This document shows, in pieces, positions 1 through 53,878 of a DNA stretch of 53,878 nucleotides; position 1 is the first letter of the stretch; each line of letters begins with the position of its first letter. The notes under the pieces are model-generated. The model worked only from the letters and a program-made list of their open reading frames with translations, was not told the DNA's origin and made no database searches. Where the stretch lies: NCBI GenBank assembly GCA_003170155.1, contig PMZQ01000081.1, forward strand, positions 27,596-81,473, given 5' to 3'. Made by a program: the position numbers and the translations under genes. The stretch comes from Actinomycetota bacterium. GTDB taxonomy: Bacteria; Actinomycetota; Thermoleophilia; Gaiellales; Gaiellaceae.

Positions 1-1989
<1,989 letters not shown>

Positions 1990-2012
1990 ACCGCAACGCC
2001 CGAGAAAGGACG

Positions 2013-2522
2013 CTAGTCGGTGTCGGGCAGATGCTCGGCCTTGCCCTGCTCGGGCGGGGCGCCGACGATCAGCACGGTGGTTTCCTCGTCGCTCTCGTTG
2101 CGGAGCTGGAGAGCGGTCTCGGTCTCGACGACGGCGACCGAGCCGTGCGGGAGCTCGACGCGCTCGGGCGGGTCGCCGAGGAGTATCGTCGCGGTGCCTT
2201 CGAGGACGACGAACATCTCCTCCTGGACGTGCTCGATGTGGCGGGCGCAGCGTACGCCCGGCGGTAGGCGCCAGATGTTGGCGCGCATGTTCTGGAGGGC
2301 GTCCGAGAGGGGAGCGATACCGCGGCTCGGATCGCCGCGCTGGGGCGAGTGGAACTCGAGCTCGTCGAGGTGAAAGATCGTGTGGCCCACGTCGACAGTC
2401 TCCCTGAACCGTGAGGGGAGCGCAAGCTGCTCGGGCGGATACCAGAATCGCGTGCCCGCGACAGGAGCGAAAGGGTCAAACGATGCGGCCTGCTCTTCCC
2501 GCGTGCCGCGCGCAGTACTCAC
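2013..2522 (-). CDS. Cupin-domain protein
   Basis: A 169-residue protein with one conserved beta-barrel cupin. The C-terminal half carries a cupin motif 1-like segment (HIEHVQEEMFVVLEG), with His/Glu residues able to bind a metal, and a motif 2-like PHGSVAVVE segment without the usual His. The N-terminal about 70 residues are not a recognised domain. The substrate cannot be read from sequence; relatives range from dioxygenases and isomerases to small-molecule sensors. It converges on clpB with a 23-nt gap and starts with GTG at 2522, without a clear Shine-Dalgarno. It does not obviously belong to an operon. Confidence 0.8.
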   Translation of the reverse strand: MSTARGTREEQAASFDPFAPVAGTRFWYPPEQLALPSRFRETVDVGHTIFHLDELEFHSPQRGDPSRGIAPLSDALQNMRANIWRLPPGVRCARHIEHVQEEMFVVLEGTATILLGDPPERVELPHGSVAVVETETALQLRNESDEETTVLIVGAPPEQGKAEHLPDTD

Positions 2523-2606
2523 AAACGGGACACCGGCGTCCCCGCTTTGCGGTTATCTGCAAGAGCCGTCGTAAAAACCCACCTCACTGGGGTCGATCAC
2601 CCGGGC

Positions 2607-3137
2607 ATGGCTATGGCACCCGAACTGGATCCCTCCCGCGAACAGGAGCCGGTGGCATCGCCCCGGCTCGGCTCGGTGGCGCGCCGCGGTGATGCGCAGG
2701 CGCACGGTGGGGGCTGGGAAGGCAACGAGCGAGAAGACACGGAAAAGCCGCGCTGGCTCGGCTCGCTTGTGCGCCGCGAGGGCTCGCAGACCAGCGGCGC
2801 CGGCTGGGTCGAGCCCGAGGAGGCCGAACGACCGCGCTGGGTGGGCTCGGTCGCACGGCGCGGTGATCAGACGCAGCCACCCGAAAAAGCAGAGCCGAGC
2901 GACGACTTCGTTCACTCTCTCTCCCTAGTCGAACTGGAGTCTGAAAACGAAGCCACCGGTAGCGAGCCGGCAGAGCAGGAATCCTCGGCAGATTGGCGGG
3001 GTTCTGGTGGTCGCGCCCGTCTCAACGAGGTTCGTGAAGTCCTCCCGGAGCCGTTCGAGCCCGACGACGAGTTCGGCGAGCGCCGGACCCGGTATGTCGT
3101 GGGCGAGCTCGGGATGAGCTTGCGCGTAGTCGCCTGA
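2607..3137 (+). CDS. Hypothetical acidic protein with three ~29-residue repeats
   Basis: Not recognised as a known family. The start chosen is ATG 2607; ATG 2613 and an in-frame start at 2547 are possible. The protein contains three imperfect copies of a unit beginning PR(W/L)xGSxxRR, at about bases 2661, 2748 and 2838, spaced 84-87 nt. The units are separated by acidic, glycine-rich linkers with a conserved Trp (GGGWE, GAGWV). The rest is Glu/Ser-rich and has no membrane segment. Codon third positions favour G/C as in the neighbouring genes, supporting translation. An apparently coding stretch in another frame continues beyond the stop (see 3113-3310), so the C-terminus may be misread because of a frameshift. 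Confidence 0.5.
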   Translation: MAMAPELDPSREQEPVASPRLGSVARRGDAQAHGGGWEGNEREDTEKPRWLGSLVRREGSQTSGAGWVEPEEAERPRWVGSVARRGDQTQPPEKAEPSDDFVHSLSLVELESENEATGSEPAEQESSADWRGSGGRARLNEVREVLPEPFEPDDEFGERRTRYVVGELGMSLRVVA

Positions 3138-3310
3138 GCGCCGTAGCGACACCGGGGCCGGATGGACTCACCGAGTCGGAGTCGGCACATCTCGCGCGTC
3201 TTTTCCCGCTACCGTTTCGCGGCCCGACGGGGTACGTGGATCTTGGTGGCGGGCGGAAGAACGTGGTGCTGCCAATAGACGAAAGTTCCAAGTTCGTTCG
3301 CGACGGGTAG
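3113..3310 (+). pseudogene. Open coding-like stretch without a start; possible frameshifted tail of the repeat protein
   Basis: In the +2 frame relative to the upstream gene, about 66 codons are open and end at TAG 3308-3310. The translation looks protein-like (for example FRGPTGYVDLGGGRKNVVLP, then IDESSKFVRDG) and uses GC-rich third positions. No ATG, GTG or TTG opens it except an internal GTG near the end. The simplest readings are a frameshift near 3105-3137 joining it to the repeat protein, or a decayed remnant. A chance open frame cannot be excluded. Confidence 0.3.
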
Positions 3311-3319
3311 TTTTTCGGC

Positions 3320-3862
3320 ATGATCCTCGTTGTCGGCGCCATTGGTCAGGAGCTCGCGGGAGCCCGCGACCGAGCGCGGTTACTCGTCTGCGGGGTCGGA
3401 CCTGTCGAGGCGGCGATCGCCACCGCCAAGGAGATTGTCAGAGAGCGTCCGCGGGCGATCCTGAACGTGGGGCTGGCGGGAGTGAGGCGCGGCTCGGGGG
3501 TCGGTTTGCTCGATATCGTCGTCGGCTCCGAGGCTGTCTACTGCGATCTTTTCCCCCGCTTCTCACCGAATCGGCTCGTTCCCGACGCTGGGCTGCTTGC
3601 AGCGGCGCGCGAGGCGCTTCCTGAAGCGCGCTTCCTACCGGTCGGGACAACCGCCAGCGTCGGTGGCTCGAGCAACGTCGAGGTCGAAGCGATGGAGGGC
3701 TTCTCGGTCATGCGCGCTGCGCAACTGGCCGCGATCCCGGCGCTCGAGCTGCGTGTGATCTCGAACGAGGTCGAGGAGCCGAGCCGTTCAAGCTGGCGCA
3801 TCGACGACGGCCTTTTCGTGCTCGTGGGCGCGACGCGGCGGTTGCTCGAACGTCTCCTCTAG
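3320..3862 (+). CDS. mqnB: Futalosine hydrolase-type nucleosidase (menaquinone biosynthesis)
   Basis: A 180-residue protein of the purine-nucleoside phosphorylase/MTAN fold. The N-terminal strand MILVVGAIGQEL and the LNVGLAGV segment match the nucleoside-binding core, and ISNEVEEPSRSSWRIDDG lies where the family has its catalytic Asp/substrate loop. MqnB cleaves futalosine to dehypoxanthine futalosine in the alternative (futalosine) route to menaquinone. The assignment leans on context, since mqnD lies about 1.2 kb downstream on the same strand. At 180 residues it is shorter than typical MTA/SAH nucleosidases (about 230) but near the short MqnB proteins. The alternative is a generic 5'-methylthioadenosine/SAH nucleosidase. 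Confidence 0.72.
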   Translation: MILVVGAIGQELAGARDRARLLVCGVGPVEAAIATAKEIVRERPRAILNVGLAGVRRGSGVGLLDIVVGSEAVYCDLFPRFSPNRLVPDAGLLAAAREALPEARFLPVGTTASVGGSSNVEVEAMEGFSVMRAAQLAAIPALELRVISNEVEEPSRSSWRIDDGLFVLVGATRRLLERLL

Positions 3863-4056
3863 GAACTCGGCGTAGATAGAAGAACCGGTCGCCTTGGCGC
3901 GATCGGGACGGGAGCTCAGCCGAGGCGCAGTCCTTTTTTTCCAGCCGAGATTCGAAGCCGGAAGCACTCGTAGCCGTAGGCCAGGCTCCGCATGACTTCT
4001 CGGGGTTCGGGCGGGACATACCTCTCCTCCCCGGGGTGCTTCGTTTCGCTGGGCGC

Positions 4057-4194
4057 TCAAATAAACCCATCCACGGCGCGTAGCACGGTATCGAGAAAGA
4101 CGCTCGAGAATGTGCCGGTTTTGTGCCGAATCAGAACCGCGTCGCCGAGGTAGCGCAAAGCCGGGCTCGCGTAGCTCTCGGAGCTGATCGAGAT
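4057..4194 (-). pseudogene. Startless 45-codon coding-like fragment in the 3863-4205 gap
   Basis: The 343-nt gap between mqnB and the acetyltransferase holds no intact gene. On the minus strand one frame is open from just after TAG 4195-4197 to TGA 4057-4059. It reads like protein (SESYASPALRYLGDAVLIRH, then KTGTFSSVFLDTVLRAVDGFI) but has no usable start codon near its beginning. It lies directly downstream of the acetyltransferase stop on the same strand. It is probably the 3' remnant of a lost gene, family unknown; a chance open frame is possible. The rest of the gap shows nothing clear. Confidence 0.3.
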
Positions 4195-4205
4195 CTAGGG
4201 CTTGC

Positions 4206-4685
4206 TCACTGGAGCGGCTTCTCCATACAGATGCTGCGCCGCTGTCCCGTATATGGCCCGAAGTTGTGAATGACGGTGAAGCCGCCCGTCTCGTAGAGGT
4301 GAACGGCCTCCGGTTGCTCGGGGCCGGTCTCGAGGCGCAGGGTCCGGTATCCGAGCTCGCGCGCCTTCTCCTCGAGGGCGGTCATCAGGGCGCGGGCAAC
4401 TCCGGCGCGCCGGGCCCCGGGAGCGACGTACATGCGCCTCAGCTCGGCGGTCTGCTTGCCCTCGCAGCGGCAGATCCCCGCGCAGCCGATCGGGCTCCCG
4501 TCCAGCCGGGCAACGATGAAGTGTCCGTCGGGATCCTCGAACAGCTCCGGTTCGGGTTCGGAGCCGGCGCCCTCCCAGCCGCCGTAGCGCACGCGCAACT
4601 CCTCGGCCTGCGCGTCGGTCAGCGGCCGCGACGCCGGGCCGCCGTAGGGCTCACGAACGATCTCGATCTCGGCCACCAGGGCCAT
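4206..4685 (-). CDS. GNAT-family N-acetyltransferase
   Basis: A 159-residue single-domain GNAT protein that would transfer an acetyl group from acetyl-CoA to an amine. The acetyl-CoA pyrophosphate loop (motif A) is seen as LRRMYVAPGARRAGVARALM, with the R-x-x-G-x-A signature. It is followed by the motif B region (LRLETGPEQPEAVHLYETGGF) with the usual late Tyr. The acceptor is unknown, so no symbol is given. It starts with ATG at 4685, and a promoter or Shine-Dalgarno is not evident. The gene stands alone between a decayed stretch and a small secreted protein. Confidence 0.85.
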   Translation of the reverse strand: MALVAEIEIVREPYGGPASRPLTDAQAEELRVRYGGWEGAGSEPEPELFEDPDGHFIVARLDGSPIGCAGICRCEGKQTAELRRMYVAPGARRAGVARALMTALEEKARELGYRTLRLETGPEQPEAVHLYETGGFTVIHNFGPYTGQRRSICMEKPLQ

Positions 4686-4751
4686 TCAAGCACGTGCTGC
4701 GCAGAGCGCCTCCGGGGTAGAGGCGCTCATACGTGTACTCGTAGGCCTTGA

Positions 4752-4961
4752 CTAGTGCCCGGAACTCCAGCCGAATCCCGTGCGGGTATCCGCGAGTCGT
4801 TGCGCACAGGAGCCGGCGAAGGCGTGACCCTTGGCATCGGGGTTGGCGACACAGGCGTAGCTGACGAAGGCCTTGCGCACCGCCTTACTGTCGTCGGGGG
4901 AGAAGGCGACCAGCGACGCGAAGGCCGTGAAAGCTAGAAAGAAGAGAACCAACAATCTCAC
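4752..4961 (-). CDS. Small secreted or membrane-anchored hypothetical protein
   Basis: A 69-residue protein of no recognised family. The N-terminus is a basic residue followed by a strongly hydrophobic stretch (MRLLVLFFLAFTAFASLVAF), a signal peptide or single anchor. The remainder carries two cysteines (SYACVAN and AGSCAQR) that could form a disulphide after export. The GTG start at 4961 is decided by a GGAGG about 9 nt upstream (near 4971-4975), the best ribosome site in this stretch. Its 3' end lies 66 nt from the acetyltransferase start. Confidence 0.6.
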   Translation of the reverse strand: MRLLVLFFLAFTAFASLVAFSPDDSKAVRKAFVSYACVANPDAKGHAFAGSCAQRLADTRTGFGWSSGH

Positions 4962-5068
4962 CCCTGGGCCTCCGATCGAAATATGGAGTTCTATATCGAG
5001 AGCGAATCATCTCCGTTGTGTGGAACCGGTAAACCCGGAGGATCCGCCGGGCAGCTACCGTCGAGTCG

Positions 5069-5863
5069 ATGAGCAAGCTCCGCTTCGGCTTCTCGCCCTG
5101 CCCGAACGACACCTTCGCCTTCCACGCGCTGGTGCATGGTCTGGTCGAGGTGCCCTTTGAGCTGGAGCCGGTCTTGCTCGATATCGAGGAGTTGAACCGG
5201 CGAGCGCGAGATGGAGAGCTCGAGCTGACCAAACTCAGCTTCGGTGCCTTCGCCGGGGTCGGCGATCGCTACTGGCTGCTTCGGAGCGGTGCCGCGCTCG
5301 GTTTCGGTTGCGGGCCGCTTGTGGTTGCGCGTGAGGCGACCAGCCTGGCGCAGGCGGCGGCCGGGCCGATCGCCGTGCCGGGCCTGCAGACGACTGCCTT
5401 TCTGCTCCTGCGCCGCTACGCGCCCGCGCTCGGCGAGGTTGTCGAACTCCGCTACGACCGCATCCTGCGGGCGATCGAGAAGGGCGATACCGCGGCCGGC
5501 TTGATCATCCACGAGAGCCGTTTCACCTACACCGAGCACGGCCTTGTCCGCGTCTGCGATCTGGGCGAACTGTGGGAAAAGGAGACGGGGCTGCCGGTTC
5601 CGCTGGCCGGGATTTGCGCCCGTTCCGATCTCGACTCCGAGACGCGTGCCGCCGCCGAGCAGGCGATTCGCGCCTCGGTCGAGTACGCCTTCACCCATCC
5701 TGCAGCGAGCGTTGACTACGTCCGCAGTAACGCGCAGGAGCTTTCCGCCGAGGTGTGCCGCGCTCATATCGAGCTGTACGTGAACGAGTCGAGCATCGAT
5801 CTCGGAGAGACCGGGATACGGGCGATCGAATCTCTCCTTCACGCGGCGCCCGCGAGCGACTAG
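5069..5863 (+). CDS. mqnD: 1,4-dihydroxy-6-naphthoate synthase
   Basis: A 264-residue periplasmic-binding-protein-fold enzyme of the futalosine menaquinone pathway that converts cyclic dehypoxanthine futalosine to 1,4-dihydroxy-6-naphthoate. The N-terminus LRFGFSPCPNDTFAFHALVH is diagnostic of MqnD, as is the TKLSFGAFAGVGDRYWLLRSG segment. A downstream GLIIHESRFTY motif contains the conserved His. Length matches the family. With mqnB upstream it shows menaquinone is made by the futalosine rather than the classical Men pathway; mqnA, mqnC and mqnE are not in this window. The next small gene starts within 70 nt of its stop. Confidence 0.93.
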   Translation: MSKLRFGFSPCPNDTFAFHALVHGLVEVPFELEPVLLDIEELNRRARDGELELTKLSFGAFAGVGDRYWLLRSGAALGFGCGPLVVAREATSLAQAAAGPIAVPGLQTTAFLLLRRYAPALGEVVELRYDRILRAIEKGDTAAGLIIHESRFTYTEHGLVRVCDLGELWEKETGLPVPLAGICARSDLDSETRAAAEQAIRASVEYAFTHPAASVDYVRSNAQELSAEVCRAHIELYVNESSIDLGETGIRAIESLLHAAPASD

Positions 5864-5930
5864 CGTGAGAGGAGAAAGTATCCCCGGGGCAGATGTTGTG
5901 GCCAGAGCGGCAAGAAAGGAAGACACCGAG

Positions 5931-6119
5931 GTGAGCGAGGAGCGAAGCGGCGAGCGCGGTTTCTTCAGAAACGCGAGCTCTTTCCTGCTCGGAGGCATCG
6001 TCGGCGCTTCGGCCGCGCTGGCTGCCCGGCGTCGCCGCCGCCACCGCCAGACACCGGACGGGCTCTCCGCCTTCGAGGATGCGCCCTGCCACCGCGAGGC
6101 CGTCGAGCGTAGGCGTTAG
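5931..6119 (+). CDS. Small single-pass membrane protein, hypothetical
   Basis: About 62 residues, taking the GTG at 5931, which has a GAAAGGAAG purine run 7-16 nt upstream; an in-frame GTG at 5865 would add 22 polar residues. It has a charged N-terminus, one glycine/alanine-rich hydrophobic helix (SSFLLGGIVGASAALAA), then a poly-Arg stop-transfer (RRRRRHR) and a short polar tail. No family is recognised. It follows mqnD closely in the same direction and may be co-transcribed with it. Confidence 0.5.
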   Translation: MSEERSGERGFFRNASSFLLGGIVGASAALAARRRRRHRQTPDGLSAFEDAPCHREAVERRR

Positions 6120-6156
6120 TCATCTCCGCCCGCGACCGCTAGCCTTCTTTCCCGAG

Positions 6157-6441
6157 ATGCCGATCTACGAGTTCCGCTGCCCACAGGGCCACATCTTCGA
6201 GGTCTTTCAGCGCATGAACGATCCGCAGCCCGAACACTGTGAGGTGTGCGGGCAAGCCCCGCTCGAGCGCGTGCTTCATCCGGCCGCCATTCACTACAAG
6301 GGATCCGGCTTCTATGCGACCGACTACGGTCGCGGCTCGCGCCGCCAGGCGAAGGAAGCGTCCGGTTCCGATTCCGGAGGCGACAGCGGTAAGAGCGAGA
6401 GTAAGCCCAGCTCGGACAAGAGCTCGAGCAGCGATTCCTAG
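6157..6441 (+). CDS. FmdB-type zinc-ribbon regulatory protein
   Basis: A 94-residue protein. The N-terminal MPIYEFRCPQGHIFEVFQRM and CEVCGQAPLERV form the small zinc ribbon of the FmdB family; the first knuckle is C-x2-G-H rather than CxxC, a form known in the family. It is followed by HYKGSGFYATDYGR and a low-complexity Ser/Lys/Asp tail. Family members are putative transcriptional regulators, but the function is largely uncharacterised. The start is ATG 6157, where homology begins. Its TAG overlaps the opposing gene's stop in a shared CTAG (6438-6441). Confidence 0.85.
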   Translation: MPIYEFRCPQGHIFEVFQRMNDPQPEHCEVCGQAPLERVLHPAAIHYKGSGFYATDYGRGSRRQAKEASGSDSGGDSGKSESKPSSDKSSSSDS

Positions 6442-6707
6442 CGCCTGCGCTCGTGCCGGCCCTCGAGGGCCTGCAGGATCAGCAGCAGAACGATCGCGCC
6501 GACGACGGCGACCAGAAACGGGCGCAACGAGAAGCTCCAGCTGACCCTGGTCCCGAACAGGAGATTGCCCGCGACGCCGCCGATGAACGCGCCCGCGATG
6601 CCGACTGCGATCGTGACGATGCAGCCCCGGGGGTGCTTCCCGGGCGTGGCCCATCTGGCGACCGCACCGGCCAGGAATCCGAAGGCGATCCAGGCGAGGA
6701 TGCTCAC
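6438..6707 (-). CDS. GlsB/YeaQ/YmgE-family small membrane protein
   Basis: An 89-residue protein with three hydrophobic helices, a typical transglycosylase-associated (GlsB/YeaQ/YmgE) protein: MSILAWIAFGFLAGAVARW, then CIVTIAVGIAGAFIGGVAG and FLVAVVGAIVLLLILQAL. The GKHPRGCIVTIAVGIAGA segment is characteristic. Family members are linked to envelope stress; the biochemical function is unproven. Its ATG overlaps the stop of the upstream LCP gene by 4 nt (6704-6707), so the two are probably translated from one message. Its stop shares a CTAG with the convergent FmdB gene. Confidence 0.88.
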   Translation of the reverse strand: MSILAWIAFGFLAGAVARWATPGKHPRGCIVTIAVGIAGAFIGGVAGNLLFGTRVSWSFSLRPFLVAVVGAIVLLLILQALEGRHERRR

Positions 6708-7891
6708 GGCAGCATCGCTCCTGTGCTGCAGCCGGGCGCATAGAGCGAGGCGCCAACCGCGGGCGGCCGTGGCGCCTCGGTGCCCTGAACCATGCGGATG
6801 ACCGAGAAGTTCTCTTCGCCGGGAATCAACTCCGCCGCGCCGTCGACATATTGCGGATCGCCACCGAGCCGGCAGTGGAGGGTGCGCGAGGCACGGAGCT
6901 TGATCCAGCCGAGCTGCATCAGATCGCCGGCGCTCAAGTCGGTCGCCATCGGCTTGAGCAGGTCGTCGGCGAGCCAGGGGAGCTGGATCATCGTCGTGGC
7001 GCTCGTGATCTTGGAGAGCACGGCCTGAACGATCTGCTGCTGGCGGGCGCCGCGGGTGATGTCGGTCTCGCTCGGGTCGAGCTGGTTCTTGCGGATGCGC
7101 GAATAGACGAGCGCGCGCTCTCCGTTCATGTGCTGCATGCCCCTGGCGAAGCGGTAGCCCTTCCAGCTGGCGCAGCGCGAAGCGGAGTAGGGGCAGTCGA
7201 AGGGGTCGGTCAGGATCGGTTTCGGGACGTAGACGTCGACACCGCCGAGCGCGTCGATCAGCCGGCGGAACTCGCCGAAGTCGACGACGATCACATGATT
7301 GACGGGCAGCCCCGTGTAGGTCGAGACGGTCTGGATCGCCAGCGAGGGTCCACCGATCTGGAACGCTGCGTTGATTCGGTCGTCGCCGTGACCGGGGATG
7401 GGCACACGCAGGTCGCGCGGGATCGAGAGGTAGACGATCCGGTGCCGGGAGGGATCGGTGTGGACGATCATGATCGAGTCCGAATGGTCGTCGGCTGCAC
7501 GGGCGGCCGTGCTGGAGTGGTCGGTGCCGAGCACGAGGATGTTCGAAGCGGTCGTGAGCATCAGCCCGTGCAGCGGCGAGAGCGCCTGTGTGGCCTGGGG
7601 GCCGAGACGCTTGTTTGCCTTCTGCACGCCGTCTCGGAGCGCGAAGTAGCTGCCCAGCGCCCAGGTCAGGATGAGGAGGAAGACGACGACGAGCGCGATC
7701 AGGGTCCGCCGCTTCCAGCCACTGTGGCGAAGCCCAAAGCGCGGAAAGCGAAGGCGCCGCGAATGGGCTCCGGCGCTGTTGCCAGCAGCCGTTTTCCGAC
7801 CCCTGGAGGAGCTGTTTTTACGCTTCAGCGGTACGTTGCCTTTTGATCTGCCGCCGCGGTAGATACGGTAGGGCTCGTCGCGGTTGGCCAT
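6704..7891 (-). CDS. LytR-CpsA-Psr (LCP) family cell-wall glycopolymer ligase
   Basis: A 395-residue membrane-bound phosphotransferase expected to attach lipid-linked glycopolymers to peptidoglycan outside the membrane. A basic cytoplasmic N-terminus (about 60 residues) precedes one membrane helix (LIALVVVFLLILTWALGSYF), then the LCP domain: NILVLGTDH, SDSIMIVHTD, the arginine-rich SIPRDLRVPIPGHGDDRINA with its conserved Arg/Asp residues, VDFGEFRRLIDALGGVDV and the terminal MNGERALVYSRIRKNQ Arg cluster. The start chosen is ATG 7891 (MANRDEPYR); extending further would run into the divergent ROK gene. Only 25 nt separate the two start codons. Confidence 0.92.
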   Translation of the reverse strand: MANRDEPYRIYRGGRSKGNVPLKRKNSSSRGRKTAAGNSAGAHSRRLRFPRFGLRHSGWKRRTLIALVVVFLLILTWALGSYFALRDGVQKANKRLGPQATQALSPLHGLMLTTASNILVLGTDHSSTAARAADDHSDSIMIVHTDPSRHRIVYLSIPRDLRVPIPGHGDDRINAAFQIGGPSLAIQTVSTYTGLPVNHVIVVDFGEFRRLIDALGGVDVYVPKPILTDPFDCPYSASRCASWKGYRFARGMQHMNGERALVYSRIRKNQLDPSETDITRGARQQQIVQAVLSKITSATTMIQLPWLADDLLKPMATDLSAGDLMQLGWIKLRASRTLHCRLGGDPQYVDGAAELIPGEENFSVIRMVQGTEAPRPPAVGASLYAPGCSTGAMLP

Positions 7892-7916
7892 TAACCAGTT
7901 ATCGTACCCATCTGAA

Positions 7917-8840
7917 ATGAGCGCATCGAAGGTCATCGGCGTAGACGTGGGCGGGACAAAGATCCTGGCCGGTGTCGTCGATGCCGACGGCAACGTGTTC
8001 GAAAAAGTGCAGATTCCTAGTCCGACCGCCTCGTCCGAGGCGCTGCTCGCCGGGATCGATCAGGTCATAATGGATCTGCTCAGCGAGGAGATCGCAGCGA
8101 TCGGTATCGGCATTCCCGCGAGCATCGACCAGCGCTCGGGTGTCGTGCTCAGCTCGGTCAACCTGCCCCTACAGGGACTGCACTTTCGCCAGCGCATGAG
8201 TGAGCGCTTCGAGCTTCCGGTCGGTATCGACAACGATGCCAACGTGGCTGCGATCGGCGAGTGGAAAGCGGGCGTCGGGCGCGGAACGAGCGATCTCGTC
8301 ATGCTCACCCTCGGTACCGGCGTCGGCGGCGGGTTGATTCTCGGCGGCAAGCCATACCGGGGCTCGGTGGGAGCGGGTGCCGAGCTCGGACACATGGTCA
8401 TCCTCCACAACGGCCCTCCCTGTTACGGCGACTGCAGCGGCCATGGCCACCTAGAGGCATTCGCTTCTGGGCACGCGGCGGCGATTGCAGCGCGCGACCA
8501 GCTAGGGCCCGATGTCGACTCCCGCAAGCTGGTCGAGCTCGGTAAGTCGGGCGACGAACGGGCGCTGGCGCTGCTGCACCGGATCGGCGACCACCTCGGC
8601 TCTGCGCTCGGCAGCATGGTCAATATCTTCAACCCCGAGCTGATCGTCATTGGCGGCGGTTTCGCGGCGGCCGGCGAGTTCATCCTCGCTCCGGCGCGCG
8701 AACGCATGGTTGTGGAATCACTCGATGGTCTGGGCGATATGACCCGGGTCGTCGCGGCGGAGCTCGGGTCGAACGCCGGCATGATCGGCGCCGGTTTCGT
8801 CGCCTTCGAAGCGCTAGAATCCGCCGCCGCCACACCATAG
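7917..8840 (+). CDS. ROK-family sugar kinase, probable glucokinase
   Basis: A 307-residue kinase. The N-terminal IGVDVGGTKILAGVVD is the phosphate-binding loop, IDNDANVAAIGEW carries the catalytic Asp, and LTLGTGVGGGLILGG is the sugar/ATP hinge. The ROK zinc site appears in a variant form (CYGDCSGHGHLEAFASG) in place of CxCGxxGCxE. There is no N-terminal HTH, so it is a kinase rather than a ROK repressor. Glucokinase is the likeliest activity; it could phosphorylate the free glucose released by the GH65 phosphorylases encoded 36 kb away, but that link is inference. The start is ATG 7917, divergent from the LCP gene. Confidence 0.88.
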   Translation: MSASKVIGVDVGGTKILAGVVDADGNVFEKVQIPSPTASSEALLAGIDQVIMDLLSEEIAAIGIGIPASIDQRSGVVLSSVNLPLQGLHFRQRMSERFELPVGIDNDANVAAIGEWKAGVGRGTSDLVMLTLGTGVGGGLILGGKPYRGSVGAGAELGHMVILHNGPPCYGDCSGHGHLEAFASGHAAAIAARDQLGPDVDSRKLVELGKSGDERALALLHRIGDHLGSALGSMVNIFNPELIVIGGGFAAAGEFILAPARERMVVESLDGLGDMTRVVAAELGSNAGMIGAGFVAFEALESAAATP

Positions 8841-9061
8841 GAAGCGCTGACGCTGTTTGGGCTCTCGCTCCGTCGAGCTGTTTCTCGGGGCTCGAGCGTC
8901 TTTACCCACCTCCTCACTCGCTCACGGGCGGAAAGCGGTACCCGTATAGCCGTCACGGCTGGCAAACGGGAATGTCGCGGAATAGCGTCATTCGCTCAAT
9001 TCCGGCCCGGGTGCTATCTATCGTCGAGAGTCTCGCCCGTATCAATCCAGGAGAGTGAACG

Positions 9062-9868
9062 ATGCCGCTCGCTGTCTGTGCCACGCCGATCGGGAACCTC
9101 GAAGATGTAACGCTGCGAGTTCTGCGCGAGCTGGCCGAGGCCGATCTCGTTCTCTGCGAGGACACGCGCCGGACACGCACGCTGCTCGAGCGTCACGGGA
9201 TCAAGGCGCGCACGCTCAGCTACCACGAGCACAACGAAGCGGCGCGCGCGGCGGAGCTTCTGCCGCGCCTTAAGGCCGGCGAGCGGATCGCGCTCGTCTC
9301 CGACGCCGGCATGCCGGCGATAAATGATCCGGGAGCCCGTCTCATTCGGGTGGCGCTCGATGCCGGCGTTCCGGTCACGGTACTCCCGGGCCCGAGCGCG
9401 GTCGAGACGGCGCTCGTTGCCAGCGGGCTCGCCGGGGAGCGCTACCAGTTCCTGGGCTACCTGCCTCGTAGCAAGAAGGGCAGGGAGGCGCTCTGGCGGG
9501 AGCTCGCGCAATGGCCGCACCCGGTCGTTGCATTCGAGTCGCCCAAGCGGCTGCTCGCTACCCTGGCCAGTCTCGCCCGTTTCGACTCCGAGCGCGAGCT
9601 CGCCGTCTGCCGCGAGTTGAGCAAACACTTCGAGGAGGTCGTGCGCGGGCGCGCCGGCGACCTCGCCGAGAAGTTCGAGCAGGAGCCGAAGGGAGAGATC
9701 GCGCTGGTGATCGGTCCGGCCTCCAGGGAATCCGAGGAGGCCGATGAGATCGCGGCCGCCGCGGTGACCGAGCTGATCGAGGTGGGATTGTCGCGTCGTC
9801 GCGCCGTCGAGCTGGTTGCCAAGCTCTCCGGCGTGGCCCGGAATCGCCTCTACGGGCGCTCGCTGTAG
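9062..9868 (+). CDS. rsmI: 16S rRNA (cytidine1402-2'-O)-methyltransferase RsmI
   Basis: A 268-residue tetrapyrrole-methylase-fold SAM enzyme that 2'-O-methylates C1402 of 16S rRNA. Diagnostic segments are ATPIGNLEDVTLRVLREL, the catalytic/binding EDTRRTRTLLERHGI, LVSDAGMPAINDPGARLI, VTVLPGPSAVETALVASGL and CRELSKHFEEVVRG. The C-terminal helical extension RNRLYGRSL is complete. An AGGAGAG purine box at about 9050 lies 5-11 nt before ATG 9062. The 8841-9061 gap before it has no gene; it contains only short inverted repeats. Confidence 0.96.
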   Translation: MPLAVCATPIGNLEDVTLRVLRELAEADLVLCEDTRRTRTLLERHGIKARTLSYHEHNEAARAAELLPRLKAGERIALVSDAGMPAINDPGARLIRVALDAGVPVTVLPGPSAVETALVASGLAGERYQFLGYLPRSKKGREALWRELAQWPHPVVAFESPKRLLATLASLARFDSERELAVCRELSKHFEEVVRGRAGDLAEKFEQEPKGEIALVIGPASRESEEADEIAAAAVTELIEVGLSRRRAVELVAKLSGVARNRLYGRSL

Positions 9869-9874
9869 CCTGTA

Positions 9875-9903
9875 TTGACAACGTTTCGGCATCCGGCTAT
9901 GCT
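9875..9903 (+). promoter_or_regulatory. Strong sigma70/SigA-type promoter for the LytM-like gene
   Basis: TTGACA (9875-9880), a 17-nt spacer and TATGCT (9898-9903), 40 nt before the ATG at 9943. This is a perfect -35 with a good -10 at ideal spacing, so the LytM-like gene, and by read-through metG, has its own promoter immediately after rsmI. Confidence 0.75.
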
Positions 9904-9942
9904 GGCCCTGTTTTCTGAACTGACAACAGAAAGGGGCCTCGG

Positions 9943-11631
9943 ATGCGACGTTCTTCCTTGCTCACGTTTGTGGCGATTCTGGTTGCGCTGGTTCTGGCCG
10001 CGCCGGCACTGAGCTGGACCTGGCCGGCAAACGGACAGGTCGTCCGCGCCTTCTCTCTCGGCGACAATCCCTATGCGGGCGGCCAGCACCGGGGTATCGA
10101 TATCGCCGGAGAAGCCGGCTCAGATGTGCGCGCGCCCGCGACGGGCACGGTCTCGTTCGCGGGCAAGGTGCCGAACAACGGGCCCACGGTCACGATTCAG
10201 ACGGCCGACGGCTACGCGGTAACACTAGTCGGGCTGGGCTCGATCGCGGTCTCGAAAGGCGCCACGGTGAGCGAGGGGCAGAAGGTGGGGACAATCGCTC
10301 CGGCGCCGGCCGACGGCTCGCCCGCGAACGTCCACCTCGGCATCCGCATCGCCTCCAACCCGAACGGCTATATCGACCCTCAGACACTCCTGCCCGTGCG
10401 CGAGCAGACGCCGCTGCCCGGTGACCAGGTCGCGGGCACAGAGACGGCAACCGGTGCAGGCGAAGATCCCCTGGAAGTCGGCGACGGAACATCGGTGACG
10501 CCCGTTGAGCAGCCGGTCGAGAGCGGTGGTGAAGCAACCGAAACCGGATCGTCTACCTCCGTGGCTGTTGAGCAGCCGGTGGGAATCGCGGTCGGGGTGG
10601 TAGTTGAGACTCCGCTCGTCACGACGGCGCCGAGCGACGACGCAGTAACCGAGCCAGGCGGCGATCAAGCTTCTGCTGACGACGATCAGGTGAGTACAGC
10701 CTCAGTAACCAGCGAGCAGGCGCCTGCGCCTACGCCTCAGGAAACGCCCGAGCCTCAGCCGGCAACTGTGGGAGGCGACACGGGCGCGGCTACCGCCCCG
10801 ACCGAGTCCGAGTCGTCGCAGCCGATCGCGACTGCACCGGCCGATCAGAGCCCCGACTCCGGTGCCACCAGCGCCCCGGCCGAGTCCGAATCGTCGCAGC
10901 CGATCGCGACCGCGCCGGCCGATCAAGGCCCGAATCCCGGCGCCAATTCCGACGAATCGGTTCCATTCGTGAGCACCGAAGTGTCTGCTGAAACCCCTTT
11001 CGTTATCGGCATCTCGGCACTCGAGCGAGCCGAAGCCGCTCCTTCCGCCGCCACCGCCCGGACGTCGCAAACCTCGGCGAGTGACGGAGCCGGCCAGACC
11101 AGTGCGGCTCCAACCACTGTGCAGAAGTCCGGCTCGAGCCCTCGTTTCGAGCGGGCGCTGCATCCCTCGCCGGGCTCCGATCGGATCGCCGCTGCGCGCG
11201 AGAACGCCTCTGCGCCGGCTCCCACTCGCGCTGGAACGCGCGCCCGCACGAGTTCGAGATCGAGCGACTGGCGCTGGATCTTTCTTCCCGCGTTGTTCCT
11301 CCTTTGCCTGGGTGCAGCGTCCGGCTCGGCTTTCGTCGTCGTCCGAGCACTCGGCTCCAAGCGGCCGCCTCGTATGATGTTGAGTCCCGAAGGAGGTGCA
11401 GCTGGCGATGAGCGAGAGCAAGACAGCCGAGAAGATCCTGGTCGCGGTGGCCTGGCCGTATGCCAGTGGCCCACGCCATATTGGGCACGTCGCCGGCTTC
11501 GGCGTCCCGTCCGACATCTTCGCCCGCTATCACCGGCTCAAGGGCAACGACGTACTGATGGTGAGTGGCACCGACGAGCACGGAACGCCGGTCATGGTCG
11601 CGGCCGAGAAGGAAGGACTCTCGCCTCGTGA
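9943..11631 (+). CDS. Secreted M23/LytM-fold protein with degenerate active site and long disordered linker
   Basis: A 562-residue frame. Residues 1-24 are a Sec signal peptide. Residues about 30-140 match the LytM fold: zinc-ligand pair H49...D53 (HRGID) and H131 (NVHLGI) remain. The first His of the family's HxH is Asn129, and the His of the YxHL motif is Gly97, so the two catalytic histidines are missing. It is probably a non-catalytic, peptidoglycan-binding or amidase-activator-like domain. A long Thr/Ser/Pro/Ala linker follows, with two near-identical 26-residue repeats ([15 protein letters not shown]). A membrane helix ([20 protein letters not shown]) lies near residues 446-466. The frame then runs through the start of metG for 224 nt; the true C-terminus or a frameshift there should be checked. 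Confidence 0.75.
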
Positions 11632-13210
11632 GCTTGCCGATCGCTACAACGAGGTCATCCGCGACGACCTCAGGCGCCTCGGTCTCTCCTACGACATCTT
11701 CACGCGCACGACCACTCAGAACCACTACCGGGTCGTGCGCGACGTCTTCCGAACACTGCACGAGAAGGGCTACATCATCGAGCACACCGCGATGGGAGCC
11801 TTTTCCGTCACGACCGGTCACACGCTGCCCGACCGCTACATCGAGGGCACCTGCCCGCACTGCGGTTATCGGGAGGCGCGCGGTGACCAGTGCGACAACT
11901 GTGGGCGTCAGCTCGATCCGATCGACCTCGTGGGTCCGCGCTCGCGCATTGACGGCACCGAGCCGGTATTCAAGGAAACGAGCCACCTCTTCCTCGATCT
12001 CCCGGCCTTCGCCGATGCACTCAGGGAGTGGATCAATCGTCAGCGCGAGTGGCGGACGAACGTGCGTCGATTCTCGCTCAACCTGCTCGACGAGCTGATC
12101 CCGCGCGCGATCACGCGCGACCTCGACTGGGGTGTGCCGATTCCGGTCGAAGGCTACGACGGCGGCGAGTCGGGCAAGCGCATCTACGTCTGGTTCGACG
12201 CCGTGATCGGCTACCTCTCCTCGACGGTGGAGTGGGCGGCCGCGCGCGGCACTCCGGATGCCTGGCGTGACTGGTGGCAAAACCCCGACTCGCGCCACTA
12301 CTACTTCATGGGCAAGGACAACATCGTCTTCCACACCGTCATCTGGCCGAGCATGTTGCTCGGCTACGGCGAGGGCGGCGAGGTCGGTGCCGGCAAGGGA
12401 AAGCTCGGGCTTCCCCACGACGTGGTCGCTAGCGAGTTCCTGACCATGGAGGGGCGCAAGTTCTCATCCAGCCGCGGCGTCGTCATCTTCGTCAAGGACT
12501 TTCTCGAGCGCTACGACGCCGACGCGCTGCGCTACTTCCTCACCATCGCCGGCCCCGAGAGCCAGGACACCGACTTCACCTGGGCGGAGTTCGCGCGCCG
12601 CAACAACGACGAACTGGTCGCCACCTGGGGCAACCTCGTCAACCGCACGCTCAAGAACGTCCATCGGCACTTCGGCGAGGTTCCGGCCCCCGGTCCGCTG
12701 AACGAGGCCGACGAGCAGATCCTGGCCGCGATCGAGGCCGGGCTCGACTCGGTGGGTGGCGAGATCGAGGGTGTTCGCTTCAAATCGGGGCTGACCGAAG
12801 CGATGCGGTTGGCCACGCTTACCAACCAGTACGTGAGTGAGCAGGCGCCCTGGAAGTTGATCGAGTCCGACCGCGAGCGGGCCGCGACGATTCTGTACGT
12901 CGCCCTGCGCTGCGTCGACAACCTGAAGCTCCTCTTGACGCCCTTCCTGCCCTTCTCCTCCCAGGCCCTACACGAGTTGCTCGGCTACAGCGACGACATC
13001 GCCGGCAAGCTCGAGTTCGTCGAGCATCGTGAGGAGGGTGACTCGCATCTGGTTCTGACCGGGCAGTACGAGTCGCTGCGCGGGCGCTGGCGGGCAAGCG
13101 AGCTTCCAGTCGGCCAGAAGCTGCTGGAGCCCAAGCCGCTCTTCCGCAAGCTCGATCCCGAGGCCGTCGTCGCCGAGGAGCTGCGGCGGATGGAAGAGGC
13201 GGCGCACTAG
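11408..13210 (+). CDS. metG: Methionyl-tRNA synthetase
   Basis: A 600-residue class I synthetase. The HIGH motif (RHIGH, about residues 23-27) follows [13 protein letters not shown]. The zinc knuckle CPHC...CDNC is present. The KMSKS loop reads KFSSS (about residue 351), a variant known in this branch. An anticodon-binding helical domain follows ([12 protein letters not shown]). There is no C-terminal EMAP-like tRNA-binding domain; the protein ends at the usual PLFRKLDPE segment. ATG 11408 is chosen because AAGGAGG sits about 11 nt upstream and homology begins at once; a GTG at 11396 lies too close to that site. Its 5' 224 nt overlap the upstream frame. Confidence 0.97.
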
Positions 13211-13956
13211 TGATCGACGCGCACGCGCACCTTGACGCGTGCGAGCCGAGCCCCGACGAGCTCATCGCCCGCTCGCGCGCCGCTGGCCTGGAGGCGATCG
13301 TCAGCGTCGGCATGGGCATCGATTCCTGCCGCGAGACGGTTGTGCTCGCCGAGCGTCACGACGATGTCTTCGCTGTCCTCGGCGTGCATCCACACCAGGC
13401 GAGTTCGGCCGACGCCGGGCGCCTCGACGAGCTCGAGCAACTGCTCGGATCTCCACGCGCGGTTGCGATCGGGGAGATGGGGCTCGACTACTACCGCGAG
13501 TTGGCGCCTCGGTCAGCCCAACGCGATCTCTTTTCGGTCGAGCTCGAGCTGGCCGCCCGGCTCGATAAGCCGGTCGTGATCCACAGCCGCGAGGCCGACG
13601 TCGACACTCGCGTCCTGCTCGATGGCTTTGCGGGCACAGTCGTCCTGCACTGTTTCTCTTCGCCTGGCCTTCTCGAGTGGGCGCTCGAGCGCGACTTTTA
13701 CATCTCCTTCGCCGGCAACGTCACCTACCCTAAAGCCGAAGAGTTGCGCGGCGCGGCGCGGCGAGTCCCGCCCGAGCGCCTGCTAGTCGAGAGCGACTGC
13801 CCCTACCTGGCGCCACAGCAGAAGCGCGGTCGCCCCAACGAGCCCGCCTTCATCGTCCACACGCTCGCGGTACTGGCCGAGGTGCGCGGCGAGTCGGCCG
13901 CAGAGCTGGCGCAGCGCACCGCCGCCAACACCCGCGTGGCCTTCTCTCTGCCATGA
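13210..13956 (+). CDS. tatD: TatD-family metal-dependent deoxyribonuclease
   Basis: A 248-residue amidohydrolase-fold nuclease. Metal ligands are recognisable as IDAHAHLDA (N-terminal HxH), GEMGLDYYRE (Glu), VIHSREAD (His), HCFSSPG (His) and ESDCPYLAP (Asp). Members act as 3'-5' exo- or endonucleases in DNA repair and turnover. The GTG start at 13210 shares a base with the metG stop (TAGTG), and its stop overlaps the rsmA start, so it is translationally coupled in the metG-tatD-rsmA-ispE string. Confidence 0.95.
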   Translation: MIDAHAHLDACEPSPDELIARSRAAGLEAIVSVGMGIDSCRETVVLAERHDDVFAVLGVHPHQASSADAGRLDELEQLLGSPRAVAIGEMGLDYYRELAPRSAQRDLFSVELELAARLDKPVVIHSREADVDTRVLLDGFAGTVVLHCFSSPGLLEWALERDFYISFAGNVTYPKAEELRGAARRVPPERLLVESDCPYLAPQQKRGRPNEPAFIVHTLAVLAEVRGESAAELAQRTAANTRVAFSLP

Positions 13957-14738
13957 GCCCGCCGCTGTTCAAAGCGAAGAAGAGGTTGGGCCAGCACTTC
14001 TTGGTCGACGAGAACATGCTCGGAGTAATCGGGCGCCTGGCCCGGCTCGACGTCGCCGATAGGGTGCTCGAGATCGGGCCCGGACTAGGTGTACTCACGG
14101 CCTACCTGGCCGAGCGCGTGGCACACGTCGACACCGTCGAGCTCGACCGAGGGCTGGAATCGCACCTACGCGAGCGCTTCGCCGGCAGCGAGAAGGTGTC
14201 GCTCCACTTCGGCGACGCGCTGGCAGTGGATCTGGCAGCGCTGGCTCCTCGGGCGACGAAGCTGGTGGCGAACCTTCCCTACAACATCGCCACGCCTCTG
14301 ATCGTCGAATCGATCGACGGTCTGCCTCAGATCGAGCTCTGGTGCGTGATGGTGCAGCGCGAGGTGGCCGATCGGCTCTTCGCTTCGCCGGGAACGAAGG
14401 CCTACGGCGCGGTCTCGGTGCTCGTCCAGCTGGCAGCGGAGCGGAGCGGTTTCCACGCCGTCTCGCGCGAGGTTTTCCGGCCGCGACCGCGCGTCGAGTC
14501 GGCTCTCGTTGCCTTCGTCCGCAAGCCCATGAGCGAGAACTTCGTACGGATCAAGCGAGTTGTCAATGCGGCCTTCGCTTACCGGCGAAAGACTCTTGCC
14601 AACTCGCTCGCCATCGCCGGGCTGGCTTCGAGAGAGCTCGCAGAGGCGGCGCTCGCGCAGATCGATCGCGATCCTCGCAGCCGGGCCGAGGCACTGGCGC
14701 CGGCAGAGTTCATCGCACTGACGGAGGCTCTTTCGTGA
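13953..14738 (+). CDS. rsmA: 16S rRNA (adenine1518/1519-N6)-dimethyltransferase
   Basis: A 261-residue KsgA/Dim1 methyltransferase that dimethylates two adjacent adenines in helix 45 of 16S rRNA. The N-terminal KAKKRLGQHFLVDENML is diagnostic. SAM motif I is EIGPGLGVLTAYLA, and the catalytic motif IV is NLPYNIATPL. The C-terminal helical domain (VNAAFAYRRKTLANSLA) is complete. The ATG overlaps the tatD stop by 4 nt (ATGA), and its own TGA overlaps the GTG start of ispE. Confidence 0.97.
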   Translation: MSPPLFKAKKRLGQHFLVDENMLGVIGRLARLDVADRVLEIGPGLGVLTAYLAERVAHVDTVELDRGLESHLRERFAGSEKVSLHFGDALAVDLAALAPRATKLVANLPYNIATPLIVESIDGLPQIELWCVMVQREVADRLFASPGTKAYGAVSVLVQLAAERSGFHAVSREVFRPRPRVESALVAFVRKPMSENFVRIKRVVNAAFAYRRKTLANSLAIAGLASRELAEAALAQIDRDPRSRAEALAPAEFIALTEALS

Positions 14739-15547
14739 GCTGGGTGCTGGCGCCGGCCAAGCTCAACCTGGCTCTCGTCGTCGGCCCCGTGCAGGAGAAC
14801 GGGAAGCACGAGTTGGTGACCGTTTTCCAACGGATCGCGCTCGCCGATCGGATCGAGCTCGAGCCGGCGCCCGCGCTTCGGGTCGACGGATTCGCAACCG
14901 ACACGATCGTTCGCCTGGCGCTAGAGGCGCTGGCTCGAGAAGCGGGTGTCGAGCCCGCCTGGCGCGTGTCGATAGAGAAGAGCGTGCCTGTTGCGGCCGG
15001 TCTGGCCGGAGGCTCGAGTGACGCGGCAACGGCGCTACGACTCGCGAACGAGACTCTCGCGGAGCCGCTGTCACCGTTCCGGCTCGCCGAGCTCGCCCGC
15101 ACGCTCGGCGCCGACGTTCCCTTCTTCCTCGCCGAGGGGCCGCAGCTCGGTACGCGCGACGGCTCCGAGCTGCGCTCGCTCCAGCTCCCGCAGGACTACA
15201 CGGTGCTTCTGCTTCTGCCGGCCGGAGTGACAAAATCCTCGACGGCCGAGGTCTATCGAGCGTTCGATCGGCGCGGCGGCGAGCGGGGCTTTTCGGAGCG
15301 TCGGGCAGCACTGCTGGCTGCCCTCGAGGACGTGCACCAACCCTCAGATCTGGCGCTTTTCCCCCCGAACGACCTCGTCGCTTCGCCTCTGAGCATTCGG
15401 CTAGTCGAGCTGGGGGCTTTCCGCGCCGGCGTGTCCGGAGCCGGCTCCGCCGTCTACGGCCTGTTCGAGCGGCGAGCCCAGGCCGAGGCCGTCGCCGAGG
15501 AGATGTCGCGAAGCGGCGAGATCTGGATCACCGAGCCGGCCTGGTAG
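14735..15547 (+). CDS. ispE: 4-diphosphocytidyl-2-C-methyl-D-erythritol kinase
   Basis: A 270-residue GHMP kinase that phosphorylates CDP-methylerythritol in the non-mevalonate (MEP) isoprenoid pathway. It has the N-terminal APAKLNLAL, the ATP loop PVAAGLAGGSSDAATALRL and the C-terminal GHMP motif AGVSGAGSAVYGLF. The GTG start at 14735 forms a GTGA overlap with the rsmA stop. The rsmA-ispE pairing is widespread in bacteria. Isoprenoids made here also feed the menaquinone side chain. Confidence 0.95.
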   Translation: MSWVLAPAKLNLALVVGPVQENGKHELVTVFQRIALADRIELEPAPALRVDGFATDTIVRLALEALAREAGVEPAWRVSIEKSVPVAAGLAGGSSDAATALRLANETLAEPLSPFRLAELARTLGADVPFFLAEGPQLGTRDGSELRSLQLPQDYTVLLLLPAGVTKSSTAEVYRAFDRRGGERGFSERRAALLAALEDVHQPSDLALFPPNDLVASPLSIRLVELGAFRAGVSGAGSAVYGLFERRAQAEAVAEEMSRSGEIWITEPAW

Positions 15548-15556
15548 CTTTGCACC

Positions 15557-15925
15557 GTGGCGAGCAACGAGTACCGAGAGCAAGCAACGATCGAGCACGG
15601 AAGCTCGAGGCTCAATCGGTTCCTGCACGCGAACCGCTTCAGGATCGCGCTCATCATCGTGATAGTCGAGGCGCTTCTCGTTGCCTTCAGCGCGATCGCT
15701 CTCTGGCTCGCCGTCGTGATCGCGGCCGGAGTGCTCGCGCTCTATCTGCTCGGGCGGAAGGAGTTGAGTGGATCGGCGCGCGAGCTGGCCTGGATAGTCG
15801 CCGCCTCGCAGGCAGTCGGCGTGCTCGTGTTCGTCCTGACGCTGGTGGCGATCGTGTTCGTCATCGTTGCCCTCGTCGTACTTGCGCTGGCGGCTCTCGG
15901 TGCGCTGCTGATCGAGCGGCGCTAG
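15557..15925 (+). CDS. Hypothetical small integral membrane protein
   Basis: A 122-residue protein with an N-terminal cytoplasmic stretch of about 29 polar residues and three to four hydrophobic helices (LIIVIVEALLVAFSAIALWL, VVIAAGVLALYLL, WIVAASQAVGVLVFVLTLVA, IVFVIVALVVLALAALGALL). No family is recognised. The GTG start at 15557 is 9 nt after the ispE stop, so it is probably the last gene of the metG-ispE operon. Confidence 0.7.
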   Translation: MASNEYREQATIEHGSSRLNRFLHANRFRIALIIVIVEALLVAFSAIALWLAVVIAAGVLALYLLGRKELSGSARELAWIVAASQAVGVLVFVLTLVAIVFVIVALVVLALAALGALLIERR

Positions 15926-15996
15926 CGCCGCGGCGACAGGAACGGGCGAGATGATCACGCCCGTTCGCGGGCGATACTCTTCGAGCGACGCATCGG

Positions 15997-16067
15997 TGGG
16001 GCGTGGCCAAGTGGTAAGGCAACGGGTTTTGGTCCCGTGATCCCAGGTTCGAATCCTGGCGCCCCAG
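15997..16067 (+). tRNA. tRNA-Gln (anticodon TTG)
   Basis: A full cloverleaf can be drawn. The acceptor stem TGGGGCG/CGCCCCA pairs over 7 bp with discriminator G16067. The D arm lies around GGCCAAGTGGTAAGGC, the anticodon stem ACGGG/CCCGT encloses loop TTTTGGT (anticodon TTG, reads CAA), and the T arm is CCAGG-TTCGAAT-CCTGG. No CCA is encoded. An intrinsic terminator follows within 6 nt. Confidence 0.97.
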
Positions 16068-16072
16068 AACAA

Positions 16073-16109
16073 CTGGCGAGAATCTGACGATTCCCGCCAG
16101 CGTCTTTTT
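16073..16109 (+). terminator. Rho-independent terminator after tRNA-Gln
   Basis: A 12-position stem with one mismatch (16073-16084 pairing with 16089-16100, loop TGAC) is followed by a TTTTT run at 16105-16109. It ends the tRNA transcript. Confidence 0.85.
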
Positions 16110-16221
16110 CGGGCGCGAGCTGCGCCTTCGGCGCTCGCTCAGCGCAACGTCCTAGGAACGTAGCGGCCTGCCGCTGGTGCTTTCCGGGGTCCGCGACGAG
16201 TTGAGGACGGGCGTTCGATGA

Positions 16222-16280
16222 GCCGCAGCCGCTCGTGTCGGCTGCGGCGGCTTCGCTGGGTATCTACTCGCTTCGCGAGT
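16222..16280. repeat. Two perfect hairpins in the 16110-16486 intergenic region
   Basis: The 377-nt gap upstream of glmU holds no convincing gene. It contains a perfect 10-bp inverted repeat (GCCGCAGCCG at 16222-16231, CGGCTGCGGC at 16239-16248, 7-nt loop) and 17 nt later a perfect 6-bp hairpin (ACTCGC/GCGAGT, 16266-16280, 3-nt loop). There is no T-run, so they are not standard terminators. They may be a glmU leader structure or a dispersed palindrome. Confidence 0.5.
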
Positions 16281-16486
16281 GATCCATGCGAGGTATCCGG
16301 CCGGAACCTCCGGTTTCCTCGGCGCCGCGACGGCGAACGAATCGGATCGCGCTCGGCTCTCGGTGCGGCCGAAATGCGTGTGTCCACTCGCTTCTTCTCG
16401 TCGCCCGCCGCATGCCACGTCGCCGCTGGGGAGGCGCGCTTTCGGCAGACAAGGCAGAATGTGCGCGTGCGCCGGGCAGGTCGAAG

Positions 16487-17815
16487 ATGACTGGTTCTCC
16501 CAGACTCGGAGCGGTCGTCATGGCCGCCGGGTTCGGGACGCGGATGAAGTCAGCGCTGCCGAAGCATCTACATACGATCCTCGGCCTGAGGATGGTGGAC
16601 TGGGTGATGGCCGCTGCGTACGAGCTCGAGCTCGACCTACTCGTTGTCGTCGCCTCGCCACCCACCGCCGATCTCTTTACGGGGCTCGACGTGGTTATCC
16701 AGGAGCGACCGCTCGGGACTGGCGACGCCGTTCGCTCTGCCCGGGAGCTGCTCGAGGGCCGAGCCGACGAGGTTCTCGTGCTTTCGGGCGATACGCCTCT
16801 TCTCACCTCCGCCCTGCTCGAGCAGCTGATCGATGCGCACAGGCAAGACGCGGCCGCTGCGACGGTGCTCTCCTTCTGCCCCGAGGATGTCCGTAGCTAC
16901 GGGCGAGTGCTCCGCGACGAGAACGGTCGTGTCAGCGCAATCGTCGAGGCCGGCGACGCTACGCCCGAGGAGCTCGCCGTGCGCGAGGTCAACTCTTCCA
17001 TCTATGTCTTCGCGGCCGAGAAGCTGTGGCCCGCGCTGGAAAGGCTCGAGCCCGCGAATACGCAGGGCGAGCTCTACCTCACCGACGCGATTCGCTTCCT
17101 GGTTGCCGATGGCGAGCTCGTCAGCGCTCATGTCGCTAGCGACCCGATCGAGACCGAAGGCGTCAATACCAGGCTGGAGATGGCCAACGCCACAGCCATC
17201 CTGCGCGATCGAATCAACGAGGCGCACATGCTCGCCGGAGTCACCATCGTCGATCCGGCCTCGACCTGGATCGAGCCGACCGTCGAGCTCGAGCCCGACT
17301 CGATCGTCCATCCTTTCTGCATCCTGCGCGGGCGCACACGCGTCCGCAGCGGCGCCGAGATTGGACCCCAGGTCGTCGCTATCGACGCCGAGATCGGCGA
17401 GGGCGTAACGGTAGGACCGTTCTGTTACCTGCGCCCGGGCACCGTGCTCGAGAAGGGCGCCAAGGCCGGCACTTTCGTCGAGATCAAGAATTCGCACGTG
17501 GGGGCTGGGGCGAAGGTCCCACACCTCTCCTACATCGGCGACTCGGAAATCGGCGAGGGCACGAACGTCGCGGCCGGGGCGATTACGGCCAACTACCGTC
17601 CCGAGCTCGGACGCGGCAAGCAGAAGACGAAGATAGGACGTAACGTCCGCACCGGCGTGCACAACTCGTTCGTGCCTCCGGTTGAGATAGGAGATGATTC
17701 GGTAATAGCGGCAGGATCGGTGATCACCGACGACGTTCCGCCCGGCGCGCTCGCGATCGCCCGCTCTCGCCAGCTGAACAAGGAGGGTTATGCTCGTGGG
17801 CCAGATGGCGACTGA
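16487..17815 (+). CDS. glmU: Bifunctional UDP-N-acetylglucosamine pyrophosphorylase / glucosamine-1-phosphate acetyltransferase
   Basis: A 442-residue cytosolic enzyme making UDP-GlcNAc for peptidoglycan. The N-terminal uridylyltransferase has the pyrophosphorylase signature VVMAAGFGTRMKSALPKHLH and GTGDAVRSA. The C-terminal left-handed beta-helix has hexapeptide repeats, with EIKNSHVGAGAKVPHLSYIG holding the catalytic His. The family's ANYDG region is modified to ANYRPELGRGKQKTKIG. ATG 16487 is used because homology starts there; an upstream in-frame extension is not protein-like. Its 3' end overlaps the next gene (prs) by about 20-26 nt. Confidence 0.95.
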   Translation: MTGSPRLGAVVMAAGFGTRMKSALPKHLHTILGLRMVDWVMAAAYELELDLLVVVASPPTADLFTGLDVVIQERPLGTGDAVRSARELLEGRADEVLVLSGDTPLLTSALLEQLIDAHRQDAAAATVLSFCPEDVRSYGRVLRDENGRVSAIVEAGDATPEELAVREVNSSIYVFAAEKLWPALERLEPANTQGELYLTDAIRFLVADGELVSAHVASDPIETEGVNTRLEMANATAILRDRINEAHMLAGVTIVDPASTWIEPTVELEPDSIVHPFCILRGRTRVRSGAEIGPQVVAIDAEIGEGVTVGPFCYLRPGTVLEKGAKAGTFVEIKNSHVGAGAKVPHLSYIGDSEIGEGTNVAAGAITANYRPELGRGKQKTKIGRNVRTGVHNSFVPPVEIGDDSVIAAGSVITDDVPPGALAIARSRQLNKEGYARGPDGD

Positions 17816-18854
17816 CGCGTCTCAGTTAGCTGGACTAGAGGCGTCCATGACCACCGAGCCGAACCCCGAAAGGCACTGGATCGAGCGCGGCCCGCAAAAA
17901 AGGCTGATGCTCTTCTCCGGGCGCTCGCACAAGGTGCTGGCACAGCACATCGCCGACAAGCTCGGCATCGAGCTCGGCGCGGTCGAGCTGGAGACCTTCG
18001 CCAACGGCGAGACCTACTGCCACTACCTGGAATCGATTCGCGGCAGCGACGTCTTCCTGGTGCAGACGGGCTGCCCGCCGGTCGACCGCAACCTGATGGA
18101 GCTGCTGCTGATGGCGCAGGCGGCCAAGCTCGCCTCGGCCAAGCGCATCACTGCAGTCATGCCCTGGTTCCCGTACTCGCGTCAGGAGAAGAAGTCGGCG
18201 CCCAGGGAGCCGATCTCCGCCAAGCTTGTCGCCGACTTTCTCCAGGACGCCGGCGTTGACCGCGTCCTGACGATGGACCTGCATGCCGGGCAGATTCAGG
18301 GCTTCTTCGACATCCCGGTCGACCACATGACCGCCCTGCCGCTCTTTGCCCAGTACTTCCGCGACAAGGGGCTCTCGGGCGAGAGCGTCGTCTCGGTCTC
18401 GCCGGATCCCGGCCGCGCCAAGATGGCGCGCAAGTTCGGGCAGATGCTCAACTGCGAGATGGCCGTGATGAACAAGACCCGACCCGCGCACGACCAGGCC
18501 GCGATCAGCCAGGTGATCGGCGACGTGAAGGGCAAGATCGCCGTGATGGGAGACGACATGATCGTCACTGGCGGCACGCTCGTGGCCGCCGCCGGAGCGC
18601 TGAAGAAAGCCGGAGCTCTCGCCGTGCACGTCTTCGCCACGCACGGACACTTCTCGGGCGACGCGCTCGAGAGGCTGACCGGCGGAGATTTCGCCGAGAT
18701 TGTTGTCACCGACACGGTGCCGATCGACCCACTCGATCGACCCGAGTCGCTCACGGTGCTCCCGGTCTCCAGTCTGCTGGCCGAGACGATCCTGAGCGTC
18801 TTCAGCGACAGCTCGGTCTCGGCCATCTTCGAGGGCGAGAACCAGCTCTTCTGA
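17790..18854 (+). CDS. prs: Ribose-phosphate pyrophosphokinase (PRPP synthase)
   Basis: A 354-residue enzyme making PRPP for nucleotide, His and Trp synthesis. Recognisable are the flexible loop RQEKKSAPREPISAKL, DLHAGQIQGFFDIPVDH and VVSVSPDPGRAKMARKF. The ribose-5-phosphate loop reads GDDMIVTGGT, where class I enzymes usually have DDMIDTGGT, so the third acidic residue is Val. AGGAGGG lies at 17781-17787, which fits either ATG 17790 (short spacing) or GTG 17796 (about 9 nt, more usual); both start inside glmU. The N-terminal about 25 residues are extra relative to the family. glmU-prs order is common in Gram-positive bacteria. Confidence 0.93.
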   Translation: MLVGQMATDASQLAGLEASMTTEPNPERHWIERGPQKRLMLFSGRSHKVLAQHIADKLGIELGAVELETFANGETYCHYLESIRGSDVFLVQTGCPPVDRNLMELLLMAQAAKLASAKRITAVMPWFPYSRQEKKSAPREPISAKLVADFLQDAGVDRVLTMDLHAGQIQGFFDIPVDHMTALPLFAQYFRDKGLSGESVVSVSPDPGRAKMARKFGQMLNCEMAVMNKTRPAHDQAAISQVIGDVKGKIAVMGDDMIVTGGTLVAAAGALKKAGALAVHVFATHGHFSGDALERLTGGDFAEIVVTDTVPIDPLDRPESLTVLPVSSLLAETILSVFSDSSVSAIFEGENQLF

Positions 18855-18952
18855 CTCGCTGCCAGTCTCGCAATTCCCGGCGGGTTTTAATCGGGTGAGT
18901 CGGTCGTACCTCGAAATTGCGGAGACGAATTCGTTGTTCGGAGACACAAGGT

Positions 18953-18958
18953 TATACT
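18953..18958 (+). promoter_or_regulatory. -10 box giving a probable leaderless transcript
   Basis: TATACT at 18953-18958 lies exactly 6 nt before the ATG at 18965, so initiation 6-7 nt downstream would begin at the start codon itself. No good -35 is seen 16-18 nt upstream, and no Shine-Dalgarno is present. Confidence 0.5.
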
Positions 18959-18964
18959 CGAGCT

Positions 18965-19147
18965 ATGCGAAACCGGACTTATATACCGAGCTTCCTCTTC
19001 GTCGTCTATATCGTCGTGGGTTTGATCATTGCTCAGCAGCATCACTACTTCAACAACCTGGGCACGGTCAGGCGGGTCGTGTCGGCAGTATTTGCCGTCC
19101 TCTTGTGGTGGCTGGTTCTGCTCGGTATCAATTTGCAGATCAAATAA
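18965..19147 (+). CDS. Small two-helix membrane protein
   Basis: A 60-residue protein with two hydrophobic helices (YIPSFLFVVYIVVGLIIAQ and VSAVFAVLLWWLVLLGINL) joined by a short basic hairpin (NNLGTVRRV), with both ends probably cytoplasmic. No family is named. ATG 18965 is favoured by the TATACT box 6 nt upstream. It stands alone between prs and the two-component system. Confidence 0.65.
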   Translation: MRNRTYIPSFLFVVYIVVGLIIAQQHHYFNNLGTVRRVVSAVFAVLLWWLVLLGINLQIK

Positions 19148-19239
19148 CAACCGCAAGACCGTGAACTGCGAGCGCGATTCGCTCGTGACAGAAGTGCGCT
19201 CTGCGCGTGATAACCGCCGACAGCTCGACAGGAGGCTAG

Positions 19240-19311
19240 ATGACAGTGGTCGTACCGTCTACTGTTACTAGCGGAATGTTTCGCGGGTTCTCTAGAAAGG
19301 TGGCAGATTAA
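19240..19311 (+). CDS. Possible 23-residue leader peptide ahead of the response regulator
   Basis: ATG 19240 is preceded at 4-nt spacing by a perfect AGGAGG (19230-19235), the best ribosome site in this intergenic region. The frame encodes [20 protein letters not shown] plus VAD and stops at TAA 19309-19311, 5 nt before the response-regulator ATG. The regulator's own weak Shine-Dalgarno (AGAAAGGTGG) lies inside this ORF, so translation of the peptide could couple to or control the regulator. The existence of the peptide is inferred from the ribosome site and spacing only. Confidence 0.4.
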
Positions 19312-19316
19312 GAGCC

Positions 19317-19997
19317 ATGAGAGTCCTCGTTGTCGATGACGAGCAGCCTCTGCGCGAGGCACTCGAGCGGGCACTGAAGGTCGAGCACTACGAGGTGGAG
19401 ACCGCCGAAAACGGCGCCCAGGCGCTCGAGCGGATGAAGAATGACGGGCACGGAATCGACGCGGTCGTCCTCGACGTGCTGATGCCGGGCATCGACGGGC
19501 TCGAGGTCTGCCGGCAGCTTCGCACCTCGGGCGACAAGACGCCGGTGCTGATACTCACTGCCCGCGTAGAGGTCGAGGACAGGGTCGCCGGGCTCGACGC
19601 CGGCGCCGACGACTACGTCACCAAACCGTTCAACCTCGGGGAGTTGCTGGCACGCCTGCGCGCCCTCCTGCGCCGGGCTGGCGGCTCCAACGACCAGATC
19701 CTCCGCTTCGCCGATCTCGTCCTCAACCCGGTAGCCCACGAGGTGCACCGCGGCGACCGCTTGATCGAGGTCACGCGCACCGAGTTCCTGCTGCTCGAGC
19801 TCTTCCTGGTCAACCCGCGCCAGGTGCTCTCGCGCTCGATCATCTTCGATCGGGTCTGGGGATACGACTTCGGGCCCAGCTCCAACTCGCTCGAGGTCTA
19901 CATCGGCTACCTGCGGCGCAAGACGGAGGCCGGGGGAGAGCCGCGCTTGGTTCACACCGTGCGCGGAGTGGGCTACATCCTTCGCGAAACCGCCTAG
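19317..19997 (+). CDS. OmpR/PhoB-family response regulator
   Basis: A 226-residue DNA-binding regulator. The receiver domain has the acidic pair VVDDE, phospho-acceptor D53 (VVLDVLMPG), T81 (ILTARVE) and K103 (DDYVTKPF). The C-terminal winged helix (about residues 130-226) has the typical [20 protein letters not shown] and [20 protein letters not shown] segments of the OmpR class. It is paired with the histidine kinase 10 nt downstream. Target genes are unknown; overall similarity is to MprA/TcrA-like actinobacterial regulators. Confidence 0.95.
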
Positions 19998-20007
19998 GGG
20001 CTTTCCG

Positions 20008-21387
20008 ATGAGCTTTCGCCTGCGCCTGATAGTCATGTCGGCGCTGGCCGTGACGGTCGCGATCGCACTCGTCGCGAGCACCGTCTACGTGCTCGTACGC
20101 GCGCAGCTCTACAACGAGCTCGACCGTTCACTGAAGGATCGGACTGCTCAGGCCACATACGTGAAGAACTTGTCCTCGCCGACCCATTGCAACGTGAATC
20201 TCACGTCGTCGCTCGCCGGCAGGCTGGGCGGTTACTACCAGACGATCACCGCGACCGGCGATGTATTGAAACATTTCGGTCTGCCTGACGGTACCCGGCT
20301 TCCCGTGACCAAGCGGGTAAGAAGCATGACGACCGGCAGGACAGACGCCTTCTTCACTGGCGTCACAATCGAAATCCCCCGCGGCAAGAGCGTGCAGAAG
20401 CAGGGCGTTCGTGTCTACACGTCCTTTCTCGCTCCCGACTGTGCCATCCAGGTCGCCCGGCCCCTGACGGCTGTTACGCAACCGCTGCGACGCGTTGCCG
20501 TCGCCTTGCTCGTCGTCAGTCTGGGCGGAATCGGGCTGGCTGTCATCCTCGGCTGGATCGTCGCCGGTATGGCGCTTCGTCCAGTCCGCAACATGACCGA
20601 GGCCAGCGAGCACGTTGCTCGCACACGCGATCTCTCTCGTCGTATCGAGATGCGCGGTCGTGACGAGCTCGCGCGTCTTGCCAGGTCTTTCAACACGATG
20701 CTCGAGGCGCTCGATCTATCGCTGCGCTCGCAGCGCCAACTCGTCGCGGACGCCTCGCACGAGCTACGAACTCCACTGACGACCGTAAAAACGAACGTAG
20801 AGGTGATGCTCCGCGCCGAGCTGCCGAAAGAGGAGCAGAAGGAGATTCTGCGCGACGTCAGCCAGCAGATCGACGAGCTGGCGGTGCTCGTGACCGACAT
20901 CGTCGACCTGGCGCGCGGAGTCGAGCCGAACCTGGAGGTCGAGGAGGTTCGCCTTGACCTGCTCGTCGAGCAGGCGGTCGGGCGCGAGCGCCGGCTTTCG
21001 CCCCGGAACGTGTTCGTGCTCGACCTGAAGCCATGTCTCGTGAAAGGGGTTCCGAGTCGGCTCGAGCGGGCGGTTGCCAACCTGCTCGACAACGCCTGTA
21101 AGTGGAGCCCGCCCGATGCCGAGATCGAGGTTGCCGTGGAAGGGGGCACCGTCAGCGTCCGCGATCACGGTCAGGGGATCGACGATGAGGATCTACCCTT
21201 CGTTTTCGATCGCTTCTATCGAGCCCCGTCCGCTCGCGCTCTTCCCGGCTCGGGGCTCGGGCTGGCGATCGTGCGCCAGGTGGCCGAGTCGCATGGTGGT
21301 CAGGTGACCGTCGAGCAGCCGAGCGACGGCGGGGCGTTGCTTTCGATCGTGCTCCCCTGCCTCGACGAGAGCTGGCGCTCGCCCTAG
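20008..21387 (+). CDS. Sensor histidine kinase of the adjacent response regulator
   Basis: A 459-residue transmembrane kinase. TM1 is about residues 8-31, and an extracytoplasmic sensor of about 130 residues contains two Cys (HCNVN and APDCAIQ) that could pair. TM2 is about 168-190, followed by HAMP, then HisKA with the phospho-His H251 in DASHELRTPL. The HATPase domain has N-box NLLDNACKW, G1 DHGQGIDDED, F-box FVFDRFYRA and G2 GSGLGLAIV. All catalytic elements are intact. The signal is unknown. It is co-transcribed with the regulator upstream. Confidence 0.95.
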   Translation: MSFRLRLIVMSALAVTVAIALVASTVYVLVRAQLYNELDRSLKDRTAQATYVKNLSSPTHCNVNLTSSLAGRLGGYYQTITATGDVLKHFGLPDGTRLPVTKRVRSMTTGRTDAFFTGVTIEIPRGKSVQKQGVRVYTSFLAPDCAIQVARPLTAVTQPLRRVAVALLVVSLGGIGLAVILGWIVAGMALRPVRNMTEASEHVARTRDLSRRIEMRGRDELARLARSFNTMLEALDLSLRSQRQLVADASHELRTPLTTVKTNVEVMLRAELPKEEQKEILRDVSQQIDELAVLVTDIVDLARGVEPNLEVEEVRLDLLVEQAVGRERRLSPRNVFVLDLKPCLVKGVPSRLERAVANLLDNACKWSPPDAEIEVAVEGGTVSVRDHGQGIDDEDLPFVFDRFYRAPSARALPGSGLGLAIVRQVAESHGGQVTVEQPSDGGALLSIVLPCLDESWRSP

Positions 21388-21664
21388 AACTCGACCGGCT
21401 TACTACTGATCGAGTGCCCATGACGACGACTACCCGTCGCCAGGTAAGGACTCGCGCATGTTCTCCTCGCGTGTTCCGACCCGGGGCGCCTCGCGGCAAG
21501 CTTCCGCTCGGCTGGCCGGCGTCGATCAAGGACGTACCGATCGTGAACGGGTACTCCTGGGAGATGGCAAATGGGCGAAACCGCGGGGCTGGTCTGACCT
21601 GTCGCCAGGGGCTCGAGACGGTGCAGCACGTCGTATCGTCGGGCACTCGATGCGCCGTGGTCGC

Positions 21665-21670
21665 TACACT
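21665..21670 (+). promoter_or_regulatory. -10-like box close to the rplY start
   Basis: TACACT at 21665-21670 lies 8 nt before ATG 21679, so rplY is probably transcribed from here with a very short or absent leader. There is no clear Shine-Dalgarno or -35. The gap 21388-21678 contains no convincing gene and only a weak 6-bp inverted repeat after the kinase stop. Confidence 0.35.
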
Positions 21671-21678
21671 TCGCCGCC

Positions 21679-22374
21679 ATGGCTGCTGAGAGAGTCAAGC
21701 TCGAGGTTCAGGAACGCGTGCAGCGAGGTTCCGCTGCCAACCGGCGCCTGCGCCATGAAGGGCTGGTGCCTGGCGTTCTCTATGGGTACGAGCTGGAGTC
21801 GCGAGCGATCGCCGTACCCGAGCCGGAGTTGCGTCGCGCATTGACCGGCGAGCACGGAGCGCACGCGATCCTCGACGTCGTCGTCGCCGGCGAGAAGAAA
21901 GCGCATCCCTCGATTCTCAAGGCCTACCAGCGCGATCCTGCTCGTGGTGGCCTTCTGCACGTTGATTTCCAGGCCGTTCGTCTCGACCAGACGATCCACG
22001 CCGCCGTTGCCGTAACACTCATCGGCGAAGCGCTGGGCTCACGCTCAGGCGGAATCGTCGCGCCGGCCGCGCGTGAGCTCGCCGTGGAAGCCTTGCCGGC
22101 CCAGGTCCCCGATCAGATCGAAGTCGACATAAGCTCGCTCGAGATCGGTGACTCGCTGCACCTCTCCGATCTGACAGCGCCCGAGGGCGCCGTCTTCCTC
22201 GATGAACCCGACACGCTCATCGTCACCGTGACGCCGCCGTCTCGCGCGCTGGAGGAGATAGAGGAAGCCGAAGCCGAAGCAGCTGCCGAAGCCGCCGCCG
22301 AAGAGGCAGGGGCAGAGGGCGAAGAGGCTGCAGGCGAAGGCCCGGCGGGCGAGGGCGAAGCACCCTCCGAGTAG
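21679..22374 (+). CDS. rplY: 50S ribosomal protein L25, long (CTC/TL5) form
   Basis: A 231-residue protein. The N-terminal 5S-rRNA-binding domain contains RGSAANRRLRHEGLVPGVLYG, and the C-terminal TL5/CTC beta domain is also present (LHVDFQAVRLDQTIHAAVAV; PDQIEVDISSLEIGDSLHLS). An acidic Glu/Ala-rich tail of about 40 residues ends the protein, as in many actinobacterial homologues. It binds 5S rRNA in the central protuberance of the large subunit. The pth ATG directly abuts its stop codon. Confidence 0.93.
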   Translation: MAAERVKLEVQERVQRGSAANRRLRHEGLVPGVLYGYELESRAIAVPEPELRRALTGEHGAHAILDVVVAGEKKAHPSILKAYQRDPARGGLLHVDFQAVRLDQTIHAAVAVTLIGEALGSRSGGIVAPAARELAVEALPAQVPDQIEVDISSLEIGDSLHLSDLTAPEGAVFLDEPDTLIVTVTPPSRALEEIEEAEAEAAAEAAAEEAGAEGEEAAGEGPAGEGEAPSE

Positions 22375-22974
22375 ATGAGCTGGTTTCGTCGAGGCGAAGC
22401 GGTCTCGACGCTGGATCTGCTTGTCGCTGGACTTGGCAACCCCGGGCGCGAGTACTCGGGCAACCGTCACAACATCGGCTTCATGGTTGCCGGCGAGCTT
22501 GCCCGCCGGCACGACGGCCGCTTTCGAGACAAGTTCTCCGGGCAGCTGGCCGAGTTGAGGCTGGAGGGAAAACGCGCCGCACTGCTCAAGCCGGAGACCT
22601 ACATGAACGAGTCCGGTCGCTCGATTGCGGCCGCGCTGCGCTTCTTCAAGCTTGCCCCGGAGAAGCTGCTCGTCATTCACGACGACGTCGATCTGGAGCC
22701 CGGCCGCTTACAGCTGCGACTGGGCGGAGGCCTTGCCGGTCACAACGGTCTGCGCTCTATTGCCCAGGCGCTCGGGACCAAGGAGTTCCTGCGCCTTCGT
22801 GTCGGAATCGGGCGGCCCGGTCGCGGCGATCGGCGCTCGGTCGCCGACTTCGTGCTTTCCGATTTCGAGTCCGAGGTCGATCTGGGTGAGATAGTCGCTC
22901 GCGCCGCCGATGCGGTCGAGCTGCTCGCCGGCGAGGGCCCGGAATCGGCGCAGGCGCGCTTCAACGAGCGCTAG
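22375..22974 (+). CDS. pth: Peptidyl-tRNA hydrolase
   Basis: A 199-residue esterase that releases tRNA from prematurely ended peptidyl-tRNA. The core begins LLVAGLGNPGREYSGNRHNI, with the catalytic His in NRHNIGF. KPETYMNESG, HDDVDLEPGRLQLRLGGGLA and GHNGLRSI are all present. Compared with the usual start, about 15 extra residues precede the core. rplY-pth-mfd is a conserved order. Its TAG shares the four bases CTAG (22971-22974) with the stop of the convergent XRE gene. Confidence 0.96.
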   Translation: MSWFRRGEAVSTLDLLVAGLGNPGREYSGNRHNIGFMVAGELARRHDGRFRDKFSGQLAELRLEGKRAALLKPETYMNESGRSIAAALRFFKLAPEKLLVIHDDVDLEPGRLQLRLGGGLAGHNGLRSIAQALGTKEFLRLRVGIGRPGRGDRRSVADFVLSDFESEVDLGEIVARAADAVELLAGEGPESAQARFNER

Positions 22975-24254
22975 CTCAGCAGGAGAGCTTCTTCCAGCAC
23001 GGCGAAAGCCTCGTCGTTGCGCCCGCTCTGACGCAGGATCTGCGCCCACCAGCGCAGGAGCTTGCTGGCCACCCGCTGGTCGGCCGAGCGGAGTAGCGAC
23101 AGCGCCTTCTCGACCTCGACCTCGGCGGCGGCCACCTGACCCGTTTGCGCGAGTCCCTCGGCCAGCGTCCAGTGCGCGCCGCCGCGCTCGATGGAGTCGA
23201 TCACCGCTGTGATCGCCAGCGCCGACCTGGCGAGCACGATCGCTTCCTCGGGGTTGCCGCCCTTCAGCGCGGCTCGTGCCCGCTCGCGGCGGATGCGGAA
23301 GCCCTCTGTCTCCGTCTCGCCGCCGATCAGGTAGGACGTCGCCAGCTCCACGTTCGCAAGCGCGTCGCTAGCCCTGCCTGCCTCCGTGAGCATGTGCGCG
23401 TAGAGCAGGTGCGCCTGCGCAAGCCCGTGGACGTTCTCACTCGCCTCGAGCGAGGCCAGTGCTCTCCTGAGCGCGACGAGCTCGCCACGCATGTCGTGCT
23501 CCTCGCGCGCAGACTGCGCCTGCATCGTGAAGATGCGGGCCTGCTCGTTTGGATCGCGCAGCTGTTCGGCCTGCCCGAGCGTGCGCGAGAGTAACTGGTT
23601 GGCCTCCTCATCAGAGCCCGATTGAGCCAACAGCGAGGCCAGATCGGATGCGAAGGAGGCGGCCATGGCCGAGCCAGGCCCGACCAGCTTCTCGGCGCTC
23701 GCCAGCGCCTTTTCTAGCGACTCGACCGCCTCGCGCTGCCTGCCGTTGGCGCTGAGGCAGCGGGCTGCCGCGCGGAAGAGCTCGGGGCCGACGATCGGAT
23801 TGAGCCTCTCTTCCGCGATCAATGGCAGCAGGCACTCGATTGCTCGCTCATTGTCGCCTCGCTGGCATGCGGCTAGACCGAGCAAAAGCTGCGCGCGAGT
23901 GGTGGCGCGCTCGTCGCTGTCGCGCTCAGCCTCTTCGAGAATCGGAAGCAACAACCTCTCGGCGGTGCTCGCGTCGTTGTCCAGGCGCAAAATCAACTCC
24001 GCCCGTAGCGCTCGTACTTCTCTTTCCTCGCGTGGATTGACATCGACGCCTCGCTCGAGGAGGTCGGGGGTGACGCCGAGCGTCTTGGCCAGCTCGCGGA
24101 TGGCTTTGACGGAGGGAACGCGCGTCCCGGCCTCGATGCGTGAGATGTAGGCGTTCGAGACGCCACACGACGAGATCTGCCGTTGCGAGAACCCACACTC
24201 CAGTCGAAGGCGCCGGAGTCGCTCGCCGATGGTCTCGCCGCTTGACTCGGTCAC
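22971..24254 (-). CDS. XRE-family transcriptional regulator with C-terminal TPR repeats
   Basis: A 427-residue protein. An N-terminal helix-turn-helix (about residues 8-66) includes FSQRQISSCGVSNAYISRIE and PSVKAIRELAKTLGVTPDLL. The remaining about 350 residues form alpha-helical TPR-like repeats (for example ALASAEKLVGPGSAMAASFA). The layout resembles regulators whose TPR domain senses a peptide or partner protein, but no ligand can be named. The GTG start at 24254 is 7 nt from a possible -10, suggesting a leaderless mRNA. It is inserted on the opposite strand between pth and mfd, which are normally neighbours. Confidence 0.85.
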   Translation of the reverse strand: MTESSGETIGERLRRLRLECGFSQRQISSCGVSNAYISRIEAGTRVPSVKAIRELAKTLGVTPDLLERGVDVNPREEREVRALRAELILRLDNDASTAERLLLPILEEAERDSDERATTRAQLLLGLAACQRGDNERAIECLLPLIAEERLNPIVGPELFRAAARCLSANGRQREAVESLEKALASAEKLVGPGSAMAASFASDLASLLAQSGSDEEANQLLSRTLGQAEQLRDPNEQARIFTMQAQSAREEHDMRGELVALRRALASLEASENVHGLAQAHLLYAHMLTEAGRASDALANVELATSYLIGGETETEGFRIRRERARAALKGGNPEEAIVLARSALAITAVIDSIERGGAHWTLAEGLAQTGQVAAAEVEVEKALSLLRSADQRVASKLLRWWAQILRQSGRNDEAFAVLEEALLLS

Positions 24255-24261
24255 CTGTCAA

Positions 24262-24289
24262 GTGTTACTGCCCGTTTAGTCAACGTCAA
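24262..24289 (-). promoter_or_regulatory. Promoter of the XRE-TPR regulator, with TTGAC direct repeats
   Basis: Read on the minus strand, TTGACG (24289-24284), a 16-nt spacer and TAACAC (24267-24262) end 7 nt before the GTG start. Further TTGAC copies lie at about 24283 and just before the start. They could be alternative -35s or sites for autoregulation. The -35 is good and the -10 weak. Confidence 0.4.
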
Positions 24290-24376
24290 CTCCAGTAGTG
24301 GGCCGAGGTGTCAGAAGTCGGACAGGGCGGCCGCCTCGGACACGTAGACCTACCGGATAGCCCCTAAACTGCCCCT

Positions 24377-24394
24377 GCGGGACGGAGGTCCCGC
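24377..24394 (+). promoter_or_regulatory. Hairpin exposing the mfd Shine-Dalgarno in its loop
   Basis: A perfect 7-bp stem (GCGGGAC/GTCCCGC) encloses GGAG in a 4-nt loop. With the next stem base it makes GGAGG at 24384-24388, 13 nt before the mfd ATG. Ribosome access would depend on whether this helix is open. Confidence 0.5.
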
Positions 24395-24401
24395 CAAAGT
24401 C

Positions 24402-27400
24402 ATGGTCCGACCGATTCTTCACGTCTTTGTCCGCGAGCTCGCAGGCCACGAGCGACTCGCCAACCTGGCCGCCTCGCTACCCACCCGCGCGCGTGTCTCC
24501 GAGCCGGCGCTACCGCTCCTCGTCAGCGCTCTCTACGAGCTGCTCGAGCGCTCGCTCGTGATCGCCGTCGCCGACGACGAGGCTGCCCGAGATCTCGCCG
24601 AGGCTGCGAGCTGGTTCCTCGGCATCGAGCAGGTGGCCTTCCTGCCCAGCCGCGGCGTGCGCTGGGATTCCGGGCTCACCCCGGCCGCCCATCTGATCGG
24701 CGAGCGGGCTCGAGCGCTCGACGTGCTCGAGGCGGGCGGTCTCGTCTGCGTGTCCGCCGCGGCTCTTGCCGATGGGATGCCACCGCCCGAGGCTCGACCC
24801 GCGGCGATCCGCCTTCGCCTCGGCGATCTGAAGCGCCTGGATGAGATCGCACGCGATCTCGCCGTGGCCGGCTACGAGCGGGTCGAAAGAGCCGAGGAGC
24901 GCGGTCAGTTCGCCGTTCGCGGCGGTCTCCTCGACGTGTTCCCCTCGAGCGGGCGTGATCCCCTCCGGATCGAGCTCTTCGGTGATGAGATCGAGCAGAT
25001 GAGGGCTTTCTCGCCCTTCACGCAACGCACCCTGCACGAGGTCGAGGAGGTGCTGATCCATCCGGCTTCGGAATGGAGATCCGATCTCGTGACGGCGGCG
25101 CTTGAAGAGCACGGCGCGAGCCTGCCTCCACTACCGGTCGTCTCGTTACTCGATGCCGTGCCCGATCTCGTCTGGCAGCGCGAGGAGGTCGAGCGCGTCT
25201 GGCGCGAGGAGCTCGAGATCGAGCCGCTCTCGCTCGAGGGGGTGAGTGAGCTCGATCCGTTCCCGCGTGGGCAGCCGTTCTCTTTCGAGGCACAGCGGCC
25301 GGCGATCGCGGCGCGTGGCCTGAGCGAGGCCGAGCGGGACCTCACCTCCTTCGTGCGCGCTGGGCTGCGTGTCGTCGTAGCCTTCTCGCACCGCGGAGAG
25401 GCGTTGCGCACGGGGAGTCGTTTGCGAGCACTGTCGGCGCCGCTTCTGGAGGAGGGAGAGGAGCTCGCCCGCGAGGGAGAGCTGCGCTTCGCGGTCTCGC
25501 CGGCTCGGCGTGGGTTTGTCTGGAGGGAGCTCGGTCTCGCACTGCTCCCCGAGACGCAGGTCTTCCGCAAGCGCCCGTCCCGTGCGGCGCCACGGATCGG
25601 GCGCGCTCTGCAGTCGTTCTCCGAGCTGCGTCCGGGTGACTACGTCGTGCACGAGGATCAGGGAGTCGGCAGGCTGATCGCCTTCGAGACGAAGGAGGTG
25701 GCGGGCGTCACGCGCGACTACCTGCTGCTCGGCTTCAAGGGCGACGATCGTCTCTACGTCCCGCACGAGCAAATCGCCAAGATCTCGCGCTATATCGGCG
25801 CCGACGGCAAGGCGCCGGCACTCTCCAAGCTCGGTGGCAAGGCTTGGCAGCTGCTCAAGTCGCGCGCCCGCGTCAACGTGCACGAGCTGGCCGGCGAGTT
25901 GATCTCGCTCTACGCGCAACGGCAGCAGGTAGAGGGAGTCGCCTACGAGCTCGAGCATGAGTGGCTCAGCCAGCTCGAGGCCAGCTTCCCCTACCGCGAG
26001 ACCGACGATCAGGAGCGAGCGATCGAGGCGGTCAAGGAGGATCTGGAGTCGCCACGGCCGATGGACCGCCTGATCTGCGGCGACGTCGGCTTCGGTAAGA
26101 CGGAGATCGCGATTCGCGCGGCCTTTGCCGTCACTCTCGCCGGGCGCCAGGTGCTCGTGCTGGCGCCGACGACCGTGCTCGCCGAGCAGCACTGGAATAC
26201 TTTCCGTGAGCGCTACCGCGACTTTCCGGTGCGTGTCGAGATGATCTCGCGCTTCCGCAAGGCTTCCGATACCAAGCGCATCCTGGCCGATTTCAGAGAG
26301 GGAAAGATCGACATTCTGATCGGCACTCATCGCGTGCTCTCGCGTGACGTCATCCCGAAGAGCCTCGGTCTGGTGGTGCTAGACGAGGAACAGCGGTTCG
26401 GCGTCGCCCAGAAGGAGCTTCTCCGCTCACTCAGGCTCGAGGTTGACGTGCTCACACTGACCGCAACGCCGATACCGCGCACGCTGCACATGTCGCTCGC
26501 TGGCCTGCGCGACATCTCCACGATCGAGACTCCACCCGAGGGTCGCCAGCCGATCAGGACCTTCGTTGGCGTGTACGACGAGGAGCTGGTGAAGACCGCG
26601 CTCGAGCGCGAGCATGCGCGCGGCGGCCAGTCTTTCTACCTCCACAACAGGGTCGAGACGATCGAGGAGACCGCGGAGCGCCTACGGCAGCTCTGCCCGG
26701 GGCTGTCGATGATCGTCGGTCACGGCAAGATGCGCGAGCGGGAGCTCGAGGATTGCATGCTCCGCTTCCTGCACGGTGAGGCCGACGTGCTCGTCTCGAC
26801 GACGATCATCGAGTCGGGGCTCGACATCCCGCAGGCGAACACGCTGATAGTCGAGCGGGCGGACATGCTCGGGCTGGCCCAGCTCTACCAGATTCGCGGC
26901 CGGGTTGGTCGCTCCGATCGCGTCGCCCACGCCTACCTGCTCTACCCGAGCGCCGAGGAGCTTTCACACGAGGCGCGTATGCGCCTGGCTACGCTCGCCG
27001 ACCACACCGAGCTGGGAGCGGGTCTGGCGATTGCCATGCGCGACCTCGAGTTGCGGGGCGCGGGCGCGCTGCTCGGTGACGAGCAGTCGGGTCACGTGGC
27101 CGCGGTGGGCTTCGAGCTCTACGTGGAGATGCTCGAGGAGGCGGTCGCCGAGCTCTCCGGCCGGCGCCGCGCCACGCCGCGCCCGCTCCGGATCGACGCT
27201 CGCATCGACGCCTACATTCCCGCCGGCTACGTGCCCTCGGAGGCACTCAAGATCGACCTGCACCGGAGACTGGCGCTGGTCGAGGACGAGAACGAGCTAC
27301 GCGAGCTGGAGGGTTCCTGCGAGGATCGTTTCGGGCCGCTTCCGGAGCCCGTCGCCAACCTCTTCGCGATCCAACGCGCGAAACTCGATCTAGCTCAGAT

Positions 27401-27605
27401 AGGCGCGGATTATCTCGTCTTTCGCGACGGCCGTGTGAGTGTCGGCCCGCTCGTGCTGGGCTCGGCCGAGCTGCGCGAGCTCAGAAATCGGGTGGAGACG
27501 GCGGTCTACAGCTCGTCGCAGAGAGAGGTGACGTTGCGCAGCTCCACCTTCGATGCGGCCAGCGACCTGCTCGTTGCTATAATCGCCACGCGCCGGGCGC
27601 TGTGA
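24402..27605 (+). CDS. mfd: Transcription-repair coupling factor
   Basis: A 1067-residue DNA translocase that removes stalled RNA polymerase and recruits UvrA. The N-terminal UvrB-like module ends around residue 330. The RNA-polymerase-interacting (CarD-like) domain starts near residue 408 (RPGDYVVHEDQGVGRLIAFE). The RecG-like motor has Walker A GDVGFGKTEIA (about 560), the DEEQ box VVLDEEQRFG (about 657) and TATPIPRT, then VSTTIIESGLDIPQANTLI and QIRGRVGRSDR. The C-terminal D7 regulatory domain is present. It is slightly shorter than the roughly 1150-residue norm, mainly at the N-terminus. The start is ATG 24402, after the hairpin-borne Shine-Dalgarno. Confidence 0.96.
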   Translation: MVRPILHVFVRELAGHERLANLAASLPTRARVSEPALPLLVSALYELLERSLVIAVADDEAARDLAEAASWFLGIEQVAFLPSRGVRWDSGLTPAAHLIGERARALDVLEAGGLVCVSAAALADGMPPPEARPAAIRLRLGDLKRLDEIARDLAVAGYERVERAEERGQFAVRGGLLDVFPSSGRDPLRIELFGDEIEQMRAFSPFTQRTLHEVEEVLIHPASEWRSDLVTAALEEHGASLPPLPVVSLLDAVPDLVWQREEVERVWREELEIEPLSLEGVSELDPFPRGQPFSFEAQRPAIAARGLSEAERDLTSFVRAGLRVVVAFSHRGEALRTGSRLRALSAPLLEEGEELAREGELRFAVSPARRGFVWRELGLALLPETQVFRKRPSRAAPRIGRALQSFSELRPGDYVVHEDQGVGRLIAFETKEVAGVTRDYLLLGFKGDDRLYVPHEQIAKISRYIGADGKAPALSKLGGKAWQLLKSRARVNVHELAGELISLYAQRQQVEGVAYELEHEWLSQLEASFPYRETDDQERAIEAVKEDLESPRPMDRLICGDVGFGKTEIAIRAAFAVTLAGRQVLVLAPTTVLAEQHWNTFRERYRDFPVRVEMISRFRKASDTKRILADFREGKIDILIGTHRVLSRDVIPKSLGLVVLDEEQRFGVAQKELLRSLRLEVDVLTLTATPIPRTLHMSLAGLRDISTIETPPEGRQPIRTFVGVYDEELVKTALEREHARGGQSFYLHNRVETIEETAERLRQLCPGLSMIVGHGKMRERELEDCMLRFLHGEADVLVSTTIIESGLDIPQANTLIVERADMLGLAQLYQIRGRVGRSDRVAHAYLLYPSAEELSHEARMRLATLADHTELGAGLAIAMRDLELRGAGALLGDEQSGHVAAVGFELYVEMLEEAVAELSGRRRATPRPLRIDARIDAYIPAGYVPSEALKIDLHRRLALVEDENELRELEGSCEDRFGPLPEPVANLFAIQRAKLDLAQIGADYLVFRDGRVSVGPLVLGSAELRELRNRVETAVYSSSQREVTLRSSTFDAASDLLVAIIATRRAL

Positions 27606-27632
27606 AGAGACTCGTTTTAGGCGCTTTACCAG

Positions 27633-28658
27633 ATGAAAACTCGGCGCATCATTACCCTCCTCAGTCTCGCGGTCGTCGCCGTGGCGGTGCTCGCGGCTTG
27701 CGGTGGTAAGAGCAAGCGCAACGTACCGGCGAACGGGATCGCAGTCGTCGGCAGCGAGGTGGTCCTCCACTCGCAGTACGACGCACTGCTGACTCAGTCG
27801 AAGTCGCAATACACGCAGGCCAAGAAGGCTTTCCCCGCGCTCGGAAGCGCCGCTTACGAATCGGTGAAAGACAAGATCGTGGCCTCGCTCGTCCTGTCTG
27901 CGGCGATCGATCAAGAGGCGGCGAACATGGGCATCAAGGTCACTGACGCCGAAGTCAACACCAGCTTGCAACAGGTGATCCAACAGACTTTCAAAGGCAG
28001 CAAGGCCAAGTACCAGACGGAGCTTCGTAAGGAGCATGTGACCGAGCAGCAGCTAAAGGACGGCCTCCGCCAGAACCTGATCGGCCAGCGCGTGCAGGCG
28101 CAACTGACCCAGAGCGTCAAGGTTTCGAAGAGCGATATCCAGAAGTACTACGACGGGCACAAGACGAGCTACAAGGTGGGCGAGAGTCGTGACGTCTCGC
28201 ACATTCTCGTCAAGACCAAGGCCCAGGCCGAAAGCGTCTACCAACAGCTGAAGGCAGGAGCCGACTTCGCAAAGCTGGCCAAGAAGTACTCGACCGATTC
28301 CACGAAGTCGAGTGGCGGCAGCCTCGGAGTCCAGCAGAAGGCCCAGCTGGTACCTACGTTTGCGAAGGCCCTGTTTGCGCTCAAGACCGGCACCTTCTCG
28401 AAGCCGGTCAAGACTATCTACGGCTGGCACGTCATCCTCGCGACCGGGCCGATCAAGCCGGCGCATACCCAATCGCTCACCGAGGCCTCGGCGACGATCG
28501 AGCAAACCCTGCTCTCCGGGAAGCAACAGCAGGCCATCTCCGACTGGGTAGCCAAGGCACGTAAGTACAGCACCGATAACACGACCTACGCGACCGGCTT
28601 CGCACCGCCCGCGTCGAGCACATCCACGGTCGCCACGACCACGACTTCGACGACCTAG
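27633..28658 (+). CDS. PpiC-type peptidyl-prolyl isomerase lipoprotein (PrsA/SurA-like foldase)
   Basis: A 341-residue exported chaperone. The signal peptide ends in a lipobox (VLAAC, Cys about residue 22), so it should be a lipoprotein on the outer face of the membrane. A SurA-N-like helical region (about 35-150) is followed by a parvulin domain: VSHILVKTKAQAESVYQQL, GADFAKLAKKYSTD, GGSLGVQQKAQ and FSKPVKTIYGWHVILATG. The tail is Thr/Ser-rich. It is expected to help fold secreted proteins. It starts 27 nt after mfd and is followed by mazG after 23 nt. Confidence 0.92.
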   Translation: MKTRRIITLLSLAVVAVAVLAACGGKSKRNVPANGIAVVGSEVVLHSQYDALLTQSKSQYTQAKKAFPALGSAAYESVKDKIVASLVLSAAIDQEAANMGIKVTDAEVNTSLQQVIQQTFKGSKAKYQTELRKEHVTEQQLKDGLRQNLIGQRVQAQLTQSVKVSKSDIQKYYDGHKTSYKVGESRDVSHILVKTKAQAESVYQQLKAGADFAKLAKKYSTDSTKSSGGSLGVQQKAQLVPTFAKALFALKTGTFSKPVKTIYGWHVILATGPIKPAHTQSLTEASATIEQTLLSGKQQQAISDWVAKARKYSTDNTTYATGFAPPASSTSTVATTTTSTT

Positions 28659-28681
28659 CATCGCGGCGCCGGGAGGCGATC

Positions 28682-30759
<2,078 letters not shown>

Positions 30760-30791
30760 TGGGAGCTGCGCTACGCGATCCACTGCCTCGA

Positions 30792-30820
30792 GCGAAGGGC
30801 CGGCAGCGCCGGCCCTTCGC
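30792..30820 (+). terminator. Perfect 13-bp hairpin after eno
   Basis: Bases 30792-30804 pair exactly with 30808-30820 around an AGC loop; the stem is very GC-rich. There is no T-run after it, so it is either an atypical terminator or a 3'-end stabilising structure for the mazG-eno message. Confidence 0.6.
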
Positions 30821-30823
30821 CTT

Positions 30824-31064
30824 CGGTGTCAGACACCGGGGACCGTCAAGGGACACTCCGTGACGGATGTGGGGCTTTTGTTCCACCGACCGTCGCCTAC
30901 CGGTCGGTGCCTCTCGCCGAGCGCCGAAGCGAGAACGCAGCGACAGAGCCGATCGCGAAGCCTAGATTGGGTTTCCACCTCCGCCAGAGAAACGCACCAG
31001 GAGGAAAGAATGTTGCGATTCCGCCACGCCGGGACTCTTGACACCAACCGGTGTCTGACACCGG
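30824..31064. repeat. Pair of matching GGTGTC-N-GACACC palindromes flanking about 210 bp
   Basis: The eno-pyk gap (30760-31095, 336 nt) contains two copies of the same palindrome. One at 30824-30838 has 7-bp arms and centre A; the other at 31048-31064 has 8-bp arms and centre T. The second also pairs with a GACACC at 31040-31045 to form an alternative hairpin. Between them is a 30-residue ORF but no known gene. They may be a dispersed REP-like palindrome or a regulator site. Confidence 0.5.
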
Positions 31065-31099
31065 GCGGTGGGCGCGGGTCGTTAGGGTTCGGGTATTGA
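31010..31099 (+). CDS. Possible 29-residue upstream ORF coupled to pyk
   Basis: ATG 31010 follows a perfect AGGAGG (30999-31004) at 5-nt spacing. The frame (MLRFRHAGTLDTNRCLTPGG, then GRGSLGFGY) ends at TGA 31097-31099, which overlaps the likely TTG start of pyruvate kinase (31096-31098). A weak pyk ribosome site plus this TTGA overlap would couple pyk translation to the short ORF. It runs through one of the palindromes, so a chance ORF is possible. Confidence 0.35.
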   Translation: MLRFRHAGTLDTNRCLTPGGGRGSLGFGY

Positions 31100-32511
31100 A
31101 ACCCTTTAGCGTTCGCCGAACGAAGATCGTCGTCACGCTCGGGCCGGTGAGCTCGAGCCTGGATGACGTACGGGCGCTGGCCGAGGCCGGTGCCGACGCC
31201 TTTCGCCTCAACTTCTCTCACGGCGAGCCTGCAGAGCACAAGCGCCTGGCCGGCTACGTGCGCGAGGTGCAGGCCGAGATCGGTCGCCCGCTGGCGCTGA
31301 TCGGCGACCTCCAAGGCCCCAAGATTCGGCTTGGCGTGGTTGATCCGCCGCGCACGCTCGAGCTGGGCGAGCAGATCGTGTTGGTGAGCGAAGGGAAGGC
31401 CTCCGGCACTGATTTGCCACTGGCGCCGGCCGTAGCGGTGAGCGCGCTCGCGCAGGGACACTCCGTTCTTATCGACGACGGAACGGTGCGGCTGCGGGTC
31501 GAGAAAGTGTCCCGGGGAAAGGCGACCTGCGTAGTTGTCGAGGGAGGCGAGGTGAGCTCGCACAAGGGCGTCAACCTGCCAGGAGTGCCGCTCCCCCTTC
31601 CGTCTCTGACGGAGAAGGATCTCTCCGACCTCGAGTTGGCGCTCGGGCTCGAGTTCGACTACGTGGCGCTCTCTTTCGTTCGCGCCGCCGCCGATGTGAG
31701 AGTTCTGCGCGATCTGATCGACGCCCGTCGCTCGAACACCGGCGTGATCGCCAAGATCGAGATGCCGCAGGCCGTCGAAGCGCTCGAAGAGATCATCGCC
31801 GCTGCCGACGCCGTGATCGTGGCTCGTGGCGATCTGGGCGTCGAGGTCGGTCAGGTTGCAGTTCCGCTTCTTCAGAAGCGGATCATCGCCACGGCGCTCG
31901 AGCATGTGCGGCCCGTCATCACCGCCACCCAGATGCTCGAGTCGATGATCTCCAACCCTGAGCCCACACGGGCCGAGACGAGCGACGTGGCCAACGCGAT
32001 CCTCGACGGCACCTCGGCGCTCTTGCTCTCCGAAGAGACCGCCGTCGGCTCCTACCCACTCGAAGCGGTGCGCGTCATGGACGAGATCGCTCGTGCTATC
32101 GAGCCCAGTCTCGCCTCGCGGCACCGCATACCCCGGCCCGGCGAGCAGCCATCGATCGGGCGGGCGATGTCGAACGCCGCCTGTGATGTGGCCGAGCTTA
32201 TTCAGGCGAAGGCCATTCTCGCTCCCACCTTCAGCGGCCGCACTCCCTCGGCGCTTGCCCATTTGCGTCCGCACCGCCCGATCATCGCCCTCTCGCACAA
32301 CCGCTACGTTCTTCGCAGGCTCGCGCTCGAGTGGGGTGTGATTCCGCTCGAGATGCCGTCTTGTCCGAACATCGACACACTCTGGCAGCGCTCGATCGAG
32401 ATCGTGCGATCGGCAGGGCTGGTGGAACGCGGTGACCGCGTCGTCATTACCGCCGGTACCGCCGTCAACGTCGCCGACTCGACCAATGTGATCAAGGTAG
32501 AAGAGGTCTAG
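31096..32511 (+). CDS. pyk: Pyruvate kinase
   Basis: A 471-residue glycolytic enzyme making pyruvate and ATP from phosphoenolpyruvate. It has N-terminal RRTKIVVTLGPVS, FRLNFSHGEPAEHK, the KIEMPQAVE active-site Lys region, VIVARGDLGVEV, TATQMLESMISNPEPTRAE and SDVANAILDGTSALLLSEET. The C-terminal domain is complete (VVITAGTAVN). The best start is TTG 31096 (MKPFSVRRTK), whose first bases overlap the stop of a short upstream ORF; an in-frame GTG at 31051 would add 15 residues and lies inside a palindrome. The location just downstream of eno fits glycolytic co-expression. Confidence 0.95.
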   Translation: MKPFSVRRTKIVVTLGPVSSSLDDVRALAEAGADAFRLNFSHGEPAEHKRLAGYVREVQAEIGRPLALIGDLQGPKIRLGVVDPPRTLELGEQIVLVSEGKASGTDLPLAPAVAVSALAQGHSVLIDDGTVRLRVEKVSRGKATCVVVEGGEVSSHKGVNLPGVPLPLPSLTEKDLSDLELALGLEFDYVALSFVRAAADVRVLRDLIDARRSNTGVIAKIEMPQAVEALEEIIAAADAVIVARGDLGVEVGQVAVPLLQKRIIATALEHVRPVITATQMLESMISNPEPTRAETSDVANAILDGTSALLLSEETAVGSYPLEAVRVMDEIARAIEPSLASRHRIPRPGEQPSIGRAMSNAACDVAELIQAKAILAPTFSGRTPSALAHLRPHRPIIALSHNRYVLRRLALEWGVIPLEMPSCPNIDTLWQRSIEIVRSAGLVERGDRVVITAGTAVNVADSTNVIKVEEV

Positions 32512-32577
32512 GAACTTGAAGCAGTTCCCTAATCAGCGGCAGGACACTCGTTCGCCGACGGAGAACTCCATGGAGCC

Positions 32578-32937
32578 GTGGCGAGCAGGAGCAAGAAATC
32601 AGTGTCCAGACGACCTGCGCGCGCCCGAAGGCGGCGGCAGCGAACGGGTGCGCGCAGGTTCGTCCTGCTCTTTCTTCTCGGTTTGATCGCGCTGCTCTAC
32701 GCAGGGCCGCTGCGGGCCTATTACGACAAGCGAGAGCTGGTCGACCAGCAGCGTACGCAGGTCGAGCTGCTCAAATCGACGAAGAGCGAGCTGACGCGGA
32801 AGCTGCACCAGGCGTCCACCCCCGAGGCAGCTGCGCGTGAGGCGCGGCGCCTCTTTTACGTCCATCGGGGCGAGCACCTCTACATCGTCACGGGGATCGA
32901 CGAGTGGCGCAAGAGCAGGGCACGCGCTCAGCAGTAA
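32578..32937 (+). CDS. DivIC/FtsB-like septum formation protein
   Basis: A 119-residue bitopic protein. A very basic cytoplasmic N-terminus (about 26 residues) precedes one TM helix (FVLLFLLGLIALLYAGPL). A coiled coil follows (VDQQRTQVELLKSTKSELTR), and then the AAREARRLFYVHRGEH segment typical of DivIC/FtsB. It would bridge FtsL and FtsQ in the divisome. The GTG start is at 32578. Its place after eno and before a DUF501 protein is a conserved actinobacterial arrangement. Confidence 0.88.
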   Translation: MASRSKKSVSRRPARARRRRQRTGARRFVLLFLLGLIALLYAGPLRAYYDKRELVDQQRTQVELLKSTKSELTRKLHQASTPEAAAREARRLFYVHRGEHLYIVTGIDEWRKSRARAQQ

Positions 32938-32947
32938 GATCGCGTGA

Positions 32948-33508
32948 GTGGACGACAGAACGATCATCGCGGCTCAGCTCGGCAGAGAACCGCGCGCTTT
33001 CGCGCGGGTCGCCTATCGCTGCCCGTTCGGCTTCCCGGCGGTGACCGAGCAGAAACCCTACGACAAGGACGGCAAGCCCTTCCCGACGGGCTTCTACCTC
33101 ACCTGTCCGCACCTCGTTGCGTCGGTGGCGAAGCTGGAGGCGGCGGGCGGAGTGAAGCGCTGGAGCGAAGCGGTGAAGGGTAGTCGCCGGCTTGCCCGGA
33201 GCCTGAAGCGGGCGAACCGCAAGCAACACCGCCGGCGTAGGCGCCTGTCCCGATCACTCGGCCCCTTCCTCGACGGGGGCGCCTCGCTCGGGCTGGGGAT
33301 AGCCGGCGCCGGCAACCACGACCAGCTCAAGTGCCTGCATGCGCACGTCGCCTTCGCACTCGCGAACCCCGGCTACAAGCTGGGCGAGCTGATCGCCGGT
33401 GAGCTGCAACCACTCTGGCCCGCTCGCTGCCGGTCGCGTCGCAAGGGTTGCCGATCGAGAACCGAGCGTCCGCTCGGCGGCTCCGACGCTAAGGGTCGCC
33501 AACTATGA
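32948..33508 (+). CDS. DUF501-family protein
   Basis: A 186-residue conserved actinobacterial protein. The N-terminal IIAAQLGREPRAFARVAYRC and FPTGFYLTCPHLVASVAKLE, the basic RANRKQHRRRR stretch and the GIAGAGNHDQLKCLHAHVAF segment with conserved Cys and His are hallmarks of the family. The function is not established. The C-terminal about 35 residues are Arg-rich and variable. The GTG start is 10 nt after the divIC-like gene, and its stop overlaps the next gene by 4 nt. Confidence 0.85.
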   Translation: MDDRTIIAAQLGREPRAFARVAYRCPFGFPAVTEQKPYDKDGKPFPTGFYLTCPHLVASVAKLEAAGGVKRWSEAVKGSRRLARSLKRANRKQHRRRRRLSRSLGPFLDGGASLGLGIAGAGNHDQLKCLHAHVAFALANPGYKLGELIAGELQPLWPARCRSRRKGCRSRTERPLGGSDAKGRQL

Positions 33509-33831
33509 TCGCCGGCGTGCCCGAGAACGTGGAAGTTGCCCGTCAGCAGTGGAGAGAGGGATACCGGCGCTTCCAAACGCTGGCGGACGAGCCTGCGAGC
33601 CGTGACCGCCTCTACCTAGAGCTGGAGGCTATCTCGGATGAGCTAAGGCGGCGGATCGGTCAGACCTTCACCATGACCGAGGCCGCCGAGGCGTACAGAG
33701 ACGCAGAGCACTGGGCTACCGAGACGATGGCCGAGCGAGCTCCCGTACGTGGCTGGCCGCGCGATCTGGTGATTGTGCTCGACGCAGCCTTCTGCCTGTA
33801 TGCCCGTGCGGCGGTCGACTACCGGCCATGA
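33505..33831 (+). CDS. Hypothetical protein
   Basis: A 108-residue soluble, mostly helical protein with no recognised domain. It is rich in Arg/Glu and contains an aromatic-rich centre (EGYRRFQTLADEPASRDRLY) and a C-terminal hydrophobic helix (VIVLDAAFCLYARAAVD). It is coupled on both sides: its ATG overlaps the DUF501 stop (ATGA), and its stop overlaps the next start. This supports real translation and a role in the same operon. Confidence 0.65.
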   Translation: MIAGVPENVEVARQQWREGYRRFQTLADEPASRDRLYLELEAISDELRRRIGQTFTMTEAAEAYRDAEHWATETMAERAPVRGWPRDLVIVLDAAFCLYARAAVDYRP

Positions 33832-34046
33832 GCCCGTCGAGAAAGCCCCATCCGTCCCGGCGCGCCCGCTCTCAGCGTTCGCGATCTTCGTGGCTGCGCC
33901 GGGTCATACTCCTGCTCATGGTCGTCGCGGCTCTTGCGATCGGGACGGCGCTGGGCGTTGCTCTCTGCCGAGGCTCGGGTGCGAAAGGCACGCAGACACG
34001 CGAGCAGACGATCCGGATCGTGACCGTCACGGTTGCTCGGCGCTGA
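33828..34046 (+). CDS. Small single-pass membrane protein
   Basis: A 72-residue protein with a strongly basic N-terminus (about 26 residues rich in Arg/Ser), one TM helix (VILLLMVVAALAIGTALGVAL) and a short Thr-rich exterior tail. No family is recognised. The ATG overlaps the upstream stop by 4 nt. It is the last gene of the pyk/divIC-DUF501 run; a gap of 97 nt follows. Confidence 0.6.
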   Translation: MSPSRKPHPSRRARSQRSRSSWLRRVILLLMVVAALAIGTALGVALCRGSGAKGTQTREQTIRIVTVTVARR

Positions 34047-34143
34047 CTCCTCGGTTGCTCACTCTCTCGTGCTGCCGCCGAAAAGGCCCGAAAACTACCG
34101 GAGCCGATTGGAAATAGCGCGAACTGGAAAGGCTTGATCGGAG

Positions 34144-34737
34144 ATGCCGCAGCGGAATGTACCCCAGGCGAGGCCTTCGGACGAACGGTCGGAGTGGCTG
34201 ACGCTTGGTCGTGCGGCCGAGTATCTCGGCGTAGCCCAGAGCACGATCAGAAAGTGGTGCGACGCGGGGAGGGTACCGGCGTTCACGACCCCGGGTGGGC
34301 ATCGGCGCTTTCGTAAGAGCGACCTCGACGCTTTCCTCGAGCATTCGCGACCTGGCGCTTCTCCGTCCCGCGACGGGCCGGCCATCCTCATCGTCGACAA
34401 CGAGCCCGGCGTGCGCGCATACGTCCGCGCCAGTCTCGAGCCGGAGGGCTATCACGTCGAGGAGGCGGCGGAAGCCGACGAGGCCCTGCGTCTGGTCGAG
34501 ACGCGATCGCCGGATCTGATCATGATCGACGCCAACATGCCGCAGGTGAATGGGTGGGAGATACTCCGTCGTTTGCACGAGCGCCACGGAGAAGCGATAC
34601 CGCCCGTACTGATGTTCAGCTCACTCGACGAAGCCGACGAACAGCTTGCCCACTCGCTCGGTGCGAACGCGTTCTTCGGCCGTCCACTCGATCCGCGTCG
34701 CCTGGTCGAACGCGCGCGACAGGTACTTCCGCTCTGA
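34144..34737 (+). CDS. MerR/excisionase-type HTH fused to a receiver-like domain
   Basis: A 197-residue regulator with reversed layout. An N-terminal helix-turn-helix (about residues 17-66) reads LTLGRAAEYLGVAQSTIRKW followed by AFTTPGGHRRFRKSDLDAFL. The C-terminal receiver-like domain spans about 79-197. Phospho-acceptor D129 (MIDANMP) and S159 are present, but the invariant Lys near the end is Arg180 (FGRPLDPRR), so it may be a weak or phosphorylation-independent receiver. No kinase gene is adjacent. Targets are unknown. Its TGA overlaps the beginning of the PAP2 gene. Confidence 0.85.
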   Translation: MPQRNVPQARPSDERSEWLTLGRAAEYLGVAQSTIRKWCDAGRVPAFTTPGGHRRFRKSDLDAFLEHSRPGASPSRDGPAILIVDNEPGVRAYVRASLEPEGYHVEEAAEADEALRLVETRSPDLIMIDANMPQVNGWEILRRLHERHGEAIPPVLMFSSLDEADEQLAHSLGANAFFGRPLDPRRLVERARQVLPL

Positions 34738-35261
34738 TCGGCCTCGACCAGAGGCTGGAGCGAGCCATTGCGACGCATCGCCTCGGTCTACTCGACCCAC
34801 TCGCGGTAGCGCTTTCCTGGCTAGGTAGCGACGGCGCGGTCTGGCTCGTGCTTGCGCTCGTCTTCGCTCTGCTCTGGCGCCGGCCGTCTCTACTCATCTG
34901 GGTGGGTGCGGCCGATCTGGCCGCCGGTCTGGCCAGTGCAGGACTGAGAGCCGTCGTCGAGCGGCCACGGCCTCCTCGAAGCTTCCCCCAGATCGAGACG
35001 CTTGTGGCGCTGCCGCACAGTTACTCTTTCCCGTCCGGGCACGCCAGCACGAGCTTCGCCTGCGCCGTCGTTCTCGCGGCCGCCACGCGCAGCCGCTGCA
35101 CCCGTGTCTTGCTTATTGCCCTGGCGACGCTGATCGCACTCTCGCGTGTCTACGCAGGTGTGCACTACCCGCTCGATGTGATCGGCGGCGCCGCGCTCGG
35201 AACTGCGATCGGGCTCGCGCTCGTTGCTCTTGCGAGAGTGGTCAGGCCGTCTAGTAGCTAA
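34734..35261 (+). CDS. PAP2-family membrane phosphatase
   Basis: About 175 residues with five or six TM helices. The PAP2 catalytic signature is visible: RAVVERPRP (the first motif's Lys is Arg), PSGHAST and SRVYAGVHYPLDVIGG. It probably dephosphorylates undecaprenyl pyrophosphate or a phospholipid outside the membrane. No ATG, GTG or TTG lies in frame between the regulator's stop and the first TM. The nearest candidate is CTG 34734, overlapping the upstream TGA (CTGA). An in-frame GTG at 34554, deep inside the regulator, would add about 60 Arg-rich residues. The start is therefore uncertain. Confidence 0.85.
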   Translation: MIGLDQRLERAIATHRLGLLDPLAVALSWLGSDGAVWLVLALVFALLWRRPSLLIWVGAADLAAGLASAGLRAVVERPRPPRSFPQIETLVALPHSYSFPSGHASTSFACAVVLAAATRSRCTRVLLIALATLIALSRVYAGVHYPLDVIGGAALGTAIGLALVALARVVRPSSS

Positions 35262-35272
35262 ATGGAGCACTT

Positions 35273-35430
35273 TCAAGCCCGCAAGCCGAAGTTGGGCTCT
35301 TTCGAGTAGACGCGCTCCAGGACGAGTTTCCCGGTTCGTGCGCCTCGACGATCAGCCGCTCGGCCTCAGCCAGCGTTTCGAACAGGGGGTCGACGTCGCA
35401 GTAGTCGGCATCGTCGGAGGCCGGCGTCGA
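35273..35430 (-). pseudogene. Frameshifted gene remnant
   Basis: On the minus strand, after TAG at 35433-35431, a coding-like frame reads DDADYCDVDPLFETLAEAER and LIVEAHEPG. After a one-base shift near 35325-35332 it continues KLVLERVYSKEPNFGLRA to TGA 35273-35275. Each half alone loses sense, and joined they look like the C-terminus of a small protein. There is no start codon. The family is unknown. It sits between the PAP2 gene and the ABC ATPase. Confidence 0.35.
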
Positions 35431-35504
35431 CTATTGGGTAGATGGCTGCGCTGCGCCACCAGAGGCCCTGTCTCGCTGGGCCGGGTTCGCGAGTGGTGCA
35501 GCGG

Positions 35505-36695
35505 TCAGCTCTTCGCCCCTGGAACCTGTTTCTGGTCAGCAAAGATCGCCCGACCGGTTGTGGGATCGAAGAAATACAGCCGCCTAGTATCCGCGACGAG
35601 TCGTAGTCGATCGCCCTCGCGCATCTTCGACTGCGGATCGACTCGCGCAAGAAGCATCACGTTTTTCCTGTCCAGCAGCCCGATTGGCTCTCCCGCGTTG
35701 GCTTCGGCAGTCACCGGGAAGTGCAGTAGCTCTTCCGACCCGAGCGCTTCTCTCAGGTTGCAGACGGCCTCGAGTATCCGTCCGGGCGGGACCTCGCCGA
35801 CGAAGGCCGCATCCTCGAGGTCCTCGGGGCGGATGCCGAGGACGACGTCCTTGCCTTCGTACGCCAACAGCTCCGGGTGCTCCGCGACCAGCTCATTGTC
35901 GACTTCGAGGCTGTGGTCGCCGAAGTGGGCTACGAGGCTTCCGTTCGCTCGTGTCAACCGCGCATCCACGAGGTTCATCGCCGGCGAGCCGATGAAGCCG
36001 GCGACGAACTGATTCGCTGGCCGTTGGTAGACACGCTCGGGTGTGTCCACTTGCTGAAGTGTTCCGTCTCGGAGCACGGCGATCCGATCGCCCATCGTCA
36101 TCGCCTCGGTCTGATCGTGCGTGACATAGATCGTGGTCACTCCAGACACGCGCTGGAGGCTGTGGATCTCCGCCCGCACCTGGACGCGCAACTTGGCATC
36201 GAGATTCGAGAGCGGTTCGTCCATCAGGAACGCGCGGGGCTCGCGTACGATCGCGCGCCCCATCGCAACCCGCTGTCGCTGGCCCCCGGAGAGCGCGCGC
36301 GGCTTGCGATCGAGATACGGCTCGAGCCCAAGCGTCTCGGCAGCTTGTTGAATTCTTCGTCGCCTCTCCGACCTAGGCACTTTGCGCAGCTTGAGGCCGA
36401 AGCCGAGGTTGTCAGCGACGCTCATGTGCGGGTAGAGCGCGTAGTTCTGGAAGACCATGGCGATGTCGCGCTCCTTCGGAGAGACGTCGTTCACCACGTT
36501 CCCACCGATGAGGATCGTTCCCTCGCTGATCTCTTCGAGCCCCGCGACCATGCGCAGCGCTGTCGTCTTCCCGCATCCCGAGGGGCCTACGAGAACCATG
36601 AACTCGGCCTCGTTCACCATCAGGTCGAGCGAATCGACCGCACGCGTCCCATCCGCGAATACCTTCGAGACTCCTTGAAACTCGATTGCAGCCAT
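35505..36695 (-). CDS. Sugar ABC transporter ATP-binding protein (MsmK/UgpC type)
   Basis: A 396-residue ATPase. It has Walker A GPSGCGKTT, Q-loop MVFQNYALYPH, signature LSGGQRQRVAMGRA, Walker B AFLMDEPLSNLDAKL and H-loop YVTHDQTEAM. A C-terminal TOBE/MalK regulatory domain (from about FIGSPAMNLVDA) is typical of carbohydrate uptake class 1 systems. It is the fourth gene of the binding protein-permease-permease-ATPase run and lies 15 nt after the second permease. The start is ATG 36695. It probably powers uptake of the oligosaccharide processed by the nearby GH65 enzymes. Confidence 0.95.
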   Translation of the reverse strand: MAAIEFQGVSKVFADGTRAVDSLDLMVNEAEFMVLVGPSGCGKTTALRMVAGLEEISEGTILIGGNVVNDVSPKERDIAMVFQNYALYPHMSVADNLGFGLKLRKVPRSERRRRIQQAAETLGLEPYLDRKPRALSGGQRQRVAMGRAIVREPRAFLMDEPLSNLDAKLRVQVRAEIHSLQRVSGVTTIYVTHDQTEAMTMGDRIAVLRDGTLQQVDTPERVYQRPANQFVAGFIGSPAMNLVDARLTRANGSLVAHFGDHSLEVDNELVAEHPELLAYEGKDVVLGIRPEDLEDAAFVGEVPPGRILEAVCNLREALGSEELLHFPVTAEANAGEPIGLLDRKNVMLLARVDPQSKMREGDRLRLVADTRRLYFFDPTTGRAIFADQKQVPGAKS

Positions 36696-36710
36696 ATCGG
36701 TCCTTTCGGG

Positions 36711-37712
36711 TCAGCCTTTGATTGCGCCGCCCAGTCCCGAGCCGCGTAGGAAGGAGCGCTGGAAGATCAGGAAGCCCACGATGGGCACTATGCAGGCGAT
36801 CAACATTGCGGCGAGGAAGACCCCGAGCTGGGTTTGCCCAGCGATCGCCGGCAGTCGAACAGAGATCGGCTGCTTGTTCGGGTCCTGGAGCACGAGGAAC
36901 GGCCAGAGGAAGTTCTTCCATTCGGCGATGAAGGCGAAGACCGAGACAACACCGAGGATCGGCTTGGACATCGGCAGCACGACCGAGAAGAAGAGGCGGA
37001 CTGGCCCTGCACCATCGATACGCGCCGCCTCGAACAGCTCGCGCGGCAGGTTGTCGAAGAACCTCTTCATGATGATGACGTTGAAGGAGCTGGCGCCGGC
37101 GGGTAGCCAGACGGCCCAATAGCTGTTCATGAAGGAGTGGTGGATCAGTGGAGGGTTCACGATCATGAGGTAGAGCGGCACGAGAAGCACGATTGCAGGT
37201 AGGAAGAGCGTGACTAGCAGCATGGCGGTGACGACTCGCGCATACCTGGGCCGCAGCACCGAGAGAACGTAACCTCCGGTGGTGGCGACCGTGAGCTGCA
37301 CTAGCCAGGAGCCAAAGCAGATCTCGATGGTGTTTAGTAGGTAGTGGCCCACCTGGACCGTTGACCAGGCCGTGCGCAGGTTGCTCCAGGCCGCGCCGTG
37401 AGCAAAGGTGAGCGACAGCGGGTGGTTGAAGATGTCGTTTGTCGGCGTGATCGCCGCCTTCGCGAGCCAGAGCAAGGGGCCGAGCCCGATGACGACGAGC
37501 GCGACTAGCAGGAGCATGTGCGTGGCCCCGACTCCCCATCTCACCGATGGCCGCTTCCAGTCGCTGGGCGAGATCAGGCCCTGATTGGTCAACCCGGAGA
37601 CCGGATTACGACGGCGACGGATCCGGGGCATTCGGTGCCCCGGAAGCATCAGGCCCTGGCTGCTAACGCTCTTGCTCGACTTCCGATGACGACGGATCCA
37701 GGGAGTGATCAT
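36711..37712 (-). CDS. Sugar ABC transporter permease, MalG type
   Basis: A 333-residue inner-membrane permease with six TM helices after a long basic N-terminal extension (about 65 residues). The ATPase-coupling EAA loop reads EAARIDGAGPVRLFFSVVLP. The family region AEWKNFLWPFLVL is present. Its ATG overlaps the stop of the MalF-type gene by 4 nt. Length is above the usual 280 because of the N-terminal tail, so a later start is possible though no better Shine-Dalgarno was found. Confidence 0.94.
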   Translation of the reverse strand: MITPWIRRHRKSSKSVSSQGLMLPGHRMPRIRRRRNPVSGLTNQGLISPSDWKRPSVRWGVGATHMLLLVALVVIGLGPLLWLAKAAITPTNDIFNHPLSLTFAHGAAWSNLRTAWSTVQVGHYLLNTIEICFGSWLVQLTVATTGGYVLSVLRPRYARVVTAMLLVTLFLPAIVLLVPLYLMIVNPPLIHHSFMNSYWAVWLPAGASSFNVIIMKRFFDNLPRELFEAARIDGAGPVRLFFSVVLPMSKPILGVVSVFAFIAEWKNFLWPFLVLQDPNKQPISVRLPAIAGQTQLGVFLAAMLIACIVPIVGFLIFQRSFLRGSGLGGAIKG

Positions 37713-38695
37713 TCGCTGCTCCAGGAACGAGTAGCTCGCAGATAGATGAGCGAGAATAGGGCCAGGAAAGCGGCAAGCATCAGACTGAGAGCGGTCGCAT
37801 AACCAAAGCCTGAGCCAACAGAACTGCCAAAGGCGTACTGGTAGATAAGCAACATGACCGTCAAGGTCTTGTTGTTCGGCCCGCCTTGGGTGAACAGGTA
37901 TGGCTCCAGGAAGACCTGAGCCGTCCCGATGATCTGCAGGATCAACGTCACCAGCATCACGCCGCGAAGCTGCGGCATGGTGATGTGCCAGACCTTCCGC
38001 CAGAGCGATGCTCCGTCAACTGAGGCAGCCTCGTAGAGCTCGCTGTTCACACCGATAAGGGCTGCCAAGTAGATGATCACCGTGCCGCCGGCATTGGCCC
38101 AGGTCGACTCGACCACGAGCGCCGGCATCGCCATCTGCTGCGACGACAGCCACGCGTACGGTCCCATGTGAACCCAACCCAGAATCGTGTTGAAGACGCC
38201 TGTCACGCTGCCGTCGTAGAACTCTTTCCAGAGCAGCACGGAGACCACCGGCGGGACGACGACGGGAATATAAGCCAAAGCAGAGTAGAAGCCGCGGTGG
38301 CGGCGAACCTCGCTCATCAGCACGGCGGCGACGAGCGGGATTGGATAGCCGAAGATGAGCGCGAGAAAGGCGAAGTAGGCCGTGTTCTTGACGGCGATCG
38401 GTAGCAGCGGATCGTGGATGACGTAGCGGAAGTTGTCGAGCCCCACCCATGTGTACGTGACGAGGTTGGGGGTCATCTCCATCGAGAGGAACACCGAGCG
38501 CACCATCGGGTACCACGAGAACGCTCCGAAGATGAGCAGCAGTGGTAGGGCGAACAGCAACGTGGTCAGGCCACCTGAACGCACCCATGTGACCGGCGTG
38601 CGGCGGCGATGATAGTGAACCCTCGCCCTTCCGGGCTCGGTTGCGCCCAGTGATCCGGCGCTCATATCGCTCGCAGTTGGGTTTGCCGTATCCAT
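37709..38695 (-). CDS. Sugar ABC transporter permease, MalF type
   Basis: A 328-residue permease. The N-terminal polar 45 residues precede TM1 (LTTLLFALPLLLIFGAF). The MalF-type first periplasmic loop (TWVGLDNFRYVIHDPLLPIA) is present, and the EAA loop is EAASVDGASLWRKVWHITMP. It pairs with the MalG-type permease downstream, with stops and starts overlapping. A 17-bp hairpin separates it from the upstream binding-protein gene, so the permease is probably expressed at a lower level. Confidence 0.94.
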   Translation of the reverse strand: MDTANPTASDMSAGSLGATEPGRARVHYHRRRTPVTWVRSGGLTTLLFALPLLLIFGAFSWYPMVRSVFLSMEMTPNLVTYTWVGLDNFRYVIHDPLLPIAVKNTAYFAFLALIFGYPIPLVAAVLMSEVRRHRGFYSALAYIPVVVPPVVSVLLWKEFYDGSVTGVFNTILGWVHMGPYAWLSSQQMAMPALVVESTWANAGGTVIIYLAALIGVNSELYEAASVDGASLWRKVWHITMPQLRGVMLVTLILQIIGTAQVFLEPYLFTQGGPNNKTLTVMLLIYQYAFGSSVGSGFGYATALSLMLAAFLALFSLIYLRATRSWSSE

Positions 38696-38722
38696 ATCGT
38701 TCTCGGGGAAGTGGGCCGTAGA

Positions 38723-38760
38723 AAAGTCAGCGGGAAGCCTTGCGGCTTCCCGCTGACTTT
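38723..38760 (-). terminator. Perfect 17-bp hairpin between binding-protein and permease genes
   Basis: Bases 38723-38739 pair without mismatch with 38744-38760 around a 4-nt loop. On the minus strand it is followed by a T-run, so it may act as a partial terminator or protect the binding-protein mRNA. That would give the usual excess of binding protein over permease. Confidence 0.75.
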
Positions 38761-38776
38761 ACAGAGTCGATCCTAA

Positions 38777-40156
38777 TCAGCTGTTGTTGATTGCGGTCTG
38801 AGCCGCCTTTTGTGCCGTGTTGAGCAGACCAGCGAAGTCTGCGTTCTTGTCCGTGAGGACGGCCTGAACGACTGCGTCGAGCGAGTGGTAGACATCCTGC
38901 GTCGCCACACCCGGCTCCGGAGCCAGCTTCTGCTTGAAGATGCCGGTCAGGAACGGCGCCATCTGGTCGCGCGGAACGTTGAAGTACGGCTTGATCCACG
39001 AGTTGGCCAGATCGAACTGCTTCTTGTTGAACACCGGGAACGTCGGAACGCCCACCGGCTGCTTGTTCGCAACCAACGTCTTCGCGTTGGCGATGGCCTG
39101 CGCCTTGTTGACCAGGGGCTGCTCGTAGAAGAAGTCAATCCACTTCATGCAAGCAGCTTTCTGGGCGGCGTTGGTCACGTACGGCGCGATTGCCGCCAGC
39201 GTGCCACCGCCCATGACGACGGCGGTTTTGTTGCTCGCCGTCGGGATCGGCGCGATGCCGTAGATGGCCGGATCGATGCTATCGGCCTGCACCATGTTCG
39301 TGTAGACGTCCGAGCCACTGATGAACATGCCGACGTTGCCAGCCGCGAAGGCCTGGTTGATCGTGCCCCAGCTGAGGTTGAAGTTGGAGCCCATCGAATT
39401 GTCATCCCAGCGCATCGCGTGCAGCAGGTTGAGTGCCTGGGTGATGTAGGAGTTGCCGGCGAGGGTCGCCTTTGTCTTCGACCCGCTCCCGCTCTCCACG
39501 CGCCCACCGAGGGAGTAAATGTCGGTGGTCAGGATCCAACCGCCAGTGTTGTCAGAGGCGGCCATCTCGACGTAGCCGGGCTTGCCGGTCTTGTCGGTGA
39601 TCTGCTTGGCATCCGCCTGCAACTCCGCCCAGGTTGTCGGAGGCTTGTTCGGGTCGAGCCCGGCCTGCGTGAAGAGAGCGCGGTTGTAGTGCAGCGCCTG
39701 CGCATAAGCCGCAGTCGGCAACGCGTAGACCTTGCTACCGACCTTTCCCTCCGCGATGACCGGTGGGTTGTACTTCGAGAAATACGGCAGTTTCTTAGCC
39801 AGAGCCGTGATGTCGGCGAGCTCCTTGTGCGAGCCGAGCGTTCTGGCGTCGGTGAAGGGAACGGTGAACACGTACGGCAGGGTCTTGGCCGCGAGCATCG
39901 GGGCGAACGTGTTCCCGAGCCACTGATACGGCACACCCAAGACCTTGATGTTCGGGTTCGCCTTCATGAACTGCTTGGCGCGCGTGTTCCACTGGGCGAA
40001 CGCTGCGTTCGTGCTGCCCGGGATCAGCGAGACCACCTTGATCGTGACCTTTTTCGTCTTCGTGGGAGCGGCGCTCGAGGCCGAGGCCGCAACTGCAAGC
40101 AGGCTCGTCGCTACTACTAAGGCAGCGACGATCCTGACGCTTCGATTGAACTTCAT
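38777..40156 (-). CDS. Extracellular sugar-binding protein (family 1) of an ABC importer
   Basis: A 459-residue secreted receptor. The signal peptide is about residues 1-29 (VRIVAALVVATSLLAVAASA) with a signal-peptidase I-type AxA end. No lipobox Cys is seen, which is unusual for a Gram-positive binding protein that must stay at the membrane. The mature domain has the family's IKVVSLIPGS strand, PYVFTVPFTD, ALPTAAYAQALHYNRALFTQ (sugar-binding region), PPTTWAELQADAKQI and GNVGMFISGSDVY. The ATG is preceded by repeated purine Shine-Dalgarno-like runs. It is the first gene of the importer operon, divergent from the LacI genes. Confidence 0.93.
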   Translation of the reverse strand: MKFNRSVRIVAALVVATSLLAVAASASSAAPTKTKKVTIKVVSLIPGSTNAAFAQWNTRAKQFMKANPNIKVLGVPYQWLGNTFAPMLAAKTLPYVFTVPFTDARTLGSHKELADITALAKKLPYFSKYNPPVIAEGKVGSKVYALPTAAYAQALHYNRALFTQAGLDPNKPPTTWAELQADAKQITDKTGKPGYVEMAASDNTGGWILTTDIYSLGGRVESGSGSKTKATLAGNSYITQALNLLHAMRWDDNSMGSNFNLSWGTINQAFAAGNVGMFISGSDVYTNMVQADSIDPAIYGIAPIPTASNKTAVVMGGGTLAAIAPYVTNAAQKAACMKWIDFFYEQPLVNKAQAIANAKTLVANKQPVGVPTFPVFNKKQFDLANSWIKPYFNVPRDQMAPFLTGIFKQKLAPEPGVATQDVYHSLDAVVQAVLTDKNADFAGLLNTAQKAAQTAINNS

Positions 40157-40597
40157 TGTGTCCTTTCCTTTCCTTCGCTCCGGAATCTGTACGTCAAGTA
40201 CGACGTCCCGTCGCCGGGCGAGTTAGGTTCCATGGCCCTGCTCCGCGACTCGGGGAATGGGATGCACTCGACCGGCCGTCGACTGAGTCCGGATAATCCT
40301 TAGCGCCGTTGCCGTCATTCCCGCACGCGTCACGCCGGCAAGCATGACAGATTCTGCAAATCGATGCAAGAGTCAGACGATTGCTTGCAGATTTGCTACT
40401 CGCCACCGCAGCTTTGTTCAGACGAGGTCGCCTGCCGTAGCGCTGTCATCGGCAAGCTGAGGGGGATATTCAGGGCACGGCGGTATCGATCGACGAGCTG
40501 TTTTTCGAGGCAGAGATCGGTGCCGACGCCTGAGGTCACCCTTGACGGCCGGTCGTGTCCGGATGGGATTCCTCTCCACATGCATTAGGCTTGCCGC
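40157..40597. promoter_or_regulatory. Divergent control region between importer operon and lacI-type genes
   Basis: A 441-nt gap without a gene. For the minus strand, TTGACG lies at 40197-40192, and purine-rich Shine-Dalgarno-like repeats lie just before the binding-protein ATG. For the plus strand, TAGGCT at 40586-40591 is 6 nt before the first LacI gene's ATG, suggesting a leaderless mRNA. Two half-site-like motifs, TGCAAG at 40365-40370 and GCTTGCAG at 40383-40390, lie in the middle and resemble sequences near the second LacI gene. Confidence 0.45.
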
Positions 40598-41653
40598 ATG
40601 GCGCGCAGGCTGGCCGAAGTAGCGAAGTACGCACACGTCAGCGAAGCTACGGTCAGTCGCGTCCTCAACATGAAGCCCGGGGTCTCAGAGGCGACACGCG
40701 CGGCGGTGCTGACAGCGCTCGATGTTCTCGGCTACGAGCGGCCGACTCACCTTCGCGGTAACCGCCCGCGTCTGGTCGGGCTCGTCCTCCCCGAGCTCCA
40801 GAACCCCATCTTCCCAGCCTTCGCCGAGGTCGTGGCCGACGCGCTGGCGAAGCATGACTTCACGCCCGTTCTCTGCACGAGGACCGGGGGAGGAATCGCG
40901 GAGTCCGCGTACGTCGAGCTGCTGTTGGCCCAGGAGGTTTCGGGCCTGGTCTTCTTCGGTGGCCAGTACCACGAGGCTGCAGCCAACCACGATCACTACC
41001 GTCTGCTCCACGACCGCGGTCTACCGGTGGTACTCATTAATGCCGCGTACGAGGACATCGGCTTTCCGCGAGTGTCGGTCGACGATCGCCATGCCGTCGA
41101 CCAGGCACTGCGACACCTCGTCTCGCTTGGCCATGAGCGGATCGGTCTCGTTCTGGGGCCTGCCGACCACGTGCCCTCTGCTCGCAAGCTCGAGGCCTTC
41201 CAGGCCTCTGAGCGGATGCCGGAAGGCTGGGACGACGGGTTAGTCGCGCGAACGCCGTTCTCGCTCGCCGGGGGACAGGCTGCAGGCACCACGCTGATCG
41301 AGAAAGGTGCCACCGGCATCATCTGTGCCAGCGACATCCTGGCGCTTGGCGTCATCCGGGGTGCTCAGAGGTTGCCCCTGGACGTGCCCGGCGACGTCTC
41401 GGTCATCGGCTTCGACGACTCCTCTTTGATGAGCTTGACCGATCCTCCGCTGACCACTGTGCGCCAGCCGCTCACCGAGATGGGCCTGGCAGCCGTCGCC
41501 CTGCTGATGACCCAGATCAACGGCAGCGGGGTTTCTTCCGAAGAGCTCTTCTTCGAGCCAGAGCTCGTGGTGCGCTCGTCAACCGCGCCGGCTCGCGAGG
41601 CCAAAGGTGAACGTAGGCGGGCCGGCCTGCCGAGCAATCACCTAACGACCTGA
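40598..41653 (+). CDS. LacI-family transcriptional regulator (copy 1)
   Basis: A 351-residue repressor. The N-terminal HTH (about residues 2-25) is MARRLAEVAKYAHVSEATVS with the recognition helix ATVSRVLN. The hinge follows (GYERPTHLRG), then a periplasmic-binding-protein-like sensor domain (LVGLVLPELQNPIFPAFAEV; VSVIGFDDSSLMSLTDPPLT). It is divergent from the importer operon and closely related to the next gene, with an identical recognition helix, so both probably bind the same operator. The start is ATG 40598, with no Shine-Dalgarno. The effector is unknown and probably a sugar from the pathway encoded here. Confidence 0.93.
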   Translation: MARRLAEVAKYAHVSEATVSRVLNMKPGVSEATRAAVLTALDVLGYERPTHLRGNRPRLVGLVLPELQNPIFPAFAEVVADALAKHDFTPVLCTRTGGGIAESAYVELLLAQEVSGLVFFGGQYHEAAANHDHYRLLHDRGLPVVLINAAYEDIGFPRVSVDDRHAVDQALRHLVSLGHERIGLVLGPADHVPSARKLEAFQASERMPEGWDDGLVARTPFSLAGGQAAGTTLIEKGATGIICASDILALGVIRGAQRLPLDVPGDVSVIGFDDSSLMSLTDPPLTTVRQPLTEMGLAAVALLMTQINGSGVSSEELFFEPELVVRSSTAPAREAKGERRRAGLPSNHLTT

Positions 41654-41694
41654 TCTCGGAGGTGTTTCCTCCTCCTCCACTCGGCCACCAGTGC

Positions 41695-41708
41695 TGAAAG
41701 CGCTTGCG
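41695..41708. promoter_or_regulatory. LacI/CcpA-type operator (cre-like)
   Basis: TGAAAGCGCTTGCG contains the perfect palindrome AAGCGCTT (41698-41705), the standard LacI-family core AAnCGnTT, and matches the cre consensus except at the last base. It lies where the -35 of the second LacI promoter would be, implying repression or autoregulation. Confidence 0.65.
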
Positions 41709-41719
41709 GCTTTTTGCTC

Positions 41720-41725
41720 TATAGT
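41720..41725 (+). promoter_or_regulatory. -10 box of lacI copy 2, probable leaderless start
   Basis: TATAGT at 41720-41725 is 7 nt before ATG 41733; no Shine-Dalgarno is present. The intervening TGCAAGC may be an additional half-site. Confidence 0.55.
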
Positions 41726-41732
41726 TGCAAGC

Positions 41733-42761
41733 ATGGCGCGCCGTCTTTCGGAGATCGCGACGAAGGTTGGGGTCAGCGAGGCCACGGTGAGCCGCGTTCT
41801 GAACGGCAAGCCCGGCGTCTCCGAAAGCACCCGCGCGGCTGTGCTGACGGCACTCGACGTGCTCGGCTACGAGCGGCCGACACAGCTGCGAGGCGAGCGC
41901 GCTCGCCTGGTCGGGCTCGTTCTTCCGGAGCTCCAGAACCCGATCTTCCCGGCTTTTGCCGAGGTTGTTGCCGACGCGCTGGCCAAGCGCGGCTTCACTC
42001 CGCTCCTCTGTACGAGGACGATAGGAGGAGTGTCGGAGGCAGCGTACGTCGAGCTTCTGCTGCAGCACCAGGTATCGGGTGTGATCTTCGCAGGCGGGCT
42101 CTACGCGTATGCCGAGGCTTCTCAGGAGCACTACAGGCGCCTGGTTACTCGCCGGCTGCCGACGGTACTCGTGAACGCTTCGGTGGACGCTCTCACCTTC
42201 CCGCATGTCTCGTGCGATGACGCAGTTGCTGTCGAGCAGGCGCTCGGTCACCTGCGAGATCTTGGCCACGAGCACATCGGTCTCGTTCTCGGCTCACCGG
42301 ATCACATGCCCTCGAGGCGCAAGCTCGCCGCCTTCGCCGCGCAGCACGACGGAGAGGACATCGCCGACCGTGTGGAGCATACGATCTTCTCGTTCGAAGG
42401 CGGGGACGCCGCCGCGGCAAGGCTCATGCGGCGCGGCATCACAGGCCTCATCTGCGCAAGCGACGTGCTCGCACTAGGCGCCATTCGGGCTGCGCGGCGG
42501 CTTGGTCTGAACGTGCCCGACGACGTGTCGGTCATCGGCTTCGACGACTCCGCTCTCATGAGCTCGATGGATCCGGCCCTTACGACCGTACGGCAACCGA
42601 TCGGTACCATGGGCCGCGCCGCCGTGTCCCTCCTGGTGGGGCAGATCGAGCGGACTAGCGTGCCGGCACAGGAATTACTCTTCGAGCCCGAGCTCATCGT
42701 GCGAGCATCCACGGCTCCGCTCCGCGATCGCCGGCACACCGTGGCCGCTTCCTCAGTCTAG
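41733..42761 (+). CDS. LacI-family transcriptional regulator (copy 2)
   Basis: A 342-residue repressor paralogous to the preceding gene, with long identical stretches (VSEATVSRVLN; RAAVLTALDVLGYERPT; LVGLVLPELQNPIFPAFAEV). The sensor domains differ more, especially around residues 100-220, so the two may respond to different sugars. ATG 41733 is used because the HTH begins there (MARRLSEIATKVGVSEATVS) and a -10 box lies 7 nt upstream; an in-frame ATG at 41691 would add 14 residues. A cre-like operator sits in its promoter, and the gap to copy 1 is 79 nt. It arose by tandem duplication. Confidence 0.93.
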   Translation: MARRLSEIATKVGVSEATVSRVLNGKPGVSESTRAAVLTALDVLGYERPTQLRGERARLVGLVLPELQNPIFPAFAEVVADALAKRGFTPLLCTRTIGGVSEAAYVELLLQHQVSGVIFAGGLYAYAEASQEHYRRLVTRRLPTVLVNASVDALTFPHVSCDDAVAVEQALGHLRDLGHEHIGLVLGSPDHMPSRRKLAAFAAQHDGEDIADRVEHTIFSFEGGDAAAARLMRRGITGLICASDVLALGAIRAARRLGLNVPDDVSVIGFDDSALMSSMDPALTTVRQPIGTMGRAAVSLLVGQIERTSVPAQELLFEPELIVRASTAPLRDRRHTVAASSV

Positions 42762-43215
42762 GAAGCCGCCGGTCGGAGCAAGTGCCGGTCAGCAAGGGCT
42801 TGTTTTAACTTTGCAAGCTTCTGCGACTATCTTTCAATTTGGTGCCCGTCGAACGACTGGCCGATTCCGAGGCGCGCTCGGGAAGACCCAACTCCCAGAA
42901 TCCACTATCTGGCCAATGGCCGAGATCGAGCACCGCGGGCCGCGAAACGACTCTCGATCGCACCTCTCCAACTACAGCAAGCGGCTGGCAGGTAAGGGGG
43001 CGGGCGTTCAGTGAGGGCGGGTGTTCAGGACGGCGGCACTTTTCACCGTCTCGCTCATGGACTGTAGAGCGCGCGCGAGGCTACTCCGACACCTTGGAAG
43101 GGGCAGACTCTTCGGCAGATGCTCGCAACGCCCCGCGACGAGTTGAATCCTCGCAGCGGTTTTCGCTGCTCGGCGCGGTCGCTACCCGACCAGGCGAGAC
43201 AGGGGTAGACGAGGC
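42762..43215. other. Gene-free 454-nt gap
   Basis: No convincing reading frame on either strand. A short AT-richer patch at about 42800-42840 contains TTTGCAAGCTT, similar to the TGCAAG motifs near both LacI genes. The rest may be degraded sequence belonging to the epimerase pseudogene that follows. No tRNA or terminator was seen. Confidence 0.4.
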
Positions 43216-43874
43216 ATGGGCGGGCGAGGCGTCCCCTCGATTGCAAGGGAGTCGATCGGAAGCACGCCAACAGGTCAGGCGGTCGATCGCTACACGCTGA
43301 CGAACCCCTCCGGAATCGTGGTCAAGGTGATCACCCACGGCGGGATCATCCAGGAGATCCTGCTCCCTGATCACGAGGGGCAGCCGGTGAACGTCGTCCT
43401 CGGCTTCTCGACGCCGAGCGCTTCGCGGTGAGTGGCCCGGGTCTGATCCCGACGGGCGATATCGAGCTCGTCGCCGGCACACCGCTTGACCTTAGCCAGC
43501 CGACGCGGATCGGCGATCGCATCGAGGATCAGTTCGAACAGATGCGGATCGCGCGGGGGTACGACTTCAGTTACGTGCTGAAGGATTCCGACTCCCCGGC
43601 ACTCCTGGCGGCCGCCCACGTGGTCGAGCCTACGACCGGACGTGCGCTCGACGTCTACACGACAGAGCTCACGATCCACTTCTATTCGGGCAACTCCCTC
43701 GACGAGACACTCAGAGGCATCGGTGGGGGCATCTACCTCCAGAGGGCGGGCTTCGCCCTCGAGACGCAGCACCTGCCGGACTCGCCGAATCATCCAAGCT
43801 TCCTCGGGGCCGTCTTGCGTCCCGGCCAAGTGCTCAGGTCAACGACGATCTTTCGTCTTTCTGTGCCGAGCTAG
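43216..43874 (+). pseudogene. Aldose 1-epimerase (galactose mutarotase) pseudogene with internal deletion
   Basis: Two pieces of one GalM-like protein lie in different frames. The N-terminal piece (43216-43431) reads GQAVDRYTLTNPSGIVVKVI, then HGGIIQEILLPDHEG and NVVLGF, the first beta-strands of the family. The C-terminal piece (frame open from about 43412 to 43874) reads DAERFAVSGPGLIPTGDIEL and later the catalytic-Glu region FALETQHLPDSPNHPSF. The middle about 130-150 residues, including the catalytic His segments, are missing at a junction near 43410, with a frame change. The product would be inactive. An intact ancestor would have interconverted glucose anomers released by the GH65 reactions. 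Confidence 0.8.
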
Positions 43875-43937
43875 GCGCTCTGCACCAGCAGCCCGCCGCC
43901 GGCGAGGCGATCTGGTCGCTCTGACAGCGAGAAACTA

Positions 43938-43973
43938 GCTCTGGATCAGAGCCCTGAGTGCGACTCGCTCAGG
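43938..43973. terminator. Two small hairpins in the convergent gap before pgmB
   Basis: GCTCTG-GAT-CAGAGC (43938-43952, 6-bp stem) is followed directly by CCTGAG...CTCAGG (43953-43973, 6-bp stem). They lie between the epimerase pseudogene and the pgmB stop, a place where a two-way terminator is expected. There is no clear T-run. Confidence 0.4.
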
Positions 43974-44622
43974 CTGCGATGGCCTGGTCGACGACGGAGA
44001 GCGTCAGCAGCTCGAGGAGGCTCGGAACGACCACATCTGCGTCCTTGAGGACCGCCGGGCGCCCGATGCCGACGGCGCCCATCCCGCCGCGCCGCGCGGC
44101 CTCGATCCCGGCCTCGGCGTCCTCGAAGACGACGCAGTGCTCTGGGAGGACGTTCAGCGTCTGCGCGCCGAGCACGAAGACCTCGGGATCCGGTTTCGCC
44201 CGCTCGACCCTGTGACCGTCGATGACCACGTCGAACAGACTGGCGATCTGCAGGCGCTCCAGGATTAGCGGGGTGTTCCGGCTCGCCGACCCGATTGCGG
44301 TCTTGACGTCCTTCGATCGGAGATGTCGGACGTATTCCGCGGCGCCCGGAAGAATCTCGCTTGTGTCCATTCGCGAGATGTACTCGACGTACCAGGTGTT
44401 CTTGCGAGTGGCCATCTCCTGTCGTGCCGGCTCGTCCGCGCTGACGTCACCGATCTCCAGGAGGATCTCCAGCGAGCGCATGCGGCTGACGCCCTTCAGC
44501 CGCTCGTTGTCCGTTTCCGTGAAGTCGAAGCCTTGCTCGCGGGCGAGCCGCTTCCAGGCGAGGTAGTGGTACTTCGCAGTGTCGACGATCACGCCGTCGA
44601 GATCGAAGATGGCGAGCTCCAT
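43969..44622 (-). CDS. pgmB: Beta-phosphoglucomutase
   Basis: A 217-residue HAD-superfamily enzyme converting beta-glucose 1-phosphate to glucose 6-phosphate. It has motif I FDLDGVIVDTAKYHYLAWKR with the nucleophile and acid/base aspartates and the beta-PGM-specific helix. A cap domain follows (ERLKGVSRMRSLEILLEIGD), then motif II IGSASRNTPLILE, KPDPEVFVLGA and FEDAEAGIEAARRGG. ATG 44622 gives the family-typical N-terminus; a GTG at 44634 overlapping the upstream stop (GTGA) would add 4 residues. Its position directly after two GH65 genes is the classic phosphorylase-mutase pairing and shows that those enzymes yield beta-glucose 1-phosphate. Confidence 0.93.
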   Translation of the reverse strand: MELAIFDLDGVIVDTAKYHYLAWKRLAREQGFDFTETDNERLKGVSRMRSLEILLEIGDVSADEPARQEMATRKNTWYVEYISRMDTSEILPGAAEYVRHLRSKDVKTAIGSASRNTPLILERLQIASLFDVVIDGHRVERAKPDPEVFVLGAQTLNVLPEHCVVFEDAEAGIEAARRGGMGAVGIGRPAVLKDADVVVPSLLELLTLSVVDQAIAA

Positions 44623-44630
44623 GCGGCCGA

Positions 44631-47030
44631 TCACGACAGCGCTGCCGTCTCGGGCAGCGAGATCGTGAGCGGCCCAGTCTCGGGCAGCGTGTACGACTGT
44701 TCTCCATCGTGGACGACGATCCGGCTCTTGGCGAGCGGCTCCACGGCTTCGACGGTCATCTCGTCGTGGCCTATCGTGAGCACGAGCTTCTGACCGCGAT
44801 ATGTGAGTGGCAGCCGAACACGTGACCAGTGCCGCGGCAGGCTCGGCGCGACGGTGATGCTGTCGGCGGAGCACCGGATACCGCACAGGCCGAGCACTGC
44901 CGACATCCAGGCGCCGCCGTTCGCGGCAGGATGCGTGCCCGCAATGTAGAGCGTCCCCACATACTGCTTGCCGTTACCGTCCAGGTCGATCGACGCGGTC
45001 TTCATGAAGTAGTCGTACGCCGAGTCGATCCTGCCGATCTCCGAGGCGACGAGCGAGTACGCGCACGAGCTGAGGCTGGACCCGTGCTCCGTCCGCGGCT
45101 CGTAGAACTCCCAGTTGGCCGCCTTGATGTCTCTCGAGTAGGCGCCGCGGAACAGGTAGAGCCCGAGGACGACGTCCGCCTGCTTGACGATCTGAGTCGT
45201 CGTTGCCAGGCCGTTGCCACCGCCAAGGTACTCATGGGGATGGAGCTTGCGGCCGAGGAGCTCTGGCAGCGAGACATCCTCGAGCGCCATGTACCCGTCG
45301 AATTGCGGAACGAGCGAGGTTTGTGGATCGGGCTCTGGGCGGTAGAGACGGGGAGCGATCTGGCGGATCGTCTCGAGGTCGCTCTGGAAGTCGAGCCGGC
45401 TCAGCAACGCTCGGGCGAGGACCGGGTGCTGCTGCTGTAGGTGTTCGTCGACCTGCAGGCACACGTCGAAGCAGTGTGCGGCCATCCAGTTCGTGTACGC
45501 GTTGTTGTTCACGCGCTCGTGGTATTCGTCCGGGCCCGTCACGTCGAGGATCTCGTAGCGGCCCTTGTTGTGGTTGTAGTACGAGCACGTCAGATAGAAG
45601 CGAGCGCACTCGTAGATGATTTCGGCGCCACCGTCAAGCAGCACGGAGTCGTCGCCGGTGACGGCATAGTAGTCCCAGATCGCGTACGCGACGTCGGCGC
45701 TGATGTGGTACTGCTTGTCGCGAAAGTACGTCCGCATCGGGCGGTCGGTGAAGACGTCGGTGACGTTGAAGAGGGTGCAGGCGTCGTCACCCGTGTCCTG
45801 GCTCTCCCAGGCGTAGAACGCACCTCGGAAGCCGTACTCGCGTGCCTTGCGACGTGCCCCGTCGAGAGTGTGGTAGCGGTACAGAAGGAGGTTGCGGGCG
45901 ATCTCCGGGAAGGTATGCGTGAAGAAGGGCAGCATGAAGATCTCGGTGTCCCAGAAGACCGCGCCCTTGTACACCTGACCCGACAGTCCGCGCGCCGGGA
46001 TCGACACGCTCTGCGCGTGGGTGGGGGCCACCGAGAGCAGGTGATACATGCTGAACCGCAACGCGAGCTGCGCGTCGTCGTCGCCGTCGATCTCGATTCC
46101 GCAGTCGCGCCAGCGCTCGTCCCAACTCGCGACGTGCGCCGCGAGCAGGACGTCGAACCCCTGTTCAGCGGCATCCCGACACGTACGTTGTGCCTCGGCC
46201 AGCGGATCCGCACTTTCGAGGGCGGTATAGACCGCGACGATCTTGGTCAGCGTGTGCGGCTCGCCGGGCGCCAGCGACAGTTGGGTGTCGTGCCAGATCC
46301 GCTTCTCTTCCCGACCCCATCCCGCCAGGCCGTCGTCGCCGGTCAGCCGCTCGACGACCGCGATCGGTACGAGGCGTTCGTGCGTGCACGCGGTGAGCGC
46401 GAGGGCGCCTTCATCGAACGACGATTCGAACTGCTCCAGGTGAGGGCCGTTCAGGTCCCAAACCTCGCCGTCGATCCCCGTCACCACGCGAAGCGTGCAG
46501 GGCTGCGAGGCCTCGACCGTGTATTCGAAGCAGATGAGGTGCGGCTCCACCAGGCTGGCAAACCGACGCGCCGAGACTGCGATCGTGCAGCCGTCGCCGG
46601 TCATGAACGTCGTCCGTCGCTCGTGCACGGCCTGCCGGAGGTCGAGCGTCTGCTCGTGGCTTGCGACGTCGCTCGACAGCGCGTGCAGCGGCTGGCTCTG
46701 GTACTCGAGGCGCAGGTAGCCCGGGTTCGGGATATTCACGGGCTCGCGCCAGGAATCGCCCACCTTGTCGTACAGCCCCGAGACGATCAACGCGACCTTC
46801 TGCTCGTGCGTGTACTCCTCGAGCGTTCCCCGATAACCCAGATAGCCGTTGCCGACGAGGAACGAGCTCCCCAGTCGATCCATGACGTCCTGGTTGAGTG
46901 CACTCGTCTCTGTGATTCGCCAGGTCATTCCGTCCACGATGGATGCACTCTCATCCGCCGATGGCGCCGGCTTTTGCCCGGCGATCTCATCCCATTCGCC
47001 CGTCGCTTCAATCGATAGCTCCCGTCGCAT
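44631..47030 (-). CDS. GH65 inverting alpha-glucoside phosphorylase (A)
   Basis: A 799-residue (alpha/alpha)6-barrel enzyme of glycoside hydrolase family 65. Segments visible: N-terminal SSFLVGNGYLGYRGTLEEYT, GAVFWDTEIFMLPFF (356-370), the general acid Glu502 in TGPDEYHERVNNNAYTN, KQADVVLGLYL (Lys616-Gln617), and HGSSLS (649-654), which binds phosphate in phosphorylases. It would split an alpha-linked glucobiose with phosphate to beta-glucose 1-phosphate and glucose. The family's known substrates include maltose, trehalose, kojibiose, nigerose and alpha-1,3-oligoglucans; sequence alone does not decide. There is no signal peptide, so it is cytosolic. Its ATG overlaps the stop of the second GH65 gene (TAATG), and its stop abuts pgmB. 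Confidence 0.93.
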   Translation of the reverse strand: MRRELSIEATGEWDEIAGQKPAPSADESASIVDGMTWRITETSALNQDVMDRLGSSFLVGNGYLGYRGTLEEYTHEQKVALIVSGLYDKVGDSWREPVNIPNPGYLRLEYQSQPLHALSSDVASHEQTLDLRQAVHERRTTFMTGDGCTIAVSARRFASLVEPHLICFEYTVEASQPCTLRVVTGIDGEVWDLNGPHLEQFESSFDEGALALTACTHERLVPIAVVERLTGDDGLAGWGREEKRIWHDTQLSLAPGEPHTLTKIVAVYTALESADPLAEAQRTCRDAAEQGFDVLLAAHVASWDERWRDCGIEIDGDDDAQLALRFSMYHLLSVAPTHAQSVSIPARGLSGQVYKGAVFWDTEIFMLPFFTHTFPEIARNLLLYRYHTLDGARRKAREYGFRGAFYAWESQDTGDDACTLFNVTDVFTDRPMRTYFRDKQYHISADVAYAIWDYYAVTGDDSVLLDGGAEIIYECARFYLTCSYYNHNKGRYEILDVTGPDEYHERVNNNAYTNWMAAHCFDVCLQVDEHLQQQHPVLARALLSRLDFQSDLETIRQIAPRLYRPEPDPQTSLVPQFDGYMALEDVSLPELLGRKLHPHEYLGGGNGLATTTQIVKQADVVLGLYLFRGAYSRDIKAANWEFYEPRTEHGSSLSSCAYSLVASEIGRIDSAYDYFMKTASIDLDGNGKQYVGTLYIAGTHPAANGGAWMSAVLGLCGIRCSADSITVAPSLPRHWSRVRLPLTYRGQKLVLTIGHDEMTVEAVEPLAKSRIVVHDGEQSYTLPETGPLTISLPETAALS

Positions 47031-49336
47031 TAAGCCAGCGCTCCATTCGCGGCTACCGTCAGGCCGGCTTTTCCGACGGTCTCGAGCCGCCCCCGCACTA
47101 CCGCGCTGACCGGGCCACCGTCCAGCACTTCGAAAACAGCCTCGCTCTGCGTGACCGTGACGCGGAGGAGGGAGTTACGATAGACGATCTGGAAGCGGTA
47201 AGAGTTCCAGTGGCCAGGGATCTTGGGATTGAAGGACAGCTCGTCACCGTCTGATCGCATCCCGCCGAACCCGTAAACAATGTTCATCCACGCCGCCGCG
47301 ATTGACGTCATGTGGATGCCTTCCCGCACGTTCCGATTGTAGTCGTCGAGATCGATCCGCGTCGCGAACCGGAAGAACTCCAACGCCTCTTCGTTCCTGC
47401 CAAGTTCCTCGGCGAGAATCGAATGGATAGACGGCGAGAGCGACGACTCGTGAATGCAGCGCGGCTCGTAGTACTCGTAGTTGGCGCGCTTCTCCTCGAG
47501 GGAGAACGACCGGTTATAGAGGAACATGAACATCAACACGTCCGGCTGCTTGATCATGTCGTTGCGATACATGCGGTCGTACGACCAGTGGCTGTAGAGC
47601 GGAAAGTCTTCGACGGGGATCTTGTCGATGTCGATGTGGGGGAGATCGAAGAAACCCTCGTGCTGCTCGTAGAGCTGCGTCTCCGGGTCGTAGGGGATGA
47701 ACATCGCGTCCGCCATCTCGCGCCAGCTTGCAAGTTCGCCGTCGCTGCAGTCGAGCTGCTCGAAGAGGTCGGCGCGCCGGTCGGGAGACGTCTCCGCCAT
47801 CTCGGCGAGAACGTCCAGGGCGTACAGGAACGTCCGCTTCGCCATCAGGTTCGTGTAGCAGTTGTTGTTGACCATCATCTGGAACTCATCCGGCCCCATC
47901 ACCGCGTAGTAGCCGAAGCGATGATGCCGGGGCGACCACTGGCCACGAGTAGCCAGGAAGCGGCAGATCTCGACGAGTAGCTCCGCTCCTTCGCGATAGA
48001 GGAGATCGGTATCGCCGGTGATCTTCGCGTAGTGCCAGATTGCGTAGGCGACGGACGTCGTCGGGTGGAACTGGAGACTGGCGTGCTGCCAGAGGGTGCA
48101 GCTCTCAGTTCCATCGGATGTGGCGATCGGGAAGCAGGCGCCCGCGCAATCCAGATCCCGAGCCCGCTCGCGAGCCTGCGGCAGTGTGCGGTAACGAAAC
48201 TCGATCAGTGAGCGTGCCGCGGCCGGGTTGCTGAACAGGTAGAAGGGAAGGCAGTACGTCTCGCTGTCCCAGAACGCGTTCCCGTTGTACGCCTCTCCGG
48301 AGAGGCCCTTCGCACCGATGTTCGAGCCGGGCACGACGCCGCGATACGTCTGATGAAGCTGAAACAGGCAGTAGCGGATTCCCTGCTGTGTATCGGGATC
48401 ACCGTCGATAATGATGTCGGAACGGCCCCAGAAGTCCCGCCAGTAGGCTGCGTTCGACGCTGCGGACACGTCGTAGATCACGCCGCGGAGAGCGTCGAGC
48501 CGTTCCTGGCCTCGCTCCCAAACCGCTTCCGGAGCCTCGCCTGGATGCTGCCCCGGAACGAGAACGACGAGCCTGTCGACGTTCCGTTCCTGCCCCTGCT
48601 CCAGCTCTAGCGAGAACTGACAACCGACGAACTTGTCCGCCGTGATCGGCTCCAGTGCGTCGGCATCTACGCCGTGAATCTCGAAGCCGGCGAAGAGCGG
48701 GTGTTTCGTGTTCTTCGTGACTCCGAGAAGGGCGTACCGCTCGCCGTCCGTCGACTTTTTCGGACAGCGCCAGAAGTTCGTGCGATAGCTCTCGTGGACA
48801 CAGGAGAAATCGAGCGCGAGCGTGACCCGCACAGGGCCCGAGAAGTTGAGCGGCGTCAGCGAAACCCGCTGGAGCCCAAGCTCACGCGTCTCCATGCTGA
48901 GGAAGCGCGAGAACGATACTCGGAGTTCCTGGCCCTGCTTTGTCTTCCAGACGAACTCACGCCGCAGCACTCCTGTCCGTAGGTCGAGCTCTCGGCGGAA
49001 CTCGTCAAACTGAACGCAGTTCAGATCGAGCATCTCGCCCGCGAGCTCGATCCGCGTATGCAGCCAGTCGACGGTGTTCACCATGAAGCAGATCCGGTTC
49101 GAGATCCCCTTGTATGTCATCGGCTCTTTGAGAAATCGCTCCTCGTTGACGCCGTTGACGTAGCACCCAATGAGGGTGTCGCCCGAATAACCCTCGTCCA
49201 TATACCCGCGGACACCTATCTGCTCGTTGGCGAGCGAGAAGAGAGATTCGGAGGCGCGACTTCGCTCGGGGTGGAATCCTTCTTCGATCAGCTTCCAGGG
49301 ATCGACAACCAGGTACTGATCTGCTGCTTTTCCCAT
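47030..49336 (-). CDS. GH65 inverting alpha-glucoside phosphorylase (B)
   Basis: A 768-residue second GH65 protein, clearly a different subfamily from its neighbour. It has ESLFSLANEQIGVRGYMDEG near the N-terminus, NAFWDSETYCLPFYLF (353-368), general acid Glu484 in MGPDEFQMMVNNNCYTN, MIKQPDVLMFMFLY (Lys596-Gln597) and HESSLSPS (629-636) for phosphate. It is cytosolic, with no signal peptide. A GGAGAATTT box precedes ATG 49336. It is the first gene of the three-gene minus-strand operon. It may act on longer oligosaccharides or another linkage than enzyme A; this is inference from the presence of two subfamilies side by side. Confidence 0.92.
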   Translation of the reverse strand: MGKAADQYLVVDPWKLIEEGFHPERSRASESLFSLANEQIGVRGYMDEGYSGDTLIGCYVNGVNEERFLKEPMTYKGISNRICFMVNTVDWLHTRIELAGEMLDLNCVQFDEFRRELDLRTGVLRREFVWKTKQGQELRVSFSRFLSMETRELGLQRVSLTPLNFSGPVRVTLALDFSCVHESYRTNFWRCPKKSTDGERYALLGVTKNTKHPLFAGFEIHGVDADALEPITADKFVGCQFSLELEQGQERNVDRLVVLVPGQHPGEAPEAVWERGQERLDALRGVIYDVSAASNAAYWRDFWGRSDIIIDGDPDTQQGIRYCLFQLHQTYRGVVPGSNIGAKGLSGEAYNGNAFWDSETYCLPFYLFSNPAAARSLIEFRYRTLPQARERARDLDCAGACFPIATSDGTESCTLWQHASLQFHPTTSVAYAIWHYAKITGDTDLLYREGAELLVEICRFLATRGQWSPRHHRFGYYAVMGPDEFQMMVNNNCYTNLMAKRTFLYALDVLAEMAETSPDRRADLFEQLDCSDGELASWREMADAMFIPYDPETQLYEQHEGFFDLPHIDIDKIPVEDFPLYSHWSYDRMYRNDMIKQPDVLMFMFLYNRSFSLEEKRANYEYYEPRCIHESSLSPSIHSILAEELGRNEEALEFFRFATRIDLDDYNRNVREGIHMTSIAAAWMNIVYGFGGMRSDGDELSFNPKIPGHWNSYRFQIVYRNSLLRVTVTQSEAVFEVLDGGPVSAVVRGRLETVGKAGLTVAANGALA

Positions 49337-49434
49337 CTAAATTCTCCGCGTTTCGTTTTCACGCGACTCAACGTCGCGTCTGACTTCGGCGCGTTGGCCC
49401 CCCGCCGCGCCCTCAACTCCTCGGTTTTTACCCC

Positions 49435-49470
49435 GGCGCCGATCGTGACTTATTCCGTCGGATCGGCGCC
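49435..49470. promoter_or_regulatory. Perfect 10-bp inverted repeat upstream of the GH65 operon
   Basis: GGCGCCGATC (49435-49444) and GATCGGCGCC (49461-49470) are exact inverse complements with a 16-nt spacer, 99 nt before the GH65-B start. It could be a regulator site or a terminator for the upstream GH87-like gene; no T-run follows. The rest of the 49337-49558 gap holds no gene. Confidence 0.5.
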
Positions 49471-49558
49471 TGATCGTACTCGGGCGGCATCGAGCTAATG
49501 GCGGTGACCGTCTTGCGGTGATTGAGGCCAGCGCAAGACAGATGCTGTTGTGCGCGAC

Positions 49559-51622
49559 TCACCATGGCGAAGGTGGAGGTGGCGGAACGACCGGCGGGCG
49601 ATCGTCGCACGTGATCGTGTTCGGCAGCTCCCACGCAGCGAGCCAGCCGCCGCCGTTGCCACCCAGGTCGGTTACGGAGAACTCCGAGCCGGCCGGCGTG
49701 AAGTGGAACGACCCACAGTTGTTGATACCTACCGCGCCGACGTTTCGCGCGTTCACGTTCTCGAACGTCGCGGAGCCCGCAGCGCGAGCACTCAGTACCG
49801 AAATGCCGGTTCCATCAACATGGATGTCCTTGAAGTGCACGTTCGAGATCGTATACAGGTCCCTCACGGGGATGTCCGAAACGATCAGGATGGCGTTGTA
49901 GGTGCTCTGGAGGTAGTTATCCCCGGTGACCTCGATGTCCGCGTCGAGCGAGCCTTCGAGCGCGAACAGCCAGATTGCGCCAAGTCCGATGTTCCAGTTC
50001 AGCTCGAGTGACCCCGCGCGGACGACGGTGTTGTTCTTGAACCTGAGGTAGCCCGCGAACGGCGTGCTTCCGAAGCGCTGGCCTGCATGAAGACCACTGC
50101 CTTCGCGCACCGGATCCGCGACGACGTTGTTCGAGACCGTGTTGTCCCGGCCGCCGTAAATCGCGATCCCGTTCGCAAACACCGGCGACTGCACCGTGTT
50201 GTGGTCGAAGGTGTTGTTGGCGTTCTCGATCTCCGGGTGGCCGTCGACGGCTTGCGACCACATCGCCAGCGCGTCGTCGCCGGTGTTTCGGAAGAACGAG
50301 TTCACGACCTTCGAGTTCGTGACCCCTAGGTGGAAGTTGACGCCGTCTGCGATCTGGTTGACGATGATCGTGTTCGAGATCGTCACGTTGTCCATCGGTC
50401 CGTCAAGCCAGATCCCGACCTTCGTGTGGTCGATGTAGAGGCCGTCGATGGTCGAGTCGCTCAAGGCGCCGCCGATTCCGTTTACCTGATCGGCGTCGAT
50501 CCGCTCGCGAACGTCGCCTTCGATGGCGAAGTCCGACAGGTGCACATTGCGACTGCCGCCGTCCCGGGCGTACTTACCGTAGAAGCCGACGCCGGTGTGG
50601 ATCGAGCCGTCGGGCAGCCGTGAGGGGAGCGCGACCTGATGACCGAAGACGATCGACCACCAGTTGCCGGCGCCCTGAATCGCGACATCGTCAACGACGA
50701 TATGGCGGTTCACCTGGAACCGACCCTCGGGAATGAAGACCGTTTGGCCGTGAGCCTTGGCGTAGGCGATTGCGGCGTCGAAGGCTTCCGCGGAGTCCTT
50801 TCGCCCGGTCGGATCGGCGCCGAAGCGCACCACCGACGCCGACACTCGTGGCTCGGTGAGGGGTGGCGCGACCCGCTCGAAGTCCACGAGATCGATCACA
50901 ATCCAGGCTGCGTTCGTGTCGCTCGGCACCGTGAGCCGAACCTTGTCGCCGGTCTTGTATGTGTGGTCGAGCAGCACGCGCTGCTCGTCGTAGAAGTGCA
51001 TCGGCCGGAACGGCGTCGCAAACGGTGGCGCCGGATCCGTCGCGGCCGGGACACAGGAGCACTCGGCGACCCACTGGTCTGGGTGCAGCGGGCCTGCATT
51101 CGGATCGTTCGTGAACGGATACTGGTTGTAGAACCACGAGTACCTCGAGGTCAGCGTCAGTGTCTTCGCGTCCCTCCCGTTCACCGTCAGCTCGATCGGG
51201 ACGTCGATCCCCCCTCCCGTCGGCGCGTCAGGGACGCTGTAGCGGATCGTGAGTGCGTTCGCGGGCCGGGTTAGCGCGAACTCGACGTACTGGCCCGGTG
51301 CCGAAAGCTGGACTGCCTGCCGACCGGAAGCCTCTCCGGCGAGCGTGTAGGCGGCTGTGTCGAAGCCGATGATGGATCCGTTCGTGCGCGCGCTCTCCGC
51401 CTCTTGCTCGACGAAGTTGACCCTCGCCCCTCGCCCCACTGTCAGCGCTGGATCAATCGCAGCGACGGTATCTCGCGGCCGAGGATCCTTCTTTGCGGCA
51501 GCCGTCGCCGTTTTGATTGCGATCATCGAGACTGCGAGTGCCAGCATGGAATCCGGCGCGACCCTTTGAAGCCAGCGGCCGACTTCTCGATCGCGGCTTG
51601 TGCAAATGCGGCGAGACGCCAT
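49559..51622 (-). CDS. Secreted right-handed beta-helix protein, probable GH87 alpha-1,3-glucanase/mycodextranase
   Basis: A 687-residue exported protein. A basic N-terminus and hydrophobic SMLALAVSMIAIKTATAAA suggest a Sec signal. Residues about 70-250 form a carbohydrate-binding-like beta domain (NFVEQEAESARTNG; GRQAVQLSAPGQYVEFAL; LTSRYSWFYNQYPFTNDP) of the kind attached to GH87 enzymes. From about 265 (VVRFGADPTGRKDSAEAFDA) a pectate-lyase-like beta-helix runs to about 670, including AKAHGQTVFIPEGRFQV and the acidic FRNTGDDALAMWSQ (about 440-450), a likely catalytic region. A Pro-rich tail ends it. I recognise GH87-like sequence, but other beta-helix glycosidases remain possible. ATG 51622 has a GAGGAA box about 11 nt upstream; ATG 51547 is an alternative. 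Confidence 0.75.
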   Translation of the reverse strand: MASRRICTSRDREVGRWLQRVAPDSMLALAVSMIAIKTATAAAKKDPRPRDTVAAIDPALTVGRGARVNFVEQEAESARTNGSIIGFDTAAYTLAGEASGRQAVQLSAPGQYVEFALTRPANALTIRYSVPDAPTGGGIDVPIELTVNGRDAKTLTLTSRYSWFYNQYPFTNDPNAGPLHPDQWVAECSCVPAATDPAPPFATPFRPMHFYDEQRVLLDHTYKTGDKVRLTVPSDTNAAWIVIDLVDFERVAPPLTEPRVSASVVRFGADPTGRKDSAEAFDAAIAYAKAHGQTVFIPEGRFQVNRHIVVDDVAIQGAGNWWSIVFGHQVALPSRLPDGSIHTGVGFYGKYARDGGSRNVHLSDFAIEGDVRERIDADQVNGIGGALSDSTIDGLYIDHTKVGIWLDGPMDNVTISNTIIVNQIADGVNFHLGVTNSKVVNSFFRNTGDDALAMWSQAVDGHPEIENANNTFDHNTVQSPVFANGIAIYGGRDNTVSNNVVADPVREGSGLHAGQRFGSTPFAGYLRFKNNTVVRAGSLELNWNIGLGAIWLFALEGSLDADIEVTGDNYLQSTYNAILIVSDIPVRDLYTISNVHFKDIHVDGTGISVLSARAAGSATFENVNARNVGAVGINNCGSFHFTPAGSEFSVTDLGGNGGGWLAAWELPNTITCDDRPPVVPPPPPSPW

Positions 51623-51737
51623 CGTGGTTCCATTCCTCGGCTCAGGCCGGCACTCTCAATAGCTGCCGGTCTAGCAAAAATAAAACGATTTTGAACCATA
51701 ACAGGCCTCGTCATTGCAAGAACCCGACAGAACGCTG

Positions 51738-51869
51738 CTAGAAGTTGACCACGACCTTCGCAGGCGGCGTTTCGGTGTGCTGGCAGCACATGCCGCCAGC
51801 CCGGATCGCCAGGTCGTTTACGGTGATGGGGCGGGTGATAGCGAACGAGCCCTGCGGAATCCAGACCGT
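51738..51869 (-). pseudogene. Remnant of a second GH87-like beta-helix gene
   Basis: A minus-strand frame reads TVWIPQGSFAITRPITVNDL, then AIRAGGM. It lines up with TVFIPEGRFQVNRHIVVDDV and AIQGAGN of the intact beta-helix gene downstream. After AGGM similarity is lost, and the frame ends CCQHTETPPAKVVVNF at TAG 51738-51740. No signal peptide or other domains remain. It is the relic of a duplicated or recombined paralogue lying directly upstream of the intact gene. Confidence 0.6.
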
Positions 51870-51954
51870 CCGGCTTGCGACCGCGTTCGAACCGACGCTG
51901 CCGATATCTGCGGCATGACCCGACTTCTCTTCAGCACGCGTTCGTCCAGATTCG

Positions 51955-52758
51955 TCAGTGAATCAGTATGTGTCGCATCCGGCGAAGCGCAAACCACCAC
52001 CCGAGGACTGTCATCCCCACCAAGAATGCTACGCCGATGACAACATCCGGACCGACGGTGCCGAGTGAGGGACCGCGGACGACATTGATCGAGTGGTAGA
52101 GCGGCAGTGCTACGACAAGAACCTGGATCGCTCGGGGGTAGACGGACAACGGATAGAACGTCGTGGCGAAAAGGAACATGGGGAGCATCACGAGCTGCAC
52201 GTACTGGAAGTCGTCGACGCTGCGAACGTACGACGCAACGACGAGGCCTGCCGGTGCGAACGCGACTGCAATCAGCACCGACATTGGCAGAAGCAGCAGC
52301 GCGCTCCAGGAGAGCGTCAGACCAAGCCCGGCCATGATGGCGAGGAAGCCGACGCCCGCGAGCGTACCGCGCGTCGTCGCCCACAGGACCTCGGCGAGCA
52401 CGATCTCGCGAACGTCTACCGGCGTCGCCAGCACGACGTCGTAGAGATTGGTCTGCTTGATGCGGCCGTACGCGCCGAAAATCGTCTCGTTCGTCGACGC
52501 GTTCATTACTGCCATCGCGAGCAGCGCCGGCGCGATGTACTGCGCGAACGTAACGTCACTGCGAACTCCCGGAACGTTGCCCACGAGATGGCCGACCCCG
52601 ACTCCCATTGCGAGTAGGTACATCAGGGGCTCGAGGACAGCCGCGACGACCTCGGCCCAGCCATGGCGGTAGACCTTCATTTGACGCTCGAAGAGCGCGC
52701 GCGCGCCGATCCAGCCGCGTCGCGCGCGGACGTCGTGCGTCGTTGCCGCCGTCGTCAC
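51955..52758 (-). CDS. ABC-2 type exporter permease (second)
   Basis: A 267-residue membrane protein with six predicted TM helices. The N-terminus VRARRGWIGARALFERQMKV is cytoplasmic. Helices include VVAAVLEPLMYLLAMGVGVG, YIAPALLAMAVMNASTNETI (the ABC-2 signature area), LLLLPMSVLIAVAFAPAGLV and VVIGVAFLVGMTVLGWWFAL. The GTG start at 52758 overlaps the stop of the first permease (GTGA). With that permease and the ATPase it forms a complete exporter of the drug/lipo-oligosaccharide (NodJ-like) class; the substrate is unknown. Confidence 0.88.
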   Translation of the reverse strand: MTTAATTHDVRARRGWIGARALFERQMKVYRHGWAEVVAAVLEPLMYLLAMGVGVGHLVGNVPGVRSDVTFAQYIAPALLAMAVMNASTNETIFGAYGRIKQTNLYDVVLATPVDVREIVLAEVLWATTRGTLAGVGFLAIMAGLGLTLSWSALLLLPMSVLIAVAFAPAGLVVASYVRSVDDFQYVQLVMLPMFLFATTFYPLSVYPRAIQVLVVALPLYHSINVVRGPSLGTVGPDVVIGVAFLVGMTVLGWWFALRRMRHILIH

Positions 52759-53531
52759 GCGTGCAACCTCCGCCGGAATCTCCAGCTCCCCACGACCAGG
52801 CCGGCAACAACGAAGAGCAGCAGGTAGCCGATGTGCACTAGCGACCCGGTAAGCGTCGCCGTCCCGAGGTTGAGTGTTCGACAGAGCTCCACGCCGTGCC
52901 ACAGCGGCGACGCGTAGGCCAGCGTCTGCACCCAGTGGGCCTGGGTCGAGAGCGGGAAGAACGTGCCCGACAAGAGGTAGAGCGGCTGGATGACGAAGCG
53001 GAAGAACGTCCTGATGTGCCGGAAGTCGCGGACGCCGATCGCCCAGGCCGCGGCCGGCGCGGAGAAGGCGAGGCCGGTCAAGACGGCTACCGGCACCGTC
53101 AGCAGCGACATCCACGAATCCGCCGCGCCCAGGGCGACCTGGATGACGAAGAAGCCGGCGCTGAGGAGCCCGACGCGGGCCGAGCTGAAGAGTTGCTGGC
53201 CGATCATGATGTCGCGCGGCGACAGCGGCGTGGCGACGGTGTAGGTGTAGCTCCCCGTGGCCTGGGCCTGGAAGAAGACCTGGAAGGCACCGCTCGTGAA
53301 GGCCATCTGCATCGCAGAGGCGGCGATCATCCCGGGAGCGAGGAACGAGAGGTAGGAAACCCCGAGCGTGGCGTGGTTGGCATCGACGAGGCGGCCGATG
53401 CCGATCCCGATGCCGGTCAGGAAGAGGAGCGGGTTGAGGAGGCCGATGACTATCGAGCCGCGCCACGAGCGCCGGTAGACGAGCCACTGGTGCCCGAACT
53501 CGCGCAGCGGGTAAGCGAAGGCTGGAGTCAT
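52755..53531 (-). CDS. ABC-2 type exporter permease (first)
   Basis: A 258-residue permease with six TM helices, similar in layout to its neighbour: GSIVIGLLNPLLFLTGIGIG, LAPGMIAASAMQMAFTSGAF, the cytoplasmic TYTVATPLSPRDIMIGQQLF loop of ABC-2 proteins, and a last helix LLLFVVAGLVVGSWRF. The ATG at 53531 is 5 nt after the ATPase stop. The two permeases share organisation and are probably heterodimer partners. Confidence 0.9.
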   Translation of the reverse strand: MTPAFAYPLREFGHQWLVYRRSWRGSIVIGLLNPLLFLTGIGIGIGRLVDANHATLGVSYLSFLAPGMIAASAMQMAFTSGAFQVFFQAQATGSYTYTVATPLSPRDIMIGQQLFSSARVGLLSAGFFVIQVALGAADSWMSLLTVPVAVLTGLAFSAPAAAWAIGVRDFRHIRTFFRFVIQPLYLLSGTFFPLSTQAHWVQTLAYASPLWHGVELCRTLNLGTATLTGSLVHIGYLLLFVVAGLVVGSWRFRRRLHA

Positions 53532-53536
53532 GGCGG

Positions 53537-53878
53537 TCAGTCGATCAGCGACCGGCCGGTCAACGTGAGGAACACGTCCTCGAGGGTCGATCGGCGGACG
53601 AGCGCCGTGAGCGGCTCGAGGCCCCGACTGTGAGCCTGCTCGAGCACGGCTTCGCCATCGTCTGCGTAGATCAGGACACGGTCGGGAAGCTCCTCGACAC
53701 GATTCCCGTCTCCGCGGGCGGACAGCGAGTGGATTTCTGCGTAGCCCCGCTCCCGGTCATCGTCGGCGAAGCGCAGCTCGAGCACCTCGCGTGTGACGTA
53801 CTTCTCGATCAGCGCCCGCGGCGAACCCTCCGCGACGATCTTCCCGTGATCCATGACGACCAACCTGTCGCATAGCTG
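53537..53878 (-). CDS. ABC exporter ATP-binding protein, 3' part only
   Basis: The gene enters from the right edge. The visible 113 codons begin QLCDRLVVMDHGKIVAEGSP, the segment right after the H-loop in ABC ATPases, then the drug-exporter-type C-terminal domain ending RRSTLEDVFLTLTGRSL. Walker motifs and signature lie outside the window. It is followed after 5 nt by the two permease genes. Confidence 0.9.
   Translation of the reverse strand, partial: QLCDRLVVMDHGKIVAEGSPRALIEKYVTREVLELRFADDDRERGYAEIHSLSARGDGNRVEELPDRVLIYADDGEAVLEQAHSRGLEPLTALVRRSTLEDVFLTLTGRSLID

Follow-up and report, generated by a model that had tools for sequence, protein, structure and literature searches.

Results

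Gene content of the locus

The window, a stretch of 53,878 nucleotides, is part of contig C94 from the genome of a soil bacterium, a 2.11-Mb draft of 123 contigs that is 92% complete. Its positions 35505-51622 hold an ABC importer, two LacI-family regulators, a beta-phosphoglucomutase, two GH65 enzymes and an alpha-1,3-glucanase-like protein, and in their midst lie the remains of galM, the gene for aldose 1-epimerase (Table 1); the importer is found on the opposite side of these remains from the beta-phosphoglucomutase and GH65 genes. The nearest solved structures to the GH65 pair are kojibiose phosphorylase (6w0p), maltose phosphorylase (1h54) and the GH65 entry 4ktp, and the top-scoring solved structure for the alpha-1,3-glucanase-like protein is 7c7d. 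As such, the region is likely a locus for the breakdown of an alpha-1,3-linked or mixed alpha-glucan.

Table 1. Coordinates in the window of the galM remnant and neighbouring genes
Feature	Position	Strand	Basis or remark
Tandem pair of LacI-family regulators, upstream of galM	40598..42761	+	Pfam LacI, Peripla_BP_3
galM N-terminal remnant	43216..43413	+	66 codons to the breakpoint; Pfam Aldose_epim 1-42
galM deletion junction	43407..43413	+	about 430 bp lost; microhomology of at most about 7 bp
galM C-terminal remnant	43410..43874	+	other frame; Pfam Aldose_epim 185-298
Intact beta-phosphoglucomutase, facing galM in convergent orientation	43969..44625	-	TIGR01990 bPGM, 228.5 bits (cut-off 189.4)
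Two GH65 alpha-glucoside phosphorylase-type enzymes	44631..49336	-	Pfam Glyco_hydro_65 N, m and C

No syntenic form of this locus was found in the genomes searched, and a plasmid search returned matches covering only 12-31% of the query. The GH65 query had one close match in the genus (66%, genome G002, contig L128, 1-6500), on a contig that starts inside the gene and carries none of the window's other locus genes; this contig may be misassembled or represent a different locus. The translations of L128 1-6500 hold runs of X, which stand for unknown bases. At about 67-69% DNA identity, the two neighbouring LacI-family genes point to a tandem duplication, and the same-genus genomes yielded LacI homologs at only 29-35%. 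No Rfam family reached its gathering threshold within positions 40000-45000, and neither of the two open reading frames tried in the gap before the galM remnant matched an NCBIfam family.

Two pieces of galM in different frames

The first galM open reading frame (43216-43431, 71 aa) matches positions 1-42 of the 299 in the Pfam Aldose_epim model (PF01263) with an E-value of 1.2e-5 and 25.3 bits, slightly below the model's cut-off of 27 bits, and beyond the breakpoint continues out of frame until it meets a stop at 43431. For the second frame (43428-43871, open from 43371) the match covers model positions 185-298, with an E-value of 2.1e-23 and 83.6 bits, so that the domain is covered in two separate parts split over two frames and in no single frame at full length. 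Against the NCBIfam models TIGR02636 and NF008277 the C-terminal piece reaches 93 bits (cut-off 397.65) and 85.3 bits (cut-off 240), where an intact GalM from a same-genus genome, L004 (378 aa), scores 340.7 and 318.2. The remnant is thus a recognisable gene that is truncated and disrupted in frame, as is expected of a pseudogene. Within either piece, the open reading frames and Pfam matches reveal no further stop or frameshift, and the third-position GC of 0.81-0.83 is similar to that of neighbouring genes; any decay therefore seems young or incomplete, and the loss need not be old.

With L004 as the reference, the N-terminal piece aligns to residues 7-66 (53% identity) and the C-terminal piece restarts at the equivalent of residue 209 (60% identity), which leaves residues 67-208, or 142 aa, absent. 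These results bear out the first-pass annotation of the window, which had recognised both ends of GalM, placed 130-150 missing residues between them and put a change of frame near position 43410. By arithmetic, and presuming that the lost gene had the same length as L004, the deletion comprised 430 nt (3 x 143 + 1), a size that accounts for the frame change. Both flanks fit GalM together only over about 43407-43413, the limit to which the breakpoint can be resolved, and hence the sequence shared at the break, as judged on residues, is at most about 7 bp. A programmed frameshift was considered and rejected, as a shift could not restore the 142 missing residues.

According to the alignment with human GALM (1snz), the missing middle contained the positions of Asn81, Arg82, His107 and His176, and with it went both members of the histidine pair. 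The equivalents of Asp243 and Glu307 are kept as D and E in the C-terminal piece, and His occupies the position of Gln279, a residue that all 79 of 79 homologs share. We take all seven of these human residues to belong to the active site, with Glu307 and the histidines being catalytic. A protein that lacks the histidine pair should not work as a mutarotase, as far as can be predicted from the alignment.

Rate and constraint on the surviving parts

In a tree of 80 GalM sequences over 217 columns, the remnant groups with GalM proteins from two genomes of the same genus (L003 and L004, support 0.85) and forms the longest terminal branch of the 80 tips (0.77, followed by 0.74; median 0.12). In relative-rate comparisons with L004, the window had 30-44 specific changes and L004 had 15-20 across ten outgroups, which are not independent of each other; p was below 0.05 with eight of them and 0.058 and 0.096 with the other two. 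The control gene mfd (window 24402-27605) evolved evenly, with 10-20 against 12-17 changes and p of 0.56-0.67 over three outgroups. Window mfd is 87% identical to that of the same-genus genome G003, as against 53-60% for galM and L004, so that L004 is possibly a paralog rather than the direct counterpart of the remnant. Such paralogy may account for part of the distance, but not for the asymmetry in rate.

The remnant also deviates in 13 of the 73 columns that are conserved in at least 90% of 79 homologs, the next worst sequence deviating in 6 of 73; this set omits L033 and L035, which duplicate L004 and L003, as well as the short L054, L055 and L098. In a second set, chosen by the intact L004 GalM and from which L146 and L161 were left out owing to a stop or short coverage, the outcome varied with breadth: among the closest homologs the remnant ranks first of 20 with 21 of 78 mismatches, and in the broad version (28 homologs plus L004) it is no outlier, with 4 of 39 mismatches, rank 4-5 of 30 and z of 0.2-1.0. 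The window's beta-phosphoglucomutase, which served as a control with 23 (L168-L190) of 29 homologs, was not an outlier either (ranks 5 and 7 of 24). Relaxed selection on the galM remnant is thus likely as judged from these comparisons, to which the conserved-column test, varying as it does with the homolog set, lends some but not decisive support.

The unexceptional mismatch count in the broader homolog set leaves some room for a different order of events, in which a diverged but working GalM subfamily had evolved fast before the deletion, the contig carries a recently deleted allele and intact alleles may persist. The want of a second lesion in either piece would fit this order as well, but a close intact relative is missing, the nearest reaching only about 54-60% identity across the surviving parts. 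We regard this sequence of events, which overlaps with the reading as a pseudogene and differs from it only in what came first, as rather unlikely.

Other mutarotases and the distribution of galM

The first-pass annotation had ascribed the loss of galM to relaxed selection or to replacement elsewhere in the genome. Whereas the long branch and the asymmetric rate, set against the even mfd, speak for the former, the genome search it had proposed for another galM left the latter unsupported: in the whole 92%-complete assembly there was no second PF01263 match beyond the two remnant pieces. Likewise, the RbsD/FucU and RhaM mutarotase families had no match in this assembly.

Any PF01263 match is confined to 6 of the 37 genomes of the window's family, its own included, and the C-terminal piece was matched at E<=1e-20 in 3 of the 129 genomes of the order, namely the window's own and the same-genus G001 and G003, where galM sits within an arabinose-type operon. 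The araB-like kinase of G003 finds no better match in the window's genome than one of 27% identity, and hence this operon is apparently absent from it. Since the nearest GalM thus belongs to another locus, a direct intact counterpart of the remnant was not found. Two same-genus loci (L028 5176-9658 and L029 8888-11554) carry two convergent galM genes, one following an araB-like kinase gene and the other having an N-terminal extension that by eye resembles a signal peptide.

Discussion

The galM remnant is very probably a real pseudogene in decay. In our proposed scenario, a deletion of some 430 bp, whose end points had no more than about 7 bp in common, would have removed the middle of the aldose 1-epimerase gene, and with it the positions of the catalytic histidines, and put the downstream part out of frame, after which the surviving ends would have been drifting. 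A short-homology mechanism is proposed for the break, and the deletion is presumably present in the organism itself.

The latter point depends on the assembly, and a short assembly collapse had been named as a further possibility by the first-pass annotation. An artefact, in which the organism's galM is intact and about 430 bp were dropped by the assembler or scaffolder, would be in keeping with the draft state of the source (123 contigs, 92% complete) and with the absence of another lesion and the normal codon-position GC in both pieces. However, the stretch of 201 bases at the junction is found only once in the assembly, any further match being no better than 24 bases at 92%, and no direct repeat of at least 14 bp was reported in 42760-43980, which together make a repeat collapse unlikely; the overlap of the flanks is also well under usual k-mer sizes. 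Moreover, a galM that was intact but mis-assembled would be expected to show normal constraint on its ends, whereas the surviving parts evolve faster than their intact relative. An assembly error is therefore disfavoured, and we consider it improbable.

It is also conceivable, if highly improbable, that the C-terminal open reading frame (GTG at 43428, 148 aa) is still produced as a non-catalytic or altered protein, given that the frame is open, matches the family well and retains the Asp243 and Glu307 equivalents. Such a product would, however, be devoid of the histidine pair and of over half the domain, the otherwise invariant Gln is altered, the relative-rate test points to faster evolution, and a simple sigma-70 scan gave no promoter-like site. 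We give very little credence to a translated C-terminal half retained for a new non-catalytic role, e.g. sugar binding, in a putative alpha-1,3-glucan locus.

If galM is a decaying pseudogene, the cell probably manages without a mutarotase, given that glucose also mutarotates spontaneously. Inverting GH65 phosphorylases make beta-glucose 1-phosphate, and beta-phosphoglucomutase handles that product, so that a mutarotase is not needed for this step; here, the adjacent beta-phosphoglucomutase would take up the beta-glucose 1-phosphate released by the GH65 pair. A dispensable mutarotase is hence the picture that we favour. The earlier suggestion that a mutarotase is a natural partner of anomer-specific phosphorylases found no support among related loci. 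Among the 80 galM loci that were fetched, whose flanks extended at most 6 kb and were in some cases shortened by contig ends, none matched either GH65 protein of the window at E<=1e-15, and many of them carry a sugar-ABC ATPase instead. Of the related genomes that carry a GH65 homolog and were also scanned for PF01263, G002, G012 and G018 gave no match; G049 and the window's own genome combine a GH65 homolog with PF01263 pieces. Where a route through GH65 phosphorylases has a beta-phosphoglucomutase of its own, a mutarotase thus need not accompany it. The available parts of PMC12231095 and PMC8208680 contain no description of a broken galM in a GH65 locus.

Taken together, the galM remnant is most likely an ordinary pseudogene, a dispensable gene in decay. 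In the window's family galM is an accessory gene and its loss is ordinary; the alpha-glucan locus around the remnant is more interesting than the broken gene itself.

Compared with known GalM proteins (PF01263; nearest solved structures 1snz, human GALM, and 4rnl), both ends of the remnant align in the expected order and places and share the equivalents of Asp243 and Glu307, but the 142 central residues, the single frame and both catalytic-histidine positions of GalM are wanting. Its nearest relatives in the tree, the GalM proteins of the araA-araD-araB-galM cluster in L003 and L004 (53-60% identity over the surviving parts; ara names assigned from a reading of the open reading frames), are intact, 378 aa long and encoded in an arabinose-type operon, whereas the remnant lies in a GH65 locus.
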